Source of the DNA: Saccoglossus kowalevskii | Lineage: Eukaryota; Hemichordata; Enteropneusta; Harrimaniidae | Direction of reading: 5' to 3' | Assembly (NCBI RefSeq): GCF_000003605.2 | Contig: NW_003122440.1 | Span: 63,937-127,936 of the forward strand | DNA: 64,000 nucleotides | Position numbers and translations under genes: made by a program | The notes under the pieces: model-generated | Database searches by the model: none | The model's input: only the letters and a program-made list of their open reading frames with translations | Told to the model about the DNA's origin: nothing | Shown: piece after piece, positions 1 through 64,000 of the stretch | Numbering within the stretch: the stretch's first letter is position 1 | Layout of the letters: every line of letters begins with the position of its first letter

Positions 1-3000
1 CACATTCTTCCTGTTGAAGGCTCTGGTTTTTTACAGAACCGTCATGAAGCCTATACTCGCCAAACAGCAGTTATATGTCATATACATTTGTACATGCATT
101 TACTCCCGGTGATTGCAACCAGTGAACGCCAACTATCTCGATCAGTCAGTGTACTTTCAAAGATCAGTGAATTTGATTAAGGATACACCTTATATACATC
201 GGCAATATTTGCACATTTTTGCAATGGAGCGTGTATATAATTAGCGCCATATATAACGATCTGCGTGTTTTGTTGATACCCATTGACATAAATATAATCT
301 AGATCTTGGAAATGTATCTTCGAATCAATATCCCAGTGATTGCAACGTCTGCACATCATACCTCGAGATTTGATCACTATAATATATCATAGAGCAATAA
401 ATTAAAAAAAAGTCTTCCTATGACAGATCGCCGATAACTGTTCTTTGTCGGTTACCCCAGTAACACTCGACACGTAAATACGACTATGCTAATAACACTT
501 CTGACCAGTAAAGCACCAGAAGCCGTGTTTTATTGTTTTCTAAAGGTCGGATAAAATAGGATGGAAAGGAAAGGAAAATGATAACAATCATATTCGCTTG
601 CAAAAAAGCACCAATACCAACGTCTCGTACATCACCTACAATGTCGCAAATCACGCATGATGCTGATGAAATCACGATGTTATTCGCGTAACTTACGCTG
701 TGCTGTAATCACTAACGTAGACCTAGAAACAAGAAAATTGTGTTTGACAGTCGGCATCAATTAAAAGTCATGCTTATTTTTTTTATTGAGAATAGATAAC
801 ATTATTATGAAAAATCACATATTTAATTGTTGTATTTTGCAATATTTTCGTTTTTTCTAAAGCCATTTCTTTCACGTCTGCGCATGTCTCGGTATATAAC
901 TTGAGGGCAAGAAATATATACACACCTTTAACTCACGGGTCATTTTGCATTGATGTATATTCTAATCAGGAAGTTTTTACTGTTCAGTGGCGAAAACTGC
1001 ATACAACAATGACTATATCAAAACGTCACTAGTATGCAAAATGTAATGAAATACTGTCAACACGTTAACAAATAACAAATCCGATATTTTGAGAATGATG
1101 GAATTGCGAGATCATTACATTAGTAGAAATCCATCGATCCCATCTCCGTTTGCCCAGTTCAGGGAGAATTACGGAATACCCGTCACAGTTTATGCCCCTA
1201 ATAAAAATAAACGCCGTTCAGTATTATTAAAACCCATAGGAAATTGAAATAAAATGGAAGAAGGCCATGGTCCCAAGGGACACGGCGATTTCAACCGCTA
1301 CATGAGCAGCACATACGTCTTGTCAACAATGGTTACACCTAAAAGCTTACAACGTCCGCTAACATTCCAAAGTCCGTCGATAAAGCATCTGGAAAAGTGC
1401 ACAATAATATAGCACAATCGGAATACTGATAGAACTCTCAATACTCAACAGACTTATTAACTTATATAGCAGGGGAGTTCACCCCCAAAACTTCGTTAAG
1501 TATGATGTATAAAACAAGTGCTTTCGATTACTGTTATTGTTCTTACTGGACCAGAAAAATATCATGTCCACAGTTTAACATGGCATGCCAATTTTCTGCT
1601 AGAACTATTACATGAAGTTGATTGTTAGATTCAAATGAGACACAATCCTCACAAGAATCAGCGTTTACAATAAAACTAAACCTTTAGGAGATAACAATTT
1701 GACTACGAGTTTTAAATATACCACTCTGTTTAGTTGTAACGTGGATCAGGTGACTGCACACGATTAGAAAAATAAATCAGAATGAGAACAAGACCGAAAT
1801 TAGGCGTTCGTTAGGGAAGTGTCTAATGTAACCGAAAGTTCAAGTGTAGTTCGCTGCAGAACGCTACAGAACGCTGCTTTACTTTCTTGAACCAATGAAT
1901 GTGGAAATATTTCAGTCTGTATTCCCATGTATTACGGTGTTCATTAAAATCAACCTCACTTTCACGTTCTATTGGCGTGAGCACGTCCGCATTGATGATT
2001 AGTATTTGAATTCATTATCACAGAGTTACTACTCCATTATCGGGCCTTCTTAAATAGGTTATCATTACATGACCATACATGCATGACATTGGTCATACGG
2101 TATTAGAGTGCCGCTGCATGTACATTGTGGTCAATTGCGCGAATCATTATTAGTATGCGGTGTTGTGTTTTTAAGCGCGGCATTAAATGATGCTGCTCTT
2201 CCAGGATGTTGAGATATGTAGTCTACGCAGTTGCAATGTACGCACGTACTATAACAGTGAAGGAAATGTCTTCGTTTTGTTTGCTTGCTTAGAATGATAA
2301 ATTTGCCCTGCTTAACAAAATCTAGTTAATTGAACACGACAGAGTGGCAACAACAAAATCGTTATTTCAGCTTTCTCACCGATTTTCTTCCTGGCGTCAT
2401 TATTAAAATGACAAGACGAAATGCATGGTAGAGCAATTTAATACGTCATCGTTACCTGATTTGATATACGCACATCACTCGTTTGTGAAGTGCCTTTGTG
2501 CTAAACGAATTGGACATGCTATGTGTTGAAGCTTTCAAAATCTTCTTTATTTCACAATCGACCGAAATGTAATAATATCAGTTCATCTTCGTCGTCGTTT
2601 ATTGAATTTCTGACAGGATTTCATCAGTAAACTAGTATTCTTTTATACGTTTCGCATAGCCGAGAATAAATAATAATGTTTTGCAAATCTGCATTCGAAG
2701 ATGACAACATTCGCCGCATTGGTCGAGTCACTTAGGACCGCTGTAAGTACTCCCTGAATTGATCAGACTAAGAATCGGATAAGACGCGTCAAAGGTTGTT
2801 TCAATAGAAATCATGTAATAAATTTAAAAAAAAAGAAAAAAAGAAAAATGTCTGAAGCAGACAAATTACGTTCTCTCGTAACAGGCTGGCATTCAACCTC
2901 GTCAGGTTTTCTTCATTTGCATTGATGAGTTACTATGGCGACACATTCACTTATAACTATGTCTGTGTGTCCGTAAGACGGCATTCTAGTTGAGTTCGCT

Positions 3001-3313
3001 GTAGATATGATTACATGTTTTCAACAGATAGGGAAAGCTCATTCAGGCGGAATAGTTTAACCTGCGTGTATGCATTGTCAAATATCCCCCAAGTCAAATG
3101 CCACATCTATTAAACCAATCTTCGTCAGCGTTGCCGACATCTTGTATTATTCTCGTCTGGCCTGTCTATCTGTATTCATACAAGCTGAATTCAAATTTAG
3201 CAATGTTGTGTGCGTGGAGGTGGGGTGTTGTATGCTCGTCGTGTATAATTAAACATATATGTTAGTAAACATATATACATCTGAAATTAAATATTGTATG
3301 ACCTACCTTGTCG

Positions 3314-3462
3314 CATGATATGATATGATATGATATATGATATGATATGATATGATATGATATGATATGATATGATATGATATGATATGATATGATATGA
3401 TATGATATGATATGATATGATATATGATATGATATGATATATGATATGATATGATATGATAT
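3314..3462. repeat. Pentanucleotide microsatellite (GATAT)n
   Basis: About 29 copies of a 5-bp unit, interrupted by a few 2-bp ATs (near 3334, 3421 and 3439) that shift the register. The unit gives a false open frame on the minus strand made of Ile/Ser/Tyr/His runs, which is not a gene. Confidence 0.97.
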
Positions 3463-6276
3463 ACAAGATGAAATATGTTGTTATTTTACAAATACTAAAA
3501 TAATCACTTATGTTTTGCACGCTGCGTAAAAGCTTAGTTGAAAGCTAATTGCGTAACCAACGCCGTCATCATTGCGTCATGGATCTCATGGTTGTCGGAG
3601 TCGAGCGCCAATCAACCTGGCTGCCTGTATGTCTGTTTCCATGGCAATGCCCCAAGTGGATCTCATTCAATTGAAGCTTTGTGTTTGGGGGTTGTGATTA
3701 AGGCGAGTTCTAATATCCTGTGCCTGTATGACCTTTGAACTATGGAGGATATTCGTTGATGAATGCATTTCGGCTAGATGTCATACCGTGTAACGAATAC
3801 GAGCATGATAGACATGTCTGGAAGCTGTGCTAGCAATGGCATGCCTACATGATGCCTATTTATTTCCATGTGAACACCCCGAGAATCACACTTGGCTGCA
3901 GCGTAAATAAGGCGAAGAAAAAATAGCGTTGATGGATTCAACGGGCCACATTCCACCCCTGGGGCTTCCACTCCACGACAATTCCACTATCGCGACCCAG
4001 GAAGGATTCCATGGAGCTTTCCTTGTGCAAAACATAAACGACTTAAATTACATATTATAATGACTAGCTATGCAGTCGCCGACCTCATCATTGCGTCACA
4101 TAACCTTGATGTGAGCCTACTTTTTTGATGTGTCTTTAAATTCGATTTTATCTTTAAATTTCCAAATGTCATAGCATAAATTTCAAATTATATTGATGGT
4201 GATTACCTTGGCGAAATGCTCATATATTGCTATTGATATAGGTGATAGCAGGCGGGTAAATACTCACTTTGATTATGACTATATATTCAATGTAGTGAGT
4301 GCCGTATACTGTGAGTAATGGCGCCAATCTCAACCTAGTGTATGTATTTAGAGGTTAGAAGATCACCCACACATAGTGCTGTTCATCGAGAGTTACAATT
4401 TGATATGCTTGAAATGAGAGCGGTAGCCGTTAATAACCTATTGATAATCAGTGTAACTGTTGTTTTATTTAAAGCGCAGCAGTCGTCACGCCGAGCCGTG
4501 TTCGATGCGTGTCCCGTACAGTCTACGCGCGAAAACGTCACGGTCTGGAATCATTTATTGGTGGTACACGGAGCAGTGAGACAATCATACTGTAAGCGGG
4601 CAGTGCATGTAACGTTCGGTTTAGAAAAAAGTCATATTAACATGCACATTGTTTTATGAAATACGTTTCCGTCCTTTAGTAAGAAGGCAATTAACAGTCA
4701 TGTACGTAACCGCGAATGTAAACCTCAAGTGCAACCATCAATGGACCACCGGGACTAACGGGTTGTCGCTGTCGTGGAAACCTAACAATCGGACGTAAAT
4801 TGCTTCTAATACACTATCAGTTGAAGTGCATTGCGTTAATCAGGTTTAGAAGTCATCCTCATGTCACCTTGTACCCGTGGAGCTGACCAATCAGACTGCT
4901 CACATTCGTATGGCAGGAGAAAACTTATTCTCGAATATTCATTTAACCTACACGCACTCACAATACGATTGCAAACACAATTCTAATGTGATACAATCTG
5001 TTACAACAATACGTTACAAACAAGAATCTCGTCCAATGCGTTTATATCGTGGCAGCCCCGTGACCAACAAACAGACGTGTTTTGCACGCAATTGACGTGA
5101 AAATTCAAGCCAGGCATTATATATTATAGCATCTACAGGTATCTCCAAACACGTCCGATGGTACAAAATTACAATATTCAAATTAAAATCACGGTTAAGT
5201 TGAATAATACGGCCAGACATCAACTTGAAATCTCGACTCAAAATGACGACTACATACTCAAAATGTGAAATTCGATACAATTTCAGACTTGGTGGCTACC
5301 AGTCAGTGTGATTATGACAGTCATCACGATAGCTCGACATATGGTTGTTTCTATAAGCTGGTCGGGGTTCAATAAGAATAGTCAACAGTAGTACGTTACC
5401 GACTGGACTCTCCGAAATATCCATATTATTTATTAAACACGTTTCGATCCAATCGCTTAGTGTGAGAAGCCGGGAATTGAATAAAATGTTAAAAATTCAT
5501 GGAGCATTCTGGCCATGAACTTCATTTTCTAATAACATTCACCATTTTGCTAAACCGTTCTGTAGTTGGATTTCATTTCCTAATAAGGCAGGGTGAAGAT
5601 ATCTCATACAATACCAGAATTACAACAGACACAGATGTATAATAATAGCAAAAAATATCCCTCTTATATTTATGGAATTAATAATGACATGATTTGTTCA
5701 CACCGCTTTCTCCTGTCGCATTCTCGTTGGTCGCGCTTTCATTGGCCAGTTTTATTAGCGTTTTCTATGGAGTAATGACTGTTATAACCATTTGTGTGGT
5801 TCACATGTGAACAAGAACAAGCTTACTTTTGGTATAGTAGCTGTTTTTTCGATTTTGTTTACAGCTGAGTTAAAGATACTTGTCACGTTTTTTGCCTAGC
5901 CTCGTTCGAGGCTACGATTACCACGCAATACCGATTACGGCTCTCATCTTGATAGAACATAATGGTGACGCCCATCTTATATATCTGATAAGCCAAACGT
6001 GTAAGAAACTTGAATCTCCTTGGAACTCATTCCACCATCTTGGCCTGTTAGGATTCCATTCCGTTCGAACACGCTCGCGTCGGTAATGGAAATATTACTA
6101 TTCAAGACATAAGCTTATCCATCTGAGTAGAAATTACATACAATTGGTGATCACGAAATGCGACTTTGAATTTCGTGTGTAAAAAGGGCATTTTACATGC
6201 GTTGTACACATTGCATGGGACCCATACTAAACTCAATGACCACCCTGGAAGGTAGTAGAAACCCACCAGAAGGTAT

Positions 6277-6511
6277 GCGAGGCACCCAGGGGGTCTGTAA
6301 GTAGTTTTTTATTTACAATGGGCAAGGGTCGAGATCCCCTTTTCGAAATTTCAGGAATCAAAGTTTAAACGACCCTAAGAGGTGGAGTTTCATTAAAAAA
6401 ATGTTTTAAAGGGTTGGTTTCTCATGAAAATTTGTTTCAAAGGGTGGATTTTTTGAGTAATTTGAGTTGGCCTACCGGGTCGTGATATTTACCAAAAGTT
6501 GGTGCCTCGCA
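6277..6511. mobile_element. Non-autonomous DNA transposon relic (MITE-like), 11-bp terminal inverted repeats, TA target duplication
   Basis: The left end TGCGAGGCACC (6277-6287) is matched perfectly by its reverse complement GGTGCCTCGCA (6501-6511). The dinucleotide TA lies directly outside both ends (6275-6276 and 6512-6513), as expected for Tc1/mariner-like or PIF-like target-site duplication. The 235-bp body has no coding capacity; it contains two loosely repeated segments around AAAGGGT (about 6380-6450). No second copy was found by eye in the window, so the family is unnamed. Confidence 0.65.
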
Positions 6512-9290
6512 TATTTGTATATAAATAATACAAGTAATTATCCTGGTGACCAGCACCGCCATTTTAACCAAATCTGATATTATATGATTGATGCTGCATT
6601 CTTCGTGATTTGATTTTTTTATATTATATAAGTTATAGAGATTACGGTGTCTATATAACAGCTCCACGTCCTAATCGAAATCACTGAAAGGCGGATACGC
6701 ATTTGCATGACAGAATGTTTCTAATACCACGGGGCCGATAGGGGTTATTGACAGGAACCGGAAATACAGATACGCTGTGGTTGATTTGATAAGAAATGTC
6801 ATTGCGTCTCCGGAGAAGTTTTCGCGTCAATCATACCCTCCGCCCGGCCCTCCTCCGCGCTCTTGCATCAAGTATTTACTGTACGATTACAATTAATGGA
6901 AAACACACGCGACTGTGACTAGTTATAAAGATGAGCTTGTTGAATGACACCAGCCATCATAGTGCAACATATGTGCATTCAGGAATCGATTTAAAAAAAT
7001 GTCATGGATAAATGCATATCAAGCAGAGCGCTGTGCTAATGGGGTTCAAAGGTCATCGCTTGACATGTACAACATCACACCGAAAGGATCAACACCGTAT
7101 GGCTGTTATACAACTGAATACTATCACCAAGAACTTACAACTGTTGTTAAACATTAAAATTACCAATATTATTTTGTGTGTGCCGGTTAGATGGCGATAC
7201 GGAGTACGGTATTTCTTTTTAATTTACATGGAACACAGATAATCGATTTTTGACTTTGATCGAGACAAGATGGCGCATTTCCCGTTTCATCATTGATTTA
7301 TAGTGGTAATCAATGGAAGGTCGTTGCCATGCCAACTAGAGCCATAAATACGCAATGTGTATCACAATTAACGAGTGTGTATTTCAGGCCTTATATACGT
7401 ACATACCGCTGAGTCTAATAAGCATTAAACAAGCAAAAAAACAACAAAACAGAACAAAAAAACACGATGGCAAATGTGTATAAAATGTAGGGCGAGATCA
7501 GTTAGTGTGAAATTAATAGCGGTCGGGCGGTTTACCTGTCAAACATTATTTGGTTTAATGCACAATTACGTGTCAGAGTCAGAGTGCCCCATCTTGGATT
7601 GTGCAAATAAATGAAACACAACAATTTCATTTCGCTTCATTCAAATTGACATACGGTCGTGTCCATTTTAGTGTGCGGAATCGTTATGCCTAAATTTGTT
7701 ATTTCCGCCCTCTACACTTCCGGTCATTCTGTGTTGAGCAGATGGTTCTAGTCAAATATGTGATTTAAATGATAATAATAATAATCTTTAGAGCGACTTA
7801 TCGTTTGAACGGAATTACTGCAATGCAATTAACCAAAAAATATGGCTTTTTCAACCTTATTTTTTCAATTCGCCGAATTAGCCGAGTTATTAGCAACCTC
7901 CTTTCCGTGATGGCTGTGTTTACAAGCAAACCCGGAAAATAAAAAAAAAACAGCTCTTTTGCTCAGTGAATTGAACGGCACTTTATAAATGCCTGCCGCC
8001 TTTACATACACAGTACCGGCACATAAATAGAAGATGAACCATTAAACCGTGATGAGAACGGCTAACATGTTATGCATGATATCGCAACTAAGTACGTCTC
8101 AGCTATCAATAATTTACATAGTCACCTTGTCGAATGCTACACAATATTTCAGCGGCGCACTCCGTAGCGTACCGCCTCATGCAGCGTGTGTCAGTAACGT
8201 AAAGTCACAGCTGGGGGGTTCATACACAGTGACGTTGAATAATATATGGTCTGCCTAATAAGCATTACTTCTGTTTGGATAACTTTCCATCAGCAATTTA
8301 TTTACTGCGATCTCGTATTGACGATATAGAGAAATGACATTTTTTTATTCGGAAATTATTATTGTGTTTCCTCCTCCTACTGAGTGCCCGGAAATCCAAA
8401 ATGTTTGCTAATGTAAGCGCGTCCACCGCGTTTAACAAGCGTTTTATAAAAACGTGTTTTTTATGTGAAGCAATAAGCACGGTAAGATGCAATTACTGTC
8501 GCCATTATTCAGATATTTATCGAAATCACTTAATACAAAGTTTAGTAAGTTAGTGTACCAGTCGTCTCGTAATGAGGGCATGGTACACTGAACTTAACGC
8601 ACATGCATGCAGGCAACAAACGACAGTTGAATGTAATTTGACAGACCATGCCCTGAAAACAAGGGTTATGAGCAAACCACGTACTATTCCCTGGATTAAT
8701 ACACAGGTACAATCCCATCCCTTATATAGAAGAATATACAGCTTATTCATTGCAATCATTATTATCCATTTTACATATCGGCAGATGACATCACTGCAGA
8801 GACGAATGATGTTTCTATAAGAATATAATAGACGTTAGCCCCCGGTAATGTAATTATTGAGGAGATCGCCTCCACCAGTCGCAAAATACGGTAATATAAA
8901 AACTACATTATGGCGGACATGGGACTTCAATATGCGCTTTTTTATTGCCATAATTTATAAAATAATTGACTTTATTTTTTTTATTGGTGCTCAACTTTGT
9001 TTGTTTGCTAATCGTGTAACAGCTTTTTTCGATTTAGATCGTGAGTTCGCGATGATATACAGACAGACGGAGTATACTTATAACGTGTGTGGGTGCGACA
9101 TGTCATGGTTATAGTTGATGATGCAAATCATTAATTGAAAACAGATTCAGAAAATGGTACTAGACTTTTGCGAATTGACTTTTTTGAAGTATAATATAAG
9201 AAACAACAGCTGACCTGCACATGCATAGTACATTTCCGTTTAATATTAGAGAGGCACTGTGCTATATTGAAAGAGCACGGTTTGCTAATT

Positions 9291-9304
9291 TGCATAATTA
9301 TGCA
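9291..9304. promoter_or_regulatory. Palindromic POU/homeodomain-like site
   Basis: TGCATAATTATGCA is a perfect 14-bp palindrome. It is preceded by ATT, so an octamer-like ATTTGCAT overlaps a TAATTA homeodomain core. Function is inferred only from motif resemblance; such sites also arise by chance in AT-rich DNA. Confidence 0.25.
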
Positions 9305-10256
9305 GTCATAGCAACATTGCGCGTAACATTAAGTACGTAAACATAGATGAGTTCAATAATTAACGAGGGAATTTGTTGTTAGATGATGTGAACCATTCTG
9401 TTTGTACGGATAACAATCTTCTTACCGCAGGGAATCGTTTCAAGACTGTACGTTGAATAGATAACAAGGAATGGTCTCATGGATGATGAACCGGTTGATG
9501 TTCCAATTAACTAATTGATTTCGTGGAGTCCGTGAAGGTCGGTCGTCCTGTCTCAACAAGCGACAAATATTTCACTGGACTTGAAAAAATATGAATAACA
9601 ACTCATCCAAATATAAACACATAAACACGATCTCAGTTCGCAATTTGCACTTTATGAACAAAAATAAAACGAATGTTTAAACTAATATTTAATATAAGGT
9701 GAACTATGAATGAACATCACATAGCTAGAAGTGCAATGGTGTCAAGTGATTCGACCTTTCCTACATTATATACCTTTCATGTATTTGATTCATAGTTCAA
9801 TGCACATTATTGTTGACGCCGTCTGTGGATTGTTTAAATATTTCTTTAATTTCTGAACATTTCACAACTGTAGATGATTTATTCTTGCTGTGCATTTACT
9901 TTATGAACGAATCCATCATATCTAACATTGTACACTTATGTTTCACGATAATACTGTTATTCACATAAAATCCCTAACACTGCCTAAAAGTGCGTTTAGA
10001 TTCGATGAATTTTTGATTTAATATCACAACGCATCGATACAATTATGTGGACTGTTTCGGATTCTCATTTCATTGTTTGTTTGTTTGTTTTAATGTAACT
10101 TTTCAATAGTGTTACCCGGCGATTTGATTCTCAGAGAATTATTGTGTACTCCAAGTTATAATTCGACTATCCAAAATTCCGCTTTAGTAATTATCTCTGA
10201 GTACATTTTTACGATACTGGATGCATAATCCACTACATCAACGCCGATTATCGCTT

Positions 10257-10891
10257 NNNNNNNNNNNNNNNNNNNNNNNNNNNNNNNNNNNNNNNNNNNN
10301 NNNNNNNNNNNNNNNNNNNNNNNNNNNNNNNNNNNNNNNNNNNNNNNNNNNNNNNNNNNNNNNNNNNNNNNNNNNNNNNNNNNNNNNNNNNNNNNNNNNN
10401 NNNNNNNNNNNNNNNNNNNNNNNNNNNNNNNNNNNNNNNNNNNNNNNNNNNNNNNNNNNNNNNNNNNNNNNNNNNNNNNNNNNNNNNNNNNNNNNNNNNN
10501 NNNNNNNNNNNNNNNNNNNNNNNNNNNNNNNNNNNNNNNNNNNNNNNNNNNNNNNNNNNNNNNNNNNNNNNNNNNNNNNNNNNNNNNNNNNNNNNNNNNN
10601 NNNNNNNNNNNNNNNNNNNNNNNNNNNNNNNNNNNNNNNNNNNNNNNNNNNNNNNNNNNNNNNNNNNNNNNNNNNNNNNNNNNNNNNNNNNNNNNNNNNN
10701 NNNNNNNNNNNNNNNNNNNNNNNNNNNNNNNNNNNNNNNNNNNNNNNNNNNNNNNNNNNNNNNNNNNNNNNNNNNNNNNNNNNNNNNNNNNNNNNNNNNN
10801 NNNNNNNNNNNNNNNNNNNNNNNNNNNNNNNNNNNNNNNNNNNNNNNNNNNNNNNNNNNNNNNNNNNNNNNNNNNNNNNNNNNNNNNNNNN
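10257..10891. other. Assembly gap (635 N)
   Basis: A run of 635 undetermined bases. The real length may differ. It is large enough to hide an exon the size of the 447-nt signal-peptide exon seen at 53319-53765, and lies about 11.3 kb upstream of the first visible receptor exon. Confidence 0.99.
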
Positions 10892-12641
10892 AAAATTCAT
10901 GTTCCAACTCATTTCATAAAGTTGAACTCTGTACTTAAAATTTAAATTGTCAAGCTTTCGGGTGACAATCACGTTGGACGGTTACTGGCTTGTTGCTGAA
11001 AAACAGTGAAGCTACATTTTTGTAAAAATAGTATACAAAATTATACCTTTATTCCTATAAAACTATAGAAGGTACATGCTACTTTGAAATAAAGGATTGC
11101 TCCCTGAAACCAACCTCCTCATTTCTCGAAATTTGCTGTCAGAAACGATGACAATTACACTCCAAATCTCAGTGACATGTGGGATTCTTAGAGGTCAAAT
11201 TGATAGAGCAGTAACGTGTCATTACTTGTGACACGTGTCTAACAAAGTTGGCATCCTCCTTATTATACCCTTCTTTGCATACGTCATAATATCCCGGATG
11301 ATATGGATGAATCCATTGAAGCATAAATCTCCTAAACCGATTCGTATTTACGACAATCAGTCGAGCGGCATTAGAATGTACAAATAAACAGATTTGCACA
11401 TCAGTGATATTACGTTCGTAGTTAGTGTGTCTACTATGTTTTAAATTCGGGCGGCATACCTCTGTCGGTTTCAATTTTTTCTGATTTCGTGCCGTCACGT
11501 TCTCATCGTAGTAGAAATTATGCATATTTAAGTTGGATATACGAGTGTTTCCAAGTAAAGTTGTATTGCCTAATCATTATTTATATTCTAGATAATTATT
11601 TATTTTAGTAGAATGCTATGCATCGCCCGTGCTGGCATTTGATGAAATGGAAACCTATCGACTGTAAATTTAAGTGTTATCGTCATGGATTTGTAGAAAG
11701 GAATCCTAATCACAAACCGTCTTATCAAATCAATGCGCAGTAAAGTAGGTACTGTCAATATTCATTTCACGGAAATAATAATCTCAGGAATTGGATTTCC
11801 TGCTTTAGGAAAAAACACGAATTTCATGTCAACCCTAGCACGTCAACTCTGTATGTAATACGTAATGTCAATGCAGTTCATATTCAGCAAATGTACTACA
11901 CGCGTCTCATTGCTTCTAGAACTTTTTATACCGTCACGTGATAGATTTACATTCCAGTGCCATAATTAGTTGGTGAACGCTGGCTTGATCTCTGTCCATG
12001 TTAAATAACTTGCACGCGCAAAACATTGAATTTTTGGTCATAGCAAAAATTACCTTAATGAAATTACGACGGGCTTCAAAAACTCTCATTTGTTTTTACC
12101 CAGCATATGTAATCAATTGGGTAACCATCACCAATAATGTTTATCATATTACACGCCCAAATTGTATATATCTAACGGAACATAGAAAATATGCCGTTCG
12201 TTTCAATATCCATGTCCCCGTAGACAGTTAGTTATCAATCAGATTACCTTTTCAGATTTAACGCGACAGTCTCGCAATTTATTTTTCAATAATATAAATA
12301 TCATGAATAAATGAATAGTTTGATGAACTCATAATTTCACACTACTAAAATTAAGAAACACAAAATGTTTATCGAAAGAGACATAGTTCTACGTAATTAA
12401 ATGGTCTCGTTATGTATTATTTGCTGTGAACTAAGGAGTTGGACAATAGAAATTCTGATAAGGAATGTAATGGTGGATTTTAATAGTCTGCACCAAAAAC
12501 ACTTTTAATAATTATATCACAAAAGTCACATACATACTTGCAGAAAAAAACAAACAAAGACATTCCCACAGTATTCTATTAATAATCAACCCCTTAAAAC
12601 AGCGTACAGTAAATTATGTCTCTTTAACCAACAAGCGAATT

Positions 12642-12655
12642 ATGCTAATTAGCAT
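12642..12655. promoter_or_regulatory. Palindromic homeodomain-like site
   Basis: ATGCTAATTAGCAT is a perfect 14-bp palindrome with a central TAATTA core and flanking ATGC/GCAT half-sites, similar in design to the site at 9291-9304. Binding is inferred only from the motif. Confidence 0.22.
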
Positions 12656-15328
12656 GGTCTTTGAAATAACAGTACGTACCACTAATTCAAGTTGTACGTG
12701 TATGCACGGTGGGTAATTAATACATCAGACATATACTATAATGTGTGCGTTTTTTAATTTTCGATTAAACAGAATTATCAAAATATAGTCGTCATTACTT
12801 ATTTAAATTATTTTAAAATGCCGTTATGATATATATAACATATAAACATCAACGTTTGTGATTAACACAAAACATGAGGATAATGTTCCATGAATAAATA
12901 ATATCGTATGTGCGTGTCGTGTGAGTATTAATAGCGTATAGCCTTGAAGGAAAAAAGAACATGTCACTTTTGAAAAAAAAAATGTAAAATATTTATGGGG
13001 ATAATTGTGTCAGATAATGTTAGATTTGTTTTCAGGATTGTATGGTAAAATTCAAATGATTAAAATAAATATTGAAATCACGTTATATTCAACAAACGCG
13101 CGACAAAAATCAGGGCTTCAGTGACGTCATCACATGCTTGATTTTAACTCGTAAATATTGAATGTATGGTGGTATGTAAATCCATCAATCGTGAAGGTCA
13201 CGTGCCGCCTCTCACGCCACGTATGTTCAGTAACTAGTGGTTGGGCACGTTTCGAGATTTTTACATGATTGTACTTAATATAAATCTTCAGTGTAAAATG
13301 AGTATGTGACCGGAAAATTCATCAGCAACAAATTACAATCGGTCCGTTAGAAACCTTTAATTCAAAATAGACTATAATTGATTTTACCACACTACAGTAC
13401 ACTATATTATCACAATAACCGAACAGAGTGTATTCGCTACATTTTCTCACAAATACATTTGTTGCAAAAATTGTAGCGGTATCGAAAATGAACTCTTTAT
13501 TCATAGTGGGATGGAGTGAGTGGCGCTTTCTGAGCAGTGATGCAGCCTCCATGACCACATATTTCGAAAAGTGCATCTCATCTTAAGCTGTAATTGCTAT
13601 CCAAACACCACGGTCGAATGGTTATACGAGTTTCTATTTCGATACATTCCATGTCTCCCTAGTTGAACATTTTCCAATTTCGGGGATGACGTAGAGCACG
13701 ACTTCTGGGAAGACTGTTTCCTTTAGAATATAATTGCCTTACCATCAGACAGATTCTTACTCTGGATAAATGTAACGTGAAACTTAATTAGAACTCTTAT
13801 AAAAAAGACTTGTTTTTCCGCCTCAACTACGAAGTGGCCATTGTATAACGCAGTCCTATTAAAAACAGCAACATCATATGATTATAAAAAAAACATTATT
13901 ATGAATTCACAATAATGCCACACACCAAGTAATAGTTCAATTGTATTAAAATGTCAACCAAGTTGCTGTTTGTCATACATGATGCGATTGTCGTTTAGGA
14001 TTTTCAACTGACTCTGATATCATATGATCAAGCTATTTCCACTAATACAACTGCCCACTGGGTCTCTAGTTGTACCCAAACTTTCAATTCTGATATTCAG
14101 TGAAGTAAAATGAAAGGTCATAATTCATTTGCTTCGAATGTTGTGCTACATGTACTATTTTAATACAGTGGCATATGTCATACCAATGAGACACCCTTGT
14201 GATCACATTAAAGAGTGCTCATGGTACGCATATGCAAATAACTCCAACACAGATGGGAAATGTGTTCGAGCAAACACAACATCGTTTCCAGCTGTTTGCA
14301 GCTTATTTAACTTCAAATCCGAGATCGCGCGGTATTCTCGTAGACGGAGACCCGTTGACAAATACTTGAAAATAATTACCAAGAAACTACAAGCGAGTCG
14401 TATTATTTTCTTGAGACTCGCCGCCTCAACAAGCGTGTGATAATGTACATCATCCACATTAAGAGACTCTGTTACGTATCTAGCGCTATCGCACCTCTCT
14501 AAATTGTCCCACTCAAGCTGTCACACTCAGTAGTTAACTTGCACTTACACAACTACGCCGCCATTATCCAATACATCTTCGTCACGGAGAGTAGAACGTA
14601 AGACAAAACAACAAAGCTTTTCATTATTACAACATGTAACCCACAAGGCATCTAACAATAATAACCAAATTAACTACAGTTTATCGGGCAAAAAACGATT
14701 ATACTCATATTCCTATTCAATAGTTGTACGTATGAATGCGTTCTAAATGAATTGATTCTCGTAATAAGAACAAATCCAATCATTTTGAATCTAGATGAAA
14801 AAGAGCAACATCAACTCCACAGCCGGTGGTTGATGAACTGTGCATTAATCATAGATACACATTATGCAATCATCAATTGGTCATATATTGAGCAATGCAT
14901 TGTGAATGAGACTTGCATAATGAACTATAACATGGATAGTTTGAACTGTCATAAAAACGTAGATATTACTATATACAATGAATATATAAAATCGAACATG
15001 TAAGACCATAGAGTTCAATACACTATCACATCTGATGAATAGAACTGGTTTGCTTGTGAAAAAGGACCACGCCCATAAAACTGACCACATGGCCAGTCTA
15101 ATGTTATGCAAAATAGGGTGACTAGAAATAAAAGCAGAGTTGTAGCACCCAAAGTCCCAAACATATAATTTGACAGTCCATAAAAGGTCAGTAAACAAAT
15201 ACTATTAATGTAATCACTACTATTATTACTAAAGAGTAAATTTTTAAAAGGAAAATCAACAATTATCAAAAACTGGACAGAAAATGCACATAGAAACAGA
15301 TACACCCCACTGCAAGAAACACGAAAAG

Positions 15329-15402
15329 TAACATAACATAACATAACATAACATAACATAACATAACATAACATAACATAATATAACATAACATAACATA
15401 AC
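15329..15402. repeat. Pentanucleotide microsatellite (AACAT)n
   Basis: About 15 copies of a 5-bp unit with one imperfect copy. It reads as repeated Met-Leu-Cys-Tyr-Val in a minus-strand frame; not a gene. Confidence 0.97.
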
Positions 15403-18385
15403 GAAGGTGAAAATCTCTTTGACTAACATAAAGAGATGCCTGATGAATTTAAGGTAGGAACTTCTCTATTCACATTGGCCACATTACCTGCCCTAAATCC
15501 ACAGGCGAGGTTCCAACCCATCCTTGTCTTTCCATCAACGTACATGTACAGAAGCAACAGTAACGAAAACCGTCTACCTCTGTGCCATTAAAGAGTGATA
15601 ATGAGGTTAGGTATTGTCTCGCCTCAGTCCCATAATTTTCTAATGAAGCTATAAAAAGATTTTAACTTGTACAACTATTCGAGTAAATCTATGAAATGTG
15701 TTTTTTTTCTCCTAGCCAAACCTGAAAATACTTGCAGTGCACCTTGTTTAATATCGCTACTCTCTTTATTTGGGAACGTCAACTCGTATTTAACGACTAG
15801 CTGAACTAATGGTTCTCATACTCATGTTTATTAACCAATTTTTTAATCACTATTCAGTATAAAAAATATGAACTTTAACTCGTTATTTTTTATTATAGAT
15901 TTGGAGCGCAGCATACGACCTTCAGTTATGCATACATCCCATCCCACTATATACAACGTGCTTGACTATTGAAAAAAACATCTTGTTTGTATAGAAACAC
16001 AAAAAGAACCTCGTAAAATCAATCAATCGTACTTTATATAAAAACCATTGGTGAAAATTCTCTTAATTTTATTTTATCAAAATTCATTATGTGTATTGTT
16101 TGACACTATCCATGTTTGAATGCACAATCCTTGATCCGTGATAACATTGCCTTTACTTTTCCGTAAATTGGTTAGTGGCATTAAACGCGGATGCTTGTTG
16201 TCTACATCCTTGTGTATTTTTATTTCCATTGGATAAAAAGAACGGTATATGGGTATATGGGATATAGACACGTATTTGAAGTAATAATAACTGTAATTTT
16301 TCTAGGTATTACATGAAATAATACACGACTAAAATTACTTGGTGTTTACCTAACAATGACGAAAATTATATTAAGCAAAACTGAACCGTACATCACAAGT
16401 TTGACTTCCGGGTTCGCTTTACATGACATGTCATATACAGAGGGCGTTTTCCTGTCGTCTATAGCTTAGTCGCTTTACATCGGCTGTGCCGTTTCAGGCG
16501 TATTACTCCCTAACGAACATTCCACCTCGTCATCTTATCTGCTGTTGCAATATCTGCAAATACATTGACCACAACTGTCGTATTCAATGGACCACTCTTC
16601 AGCAATTATTTATGTTGAGCCTTTATTACTAAAACAGTTGTGGATGCACGGATTATGTTCCATGAAGCGAATGAGAGATGTTCGATTACATCATGCATCC
16701 CATCTCACTCTATAAGCTACACGTGATGCATTGACAGATTAGTAAAAAAAAACCATAAATTAATTTATAAAAAAATAATTGTAGAAGTGATTCGCCTCTT
16801 TCGCATTACATAAACTGAACGTGACATTAAAAGAGAAATGGGTGTGATTTATAAATATAGTCACAGTCAAGTAAACCGTGCGCTATCCAGAAGAAATGTA
16901 AATTCTATGATCTTCTTTGGCTGCAAGAGAGAAGTAAACCAATTTTCTATGGTTATCATTCCTAGCCAACTGAAGGACAATTATGTAATATAATAATTAC
17001 ACAAGCAGCAGTTTTCTTTGCGACAGCCTCATACAGCAGTTCATCCCTGGTGCTTATTTATATTTTTTATCACATCATTCACATAAGTTTCTGTTACGTC
17101 ACTGTCAACATATTCTCTTGATTATCGTTTTTTTAGCCAAAGCATGAAGGTTGAATTCCACTTTTACAAGCCCGTGAACTAGCGCCTTGGCAACTCGAAA
17201 AAAGAAAAAAAGTAAGGCAGGGATGGGATTGTAGCCTCGTGTAGTGTGCAAATCAGTGTGGGTGATAATAAAATAAATTCACAATAATAACTATCGTTAG
17301 CTACCAGGGGAATGAATAAAATAATAGCGCACATTATGTATTGCATGCTACATTATTCAGCGTAATTTGAGATGGTTTATACAGTGCTATTTATCAGACA
17401 CGGGGAAACACGTGGTACTTATGACGAAGATGAGAATTGACAGGGTGCGGCGTGGGGCATATGCTGCATGTACGATTTCACGCCAGCTGCGGAGAGTCAC
17501 GATGTAATATACTAGTAGTGAGTGGATCTGTCACGGGTTTGTCGAAATGAGAAATAGCACATCGGATCAATCCGGGTAATGGGGCGGGGAGGGTGTTTGA
17601 AAACATCACACACATCAATGTAGAATACTGCTAAGTATACCATATTGAGAAGTTAAGCCACATGATTGACTCCACCCTAATGAGCAATGTCCATCATTAT
17701 GGAATGATGTTGTTTAACCAGCCAGGGAATTGATACCCTACTGCTCTGTTTTTATTAAACCAATTTTATTTTTATGTACTCATTTCCCACATCTGCCTCC
17801 ATTCATACATGCTGTACTCCTTATCCGCAGATAACCCACATATTTACAATAACGAGCAATTCATTACTTAAAGCAACACTCACCACTGAGTCCCAAATAT
17901 TCACAATGAATTGTGTCCATAATTATCAATCGCATCATTAATTGTCCTCGATAAATGTGTCAATCCATTTTCAAAAGTGCGGCATATCGTATTTCTTTCG
18001 TTTTGCTGTTGTTTCCATTACTGTCTGACGAATTATGTGAAATTATGTCTTTAAGAGGTAAGATAAACCCGCAATTTTTTCAAGTGTTTGAACTTGACCT
18101 ACAGTAAATGAGATATTTGGTCCAAAATTTCCAATGACATATTTGAAAAATACATTAATATCTTGAACCATAATTTGGCGGGAAACATATGGTTAAATAA
18201 TAAGAGTATGGTGTGACGTATTGGTGACATGTTGGTGAAATAATGCTAGTAATAACCATTAACAAATTTTACAATATTTATATTACGCAATAGTCATAAT
18301 TCGTGTTATAAAATTACATGCGTGAACAATTATTGTGACGACAGGACACAAAATAAATCGGTCGTTTTTTAGATTTCTGACCGGG

Positions 18386-18976
18386 TTTATTATCTTGTTT
18401 CCTGGTTCGTACCCACGGATTGATTATTTTGTTTCCTGGTTCGTACCCACGGATTGATTATCTTGTTTCCTGGTTCGTACCCACGGATTGATTATCTTGT
18501 TTCCTGGTTCGTACCCACGGATTGATTATCTTGTTTCCTGGTTCGTACCCACGGATTGATTATTTTGTTTCCTGGTTCGTACCCACGGATTGATTATCTT
18601 GTTTCCTGGTTCGTACCCACGGATTGATTATCTTGTTTCCTGGTTCGTACCCACGGATTGATTATCTTGTTTCCTGGTTCGTACCCACGGATTGATTATC
18701 TTGTTTCCTGGTTCGTACCCACGGATTGATTATCTTGTTTCCTGGTTCGTACCCACGGATTGATTATCTTGTTTCCTGGTTCGTACCCACGGATTGATTA
18801 TTTTGTTTCCTGGTTCGTACCCACGGATTGATTATTTTGTTTCCTGGTTCGTACCCACGGATTGATTATTTTGTTTCCTGGTTCGTACCCACGGATTGAT
18901 TATCTTGTTTCCTGGTTCGTACCCACGGATTGATTATCTTGTTTCCTGGTTCGTACCCACGGATTGATTATTTTGT
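18386..18976. repeat. 34-bp minisatellite, 17 full copies plus a partial copy
   Basis: The unit contains GTTTCCTGGTTCGTACCCAC followed by GGATTGATTATYTT. All copies except the first base-variant one at 18388 are identical apart from a single C/T position in TTAT(C/T)TTG. Reading copies in order, that position is C T C C C T C C C C C C T T T C C, then T in the partial copy. Such uniformity points to recent expansion or strong homogenisation, so copy number is likely to vary between individuals. Confidence 0.97.
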
Positions 18977-21900
18977 AATCTCGAGTGCTTGTCTCTTTGT
19001 CGGTTGAGTGCGTGTCCCCTGTGATCCGAACATGCGTGCAATTTGGTGATTAGTCAATGAATGCTAATATTGGTATTTATACATTTATTAACAATATTTG
19101 AATAACTTTGTTAAAAAGATAACAAAGAACATCTCATCTCATCCCATCCCATCCCATTGCTATCACACTGAAATTATTATGTGGTATGTTTATGGATTAA
19201 GATCGGCTTTTTTAAAACTTATATTCCACAATAAAAGTGGCCTTTGACGATACACATATATTGTGTTTAGCTCTAATTGTGTAAGTGTTTCTCAACATAT
19301 GTGAGAAGATTACGTGTTTCTACCATTTCCCACTTAAACCAACCTAATAAACAAGAACATGCGAACTCAAACTCGTTGACAGTATTTCATTTTTTTAAAC
19401 ATTTCACGCACTTCTAAATGTAATTCTGTCATGTTTGAAACCATTGTAGCGTAAAAGTGTAACTTGTAGCGCCAAGTAATTAAAGTGTTCTATAATAGCA
19501 ATGTTTCGATCGTTTCAGATCCAGGCTTTGAATTGGTTGATAATTATTGTCTCGTAGAACATACGACCCTAAAATGAGATGCACTTACTCTCATTTCTAC
19601 ACACACCAACTCCGGTAACCCAGTATAATATATACGTACATTAATATATCAAGCCACGTGGAAAACAACTTGGCATTGTATGTGGTAATTACATAGTCAA
19701 AAGTGTTGAATTTTTGTTAATACGTACGAATCATTTCACGGTAACCGAGGTAACATAACCGACCTTCGCATTAACATGATACCAGCTGTCGTATAAATTC
19801 AGTGGTGCACACAAACGACTTATCACGAGTAGATCACGCATACGTTCAAACATCATATGTGCACTTGTATCACACAATATATTTCTTACAAAAATCATTA
19901 ACTGAAATCCGAATCTCACAGTTGATCAATATTATAGTTAGAACGGCACCTTTATATATGGGAGTACGGGAGGTTTACCCACATGTGGCTTTTTACTGGC
20001 GGCGTACATATCGGATCGATGTAACCATGCTATTTTAATGAAATGTAATAACTCAGAGTTGCAAAGGATGTCGGCGTTTTTTTGTATGGTATGTCCCGCC
20101 GTTGGTAGCTGTATGGTATGTGCTTAACGATTACAAGCAGCGGTAGTAGCAAGAGGAAGTCTTTATTTATATCTCTGTAGAAATAGTGGTGATAATGAGT
20201 GAAGTATGCGTGAAGGACGGTTTTATACGCAATCGTTGCCTATTTGCAGACGAGATTTTCTCCCACGCTGGGCTCGTTCTGACGGTTACCTGGCAAACCG
20301 AGTAAACACAATTCTGTACATTCTTCCCACTAAACTCACGTTGCTAAACGCGGCTTGCGATCTCGCCGATGAATGACGCGATTACGGTGAGCACTCGCTA
20401 TAATGGAACCAAAAGTCGCCACAGGGGCCCGATATTGCATGCACAATGAGCCAAAGTGCAAACACAGTAGACGCGTCCGTTCCCGGTGTATACAGAATGG
20501 AGTTATTTTCCACACATGTAACGTATAATGTCACCAAATCCAATATACATCCGCGCTCGTCAACTTTCCCTGACCTCTCTAAAACAACACACATAATAGT
20601 ATACAATGCGCTTTTCTTGTCTTATGTGGAAAAATACATAAATATAAACGTGTTCGTTATAGAACCTTTAACATATAGATGAAAATTATAGGTTGCGCGG
20701 GAAATCTACTGGTAAGTATTCCGAGTCTAAATTTACATGTCACGACAATAGTGTGACGTAGGAATCAATGAAAAAAAACGTCGTCTCCATTTTTCATTTA
20801 CAAATAGATAATATCCATACTATTGGAATTACATGTGATTCATTGGATAGATGGGTATTTGCTCAGTAGTGAATTATTTATTAAGTGACATAATACACAT
20901 GCTACCACAACATAGGAGACGTACAGGCTGGGTCCATTGTGCTTCTTTGTGTAGCGCTTTGCTGCTGAATCAATCAATCAAGTTTTAAATCATTTGATTA
21001 ATTCAATGGATAATACGTTTCAACATTGGCTTTCGGGTATAAATTTATATCCATGTTGTTGTCGTTGATATTTTGCCCATGCGAATACCAGTCGGGCGCT
21101 TAAGCTGTTGCGCATAAATGCCGTCGTCTACAATACCGCCCCCACTGAATTAACGAAGAAGGACTTTTAAAATTAGAGGGCGCACTTACTTTGTAAATTT
21201 GCATTGTCGATCAATTTTCCTCAACGCTGATTATCGCTAGTTTACCATCATTCATGCGATTGGGAAATTTTATTTAAACCATACATATATTCACGATTTC
21301 GAGAAAGCATTCGTAACATAATTTCGCTCACTACTACGCTGCCGATATCGTAAATGCATTGTGACTTCGTTATAATAATATAAACAATTTTATAATGAAT
21401 TTCCTGATATAATGAAAACGTACCATGTCTCACGACCTCAATGTATTATGTGCAAAGTGTTCGTTATAACGGGGTTACAATGTATTATGTGCAAAGTGTT
21501 CGTTATAACGGGGTTACAATGTATTATGTGCAAAGTGTTCGTTATAACGGGATTACAATGTATTATGTGCAAAGTGTTCTATACTACTATACTACCCTAT
21601 ACATCATCTGAAAGCTTATTTAAAGGTAAATACATTATGCATATGCCGAAACAATGACGGCCAGTTTCGCTATTTTTCATTTTTATTGTTCCGACTATAG
21701 AAAACGTTTTCAATCACGCGAATGCCTGATGTTGTAGGCTAAACAAGCGCGCCTCGGTTTTCCATTATCTGCCTTGTTTTGTAGTCACGGTAAAACAATA
21801 CAGACATGCCATAAAAACTCCGTTGTAATAAAGAACTAAAACTCGGTTAAAACTCCAAAATTGGAAACTCCAACAACTCCAAAAATGGCGACGTTTGTAT

Positions 21901-22182
21901 ATGGCTGTCAGCCCATAGCTAAATTATAAGAAAGATACATTACGTCTGTATACAAATACTGAATGTAAATACTGAATATCTATAAGTATTAATAGTTTGG
22001 AAATATTTGTTTGAATATTAGTTTGATTTGTGGGTTCAATTCGACGTTTACAATGCGCGGTTAAAACAATGCCTGTTAATTCGAACATACTCTACTTGAC
22101 GACCATCGCTCTTTATTGTTGATGTGTTCGCTGATTATACGACCAAGTGATTCCACTGACCATATTTTTGTTGCTTTTACAG
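18977..22182. other. Non-coding stretch directly upstream of the first visible receptor exon
   Basis: No recognisable exon. It contains a short CATCC-type pentanucleotide run (about 19129-19158) and the 39-bp repeat at 21439-21579. Because the exon at 22183 begins at a splice acceptor in phase 0, this stretch is most likely intron 1 of the receptor gene. Confidence 0.6.
21439..21579. repeat. 39-bp tandem repeat, 3.6 copies
   Basis: Copies start at 21439, 21478, 21517 and 21556 (last one partial), differing at about one base. The unit begins CAATGTATTATGTGCAAAGT. As 39 is a multiple of three the array stays open and reads as a 13-residue repeat (…CIMCKVFVITG…) in an 81-codon plus frame. No splice context or homology supports coding. 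It has the same period as the large array at 47445-48887, but the sequences are not alike. Confidence 0.95.
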
Positions 22183-22763
22183 AACGTCCACCCGATGTAT
22201 CTTCGCTTAGAGTCGGCAGAGAGTTTCCAAGCGTACGCCATCAAAAAAATCCTTCATCGTAATGGGTGGTTCCAGTATTCCATTCTTGCAAGTGAAGAGA
22301 CGCCATCGCAGGCATTTCTACAGTACTTAACCAACGTCACCTCATCCCTGACATGGACAGTCAAAGGCACGGTTTTTTCTCGTGATAAACGTGACATAGA
22401 TCACGTGTTACACAGCGCTGCCAAAAGCAAAACGCGCGTTTTTGTGCTGCACGCGACGCCGGAATACTCGTCTTTATTGTTTCGAGCGGCGAAAGACTTC
22501 GGTTTATTGGACGCCGGCAATGTGTGGATAGTCGCAGAAACTGTTATAACAAACCAACCTCAGTATTTAAAACATTATCCAATTGGATTAATTGCTGTAC
22601 AGTTTGTAGACAGTGGTCATATAGAGTCAAAAATTCACGATTCCGTGGAATTAATTGCTAGGGCTTCCGTTAATAAAAACTATATTTCCAACATAGCGTC
22701 AAATAAGAGTTGTTGGTCTAAACCAACACCGGATAAATTAGAGTATGGCAGGGAATTCTATAG
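22183..22763 (+). CDS. GluN3-like receptor, exon 2: amino-terminal (LIVBP-like) domain
   Basis: The acceptor TTGCTTTTACAG precedes AAC at 22183 and the donor GTGAGT follows at 22764. The exon is 581 nt, enters in phase 0 and leaves in phase 2 (…TTC TAT AG). The product begins NVHPMYLRLESAESF, matching the segment after strand PVLS in GRIN3 (PFHLQL…). It contains a potential N-glycosylation site (NVT). The ATG at 22147 is not the start: it lies in the intron just upstream of the polypyrimidine tract. The phase-0 acceptor fits an upstream exon ending in phase 0, as the exon at 53319-53765 does. Confidence 0.9.
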
Positions 22764-25700
22764 GTGAGTATTTGAACAAGTTGCACACAATCTATGTATT
22801 GCATTTTCTACTAGCCATCTTGACAGAAATTTTGGTCCAGCATAAAAAGACCACCTACCTAATAAACCATACTAACCATGTTTAAATGTGTTTCATCGTG
22901 CAACAAATATGCGCACGTCATTATGTACCAGCGAGGTGGGATGGGGATGGAGTGGTGGTTGTATAAGTACCTCCGATTTTCATCTATAGAAGAGAGGAAA
23001 TTATCCGCCCACGCCCTATGCGTAAATGCAGAACCATGGCAAGGGAATGTATCTCTGTGTGTGAAAAGTGTGTTTTTTGTGTTTCTTATTTTGCATATAT
23101 TTTTTAGTCATTATTTATCAATATTGTTTTAGGGTAAATATTCAAAAGGAACTCAATTATTTCGTAATAATTCATCGGAGCCCTTTATTCCATATATACT
23201 TTATTCTTAACAAGTATATCAAGTTGAATGTCCACATATCTAAGATCATTGAATCATCTTCTGTGCATTGATTTGTTTACAGCGCCTTAGTACAAACGTC
23301 CTTTATGGGCCAAACAGGATATATTAATCTAGATGAAGAGGGAAACCTAAACAATGCAACCTACATAATATTAAATTTAGTCAAAGACCAAAACAGATTA
23401 TCCTACTGGAAAGAGTTGGGTAAATGGGAAAACGGCGACTTTTCAATGGAAGCAATTATCTGGCCTGGAAATTCAGTCAGTTTGCCAAACGGAGTTAATA
23501 CGGAGAAGGTATTGATAGTCGCCAACATAGAAAAGCCTTTTATTGTTGTGTCTACGCCGCTGGACGTCTCCTTTGACTGTTTGACCGGCGTGTTGTGTTT
23601 GCAGGCTGTCAACGGTACAAGGGAAGACATCGAGAAAGCATTCGCTGAATATGACGAACCGACCGTACATGGAAATTATACGGATATGAAACGTTGTTGC
23701 TCTGGGCTTGGCATTGATTTGATTGAGAGCTTACGTATCGACGTTGAATTTAATTATAATTTATATCTAGTGGCCGACGAGAACCATGGTGCTTTCGAAA
23801 ATGGACAGTGGAATGGTATGGTTGCTGACCTTTTAAACGGTACAGCTGACCTGGCCCTCAGCTCATTCAGTATTACGTCCGAGAGAAGCAGGGTTATTGA
23901 CTTCAGCAGCCCATTCTTCCACTCAGGGTTTTCTACATTGGTTGCCAAAAAACAAGTGGAGCCGCAATTGGATTCCTTTTTAGAGCCACTGGATTGGTCT
24001 GTATGGATCCTGGTATTCGTCACTGTAAACATAGTAGCTATTGCCATTACCATCTTCGAATGGATGAGCCCATACGGCTTGCACCCACGCGGTCGGAACC
24101 GACACTACACATTTGGACTTCCATCTGCGCTGAATATTGCGTTCTCTATTCTGTTCAGTCACACTGTGAAAAGTAAGCCACCAAAATGTATGACTAGTCG
24201 CTTTCTCCTCAATGTATGGGGAGCATTTTCATTCATCTTCTTTGCGAGTTACACAGCGAACTTAGCGGCTTACATGGCTGGCCAAACGTCACATTTGCAA
24301 ATAGATGGGATCAATGATGAGAAGGTAAGTCGTTTGCGCATATCAAGACGATCCCTAATTAGCATAATCGTACAGTGAATCCGGAAGTACGATAGTTGAT
24401 GGATTTGGTTACTATCGTTTACAGGTATTTAAAGTAATTCGTATTCTTTCTCGGGTTCACTTCAACTTTCCACTAAATTAGCAGTCTGAATGGCGTTAGG
24501 GTAATTCACGAATCGCGAATTAACGAGTCGGTGATGAATCACAAAGAATGCAATGACTTTTTTCCCATTTCTTTTCGATTCTCAAAAAATGTTTGCTTTT
24601 ATCTATACTTTTCAATAATCAGTTACTTTCTCTTTTATTGCCCGGATTGCGGATCTGCTACTCAAATCCTGAGCTGTTAATTTTTCAAATTATTTCTGTA
24701 TGTGGTCTGTATTTGCTACTAGGAATTAGTGCGTTCAAGCCATTGAGTACTTAAGTTTGAGTATACTCTATAACTTGCTACCATCACTAGGGTTAATCCG
24801 CGACATCACCGATGTACGCATATTTTTTATTACTTGGCCTAGAAGTGTTCTAGCCTTCATAGATTACATACTCACAGTTTAGTTCATTGTCATATACAAA
24901 AATGCTTTGATGTCAGTGCATGTTTTAACATCCTAGTTTACACAGTGAGCTTTAGCTTGACAGGGTAGAATTAAATTAATTAATAACATTATTGCTGAAC
25001 CAACTATTATATGATTTATGAAAGATAGTGAACTGAGATTGAATTTTCGGCAAATGTTAAAAGACCTCATACAATAAACATGCATTGTTTATACCATTTA
25101 CTGTAAATATTCTATGTTTAATTTGTGTATTAATTGAAATATAATTGAAATAATATCGGACAAAGTCCAACCTTAAAGCGTGCTAAATTATATATGCATG
25201 TCGTACAATGCGTGTACTCAACCTTATTCTTACACCGGCTCTACGTGACTGTGACTGTATGAATTTAACTTCCTTGTACATGCCATTCTTCGCTACCAGT
25301 ACATCTCACTCATGAAATGAAGCTAACGCAGTCACCTGGCAAGAGCGTGAACAAGTCCGCCATTTCGTTCACTGTTCAATCACCGTTTGCACTGTGCTAA
25401 CGGGAGTGACACCAGTTTCGTTCGCACATTATCACTTTATATAAATCAAAGTGATCTCTGGTAATCCCGTGATGATAAATGATGGTAAACTTGATGTTTT
25501 GCACTCAACTGGTCTTTATATGTAATTTATGAACGGCGAATTTTAAAGTTTATTTGCTTCCACTTCCGGACCAACACCATCGTCCGAATCGCACGGTTTA
25601 TTGGTGCCAGCTCCACCAACCCGTTCGGGATCAGCCTGGGAAAACACGTATATTATGTTAAACAAATGGCCAAGTTTGATTGGATGCGCCTGTTGGAAAG

Positions 25701-28700
25701 GCGCCAAATTAGACGCTGTGTATCATTGACCGGTAAGCTAAAGAACAAAATGTCGGAAATGGCGACTTCAAAATTCTTCTAGTAACCGTGCGTGTAGAGT
25801 GTGTTAAGGTTGTTTGCCAACCCCAAAACCGGCGCCGCAATTTTTCACGCAGTTTTTCACAATTTTGGATGCCAACGTTGCAGTGGCATACTTCGTCAGC
25901 AACGTGACAAATATTTATGTCGACCATGTTTTAACAAAGTATGAAACTGTCAACACCGAAACACTGTCAAAGAAAATCTCAGAAACTCTACTGGACTGAT
26001 CATTCAAAGGTTGAATTGTTGCTCAGTTTTCGTGATTTACTACAACGTTTTCCAGCTACTACTGTCTCAAATACATGGTTTTTTATCTTGAAAAACTGCC
26101 TGATCTGTTCAAACTTGGGTCGCCTTTTAAAAAAAACACCGCTCTACTGTATTTTGATACATGATAGCTAATTGGCTGTTTATTTTTGTCGCATCTCCCC
26201 TGCTTGTCGTTAAGGGCGCTTATTAAATACATACTGTAGTGGATCAACACACGCTGGCCAAGTGAATGAATCGTTGGTTTTACAGTGAGGGATTTATATA
26301 GCGGCACACTAATCCGGACAAAATAATTAGTGTGAACATATAGGATCAAATCTTGGATAAACATATCATTTAAAAAAGCCTGACAGTTCAAGCACAAGAG
26401 CGTTAAAACAATATTCATTGCATTATTTGTGGGCCAATATTCGTCACCAATTCGTGATTACCTAACCCGTTTGAATGTGGCATCACTAATAGATTGATAG
26501 TTCTCAAAGCAAGATTTCGTGTTTAATCAGCGTCAGTATAGCATTGTTCATTGGCGCAGGGTTGCTCTCGAAATCTTAATGGTTTCTCGTTTAGACAACT
26601 TCTTCGCAATATTGTGCTTCTTATAGTCTGGAACAGCAAATAAGGTTGATAAAGTTTTCTATTCCCCTCTATTAGTAGAGATCGTATAGCTGTAGCGTTT
26701 TCTTACAGCTTAACATCACTTGTAACCGAAGTTATGATACGTTCCACAGAAGAATAGCCATTCATCGAACATCTTTACTATTAAGCTGCTACTTACATTG
26801 CGGCCATTCATTTTCAGTTTTTCAATACAGATTACCTAAGTGGGTATTCTGTTGATTTATAACGTGTGGTGGCATCGGTATAAATTTGTACGCGATCTAT
26901 TTCCTTGCATTTATTTGTAAGACAGTGTCAGTACATATTGAAGCATGTCTTACACATCGGTAGCATACTCTCTTAATCAACATTTGACCCACTGTGTATA
27001 GTTCCAGTATCCGTTAAGAAAGGGCATCAAATTTGCAACCCAGAATGGTTCCAGCTGCGAGAACTACATAATGGAGAACTGGCCTGACGTGGGCAGGTTT
27101 ATGGAACCATTTAACGTGGAGGACGCAGATCAGGCTATAGAGCATATTAAGTGAGTGCTGTATCCTGAATAATTTATTGGGTAACTTTGCTGGGGGCTGA
27201 ATGATGTTATTATCATCATTTGACCTCCAGCAGCGCTTGAGGAATATCCCTGTGACAAGATGATATTCGTTTGCCCATTTGCTGAGCGTTTCCACTTTAT
27301 CAATTCTGTCCTGGTTTGTTTCAATTTAGGATGAATATCTCCAAATTGATATTAGCGATTTTTCCACACTTATATATATGTGTGTGAGCGAAAACGTATA
27401 TCAATTGCTGAAAACAAATAAATCCCGGCGAATTTTTACAGTGGGAACTTCAGTCAACGCACATCTCCCGCTACCTCCCTGTCAATATCGTTACTTCTCA
27501 CCAAAGCTTGTTTTGTTGTACTTTATTGTCATGGCAACTCGAAGGTTCATTCCCCAGATGGTTCACTGACGATCGGCACAGTAACGGGTAGTAGTATTCA
27601 AGTGTACCTAACTCGAAATCACCCAAAGCTGGCGAAATTCATGGACAACTACATTCAGGACTGCACCGAGGAAGCTATGGCGAAATTGAAGTGAGTAAAT
27701 GCACACTCGAGGGACACATTTTCGCGAATTCGGGAAATGGGTCGGTATTAACATTGACAATTCTTTAAAGCTCTTCCAATGCAGGACATTGAAATGAAAG
27801 TAGCTAAAGCACTGTATGTAATTGAGATGCAAATAGGACGTTCATTTCTGAGAATGTGATCGTGTGGTCGATTGGTGGCATTCCAATTCCGCCCCTCTAG
27901 TAAGTCACTTTAGTCTAACTAATGCCTTTGTCATTAAAAACACATAACCTCCCTATAACTTGCGTACCGTCAAATTTAATCACGTTCTCTAAAGTTACAA
28001 TATTGCAAATCAAACTAATACTCTAATGTATACAATCATATCCTTCTTATCCTTGTATATGACCACTCTTGCATTGGGAGAGCGCCACAAAGAATGGGTT
28101 GATATTGATACTGTTAAAATTGTCCAGGACCTCTCACTGAAGACTATGCTTTACCACCCTGTCGTTACGTAATACCTTATCTTCAGTCTGTCTAGGGTAG
28201 GCTCCCTCGTTTACATAGAGGTTGCCTTGACTGGTAGTGACGGTTTTGTTACTCCCCATGTGTTTTCATGTCATAGGGCGTTACCTAGACAGGGTCGTAA
28301 AACTGAAGTCTACGCATGCATAGTGGCGGTTCGCGGCAACAAAACTGGACAATTGTTACCCAAATCCTGAATCGAGAAATGGAAATAATAAGAGTGTGCA
28401 CTACTTCATTTCATTATTGCCACGTGTCTGGCAATCGTAAACGTTGCATGAACTTCGCATGATCCTGGATATGTGGACGTCGTCTGCTCGTTGTTCAAGA
28501 TGGCGTATATTATGGCTGCTGACACCTTTAAAAAACATTCAATAAGCAGACTTTATTTCTCAACTAACTTGTATATAACGGTTCTTCTTTTTATGCGTTT
28601 TCCTCCTTGATATGGCAATATTCACTAACCTTTTTGGAGATATGTGTTGAAACCACGTTTTCGTTGTGTATATGTGTTAATTTATGCTTAGGTAAAACTA

Positions 28701-31700
28701 AGTCGTCTCTGTACGTTTAATGTTTGAAATGTCCTTTCCTTGCACTATATGCTCAAACCTTATTTTGTTCCTTCAATAATTTTGCTTCAGGCATGGCTAT
28801 AATGTATTATTTCTTAATGCTTATTAACTTTTTTACAAAATAATAGCGAAATATACTGATGTTACTTTTATTTTTTTCTTAAGGGTATTCCACAGTTCAA
28901 GTATTATCTGTGGATCCTTGGCACTTTGGCACTTTGGCACTCTTTGAAATATGCGTGAAAAAATCATATCTTTATTTAGTTACAATTCTATTGATGATAA
29001 TTTTCATTTAATTCACAAAATACACCTACATGAACCATTGTTATAAACATGATTTTGGAAACAAGCAATGCAATGCATTGTGGTATACATAATGGTAGAG
29101 TTCAAAGTGACATTGATGAAAGGGAAGGACAGTTGTTACTTTTGCTGTGTAAACCATAATGCTTTTTATTTTTTCCTTCTCTTGGTCTTCATGACAACTT
29201 ACTCTTTATAGTTATCACTTTTGTCACCAATGATGTTATTTTTTTCTGCAATATCCGACAGTTGCCTATGAATACCCTGGCGCTAACAACTCATACACTT
29301 TATTAAAAGAGTTGATTTGTATTTTTTCCCTTCCACTGTCGTTTGGACATATAACACTGTTAGTGCTGACATGCGCATTGCAGGGATTCAATTTTCTGAA
29401 CTACATTAATTCTGTAAATGCTTAACCATATCTTTCTCTTTAAATTGATTTTTAAAATTGTGCTAATGATCTTAAGGAGTGGAAAATTAGACGCATTTAT
29501 ATACGATTCGCCTGTGATTGAATACCGTATGGCTAACGATCCTGAGTGCCAGCTAGTTAGTGTTGGTAAACCATTTGGAGAAGAAGGCTATGGTATTGGA
29601 CTTCCAAAAGGTGAGATTGAATATAATATATACCAAGAGTCACTCACAGTCCTTCGTCAGCTTATCTTTTAAGTCCTAGTTGTGGGTGATTCATATGAGT
29701 TATATGTACTGAGCTTCTTGTGAAAAAATCTCAGTTCTACAACAACTATATGAGATATTCTTGGTGTGTTGATCGCCATTTTGTTTATCTTTTTGTCTAA
29801 CATGGCAATCTAACGCAAACATACTGGACAGTTTTCAAATGCTTTAATTTAATATATTCCAATACAATTCCAAGTTTCAATGAAATTCAGTTAAAGAGGC
29901 TTTGATTTTTCTGCTTCATACTTAGATCATACTTAGTGATGTTATTTGAAATGTAAAATCTTCTATGTGTCTATAAATTTTACATGCAAACAGGACTTTG
30001 TTGAAAAGTTATGGAAAGTTAAAAATAGTATCCAGAAAGGCTTCACAATACATCACAAATGAATGTAATAGTGGCATTATTGTTTATATATAGTAAACCA
30101 TGCGAACTATTGATTGTGAAAACCTCATACATGGTGTATCTGGTGGGCAAATCAAAAGTATAAAATTAATGTCACCGTAAAAAGAAATACTGAATGCGAA
30201 GTGAATTTTCCAGCGTGGACGTGAATTGATATTTGACTAATAGAGCGTTTTCGGTGACAATAATTCAATGATGTTAATGATTGTATTTTTTTAGATTAAA
30301 CATTTCCTAGAACCCACTTTCTTTGTTTAGCTTTTAAAGTTTGTCAATGGTCATTGATTTAATCGTATTATTATGTAAATTATTATGTGTTGTTTTGACC
30401 GGATTGGTGTCTTAACTAAAACAATATTGAAGTCGTCTGCGAACATTCAACCTACTAAATAGTGGCAAAAATGTTACCTCAAAACTAGTCATTAACTTGT
30501 TTTTAAGTGGGAAATACTATTTATTCTATAGAATTCATCTTAAAGTTTTTTTCATAAAACAAAATAGTATTCATCATAGTTTTTTAATAATCGTGACAAT
30601 AAGTACTCGCCTTATAATTTTAAATTATGAATTATTAACAAACTGAATGGCTCAAAATTTGATGTTGATTCGGTGATACTATTGTCTTTGTGAGCAACAA
30701 CATAAAAAATATTAAACCAAATTGTAAAAATCAAGATTATTGCTTATTTTCTGAAAAGCTTTATATTTATTATTGTCAGGTCTTTTTTGCAATCGTAGGA
30801 ATTTCGTTTTTTTTTCGTGTGGTGGTCCAAGCCTAACTGTGAGAACATTGTTTATTTGTATAATCTTTTCTAGTTCTCTGCCACAAAACGAAGGTTCGTA
30901 GACTTTAACTAATGCAATTTTTTTTCTGCAATTGTAATGTACTCAACACATTCAGCATTCAGATACACCCACTGAATAATTATAAATACTTTTAATATAA
31001 ATAAATTGGTCTCAAAACCTATGTTAATGTAACTTGATTATAATGGAAGGTATAGTAGCATCGATAAATATGTTCTGTGATGGAATAGAAAGGCATTTAT
31101 TATCTACATTGTTCAAACCAAATCTAAACCCTGGATGCACCTTATATCTGTAGGTCAACAATGCTATTAACTAATTAATCACATAACACCACGGAATTCG
31201 GCTGTACACACGAATACGTAACGTTAATTATTACTTATCGCCAAGTAATTTTTGATCATATCTGTGTTTTTTCATATTTGTGTTTTGTAGAATTATATCA
31301 TCACTACATTGGGCATATTGTTATTATAAGTTGGCAAAATACAAATTACGAACAATATCCTCTGCAAGATAATAACTTCACGCACAGCACAACACCTGTA
31401 CATTCATGCTCACGTCACCACAGTCACAAACACTAAGTTTAGAAAATAGTATCTACATCTTGTCTTGAATACTGATCAAACAATCCAATTAAAAAAAAAC
31501 ATTTCAGGATGTTATTTAATAGGTATATCACATATCATATAATATATCTATTTTAAGAAATGTTCAAGACATTCATACGGAAACAAATCATTTTACTGAG
31601 TTTACTGAGGCTCTGATTTAGCTATTTAGCAATTCCACGTTCCGTCACTCTGGCTGACCTGTGCGTCTGTGTTACATGGGTGACTACCTCCTACTGTCAA

Positions 31701-34700
31701 GCAATTGAACCAGTACATCGTTTACTTTATTACATGGTCGATGGTTTAACCCCTGTTACACAGGGTCACACTTGAAACGCCCAGTGAATAGATATATTTT
31801 GACCAGGGAGACAGAACTCGGATTTGATAAGACATATCTGAATTCACAACTAGGACATCAGCTCGCCATCCAGTTGTATTGACTAGTGATAGATGCGTGA
31901 GGGAATCAACTTCGAAAAGTTGCTAGTATTGTCTTGGTGCAACTAAGAATAATGCTATTATGGTATAAAACGACAAAGTAACATGGCCTTGTAATATATG
32001 TAAACGTCATCCTTTCTTTATACATTATTGTATAAGCACAATGTGATATGTGTATGTAGTTTTGTTTTTGCAAACAATTCATTTGAATGACAATATATTT
32101 GAGAATTTGGATATCAGTGAACATTTACTGCCAACTGTTCATACAATTATCTTCTAGGATAGTATGAAAAAGTTGATATTATTCAAATAAAATAACAAAT
32201 TCGTCTGCGTTTTCTTGCAATGTCATATTCCTTTCCTTGTCACTTTTAATTATCTAACAGTAATAGTCATTTAAAATATTCTCTTTTTCAATTCTTGTTT
32301 CCTCTTACAAATTCTAACTTTTTTCAAGGACAAACTCTTCTTGGAAACCTTTCTGAGTAAAAATGAAAAATCACGATGTTGAATAAATGTGCATCTATGT
32401 CAAAGACAACCTCCCTGGTTTACAACTTTTTCAGTTATCCTACTTACAGTACACAGACAGACACACGAAAAATCTACACCGACTAAAACTTAAGCTCCTT
32501 CAATTAATGTAATGTACAAAACGCGTATGCTATAAAAAATTCCAAATAACATGATGAGTGGGTGCCACTATGGTCTCCATGATATATTCAAGTCAGCTTG
32601 TTTGAAAACCTTTTCGTCATTTTAATATATTTGTCAATTATAATTATTATCTGAGGTTGAAAAATAATTTGAGTGAATGATTTGTTTTCAAACAATAATA
32701 ACGACTCAACCTATAATACTCCAATTGTACTAAAAGCTTTTTAGTGTTTGTAATAATACAGAGAGTTTATATGACTTGCAGGTCGATAACTACCAGATAA
32801 CTAAACAAGGCTAGGGTAATATTGTTGTGGCAATTTTTGAACATTGGGAAATATATTATTATTATGCTATTTTAATGAACAAGGAGAATGATGAAAAGTA
32901 TGAAGATAATTAGATACATATTTCAACACTGATCAGCAACCTTTTATATAAGTTGTGTTTTCTATTCATAGTCAGTAGTACACTAAATCGAAGTGCAGAA
33001 TAAACAAACATTGTGTTTTTAAAAAAAATTAAATTTACTTTGAGAAATGTGTAAATCCTCATGATCATCTTTGTGCTTGTGCGTGGTATGTGGAGCAATA
33101 AATACGCAAAGCATTTTCGTGGAGATAATTTACATCACTCGTTCGTGTATAGGACGTCGCATTTGTTTACATTTTCCGCTCATGTGTAGTGACTGGTGGG
33201 TAAAGGCCTGACGTGCGCACCCAAACTTTCCAACCGATTCCAAGTCTTGGGGGATACACCTTTAGATGACATCAACATTCTATGTGACAGGATACAGAAG
33301 ACATTTTCTGACACTGAACAGGAGGTGCTTGGTTACAGAAGAAAGGAAAGGAAAGGAAAGAGTGGATCTCAGAGAACACTTTGGAGCTCATAAAGGAAAG
33401 AAAAGTAGTGAAACAACAAACGCTAAGAGAAAAGGAAGAAAAAAGACGCATACCGTGTTTCGAACACTACTGTGAAAAAGAGTGCTAGAAAAGACAAGAG
33501 AGAATTTATGGAGAAATTAGCAACAGACGCGCAAGAAGCAGCAAAAAGACACCAAGACAGTGTACAAGATCAGCAAGACTTTCAGGGGTGGCTTTGCTAA
33601 TAGAACAACAGTAGTAAAAGACAAGAATGGGAAAGTGCTGATGACAGAAGAGGAAAAGCTAAACACATGGGCAGAATACTTCAGAGACATACTGAACAGA
33701 CCCGACTCAGAAGAAGTGGCAGATATTAAAAGAACTGGCTACAGCATAGAAATGAAACGTGGAAACATCACAGAACAAGAGATAAAGAAGGCTATTCAAC
33801 AGACAAAGGGAAATCGGGCCCCTGGAGAAGATGAAATCACTGCAGACATGCTGAAGGAAGACCCCATCACCAGTGCCAGAGCCTTAAAAGAACTTGTCAA
33901 CAAAGTATGGGAATTGGAAAAGGTTCCTGGAGCCTGAAAAAGAGGAATTATTGTTAAACTACCCAAGAAAGTCTTATCAGTCTGCAGCAACTGGGGAATA
34001 AACCTACTTTCGGTGTCAGGAAAGATCTTGTGTCGTGTACTGATACAGAGACTACGACAAGGTATTGAGTGGATCCTAGCAGGCAGGCAGGCTTCAGAGC
34101 TGGAAGGGGATGTATTGACCAGATCTTCCTCCTGCGTACCATAGTCGAGCAGTTCCTTGTGTGGAACTCATCATTATACATCAACTACATCGACTTATTA
34201 TTCGACAGCATCCACCACCCATCATTATGGGAAATCCTTGAGGCTTATGGCTTCCCAAGGACATGCGAACAACCAGTGCTGTGTAAATCATGATGGACAG
34301 CAACATAATTGTTCCATTTGAAGACAGGAGTCAGACAGGGCTGTATGATATCACCCACCCTCTTTCTTATCATCATTGACTCGGTAATGAGGAAGGCCAC
34401 CAGTGACAAGCAACGAGGACTTGGGACTGACCACCAGACTGGAGGAATGTGACTTTGCCCATAACATTGCCCTTCTCTCCCAGAAGGACATCCAGGAAAA
34501 GACAGATAAAGTGGACAAAACAGCAAAGAGTGTGGGACTCAAGATCCACCAAAACAAGACCAAGATAATGAAAATGAAGAACAGAAGTACAGCCAAAACC
34601 AGTGTCTGTGGCACAATTCGCTGGGAACAGCATGCCACCAACTTAGAAGTCTACAGGCGCACCTGCATCAATAACATCACAGCTGAGGTGAAGCAGAGAC

Positions 34701-37700
34701 GCTGGAGATGGCTGGGGCATGTGCTAAAGATGGGCAGAACCAGACACCATCACGCTGCATTAAGATGGACAACACCTTGGAAGAGAAAGAGCGGCGGAGT
34801 TCCTGGATAAGGATTGTGGAAGATGAGTTGAAGGCAGCAGGGAGGACCTGGAATGAAATAGGATGGCTTACGCAGGACAGTGACGGCTGGAGGAGATTTG
34901 CGCCTTATGCTCCACCGGAGCGAAGAGGAGTAACTAACTATCATCTACACAACATGGATATTCATTTCACGTCCCGCCCTGTATTATATTACACCTTACA
35001 CCTTAAATGTTCCGAATACGTCGTGTTATCTCCCCCCCCCCGGGCACTTACTTTAGTACAGTAAAAATTGTATATTATTATTAAACTGCTGTATTTTTTG
35101 CGTGTGTATTTTTAATAACATATAGTTGTGGATCAAGTTATGTTTCTATTCTTGTGCGTACCCTTTTACCTTGCTAATCGTTTACCTATAGTGTCAAGTG
35201 TATATGTAAACCGCATCAATATTTAGAGATTGTTATTTCTCCATTTATAGCAGGAGTCAGAATATTTCAGTGGACAATGTCACCAACTGATTCCGTCCAC
35301 CATGTCTCGCATACTGTATCGTGGAAAATCTTTTTGAATATTATTCATTGCATCAAACATTTCACATAAATACTCGAGAAGTCATATTGTATTCTTTATA
35401 TATCGAATATGAACTTGATTGATTCTTTATATTCAGTTTACATTACGTAAGTTAAAGAAAAAACAAAGATTATCAATAAAGTTGACTATTTTAAACAATT
35501 CAATAAATTTACTCGATTCACTGTAGAAGCTATTTTTAGAGGCTTCGATAATAATATCAGGACAAATCGATTTCGTGTATCTTTAAAAAATACTGACAAC
35601 AATCAATAGATTTTAGAAAGCATATTACAATATCATCAAACAACCGTATTAAACAAATGGTCATCCGATGTGAGCTCCTCTATCAAGTTCAGCTAACACT
35701 CTAACCAGGTGCTCCTCAATCATTTGGGATTGTTCTTTGCACTAAAGGGTGTGGGAATGCTGTTAAAACGGAACAAAAATAAACATCACAATTCAGCAAT
35801 CGTGTGATATTACCAATCGAGAGTATTTGTTAGCAGATATAAGACCTTTCTGGGAAAAATATACCAGGAGTTGTACCCGAGCGTAAGTGAGGTTTTTAGT
35901 TCAATATAAGCAAATCTTTCCCAGAGACGTTTTATATACGCAACTGAATACCAGGGCGTACCGTTTATAACCTACATATAACTTGCCCGCATACGTAATA
36001 CGCCACAAAATAGTTGTTTATATCACACTGCTATGCGTGAATTTGGAATTCTACCAACATCATTTCTATGGAAACGGTTCTGAAGCACCAGAAGATTTTA
36101 AAATAATTTAATTATGTTGTTAATTAGAATAATTAGGTGGGAAAGCGGTTGGGAGGGTCTTACTCAAGACTAAACCGCTACTAAATGTGTTTTTTAGCTT
36201 CATTGTCACCGAAGGTGATTGTCTGTCATCCTCTGTCGTCCATCGTCCACCAACAATTGCATCTTCAGTTCTCTATTTTTAGCCATTATTTTCATTTCTG
36301 GTTAATATGATATTTTCGACTTCTTCTTTAAAACTACCAGCTCAACTGCTTCGATACATGGTATGTAGTTTGGGTGGACTTCTGACATATTTGTTCATTT
36401 CGTGACGATATCTTCAATTTTCTAACTTTAGCGAATATTTTTATCATTTCTAGTAAAAGATGATATTTTCGACATCTTTCTAAATACTGCCAACCGGATA
36501 GTGTTGATATGTTATGTGTGGGTAACTTTGGTGAACCTGTATCAGTCGTGGTCATATCGTGACCATTTAGTTATGAGTGATAAGATAAACATATGGGTTG
36601 AGACAATTATAATGTAAACAAAGCCAGAGTAAAAGTAATTTGTTTTTCCCCTTATTGGTGTTTATGTAACTATGCATTAATGCAAGACTATGCTGTAACA
36701 GAGTACTTGTAAATTTGAGTACTTGTACTTTCTAGGTATACCCCGCTGTGTGTAGATCATTTATCATAACAAACATGACCACACAATACATGCAAATTAA
36801 ATAGTTCATACTTCCACTTTCTTTAATGCGTCGGCCACACTTTTATTTTTTTCCTCAAGGTTCCACCATGAAAGAGCCTTTGTCATTACACATACTAGAA
36901 TACGAAACGGATGGTTATTTGGAAGAATTGCAACAGAAATGGTTTGGGACAATGATATGCTACAAAGAGGGCGACCTCGGTTCAAGTGACATTGGAGATA
37001 ACAAGGTCCGATTGGCACATGTAGCAGGTAAGCAGTACATATTTACCTACATGATTATGTTAAGATGCAACAACTTCTACTAATTAGATTGTTTACATGA
37101 TTGTTTTTGCGATTACATTGCGCAACTGATATTCGCAAATACCTCACTTGGCACACCACAGTGTGACAAGCTTCAGTTGTGCTTCTAATCTGTGTTTCTT
37201 CTTCAAATACCTGTACCTTCGTTTGCGTTGTATATGTATGTGATTATAAGCGGTCACACCACCGCAGTAATTCTACACACCATACTAACGATAGCAGAGA
37301 AGATTTTCGACTTCTCTTTTGCTACACTTTGAAACAGGTACATAAATAGACAGAACTAAACTCTAGAATAGATTATTACCTTCACTCTCCGATTCCTCAT
37401 AGGGTTGTTTATAATGCTGCTGTTTGGAATTGGCGTCGGAGGTATGATTCTTCTTCTGGAATACATCATGTATAACTACGCAGTTCCTCGCCTACATTCT
37501 CAACCCGACAAAAGGAATTGGCTCGTATTAAGTCAGGTAATTATACTACACCATTCCCACAAATTGTGCCCCCTGCGACTAATCCCTTCTGTGACGTCAA
37601 TACGACGTTTATGGGTGGCGACAATGTTGTTTAAATCTACATATGTTTGGTTGTGCAGTCGTTAGTCATCTAGAATATAGTGAAATATATCAAAAATCTT

Positions 37701-40700
37701 TATGACGCTGTCACTAGAGGGCGCTATTAGTTGGAGAGACATAGTACATACTGCCTCGTAGAAAAAAAGTATTTCATTATTTTATGTGTAGTTTGCCACT
37801 AAATGCCTGGTTTGCTCGTTTAAAAATGCGACACACTTTAGCTTGTAACAGAGGAAACCAATTGTGTGCATAATCGATTAGACGCCAGGGAGTCCATGGA
37901 GAAACAAGAGTGTGACAAAGATTGCTACGTTGTGGGTGTTCATTGGAACGCGCACTTTCTCTAGATCGCAAAAGTTTTGTAATAAGAAGAATAAACAAAT
38001 ATTTATTATTTAGCTGTATTGAACTTTCTAATTTGACATTGTGTTTGCATAATTTTAAAAGAGATTATATATTCAGTTATTCAAACAATGCTACGATAAT
38101 ATCTTCTCCTATATCCAAGCAGCCTTCACGTGCACACATTACCACATTTGCGTGCACAATAACTGATAGGAGTGTAGTAATATAGAATAAGTGATTAGAA
38201 AATGTTTTATTAAACGGATAATGTGGTCATAATTGCGCATATGCGAGTTTGTTTCAGTATCTGATGTATACGCAGTTGTCAAACGTAATATGACATACAA
38301 GCAATAATCCTGACTAATGTTCCTGTTTGGTGGGACTCACCGCACGCATGCGCAGTTATATATGGTGGTACTATTCTATGAGAAACCGGTCGTCTTGCCT
38401 TGTAGTGTTTTAATTAGCCACGTTTTACCCGACAGCGCTTGCACAGAGCGGTGAATACAGAAGATTTGGTTTCATCTAAGGCTAATATGCAAGAAATGAT
38501 CACCATGGTTAAGAAGGGACAATTCACTAAGATGTTTCAGAGAGAACAACTCAGAAGAAAGTCTGTAAGTATAGTTTGTTATATAGATACAGATTTGTTG
38601 TTGAATGTATAATAATCACCAAATAGATTTACTGCAGACACTGCATTGACGGTGGTAGGTTGTACACCTAACGTTTGGTTGATGTTGTTTGTTTATTCTC
38701 AGTCACGACGATCCATGCAAGACATGGATATAACTTACCAAGGTCACACAGTAGTAGATTTTAGAAGTGACGTAAGTGGTGTATTCAACACACAATGAAT
38801 TACGCATGCCACGACCTAACTTTCTCATTGGCAGATTCGATTACAGATGTGACTCACATTTGGCACTTCACTTCTTATCAGTATTTTGCTCCGATCGACT
38901 GGATTCTCCAAAACTATGCAGACCATTTACAGGTTCTAGTGCCATGCAAGCATGTCATCAAATTTGCCATACTTTTTGTTATAATCAATATAATTCGCCG
39001 GGTAATCTTGGATAATAATGCAAATGCTGATACACAATAGTGATTAAGCATAATACTAAGGGCGCTAGCGAGTCGTTGACTCTTCTCTTGCAGCGCCAAG
39101 CAACATAACAGAACGCGTCAAAATATTCATTTGGTGATTGAGTGGCGCCTTCGTTCGTGCACACATTTTAAGTGTTCGTTTCATAGGGCAGTGTATCATG
39201 ACGCATAAAGACACATTACACAAAACAATGTTTGATTTGAATTTGAATGAATGTAAGTTATAATAGGTCGAAAAAGATGAATACGAGATTAGTGATGATT
39301 TTCAGACACTTATCTTTGAAAGTTTTATTTTACGCAGAAAGCCGTCATAAGTAAATGGTAAAGATATTCCTGGTGAACGCAATTTCACATCGGGTACTCA
39401 TTGATCGAGAATTAAATTAGTGCCTAAAAAGGCTTCCTCCACATCACAGATTGAGTCAATTTCTTATTAGTGTCGCCACTGTAAACTATAATGCCCTTTC
39501 CACTCCTCCTACGCGACTAAAACGTCCGACCAGCAGAATCACTGCAATCCCGTTCAATGAATTCATGGTGAGAGTCTATTTTGTAGACGCTGCAAGAGAG
39601 AGTCAACTGCTGGCTTTGCCTGGCAGTATGGCGTATACCAGCAACTGTATTGCCGATGTTGTTTATCGAAAACATGGGAATATTAACGGTTTATGTAAAC
39701 ATATTAATGCTGGCAATCGTGGTGAAACTGTTAGCCCTGGGTAATGTACTAGGGCATATAAGGAATAACATTAATATATGGTGATTAGTTATAGTAATGG
39801 TGATTAATTATTCAAATAATGCAACATCATGTTCTGGGAACCTTGAATCAAAACACATACTTTTCAATATTGACATGTTGGATTACGTGTAATATTATGC
39901 TGTGATAACCTTGCGTGTTTTAATTTATTAAGTTAGTATACCATTGACGGTAACCAAATTCAGAAGGTCGGTAGGTGGTGCGTTATCCGTGGCTTCAAAT
40001 GCATAAAGTTGCCAGTAATTGTTGAGCACCGATCAGTTTGGCTCCCTGAACGTAAATCGTTATACAAGGAAATTTGTTTACAAGATTTCAGAGTATATGT
40101 GCATTATTTACGATTTACCGTGTGGTGTATGGGAATTTCGCTGATAAATACAAATCTCTAGCTCTAAATTCAAATAAGTGCATTAACTCATTCACAAGGG
40201 CGTAAGGATCATTGCACGTTTTCCATCATCAATTTTCAATTCTCCTTAAAAATAAAAATAGCGCATTAATTTACCTATTAACTGCTTCTAGGTTATATTT
40301 GTATTCTAAATAACAACCTGCATTGATTCTAAGAGAATAAAGTGTAAACCACATTACGCCTATGAATATGTTATTGGATAATAAAGTTTATTCTTTTTTG
40401 AAACCTATTTTCCAATTTCAGATGATGCGAAGAGAGTCGAACATGGAAATGGGATCAGATGCAAATTTAAAGGATCTCATTGATTCTGTTGCATGGTAAG
40501 AAATTCCACTGAAAATATATACTATAAATAAACTATTACTATATACTGTACAATACTTTCTTACTGCTTGGCATGAGATGAAATTTCATTGGAAACCTTT
40601 ACAATTAACTTGAAGTTTTGAAGTTAGATAAAATGAATTGCATGACATGGCGATCTTTATTATCATATGCATTAAACACAGGTTCCCCGTGGATTTTTCT

Positions 40701-41956
40701 AAGTGATGTTGACATATAATATAAGGTTATGACAGTTAGATCACATACTTACAAATCCATATCCATTATCTCAAGGACGCTTTTCAGTTGTATGCGTTGC
40801 ATACTTGTACACAATACGTTGAATAGACTGGCGTGTATTCTTCTATTCCACTTAACAATGCCACTGTATTTGCCAACTTGTCACGTTTGCCAATTAGTCA
40901 TATCCATTTTTCTCAGATTTTCGTGAAATATTTCATTCCATTTATATCTGCACGACATTTTATAATGTTGAGAAACAACTGAACTATGAATTGAATGAAT
41001 TTTGGGGTCATTAATTGGGTATTGATGCTGTTAAAGCATGTGTAGTAATACTTTATTTATTTGTCATTCCAAGGGTAAAAAATGACAGCAAGAGGCCCAG
41101 CCTTCAAGAGGAGAGTAACCATGGTAACGGATTTAATAGAGCGAAGGAGAAAGAGATGGAAGCTAGGCAGGATTCCAGGAAAGCTTCTTTCCATTGTTAC
41201 CGACCAAATCGTCTGCCAGACATTCCTAGCGACAGTGACACGTCCTACGACAATTTACAACGATTTTCACCATCGGGAGAGTTGGTAAGGTTTTCTCCAC
41301 ACGGCGATGTAATCAGTCAATCTCCGTCAGACTCAATGAATGAATTAGAACAATTGGAAAACACAAGGTGGGATGAGCATGAGCAAGATAGCTTTCTCAG
41401 TTTGAACTCTAATCCAGGGGAAGATGACAACGTATGTTATCCCAGTTTAGGTAATCCTGAAAGTCATGAACAATCTGACAGTTTTGATAGAAGGTACCGT
41501 CCACGTTGTTTAAGTTCGGAAAATAGTAACGTTCATCCGGAGCAGTATCTTGGAGCCCACGGTATTCTAAATAGGTATAATGGACAAACTAAATTTGGGT
41601 CGTGGACAGAAGATGAGGATGAGGAGGATGAGGATGAAGAAGACCATGAACCGAGTGAAACACACCCAATGATGATGGAAGATAACCTGCCAAGATACAG
41701 TCAGTTGTTAACAAATCAGCGTGATTATGCAAATAGTTCTTTTAAAAACCCTCAGTTTGGCGAAGATTATTCAAACAGATATGACCCTTACGACCCAGTT
41801 CTATTTGACCCAAGGCAACTGTCGAAGGAAGAACTTGTAGTGAAGTGGCGACACTCTCAACGAGAACTAACGAAGCGCCTCGGTAAAGCTCTGAGCGAAA
41901 AGGCCAAACTGGAAATGCGGGTGTCTGAATTACAATCTCAGCTGGACGACAGGTGA
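22183..41956 (+). CDS. GluN3 (GRIN3)-like NMDA-type ionotropic glutamate receptor subunit, 5'-incomplete, spliced
   Basis: Encodes a ligand-gated cation-channel subunit of the plasma membrane. Joined exons 22183-22763, 23283-24324, one of 27008-27150 or 27545-27690, 29477-29610, 36860-37027, 37403-37536, 38436-38564, 38703-38771, 40422-40495 and 41074-41956 keep phase throughout and give about 1,118 residues without the missing signal-peptide exon. The order is amino-terminal domain, S1, M1, M2 pore loop, M3 (SYTANLAAY), S2, M4, cytoplasmic tail. Assignment to GluN3 rests on the pore-region KPPKC, the GRNR after M1, KPFGEEGYGIGLP in S2, LSQRLHRAVNT after M4 and a C-terminal coiled coil, all close to vertebrate GRIN3 as I recall them. 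Unusual points are the duplicated S2 exon, Ser-His in the pore, and a pocket with His and Tyr at positions where GluN2 has them. The first exon is outside the window or in the gap. The intron with the LINE is 7.2 kb. Confidence 0.93.
23283..24324 (+). CDS. GluN3-like receptor, exon 3: end of amino-terminal domain, S1, M1, M2 pore loop, M3
   Basis: The acceptor TTGTTTACAG and donor GTAAGT bracket 1,042 nt entering in phase 2 and leaving in phase 0. Order: TSFMGQTGYINL (end of the amino-terminal domain); the S1 cysteine pair CLTGVLC; KRCCSGLGIDL; then ENHGAFENGQW and SITSERSRVIDF, which carry the agonist-contacting His (23785-23787) and carboxylate-binding Arg (23884-23886). M1 is WSVWILVFVTVNIVAIAITI. 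M2 contains NIAFSILFSHTVKSKPPKC, with Ser (24157-24159) and His (24160-24162) at the selectivity-filter N and N+1 positions. M3 ends SYTANLAAYMAGQ, the intact gating motif. The third cysteine of the usual CCxGxC is Gly here. Open throughout with no defect. Confidence 0.95.
24325..27007 (+). other. Intron between M3 exon and S2 cassette exons
   Basis: 2.7 kb of AT-rich sequence with GTAAGT donor and a GTTCCAG acceptor. An open frame at about 25814-25999 looks weakly like an S2 segment but lacks usable splice sites (see rejected items). No transposon recognised. Confidence 0.8.
27008..27150 (+). CDS. GluN3-like receptor, exon 4a: S2 lower-lobe segment, cassette version A
   Basis: The acceptor GTGTATAGTTCCAG precedes TAT at 27008; the donor is AA|GTGAGT at 27151. 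The exon is 143 nt, phase 0 in and phase 2 out. The product YPLRKGIKFATQNGSSCENY (first 20 residues) aligns with the GRIN3 segment [21 protein letters not shown]. The Ser-Ser pair at 27050-27055 corresponds to residues that contact the agonist alpha-carboxyl in NMDA receptors. The strand before it reads FATQ rather than the family's FGTV. The helix part reads PDVGRFMEPFNVEDADQAIE. This is the first of two duplicated alternatives. Confidence 0.88.
27151..27544 (+). other. 394-nt intron separating the two S2 cassette exons
   Basis: Donor GTGAGT at 27151 and acceptor ACTCGAAG ending at 27544, preceded by a pyrimidine-rich run (TTGTTTTGTTGTACTTTATT, about 27508-27527). The length would allow steric or RNA-structure control of exclusive splicing, but I identified no clear docking-site pairing by eye. 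Confidence 0.75.
27545..27690 (+). CDS. GluN3-like receptor, exon 4b: S2 lower-lobe segment, cassette version B
   Basis: The acceptor CTCGAAG precedes GTT at 27545; the donor AA|GTGAGT is at 27691, the same hexamer as in version A. The exon is 146 nt (one codon longer than A), also phase 0 in and phase 2 out. The product starts VHSPDGSLTIGTVTGSSIQV and continues YLTRNHPKLAKFMDNYIQDC. It aligns without internal gaps to version A at about 11 of 48 positions (T, GSS, Y, N, P, FM, A, K) and keeps the agonist-contacting Ser-Ser (27590-27595). Its IGTV strand is closer to the family consensus than version A. If A and B were joined in one mRNA the frame would shift to a TGA at 27567-27569. Confidence 0.82.
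27691..29476 (+). other. Intron after the S2 cassette exons
   Basis: 1.8 kb with donor GTGAGT and acceptor GATCTTAAG. No coding segment recognised. A 128-bp inverted-repeat element lies at 28181-28308, and a short GGCACTTT repeat at about 28919-28942. Confidence 0.8.
28181..28308. mobile_element. Short inverted-repeat element (possible MITE)
   Basis: CTTCAG (28181-28186) and CTGTCTAGG (28188-28196) on the left are mirrored by CCTAGACAG (28284-28292) and CTGAAG (28303-28308) on the right. The right arm has ten extra bases between the two blocks. The element is 128 bp with no coding capacity. No clear target duplication is visible, so its transposon nature is a guess. Confidence 0.35.
29477..29610 (+). 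CDS. GluN3-like receptor, exon 5: S2 segment with the ligand aspartate
   Basis: The acceptor GATCTTAAG and donor GTGAGA bracket 134 nt entering in phase 2 (the AA of either cassette exon plus G makes Lys) and leaving in phase 1. The product SGKLDAFIYDSPVIEY carries the Asp that binds the agonist amino group (29505-29507), preceded by Tyr (29502-29504). Vertebrate GluN3A has Met, GluN1 Trp and GluN2 Tyr at this preceding position. DPECQLVSVGKPFGEEGYGI follows, with one cysteine of the conserved S2 disulfide. The open frame runs on into the intron to 29672, but the next exon fits only from the donor at 29611. Confidence 0.93.
33195..34945 (+). mobile_element. Decayed, 5'-truncated LINE (non-LTR retrotransposon) with reverse transcriptase
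   Basis: Conceptual fragments match one well-known invertebrate LINE reverse-transcriptase family. In order: NRFQVLGDT … QEVLGYRRKERK (linker after the endonuclease), KKSARKDKREFMEKLATDAQ, FANRTTVVKDKNGKVLMTEE and YFRDILNRPDSEEVADI (thumb-proximal region), IIVKLPKK, QAGFRAGRGCIDQIFLLRTI, YINYID, TGVRQGCMISPTLFLIIIDS, and the terminal RRWRWLGHVLKMGRTR … LRWTTPWKRK. The frame changes several times and contains stops. The catalytic box corresponding to FADD reads FAHN, and a long segment after KTKIMKMKN is missing. It is therefore dead. The endonuclease domain is absent, consistent with 5' truncation. The clade (RTE- or CR1-like) is not settled. It lies in sense orientation inside the receptor gene's large intron. 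Confidence 0.9.
36225..36575. repeat. Dispersed repeat with two diverged tandem monomers (about 150 bp)
   Basis: After a GTCTGTCATCCTCTGTCGTC lead-in, the block around TTCATTTCTGGTTAATATGA followed by TATTTTCGACTTC (about 36290-36325) recurs as TATCATTTCTAGTAAAAGAT followed by GATATTTTCGACATC (about 36439-36475). The surrounding sequence is also similar. A further partial copy lies near 44365-44465 (CATATTTGTACATTTTGTGA there versus CATATTTGTTCATTTCGTGA here). The element family is not named. Confidence 0.55.
36860..37027 (+). CDS. GluN3-like receptor, exon 6: end of S2 and pre-M4 linker
   Basis: The acceptor TTTTTTCCTCAAG and donor GTAAGC bracket 168 nt, phase 1 in and phase 1 out. The product GSTMKEPLSLHILEYETDGY then LEELQQKWFGTMICYKEGDL corresponds to GRIN3 SPLTANISELISQYKSHGF … DKWYRVVPCGK. 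The second cysteine of the S2 disulfide (MIC) is kept. This is the position of AMPA-receptor flip/flop exons, but only one copy is seen here. Confidence 0.93.
37403..37536 (+). CDS. GluN3-like receptor, exon 7: M4 transmembrane helix
   Basis: The acceptor GATTCCTCATAG and donor GTAATT bracket 134 nt, phase 1 in and phase 0 out. The product GLFIMLLFGIGVGGMILLLE is the M4 helix, followed by YIMYNYAVPRLHSQPDKRNW, close to the GRIN3 segment after M4 (EHIVYRLLLPRIKNK). Confidence 0.93.
38436..38564 (+). CDS. GluN3-like receptor, exon 8: membrane-proximal C-tail
   Basis: The acceptor CGTTTTACCCGACAG and donor GTAAGT bracket 129 nt, phase 0 on both sides. The product starts RLHRAVNTEDLVSSK, matching the conserved SQRLHRA(I/L)NT of GRIN3, and ends FQREQLRRKS, a basic patch. 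Being symmetric, the exon could be skipped without frame change. Confidence 0.88.
38703..38771 (+). CDS. GluN3-like receptor, exon 9: short C-tail exon
   Basis: The acceptor TTTGTTTATTCTCAG and donor GTAAGT bracket 69 nt (23 codons), phase 0 on both sides. The product is SRRSMQDMDITYQGHTVVDF then RSD. RRKS/SRRS across the junction is a basophilic-kinase-like context. There is no recognisable homology; support comes from splice sites, phase and position. Confidence 0.7.
38772..40421 (+). other. Intron in the C-tail region
   Basis: 1.65 kb with GTAAGT donor and TTTCCAATTTCAG acceptor. A 97-codon open frame at 39451-39744 has no flanking phase-compatible splice sites that I could defend and no family match. 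Nothing else seen. Confidence 0.65.
40422..40495 (+). CDS. GluN3-like receptor, exon 10: C-tail exon
   Basis: The acceptor CCAATTTCAG and donor TG|GTAAGA bracket 74 nt, phase 0 in and phase 2 out. The product is MMRRESNMEMGSDANLKDLI then DSVA. It is joined to the next exon through a Trp codon (TG plus G). No homology; supported by splice sites and phase. Confidence 0.72.
41074..41956 (+). CDS. GluN3-like receptor, last exon: acidic tract and C-terminal coiled coil
   Basis: The acceptor TTTGTCATTCCAAG precedes G at 41074; the frame stays open for 293 codons to TGA at 41954-41956. The exon encodes a polar, probably disordered cytoplasmic tail with an acidic run (EDEDEEDEDEED), then LSKEELVVKWRHSQREL followed by TKRLGKALSEKAKLEMRVSE and LQSQLDDR, a predicted coiled coil. 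Vertebrate GRIN3 also ends in a short coiled-coil-like helix. The ATG at 41015 lies in intron sequence and is not a start. The frame after the stop stays open for 25 more codons with helix-like composition (see findings). Confidence 0.88.
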
Positions 41957-42305
41957 TATTTCGCCCTAATCTCAGAGGCGCAGGTTCTCACTGCCCAGAT
42001 GGATAAACGCAAATATGAAGGTAAACCGAGGTGATGACGTAAAAAAGACAGGGTTGTTGTATCAACACCTATTTTTTTTACAATTGTTGATGAGGTGGTC
42101 GAGAAACGAACGTTGAATAAGTCGGACAGAGTTACGATCAATGGAATTTGTATAAAGGCGGCAAACAAATCACTGGAAACTGAAATGTGTTCCCACTTAA
42201 TAAGCTGCTCGCTTGGACCTGCTGTTTGTTTTTTGTTTATTAACCGACATTTTATGACGGTGCTCTGGAAATTGCGAAGGAATAAAAATGGTGCAAATAT
42301 GTAGC
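41957..42305 (+). promoter_or_regulatory. Probable 3' UTR with poly(A) signal of the receptor gene
   Basis: AATAAA at 42281-42286 is the first canonical poly(A) signal after the stop codon at 41954. A minus-strand frame of 164 codons overlaps this region but matches nothing known. Confidence 0.45.
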
Positions 42306-44364
42306 TATACTTGCTAGATGCAGGCTTCTCTCCATAATCAAGCCATGGCGTAACACAACGTGTAAACTTACCACTGCACTCTTGCCTGGCTCTTCTCTTC
42401 AATGTGAGTCTTTTTTTCGTTTTGTATGTCATTTAATTTCCTGTGCCTTTACATATGTACCAGTATTTATCTCACAATTTGTGACGTTGTACACAGTTTA
42501 AGTTCGCATACTGTACACTACTTATTTCCTGATGTAATTTACAGTAAGCAAACTAAAATCGCATTCACGTCACCTAGTTTACTTGACTTCGTTGACTGTT
42601 CTTGGTGTACAGAGTGGAATCGCAATGCACCATAACTTGGCATTTTTGTAATGGCCGCTATTGTCGCATTTTATTTAGATCATATATTAACCAACACATT
42701 GCTGTGAATGAGGCATTGCAGGTTGTAATAAATATAGGCGTCAGGGAAATTCTGCTACGGCATCGCGTATCTACAATAATTACTAGTGGTGTCATTGATG
42801 AGAGGTGGCGATCTCGCGAAGCGCATACAGTATCCATCCCTGGCAATTTCTTTCACCGCATGCATGTACATCAGTCACGTTCTTTGTTACGACAAACTTA
42901 ATGCAGGCTTTCACGATCGTGGTGTTTCAATGTTCACATATCAAAATAAATCAGCTATTAATCCTAAAATCAAGCCGCAAAGAAAACTCTAGAACTCACA
43001 GATTATTTAAAGACCGAAATGTGGGAACACTGTCGTCATTTGATTATACCACGCCGTATCCATGGTTACCTGGGTAAATACAAGGAACGAGTCTCAGGGC
43101 AAGAGAGCCTGTGCGTCTGTGATTAGGACAGAACGCAACATTTTTTACAATATATTATAGAAAAAGTAGGAGAACTGCAGACTATAAACTTTTTTTCATG
43201 ATGTAAATTAGGAATTTTCCTTTTCATTTTTAAAAGAGACATAATTAATGCAAGATATTTAGCTTCCAAGTTTGACAGCAAGCAGGTTCTTGCTGCGATG
43301 TTGTAATCCGTTGAATTTTGACATGAATTATTGATTGATTGATTTGTAATTGCTTAATTCATATAACTTGATGTTTATAGTGTTTTCATTCACGGGTTTT
43401 ATTGTCAGCGTAAAACTATAATGCAAGAGTAAATAACTCTTAATACACATACTGACATCTACCACCAGTTTATGCCTGGTATCTGACACGCATGCGCAAT
43501 GAAAGCTGGGATCAGCGTGTGTATGCAACAATTGTCAGATTATCGAACTAGTGAACTCCCGAATCATATCTCCGTGAAGACAGCTGGTAATATATAAATG
43601 TGGCTTCACTACTGTTTTGTTATAATAGGTGTTAACATCTTTAGTCGTTGCAGTTTTATCAGTCCAATTGTTTGGATAATATTTGGATATTGCGTTTTCC
43701 AGGAAAAGCATTTTTCATTTCGGTTGTTTTTCGTTGCCCTGTTTGGCGGTAGCAGTTATGTTGGAAATGACATTTTGGCCCGTTGAGCTTTGTTTAAAGT
43801 GAACAGCCTGAGTCTAGTATTTAATTTTATTTCATGAACGGTATTCAATTAAATCATACTTTATAACTAATCCGAAGACTATTTTCATTAAAATGGAAAA
43901 TATCTTGATAGTTCGTTATTTGTGAACTCCAATTTTGCATCCATATATTGGTTTCACCACAACTGGCGTAAGTGTACGAATATACGTCATACGACGTGAC
44001 AGTGATATGTCAGCCGTGAGAAGAAGAAAGTTTGTTATTTTTGGAGTTGAACTGTTTTGTTTAATATTTCCCTTACGAAAAATTATACTGTATTGAAATA
44101 CCAATTATTTTGTGTAATTAGTAGTATATTACATCGGTTCATAATCACATATCGGTTGGCGAATGTCCGACATCTTTTTTTCATGCAAGTATAATGTAAT
44201 TTATCATTTGAAACATGATTCCCTCGTCTCGTCTTACAGGGAAGCTACAATTAAACACAATTATGAAATTGTATGTGCGAAAAGCCCGGCTGTAACAACG
44301 TCCGTGTTCAATTATTTCTAAACAATTTTGTCACTTTTTGTGAAGGATCTTATTTCCAACCAGC

Positions 44365-44465
44365 ACGATCGCTTCGATTATTGATTCATTAGGTTGATCT
44401 TCATCATATTTGTACATTTTGTGACGAGTTTGTTTTTAAATTTCTATTTTTAATTTGTACGTATA
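44365..44465. repeat. Partial copy of the dispersed repeat seen at 36225-36575
   Basis: CATATTTGTACATTTTGTGA and the following ATTTCTATTTTTAA track closely resemble CATATTTGTTCATTTCGTGA and TTTTCTAACTTTAG in the other locus, in the same order. Diverged and partial. Confidence 0.4.
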
Positions 44466-45631
44466 TACAACTAATCTGTCAGTTCCAACCTAAGTGACCG
44501 ACGTCACTCGATTTGTTTCATACAATGGCAGTGTCACGTGACATCACGTACTAATCGGGACTCTGCGCATGGTGACGGGCGACGAAAACATGCAAATGAT
44601 CGATGTGTTCGCCAAATATGATTCGGGTGGAGTTCAATGTCAAATTACGTATAGCATGACATTTGAAATAATGTATACACATTTTGCTCACGTTTCTTTT
44701 TTAAATTATTTTATGAATGACTACCAATCACACATTTGATATGCACTGGTTGCTTTGAACAAAGTCATGTTACTTTCCGTTAGGGAATTGTAAAATTTAT
44801 TTGTGATACTAATTTATATTTCTAATTCAATTTTGGGTAAGTTTAGTTGTTAGTGTCTAACAAATTATAAGATCGAGAGACCACAAAAAGGGCACTTATA
44901 AAGAATTTTGAGTTGAAACAGTTTGTCTTGCAAGTCATGAACAGAATCCAGGGTACCCAGACTACTATTAAAGTGGCATTCACATTCTGCAAATTTGTGT
45001 GGCAGAATTCCAATATATATATTGAGATTGTCGATGTGTACTGACAAATTAACTGCAGACTAATGAGTGATATGGTAACCATGGACACTCGCTGAGTTTG
45101 ATATTCACATTACATGTATGGCTCAGTCTGAGAGATACGAAACTATAGTACTCACAAGAATAGGTGGAAAGGACAAAGCAGGATATCTATTTTTAATATT
45201 TCAGATTTGTTTGCATATTTGTAGCTTGTGAATGCAACCTTAAAACACTGGGGTCTCTAGGTATTTACATTCTAGTGTGTGGTTCGCTGTTTTTTAAAAA
45301 AAAATATTAATTAATACAAATATAACGTGTTACTTAGTGATTATTATTTACTAAACCCATCACGATATCATTTTGTGTAAACACATTTGTTCAAAGAGCT
45401 TGTTGTATTTGGTGTTCCTCGAATGTCCATCATGATTTGCGTTGAAGTAAACAATCGAATTTGTACAAGTTCCGTAGTAAAATAAATCCGCTGTTGCGGA
45501 GCTCAGAACTGAAGTAAGCTTCCGTTTCTGAGGGCGTAAGATGCACAAACCAAGCGAGATTTGGGCGAGAGAAACACCAAATTGTATAAACATTTTATGA
45601 AATAAAAATCACTCAAGGAACGTTACTACAC

Positions 45632-45633
<2 letters not shown>

Positions 45634-45667
<34 letters not shown>

Positions 45668-45675
45668 ATATTATT
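45634..45675. repeat. Trinucleotide microsatellite (ATT)n
   Basis: About 14 copies of ATT with one interruption near 45666. Confidence 0.95.
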
Positions 45676-47444
45676 ACACATGTTCCTGCATGTGTCATAC
45701 GCCGCTCAGGACACAAGCAACGTAACTGAAAATGTCTATTGAGGGCGCATGTCACGCATGTGTGTTGGAATTATAATTGAGATCGATTAATATCAATATT
45801 ACCGGTTCTTAACAATATACATTGTCAGAAAAATGTAATGGTATTATTAGTGTGTGTGTGTGTGTCGCTTATAACCTATATAAAATTAGGTAGGCAACAA
45901 CTGAATCGATAGGATAGCAAATAAACTGAAATAAACAAAATAACGCAGATACGTTAAGGGAAAAAAACACCCACAGCGCCACCATTGTCCGATTTCTACT
46001 GATCCTTTCAGTGAATTGACTTTATTATACCCAAGCCATAATAATAGGGCTAATGGAAAACAGTTGTCATAGTAACGGACTACACCGTGTATGCTCTAAC
46101 GTGTATTCTTAATAAATTAAGTACTTACATATGGAAGCCAAACTTGTTATACGATTTTTCCTCTGTCACTGAGGTCGATTATGAATACGGAGTGAAATGA
46201 AAGTAGAATGAGTTTCTTTTAAAAGGTGTGAAACTATTTTCGCGGGTACATACAAAGAAGGATGCCATTTTTCCTACGAATAAATGATATACAAGCCATC
46301 CAAAGGCATCCCGGGAGCAAACAAATGTGTTTGAAAATATTCATGTGATATTTATATTTCATGCCAATAAATGATCTGGTGTTCAGTTAACAGAAAACAC
46401 GAACGCAATCACCCTCTCATCGTCGTTTTTTTCAACTTGTGTTCAACATATTATGTATTTTGAATACGCGCCCTGTCCCTGTGTTCTAACATAAACATTG
46501 TAAAATAATGACTCTGACAATGACATTTAAACTGAATATGCAAGTATTTGTCCCGCCGAGGAATGTGGCGTGAAACAAAATAACATTACTTCGACGGCAA
46601 AGTAACGTTGACATTCACAATTGTAATGGCAAAGACCATTGACTAGAACATGCATGACCTTGTCAATCTAACAATACTTGCAATGCTAAAGCTGTGGACA
46701 TTCAAACAATTGAGAAAAAAAATGCAGACATACGTCATTCGACTGTACGGATTAACTGCAGATTTATAGAATGTGTTTAGCCGTCACGTTCGATTATATA
46801 CAATTATGCCTAGTTACTGTCCAAGTATGAACATGTACGCACATTTCAAATCACAAACAATATGCCGTTTTAACGACCATGTGTTGCTATGACAACCAAC
46901 TTACATTTCCGTCCCTCGGTGTGCGCGGTATCAATCTTAATGGAATGTACATACAATATTTGATTCGATGTCAGGCGATCCTTGTATCGGATTATCGCCG
47001 TCAAACCACGGTTGATGACGAGATTTGAACACTGAGCCTCCTAACGGCGAGACGTACTCTCCCGGAGTCCCAACGGCGGGCTTATAAGGCATGCAGTTGT
47101 ACAACATTCTTTAAAAACATGGCGCCTTTCTCTCTGTCAGAGGAAATCTAAATTTTTATTATCATAAACATTCATCACTATTTATTGCACAGATGGTTCT
47201 TTCTTGTTGCGCGCCATCAAAACTTGAATCAACATTCTCAATACATTTCTTTATCGTGTTCGTCATTATTTGACGGACGCATTTACGCAGATAAATAGCC
47301 TTTGTGAATTTTTCATTATTAATAAAAGTTTTCAGAATAAACAAAATGGACCAGATAAAACCTTATTATGTAAAGTAATACATAACTGCCACTTCCCTGG
47401 TAGAGAAATATTAATCGCGTATGTTGCCTGTACTTTATATTCAA

Positions 47445-48887
47445 GTATGTATCATTGCTAGCGTGCACACACGTGTATGCATTGTATGTATCATTGATAG
47501 CGTGTACACACGTGTATGCATTGTATGTATCATTGATAGCGTGCACACACGTGTATGCATTGCATGTATCATTGTTAGCGTGTACATACGTGTATCATTG
47601 CTAGCGTGCACACACGTGTATGCATTGTGCGTATCTTTGATAGCGTGCACACACGTGTATGCATTGTGTGTATCATTGATAGCGTGCACACACGTGTATG
47701 CATTATATGTATCATTGATAGCGTGCACACACGTGTATGCATTATATGTATCATTGGTAGCGTGCACACACGTGTATGCATTGTATGTATCATTGATAGC
47801 GTGCACATACGTGTATGCATTGTATGTATCATTGATAGCGTGCACACACGTTTATGCATTGTATGTATCATTGATAGCGTGCACACACGTGTATGCATTG
47901 TATGTGTCTTCGATAGCGTGCACACACGTGTATGCATTGTGTGTATCATTGCTAGCGTGCACATACGTGTATGCATTGTATGTATCATTGCTAGCGTGCA
48001 CACACGTTTATGCATTGTATGTATCATTGATAGCGTGCACACACGTGTATGCATTGTATGTATCTTCGATAGCGTGCACACACGTGTATGCATTGTATGC
48101 ATCATTGATAGCATGCACACACGTGTATGCATCATTGATAGCGTGCACACACGTGTATGCATTGTATGTATTATTGATAGTGTGCACACACGTGTATGCA
48201 TTGTGTGTATCATTGATAGCGTGCACACATGTTTATGCATTGTATGTATCATTGATAGCGTGCACACACGTGTATGCATCATTGATAGTGTGCACACACG
48301 TGTATGCATCGCGTGTATCATTGCTAGCGTGCACACACGTGTATGCATCGTGTGTATCATTGCTAGCGTGCACACACATGCATGCATTGTGTATATCATT
48401 GATAGCGTGCAAACACGTGCATACAATGTGTGTATCATTTATAGCGTGCACACACGTGCATGCATTGTGTGTATCATTGCTAGCGTGCAAACACGTGCAT
48501 GCATTGTATGTATCATTGATAGCGTGCAAACACGTGTATGCATTGATAGCGTGAACACACGTGTATGCATTGTATGTATCATTGATAGCGTGCAAACACG
48601 TGCATGCATTGTGTGTATCATTGATAGCGTGCAAACACGTGCATGCATTGTGTGTATCATTGATAGCGTGAACACACGTGCATGCATTGTGTGTATCATT
48701 TATAGCGTACAAACACGTGCATGCATTGTGTGTATCATTGATAGCGTGCACACACGTGCATGCATTGTGTGTATAATTGCTAGCGTGCAAACACGTGCAT
48801 GCATTGTATGTATCATTGATAGCGTGCAAACACGTGCATGCATTGTGTGTATCATTGATAGCGTGCAAACACGTGCATGCATTGCAT
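47445..48887. repeat. Large 39-bp minisatellite array, about 37 copies
   Basis: The unit contains ATTGATAGCGTGCACACACG then TGTATGCATTGTATGTATC. As 39 is three times 13, up to 433 codons remain open in plus frames, and up to 287 in minus frames, each reading as a 13-residue repeat (for example ACTHVYALYVSLI). This is a by-product of the period, not evidence of a gene. Copies before about 48360 mostly read CACACGTGTATGCAT; later ones mostly read AAACACGTGCATGCAT. Several shortened units lacking about 15 bp occur (near 48110-48150, 48255-48310 and 48534). Nearly every unit has a CACGTG core. Confidence 0.97.
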
Positions 48888-53318
<4,431 letters not shown>

Positions 53319-53765
53319 ATGTCAGAATCAAGGACTCTTCTATCGGCTCTATTGGTGTGCGTCGTCTTCGCCAAATTGCTTATATGCAGCGCCGTGTTGA
53401 ATTCTCCCGGAGGACAACTGCCCAATCAACCCACGTCCAATCAACAGCGACGGACGGTGCTTCTGGGTGCTTTGTTTGGTGAATATAACCGCGACTACGT
53501 CCAAGCGTTGAATGATTCCGTGCGAGAGATTAACAGGGATGCCCTACAGTACCCAAACATCTCCCTGTCGGAGGTTATCGCCTATAGCGGTGATAACCCA
53601 GAAAATGCCACACTTGAACTTTGTGAGGAGGTGGTTAGCCGCGGTGTTTCTGCCATTCTTACGGTATCTGACCAGATTACAACTTTCACGTTGTCTTTAG
53701 TTGGGGCATTTGTTGGGATACCCGTACTCGGTTTTGGTAGTGGATATGCGGTTCTGTCGGACAAG
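53319..53765 (+). CDS. First coding exon of a second GluN3-like NMDA-type receptor gene (continues past the window)
   Basis: ATG at 53319 opens 149 codons ending at AAG followed by GTGAGT (donor at 53766), phase 0 out. The start is chosen because MSESRTLLSALLVCVVFAKL then LICSA is a good signal peptide (hydrophobic core, small residues before the likely cleavage after CSA). After a short Asn/Gln/Pro linker, RRTVLLGALFGEYNRDYV starts a periplasmic-binding-like amino-terminal domain; NISL and NATL are potential glycosylation sites. The end, GAFVGIPVLGFGSGYAVLSD, matches the PVLS strand of GRIN3, which in the gene at 22183 would be followed directly by NVHPMYLRL. It is on the same strand, 11.4 kb downstream of the first gene. 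It could instead be that gene's own first exon displaced by misassembly. Confidence 0.82.
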
Positions 53766-56700
53766 GTGAGTAATTTACCAATCAAAATCATGTTGTTTGT
53801 TTATTTAAACCCCCTATCCGTTGAAAACCAGTAGCTCTGTGACAAAAATAAATGTGTACCTTCTAAATAATAATCATTAAGTGGACGTGGCGAGAGAAAA
53901 CGGCGTCGACGGTATCATTTTGTCAGTTTTACCTATGCTACACGATTAGTACATACATCACATACGTGCGTGACACCCGTACCCTCTGGCACTTTCTGAT
54001 ACACACAAGCGTTGACTCGGAATGAATAATGAATATTTAATACGAGCGAACCGTGTTTGCTTATTATACATTCGGCATTCATTACGTATGTAAGTGTTCG
54101 TCGGCATGCCCGTTACATTTGCTTTAGAAAGCACTGTATTTGCACTGAGAAAAGTTGTCTTAATGTTGTCGTACATGAAAAAAGTAGAGCGTTTCCTTAA
54201 TACTGAAAAACCAAAAACGTGGTTATAAAGGTACATCTGCACCGTAACTATAGTGACACCGTATTGTTAATTTTTGCGTAGGAAGAATACATGTAGTACA
54301 ATAAACATAATGATAATGTAATTTTGTCTGAACGTATCACTTTGAATATAGTAATTTTAATATATTTAATTAACGATCTCCAAACAACTCCTTCGGGGTA
54401 TCCAAATTGTTGAAATCAAATTTGGTCTGATCATCACAACTTTCACTGTCAAGGTCGGTTCTGAATGAAATGTATTGGCATGGTAAAAGCAAACTGAACA
54501 CTTGATGCTGATCATGTACTACCCATAGCTTACTTGTAACAAATTATCATTTACCTTGTTTTGGAAACGTGATTGGATGATACTGAAATTGCAGCAGCGA
54601 CAGTTTCCCGGTGTTGCTCGAATGACCACGTGCGTGACGATCGTCTCGAAAGAACGTCCCGACTTCCCGTGCGCAGAATAACTGTGCCGGCAGATGAATT
54701 AGCAGAGGTAATGAGTGAAAATGTTCGCGGGCGATTATTTTTAATCACGTGATTGATCGACCAATATGAAAGCAATTTCATAGATATCTCATGTTACCAT
54801 GCGCTGCTTTTCGCAAATTTTATTTTACAAATTTCTATTAAAAAGTGCTGGCTGTTTCATATTAAAGACGACGCGAGCCATATCATAGAAAGTAATTGCA
54901 GCACAATTCACCATTGTTAGTGTATGGATAGAAAAATATAATTATCGGGTTCCCCTATGACGAGCACAAGTAGCTGATGTTATTTTATGAAATATCTTCC
55001 GTTCTAAGTGTTTTATGTCTGTGTTGCACAGAAGCGAGAACCGCAAATGATTCGTGTTAACGGAGAGAGAACACACACGCAAACGTTCAACAAAAGATCT
55101 ATTGCCCACAATTTTGAATTATTCCGTTAACCTCACCAATTCACCTTCTTTGCTCGAGTTTTATTTACCCCGTCACTGCCTTGTACACGTTTTCATTAAA
55201 ACCTTACAAAAGCGACACTGTAGTGTGCAATAACGTGATTTTCAATAGTGTGATTAATATTGATCTTTTCACATCGTGGCCATTGTTGTGCGAACATTAA
55301 ACGTATAAAACCCAAACAAACCAACACTTAACGCATATAATCATCTGGCGAACTGACGCACGTAAAAGGCACATTGACAGTCTCAGTGTTATTATTTTTC
55401 ACGTTGAAAAGTAATCTCTTCATAACGATGGACACATTTCTGTTTGACACACACTCTAAATACATCTCAAATGCTGGAAAAAACGTAAATTAGTATGGCC
55501 ATGAAAATACATAATTTGTACATTTAATATATCAACTGGAAAAGAATGTTAGCAAAGCACATTTGCGATTGTTAGCTGCTAGACATTCACTGACTTATAT
55601 TGTTATAAACAATTTGTGAGCTGGGAAGGGCATCATGTAAAATGAAGATTAAATATGCTTATTAACGCAGTAAGCACATTCAGTATTATTGGTAGTCCAA
55701 TGTCAAATTATTGAGCGTGGCTTATATGTTTCCAATTTATTTGCAAATTCACTCCAAATGAGAGGAGAGCTAAATCGCTGCCGAAGTGACGTCAGCTAGT
55801 GATAATGAGAGGCTGTATCGCGATCTGTTTCTATTACAACCCTCGCTACTCACTCGAGGTGAATAGTGCATTGTACACCCAGCATGGTGTTGATTGTGTG
55901 GTATGTCGATCTTTTTCAAATAAACCCCCCATACAGACCAGATGATTGGAGTATAAATGTTCGGCACTTCTCCGCTTTATATATATGCCTCTAAATATAT
56001 CCACTGTGATGATTGTACTGTCGGCGGACACGTTTCACGGCGTGAGCATTCATACTGCATTCATTGCCACTGTGTTTCGAATTGTTAGACATGCGTTTTG
56101 TTGATTCTGTATACAATCTAGTATGTTTAAGATGCTATCTAAACCCTAATCTAGCCAACGCTCATTCCACTGTACCAGTGAATTCACCATTGTTCCAGCT
56201 TATCTCAACGTTCATCACATAATGGATCTTTGATATTCTAACAATCTTCGAGAACAAAAAGTATACATTCTCTTCGAAATCTGCGAATAATCGCAATCTT
56301 CATAATCGTAACATATGTTATATGTGATATGAACTTTAATGCATAATATTATACACAGTAAACTTTATACAAATTCCATGACCATTATTTCTTGATATAT
56401 AGTGTCGTTATCGGTGACCTTTAACAATACCCGATTCTTCGTCGCTCCGTATTTGTAGTCACGTTATCGGTGCATACAATTTGTAAATTGTAATAATTTA
56501 CACATAGAGAATACTTTCCGTCGGGTAAGGCAATACATACTTTCCTGGCATATTTAAAATTTTCCATCATCAATTACTCATTCACTACTTTAGACCTATT
56601 GCTCGTTCCGCCCTACTTAGGCCCACCATTACGCCATGTGTATGTTTATGCAATTAGCTACAGATGCAAACTAAAATAGTATAATATACCGTTCTATGTA

Positions 56701-59700
56701 TAAAATAAACATTATAAAGACCTCACCTGCTGGAAATATTATGATACAGTGTATAATGTAGTGTATAATGTAGTATTGATAGATGTGAACCCTTTATAAA
56801 ACAGTTTGTGAATTCTGTTTCGGTAATACTCAGAGCTTAGAAAACAAGCGCATTGACCCGGCAAGCGTTTCCATAATTGTGCATAAAATTAGGTTGTGTA
56901 TGTTCTGTTATATTGGTTTTTGTCGAGCTGTTGCTTAATCCATCTGCCACCAGTAGCTATATAACCCATGACTATTGAATGTCTTTTGAAAATTCCACAA
57001 ATGCTTCTCACTTAAGGGAATTGATTATTCACTTGTGGTGTATACGAATAACTAACTAAATACTAGTAACATACACATTTTTTAAAAATTGTTCTGGTCG
57101 CATAAATTATTTTGGATGCAGTTGTATTTTTTTATTTATGCACACTATAATTTTATTCAAAATACGTGTCCAGTATCATCATCAGAGTGTTTGTGTTCTA
57201 TTTAGTATTTCTAAGGTATATAAACAGAACAATGCATCTTGTAACAATGCCGAACAAACATATTACTAGGTGAATTAGTGTATGTGGCTAATTAGCATAT
57301 TTTATATTTGTTCATATTGTTCCGTGTTATCCTGTGTATGCCGTGCCAGGTGACTACTAACGTGATTACAGTTGCCTCGGGTCTTACTGTTGATTGCGTA
57401 TTTCACCATTGCTATAAATATAGATACATCCGACTTATTTTTCACTGAAATGAATAAATATTTAAATATTATATATAGACAGAAACTATTTTGAATAACT
57501 AAGTGACAGTATAATGTTACAAGAGTATTTTGATTATGTGACCTACAAACACAAAAGCCACCCATTAACTCACTCCGAACGATTGTGACGCTAAAACGAA
57601 TGGATATATTTACATTATTCAGAGATTTTGCAACGTCCGCGTCATCACTGACCTGTCACAAATTAGCCAAACCAGTCAAATTATTCGAAATAAACGAGAT
57701 TTTGTGGTGTAATTTAAGGACACCATTTACCAGTATTCAGTTGTTTTAACATTCCATCGAGGACTGTATGACAATTCTGCATTTGTGTTTAATACGCATA
57801 ATACATTGCAGAGTTGAAGAATGGGAATTGTAGTTAATTGCTAACATGTAAATAGAAAAAAAGGCAACATCAGCTTAGTTTAATCTTCCATTATATCTAT
57901 CATCGTAAGCATAGTATTCCAGAATCACTCCATTACTCTGGTCACATGACACTGATCAAGTCATCATTTGCGTTTCCAATTAAATAGACACACACTATCT
58001 AGCCACACGCACAAGTAGGAAAATGATAAATTCAATGCATTATAATTATTTACTCCATGGAATGCCATTTTTAGTTGTTGTTTTCCAATTCTTACGAAAC
58101 AATGAGAAATCGCAAAGTGCGTGTCGATGTAAATAGTTTTCGATAAACAGTTAACGCTGTGGATAATTTGGAGTAGTAGCAATTTACTATAAAAGTATAT
58201 TACATTGTGAAAAATAATATTTAGATGCAGTTCGTATGTAATTGAACTTGAACACACCTGATACTGTTCGTCCAATCAGAATGCATCATTGTATGACTTT
58301 TATGTACACTACATTTTCTGTTTCCTAGACTGATGGGAGTCAAATCGTGTTGTTCTCATATATTTCCTTAGATCACTTACCAAGTTTTTCTTACATGAAA
58401 GCTGGGTTCTAGCTCACACAACAGCAACATACATGCTTACCATTGCGATATCTGGAATAAGATGTTAGTCATTGGCTTTTTGGCTGTACGATATTCAGAA
58501 CAACATGAATATTTAAAAGTTGATGAAGATCTTGCTATAGGGTACATCTGCTGCAATTTTGTTTGCAGAAGAAATGTCCCCATCCGTGCAACCAATATGC
58601 TTAGTTTTAAGTGTTCGAATCCGACCCATGGCCGCATAGGTTATTATTTCAGGAAAAGTCTAAATCAAAAACTTACAAGCTGCTTCCTAAGTATTTACTG
58701 GCTCATTTGTGTAAATGGTTGATTTTCCAAGAATCGTGTGAAGTGTAACGTAGTAAAACGTTTACATGACCCATTTGTACTATATATATCACATGACCCA
58801 TTTGTACTATTTATTTTGTATAAACTGCAGCGGCTTACTAATCTGCAGAGAAACATAAATTATATACTGGTTATATGATCGATAATGGTATATATTATTT
58901 ATTCGTATGTGAATGGTGTAATATCAACGTATCTATAGGAAAACATAATATAACTGTATGGATCCCAGTGTTATTTCTTTCTGACAGTAAGAACCAAAAG
59001 ACGGCGTCTTTTCAAAACCAAGGACACACATTCACTGACTGTAAAACTCGTTGTCTCGGCGAGCAATTCATTAAACAACTCACGTTATGACCAGAGGCAA
59101 AACGACGTACTTCTCAAATTATCAGCTAATTTGACGAGAAATTTTAATTTTTACGCACACAATTTCTGGGTGAGTGATTAAAGTGCCAACATAACTCCCA
59201 CTTATTTGAATAATATACGCTATATGCATATGTTACTGGCGGGCATCCAGTCGCAAAGAATCGTGACGAATAACGGAGGGGGGGGGATTTATCGTGATAT
59301 CCGCCAAATCGATTAGTGACTCGAGAAAAATTATATAGTGGCGGCAGTTATCAATTTTCCCTTTCAGTTTCTGATTTTTTTTCATTATCATGACTTACAG
59401 TCCGAATCTCCATATCTCATTCATAACAGTAAATATTGACGAAATTTCATGTAAATACATTTAGATCAGTCATCTAATTTATTAGCCAATATATTCTGGT
59501 TTGTATGTCATCATCACACATCTTGCTTGATCACTATGTTACAAATGCAGCACGCAAACCACTGTAATGGTATTTGTAAAGCAGCAGACTGCATAGTTGG
59601 ATGATCCTGTAACCTTCCCCTGGAGGCATACATATCCCATAATGTCACTGGGCACGTACAGGATGTTCAGTAAAATAATATAGATGCGTGGTTTAACATT

Positions 59701-62700
59701 ATAGACGCTGATATTTCTACTATTGCAGTCCTAAAAAATAACTTATATTTCTTTCAAAAACAAAAAATGTGAGTCGGTACCCGAATCTAATTTAGTGATT
59801 TGCGGTAATGAGAAGGGGGGAGGGTGGGTTTTGGGTGCAAATTATATCTAGGAAATACGTAAATGTAAGCACGAAGAAAGATAAATTCAGAAATCATTTC
59901 ATTTTACATAATATTTTGTTCAATTTAATGGAAATTGATCTGTCTCTGGAGGACAGTCATAATAATTGATTTTATTTACGTAACAAACCAGTTTACCTGA
60001 CCTTTGATCTAGTAGTAATCTTGTTACTAAATAATGTTCGCTGACTGCGTATGTGAACATCTTCCGCTTTTTGCTGTCTATCACCTGTCACCTCGCGCAG
60101 ACGACAATCGAATCACTAAACGCGTAATCGAGCCACGCAATACAGCATCATTGATCACGTCCAAATAACGAAATAAACGTTGCATATTATAATCACTACA
60201 TAGGACAGATTTTTCCACGGGCGCCATTGTGCCCTTGTAAAGTATGTTGAGGTTTATCTAAAACAAGAGAATCTTGCTTCACGAACATAAAAAAATCAAG
60301 ATTAACTACAACAACGTACCGATAATGTCGACGAGGGCACATTATGACTTAGTTTCATTGTAAGTGCTACCAGGAATCTGTATCAGATTCTATTTTGCAT
60401 TGCAAGTGCAGATTATATAACATACATTAGTTTTTGGAAATATTATTTAATGATACCTATTTAGTTGAACGTAATGATTTCCAGTCGAAGTGCAGAACGA
60501 CAATAAGTCTTCGCCCGTGAACATAATTCAGAACACAACAGAGCATATAAATGTGATAAATGATAATCCCTCCTTATTTTTTTTATGACGTCAGCCGGCA
60601 TGCATGGTTACCACCAGATTAGTAGTAATCATCGCATACTGCTAGGATTGATACACAACAGTAAACTGATCTCGATCAGTTGTTATACTATTTTTCGTTT
60701 TCTTCCTTTCCACTGTAAAATCACTATTCGAATTTATGTTTTAATAGAAAATACATAACTAGAACAACATTAATTGGAATCTGCTGTTTAGTTACAACTT
60801 ACCACTGTCACCTGACTTACATTAAATCACATTCGAATTTGCCTTATACATGAAACAGGCCAATAGCCGTATGTTTCAATTATTAATTCATAGCAAGTGA
60901 GGAAGGATGAAAAATGATTTAGTGGAACCAGGAAGTTGCCAAATTCAATTCGAATAAATAAATAAGGGTAATTGTTTATTACTTTAAAGAGATAGGACTG
61001 GCATGCTAAGTAGCTTTGAACTTCTCACAAACGCAAGTCTCAACTAACATGAATTAATCTAAGTAAAAATCAAAGCATTTTCTGAGAGCAGCTCTTGCAA
61101 GTATTTTTAAGCTAGATGTAAATGCTACTCGAGGTCACGACTCTTATGTCAGTGGGGCAGCAAAACCCGTCACTGTTGAACACAATTGGACGCATCTTTT
61201 TGACAAGGACCTCCATTCTTCAACAAAATAGAGGAATAACAATCGATTAATCCCTATACAATTGTATATACTCATTGACAGAAAATGTGTTACAACAGTT
61301 GTGTTATCTAAAAAACTAAGTAGAACACCAGCTTATTAAATAACTGGACATCAATAATATTTAGCAACAAAGGACGTATATTTGAGAAACCTTTCATTCT
61401 CAGCTGTTACATTGGTCTGTTTTTGTGAATACATCTACAACTAGTTATTTTTTTCACAAACAAACAAATTATTTTTAACCAATTTGCGTGTCGTTACCAG
61501 GTCTGACAATGGTCCAGGTGAATGTGTCCCCAATTTAGGTCAGAATTAGGCATTTCCTGCTTTCAAACTACTAAGTTAAAAATGACTTAACATTCAGAAG
61601 TTGTATAATAACCTTATGTACAAATATAGTAATTATGATCCACAGATAATTCATAACGCCTCAATGTTGCCTGTCTGTTGTAAACCACAGGTTTGCCACA
61701 TAGGCTAGTCACTCGTTATAATATATGTCAAATGCAACATAGGATGGGACCATTGTTCTCAAAATACCAGGCACCACTGCCGGGCGATATGTCGTGAGGT
61801 CTATAATTATAAAATCCGTTCCTAATGATTTGCCTACCATTGTAATATGTGTCTGTCGTTTTGTGTTCTTGTATTTGTAAATTGTTTGACAGTTAATCAA
61901 TTAGTTATCAAAAACAGTTCAAATCGGTCATGGTCCAAGTAAATCAAGGAGCTATTAATTTAAAAATCAACTATAGCATGGTTTTCATTAAAATGCCAGG
62001 AAGTCACATATACTAAGACGAATTTCTGTTATATAGTGAAATGTTCCAGTGTAGTGTAAATACAAACACATAATATCCAACAAGAATAAACATTTCAAGC
62101 AAAGAGATTTTATTTGAATTTACGACGTTGATTTCAACCTAATCCGATGACCTGTCACTAAATCAAATGCACACACATCATTTAGAAATAACAGAACACT
62201 ACGATAAACACTTTACCTTTTCCGACATTGTGGAATTCTTTACTTTTTTGAAAGAAAAAAATAAAATTACCCCATTTCGGCTAAAACTTTTTGAAATGTG
62301 CTAGGAAAAAAATACGATTGAATGTATTGCATATTGAAACCAGTAATTTGTATATTAATTTTTGATCACATGTGAACATTTGAAAATCTATAGTTTCACT
62401 ATTCTCCTCATTTTTTCATAGTTAACATCTTGAGATATGATACATTCTGTCAGAAAATAGAATGCTTAATTATGTTAATTAAAATTTGCATGGGAACCCA
62501 TTACTTAGATCATTTTCCAGAACCAACTTAAATAAATTGAAAAATGTAGTCATAAAATACCAGAAGCATTATTGCGTGGAAGATGTACTTAGCAGTTGAT
62601 TACAGTATTCATCACCAACTTGAGTCAAACACTAAATATTAACTGAACAATGACCGCCATGATCGTCATCATGGTCGTAGCAAATCTGCAAGGAAATTTG

Positions 62701-64000
62701 CAATTAAAAATACTTGTTCTAGGAAATGATTTGAGTACAATGAGCAGTAGGCCATATGTAGTGAACAGTCTGTTTTAACGATAACGTGTAATCTGGGAAA
62801 GTAATATTTCTGAATGACTCCAATTTAGAAACGCATTCAATATAAAATGTCAGAATGCATAATATGACATAGATCTAGTTCATATACGTATATGCTTGAC
62901 ACATACTCACAGTTACAAACAAGTATTTGATTGAAATATTTTAAGATATCTGCTCAGAATGATCTTGGAATCAAAAGAGCACAGTATTAGTGCCAGTTCA
63001 TTGTTAACGAATAGATATTAGCGATGTTCTCTATAAGGACATACAATATATGTCCCCCTTTTCATATATGTTAATTGCAAAAAACTCGTTTCGGTTGAAA
63101 TAATTAATTGGCCTAATTAATCCCGGCGCCTTTGTTAACCTCATTGGAAGGATATTAATTGTTTAATTTGGCTCTATTCCAGAAATTGATTCAGTAAACT
63201 ATGACATATGCTTCAGTTATCTTCTCCTAATGAGACACGCAGCTCATTGAGATGAGATTTTAATTGCATTCATAATCATAACACAGACCGTTATAGCTAC
63301 ATAATGGTACTTGCTGAAAAAGTGATTTGTATACATTGGCATATACCGTATTTAATGGTTTAGCACTGATATCGGAAAAGATACAATTACACTTAACACC
63401 CGTTTCTGTTTGACCACAGAATATCCAAAACGAAGTCCAAAATACATTCTTTCAGACTGCGTGTCTAATATTATGCGTATGATTAGCTTCTTCACTAAGA
63501 CCAGTGCAACCAATCGATGGCTTCATGGTATGTAAATCAGTTCTACTATATAGAAAATCAGTGATGCGTAATTGCTAAAAATACATAACCGGGAGTCGTC
63601 ACTCCCGTGCTAACTCTTAATATAAATTACGAACCAGCTTTCATGGCTATTCATTCATCTAGAGGAGCTATTATCCAATCCACTATGTCCTACTTTCAAT
63701 AATTTATCCCACCCACATCAATTTGCAGTTTAAGAGACATGATAAAAAGTAACACTTTGATATTTTCAATATATTGTGCCTATCAGTAACAATGCAGTCA
63801 GCACAAGACGGGTGGAAATATAATATGATGCATTTCTGGGGTCATCAGGATTTAAAAAAAAACTCTTGGCGCCTAACTGTTTACGAGGTTTTGAGATGCA
63901 ATTAGGCATGACAAATGAGATAGGGCAAAGAGCTCGTACGTTTCTCCCGAAATGTCTTCATTACTTAGTAATTAAGTATAGTAGAAATGTGATATTTCGT
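53766..64000 (+). other. Probable first intron of the second receptor gene; no further exon seen
   Basis: 10.2 kb after the GTGAGT donor without any segment resembling the next receptor exon (such as MYLRLESAES). Open frames are short and without motifs. A 20-bp direct duplication (ACATGACCCATTTGTACTAT) occurs at 58763-58782 and 58791-58810. An AT-rich block with homeodomain- and SOX-like motifs lies at about 63085-63180. Confidence 0.55.
63085..63180. promoter_or_regulatory. Possible non-coding regulatory block (homeodomain/SOX-like motifs)
   Basis: AATTAATTGGCCTAATTAAT is a near-palindrome with two TAAT-type cores. It is followed within 100 bp by CTTTGTTAAC (SOX-like), ATTAATTGTTTAATTTG and more TAAT cores. 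In a probable long first intron this resembles a conserved non-coding element, but conservation cannot be judged from one sequence. Confidence 0.2.

Follow-up and report, generated by a model that had tools for sequence, protein, structure and literature searches.

Adjacent, diverged S2 exons with the layout of a mutually exclusive pair in a GluN3-like NMDA receptor gene of Saccoglossus kowalevskii

Organization of the receptor locus

The window, that is the whole 64-kb stretch of DNA analysed in this work, corresponds to positions 63937-127936 of contig 1515 in a genome of 572 Mb in 4830 contigs. Its plus strand carries an NMDA-type receptor gene, in which the exons for the ATD, S2, M4 and C-tail are arranged in order around the S1-M3 exon. 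The gene model starts at the second part of the ATD (22183..22763, ends set by eye), which matches Pfam ANF_receptor (5.3e-13) and the NMDA-receptor ATDs of the PDB (best 3.3e-9). The following exon (23283..24324) encodes the end of the ATD, S1 and M1-M3 with SYTANLAAYM; it matches Pfam Lig_chan, has GluN3A as its best PDB match, and terminates in GINDEK with the donor AAG/GTAAGT in phase 0. Between this exon and the next S2 exon lie two alternative exons on the same strand, A (27008..27150, 143 nt) with the S2 segment YPLRKGIKFATQNGSSCENYIMENWPDVGRFMEPFNVEDADQAIEHI(K) and B (27545..27690, 146 nt) with the S2 segment VHSPDGSLTIGTVTGSSIQVYLTRNHPKLAKFMDNYIQDCTEEAMAKL(K), which are separated by an intron of 394 nt. 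The common S2 exon after them (KSGKLDAFIYDSPVIEY..., 29477..29610) is entered in phase 2 and contains the agonist-binding Asp. A second common exon (36860..37027), recognized by its open frame and homology, provides the end of S2, and the M4 exon lies at 37403..37536; the frame is open through M4 with either A or B. The probable first exon of the C-tail (RLHRAVNT..., 38436..38560) was fitted to the frame by hand and its 3' end is uncertain, since 38560 fits the next frame with a weak donor and 38564 is the stronger-looking site, and one C-tail junction after M4 is accordingly given as tentative in the model. The last coding exon (41074..41956, stop at 41954-41956) encodes a long C-tail, the terminus of which contains a coiled-coil-like stretch as judged by eye.

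Other features of the window are few. The list of open reading frames contains fragments at 33521-35064, within the intron separating the two common S2 exons, which we take to be reverse-transcriptase-like. Minisatellites are present at 47445-48884 (39-nt unit, 38 copies) and at 18382-18976 (34-nt unit, 17.5 copies, 98% matches), and a run of N at about 10250-10890 appears as X in the open reading frames. The Rfam (gathering threshold) and tRNA scans of the 64-kb window gave no matches. When relatives were searched among collections of genome and viral contigs, pattern matches occurred at 10 and 2 stretches, respectively, and none was confirmed, as is expected for an animal gene.

Receptor class

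In S1-M3 and S2, the gene is a GluN3-like NMDA receptor subunit by sequence similarity. The S1-M3 exon matched GluN3A of the PDB with 269.6 bits vs 183.4 bits for GluN2A. With exon A, the S2 lobe also preferred GluN3A (73.0 bits, E 2.1e-19) to GluN2D (63.0 bits), and with exon B the preference was the same by a narrow margin (65.1 bits, E 5.5e-17, vs 63.4 bits). On the other hand, NR2A was the top match of the ATD exon (3.3e-9), followed by GluN1 and GluN2B, all with low scores, and GluN3 was absent from the best 60 of its 138 PDB matches; the subunit is therefore called GluN3-like and not a proven GluN3. The equivalents of Ser631, Ser633 and Arg638 are retained in the S1-M3 exon and the Asp is retained in the common S2 exon. 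The position of Tyr605 is occupied by His, the GluN2 type, and the agonist-binding Asp is preceded by Tyr, a residue shared with GluN2D in the PDB alignment. Pfam searches with exons A and B alone returned no family at a threshold of E 1, and the Lig_chan score of the M1-S2 stretch did not distinguish the two forms (86.4 bits with A, 87.0 bits with B).

Exons A and B and their reading frames

The preliminary description of this DNA had claimed two adjacent, diverged exons for the same S2 segment, each with an acceptor, a GTGAGT donor, entry in phase 0 and exit in phase 2. All of this was reproduced from the sequence. A and B agree at 11 of 48 aligned residues, and B has one codon more than A; an AG directly precedes and a GTGAGT directly follows each exon, and both lengths are 2 mod 3. 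The Ser-Ser that was said to contact the agonist in both copies aligns with Ser800-Ser801 of GluN3A in the PDB alignments for A as well as for B. The claim that only the use of a single exon keeps the reading frame also held. With A only or B only, no stop interrupts the frame in the next exon or further downstream up to and including M4 (540 and 541 aa, respectively, counted from 23284), whereas joining A to B leads to a TGA at 27567-27569 and skipping both leads to a TGA at 29519-29521, both positions being confirmed from the translations. A and B thus share the features by which mutually exclusive exons are recognized, namely adjacency, homology, similar length, equal phase and splice sites of their own, and both joint inclusion and joint skipping are unproductive.

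Two mechanical causes of exclusion were considered and rejected. Steric exclusion was rejected given the 394-nt intron between A and B, and a U2/U12 conflict was rejected by eye, the introns being GT-AG with GTGAGT donors. The lack of an obvious steric reason in an intron of this length counts against an exclusive pair; exclusion of the two exons would depend on the frame together with decay, or on regulation.

Homology and coding constraint

The global BLOSUM62 score of A against B is 52.5 vs -8.4 ± 7.0 for shuffled sequences (z 8.7), and none of the 5000 shuffles reached it. Twelve other AG-ORF-GT intervals of like length and phase, taken from 11,694 nt of the introns of the gene, scored 6 at most. 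At codon positions 1, 2 and 3, A and B are identical in 23, 26 and 12 of 48 codons, while the means after shuffling of codon order were 13.3, 13.2 and 12.2; of 10000 such shuffles, 13, 0 and 5772, respectively, gave counts as high as those observed. Positions 1 and 2 differ from position 3 in this codon alignment with a Fisher p of 0.004. Thus, third positions are saturated and those that set the amino acid are not, which indicates an old duplication with both copies under selection at the protein level. Moreover, the first Ser of the 11 identical residues is encoded by TCC in A and by AGT in B, which cannot be interconverted in one step. The divergence of A from B (11/48 identities) is about equal to the divergence of each from vertebrate GluN3A (13/47 for A and 14/48 for B). 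Codon usage agrees with a coding status, more strongly for A than for B: the scores were 12.9 bits for A and 8.4 bits for B, vs -7.8 ± 6.0 bits in open intron windows, and of 619 such overlapping windows none reached the score of A and 12 reached that of B.

An artefact of assembly was ruled out, as no near-identical second A or B was found in the genome. In searches of the 572-Mb genome, exon A found only itself (one match at E ≤ 10) and exon B found itself and one weak place at E 1.5; these searches missed the S2 exon of the paralogue described below, so they exclude near-identical and not diverged copies.

The pattern of constraint also bears on the possibility that the exon duplication left only one copy in use and that the other, B (or A), is a relic in decay. 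Decay would strike all codon positions alike, but positions 1 and 2 have been kept and position 3 is at the chance level, which makes a relic unlikely. Furthermore, exon B has a fully open frame, the right phases and a high-scoring donor, and it retains NMDA-like residues despite having diverged from A as far as from GluN3A. A recent loss of use would leave no mark yet, and two further observations given in the following sections, on the acceptor of B and on the paralogous loci, suit this reading. Overall, we consider a relic to be quite improbable.

Splice sites and a predicted duplex at the donor of exon B

Splice sites were scored with a rough matrix. With this matrix, the acceptor of B (27545) scored 1.2 and ranked 75th among 212 AG sites, and the acceptor of A scored 4.7 and ranked 30th. 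A competing acceptor 13 nt inside B (first base 27558, plus strand) scored 7.2 and ranked 10th; its use would give MVH-stop. The low score of the B acceptor and its stop-producing competitor are in line with a relic and count against an exclusive pair, as does the codon score of B that was matched by 12 of 619 windows. However, a low acceptor score is no proof of disuse because the constitutive acceptor at 29477 scored lower still (-0.1 with the same rough matrix). The donors of B and A ranked second and fourth, respectively, among 323 GT sites.

Comparison of splice-site windows with the introns of the gene pointed to an imperfect duplex of 31 nt, in which the 5' arm (27678..27708) lies over the B donor and the 3' arm (28392..28422) lies in the intron downstream of B, both on the plus strand. 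The computed energy of the duplex is -34.7 kcal/mol, and a fold of 956 nt assigns a probability of at least 0.93 to 21 of its 31 in-register pairs. The score of the B donor against the downstream intron was 42.5 vs 26.2 ± 2.9 after shuffling, and was reached by none of 100 shuffles; the other 11 of the 12 comparisons stayed at the chance level (23 to 97 of 100 shuffles reached the score). In real sequence, 12 of 2823 windows attained the duplex score with the tandem-repeat region set aside, and 32 of 2993 did so with this region included, the site of the duplex itself being counted. In the genome search, the 101 nt surrounding the intronic arm had no match but that stretch itself, so this arm lacks the appearance of a dispersed repeat. 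As 12 comparisons were made, a long-range duplex acting over the B donor as a control element is regarded as suggestive only. The predicted duplex may keep B repressed as the default state, or it may be a substrate of editing, as at the R/G site of AMPA receptors. Nothing in the 12 comparisons of splice-site windows with introns pointed to a docker/selector system for A and B together.

These features of B would also fit an arrangement in which both exons are recognized and B is mainly a switch for unproductive splicing, which would control the amount of the receptor and not its type. Joint inclusion would lead to the TGA at 27567, the acceptor at 27558 would lead to MVH-stop, and the stable predicted duplex covers the B donor. 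Nevertheless, a pure poison exon needs no constraint at the protein level on residues of the ligand-binding lobe, and we regard this reading as very improbable. Roles of B in receptor type and receptor amount could coexist.

Other NMDA-like loci of the genome

A search of the genome with PF00060 gave 22 matches. The nearest paralogue is a tandem one on the same strand of the same contig, with S1-M3 at C1515:185793-186839 (43% identical). Its S2 segment is encoded by one exon, which spans 188752-188897 (146 nt) when the first acceptor is taken and could otherwise measure 137 or 128 nt, with the same exit phase as A and B, and no second S2-like candidate with similarity was found in the intron of this paralogue at E 0.5. 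Parts of this second NMDA-like gene occur in the window at 53250-53831 on the plus strand and at C1515:184914-190435 (L014 and L015). The former part begins like a signal peptide, as judged by eye, and matches ANF_receptor weakly (E 0.0014, under the curated cut-off); we infer that it is the first exon of the second gene. The ATD, S1-M3, S2 and M4 exons of that gene lie about 57-62 kb past the end of the window, and its S2 segment has SSP vs SSC and SSI in A and B.

Eleven further regions were compared at E 0.05, with classes assigned by tblastn only; at this threshold, and at the E 0.5 used for the paralogue, a second copy may escape notice if it is very diverged. Four of the regions contained one NMDA-type S2 exon each (C1210 at about 412.9 kb, C1210 at about 492 kb, C3744, and C1550, which is GluN1-like); four others (L022, L027, L028, L031) gave S2-like matches of unassigned class, and three (L025, L029, L030) gave no S2-like match at E 0.05. 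By this tblastn classing, a pair of the A/B type occurs in one of six NMDA-like loci compared. That the other five give no second case counts against an exclusive pair, and the single exon of the examined paralogous loci would also be expected if B were a relic. The NMDA-like loci on contigs C1210 and C3744 lie at C1210:409000-417500, 488000-496000 and 707000-715500 and at C3744:11000-18000. The three places matched by PF00060 on contig C1210, in two of which S2 exons were read, together with C3744, possibly reflect a lineage expansion of NMDA-like loci. In an exon tree of six sequences (A, B, the second gene, GluN3A, GluN2D and GluN1), supports were 0.57-0.79 and A and B were not grouped; with such weak supports, the tree does not order the duplications, and the pair may have been gained here or lost elsewhere.

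That B forms part of a different transcript, or of an incomplete gene copy that entered the intron, is extremely improbable: the second NMDA-like gene on the same strand (C1515:185793-186839) indicates that local duplication has occurred, and its S2 exon scores higher against B (53.0) than against A (41.5), but the phases of B fit the flanking exons of the host gene, and in the comparison of seven gene-region pieces with the window only A and B matched each other.

The agonist pocket

A and B differ at 37 of the 48 aligned residues of the S2 segment. After Ser-Ser, A continues with Cys and B with Ile; this position is aligned with Ala802 of GluN3A and with Thr of GluN2D in the PDB alignments, and the same pocket position in GluN1 is Val689 by count. 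In the region of Ser-Ser, the start of the pocket helix, A has SSCENY vs SSAEDY in GluN3A, and B has SSIQVY vs SSVDIY in GluN1. Two residues of the pocket are numbered 653 and 655 according to GluA2, and the residue after Ser-Ser occupies one of these selectivity positions. It was reported that these residues set the ligand class, Gly with Thr being found for glutamate and Ser with a non-polar residue for glycine (PMC6307864). Ser-Ser-Cys in A and Ser-Ser-Ile in B both follow the glycine type, as does Ser800-Ser801-Ala802 of GluN3A. Because both forms keep the glycine-type Ser at 653, tuning of the response to one ligand is expected and not a change of ligand class; a shift from glycine to glutamate between the forms is not what the sequence predicts. 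As the two other pocket positions noted above (His and Tyr) look GluN2-like, the prediction of the ligand is tentative.

Interpretation

The anatomy, frame logic, homology and coding constraint of A and B are best explained by a GluN3-like gene with anciently duplicated S2 exons that are now mutually exclusive, so that one or the other is spliced, and we hold this explanation to be highly probable. We hypothesize that an ancient tandem duplication affected the exon encoding the first half of the S2 lobe, and that the M3 exon would be joined to the common exon at 29477 through either A or B, possibly under tissue control. Transcripts with both exons or with neither would contain a premature stop and would then be removed. 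Two subunit forms would result, in which the lower lobe differs around Ser-Ser, with no change to the channel, the upper lobe, the C-tail or the Asp that binds the agonist. The most likely functional effect would be a tuning of glycine or D-serine potency, of lobe closure and of desensitisation, and perhaps of surface delivery.

The preliminary description had likewise inferred two receptor forms, with possible differences in agonist affinity, selectivity or gating. This inference is partly supported, by the constrained coding copies, the matching phases, the frame that is kept by one exon at a time, and the location of the S2 site away from flip/flop. It is also refined, in that the subunit is GluN3-like and the residue that changes, from Cys to Ile, can be named. 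In a more far-reaching proposal, the gene would yield two excitatory glycine-receptor subunits whose lower lobes differ in shape, one with the GluN3A-like start of the pocket helix (A) and one with the GluN1-like start (B), gated by the duplex that hides the B donor, and the sensitivity to glycine could be readjusted through RNA folding or editing; taken as a whole, this proposal is rather improbable.

Comparison with known systems

Among the closest known systems is flip/flop of the AMPA receptors GRIA1-4, where mutually exclusive homologous exons encode part of S2 (PMC8257547). A and B are likewise homologous S2 exons of an iGluR in an arrangement predicted to serve exclusive use. The flip/flop exons have 115 nt (38 aa with 8-10 differences) and map to the last part of S2, where the dimer interface and the S2-M4 linker are, whereas A and B have 143 and 146 nt, lie right after M3, differ at 37 of 48 positions and belong to an NMDA-class gene; they are thus not a 115-nt pair before M4 in an AMPA gene.

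The splice variants of NMDA receptor subunits whose sites are given are placed differently. Exon 5 and the C-tail cassettes of GluN1 are outside S2. GluN3A-long of rodents has 20 additional aa in the C-tail, again outside S2, while human GRIN3A is described as having no relevant alternative splicing and isoforms of GluN3B are mentioned, the site of their difference not being given in the available portions of these sources (PMC8257547; PMC12005412). A and B differ from the GluN1 and GluN3A-long variants by their position inside S2. A survey of bilaterian iGluRs mentions splice variants of Grin1 and Grin2, and the term "mutually exclusive" is absent from its text (PMC5225553). No S2 exon switch in an NMDA-class gene was found in the literature as represented by titles and abstract openings among the matches listed, a scope outside which subscription papers and database isoform annotations fall. 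Judged by its sequence, the S2 exon pair is probably real.

In GluA2-4, the R/G editing site lies 2 nt before the donor in the LBD, it is accompanied by a complementary intronic sequence, and editing is linked to splicing (PMC8257547). In the present gene, it is the donor of B, one of two alternative exons, that falls within the predicted duplex. Clusters of mutually exclusive exons in general consist of adjacent similar exons of equal phase, and in 377 of 629 human clusters a length that is not a multiple of three makes joining unproductive; the frame-shift is the commonest of the three causes counted, and joining reads were present in only 83 of the 377 clusters (PMC5740500). Compared with such clusters, the A/B pair is set apart by its target, the ligand-binding lobe of an NMDA-class receptor, and by only 23% of residues in common. 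In mammals, the glycine site of GluN3 influences gating as well as surface delivery (PMC6707325). Provided that the animal makes both forms, splicing and not a second gene would alter the lower agonist-binding lobe of this NMDA-class receptor, and the pair would provide a natural domain-swap on the pocket of a GluN3-like receptor. It would then represent a second splicing hot spot in the ligand-binding lobe of iGluRs besides flip/flop.
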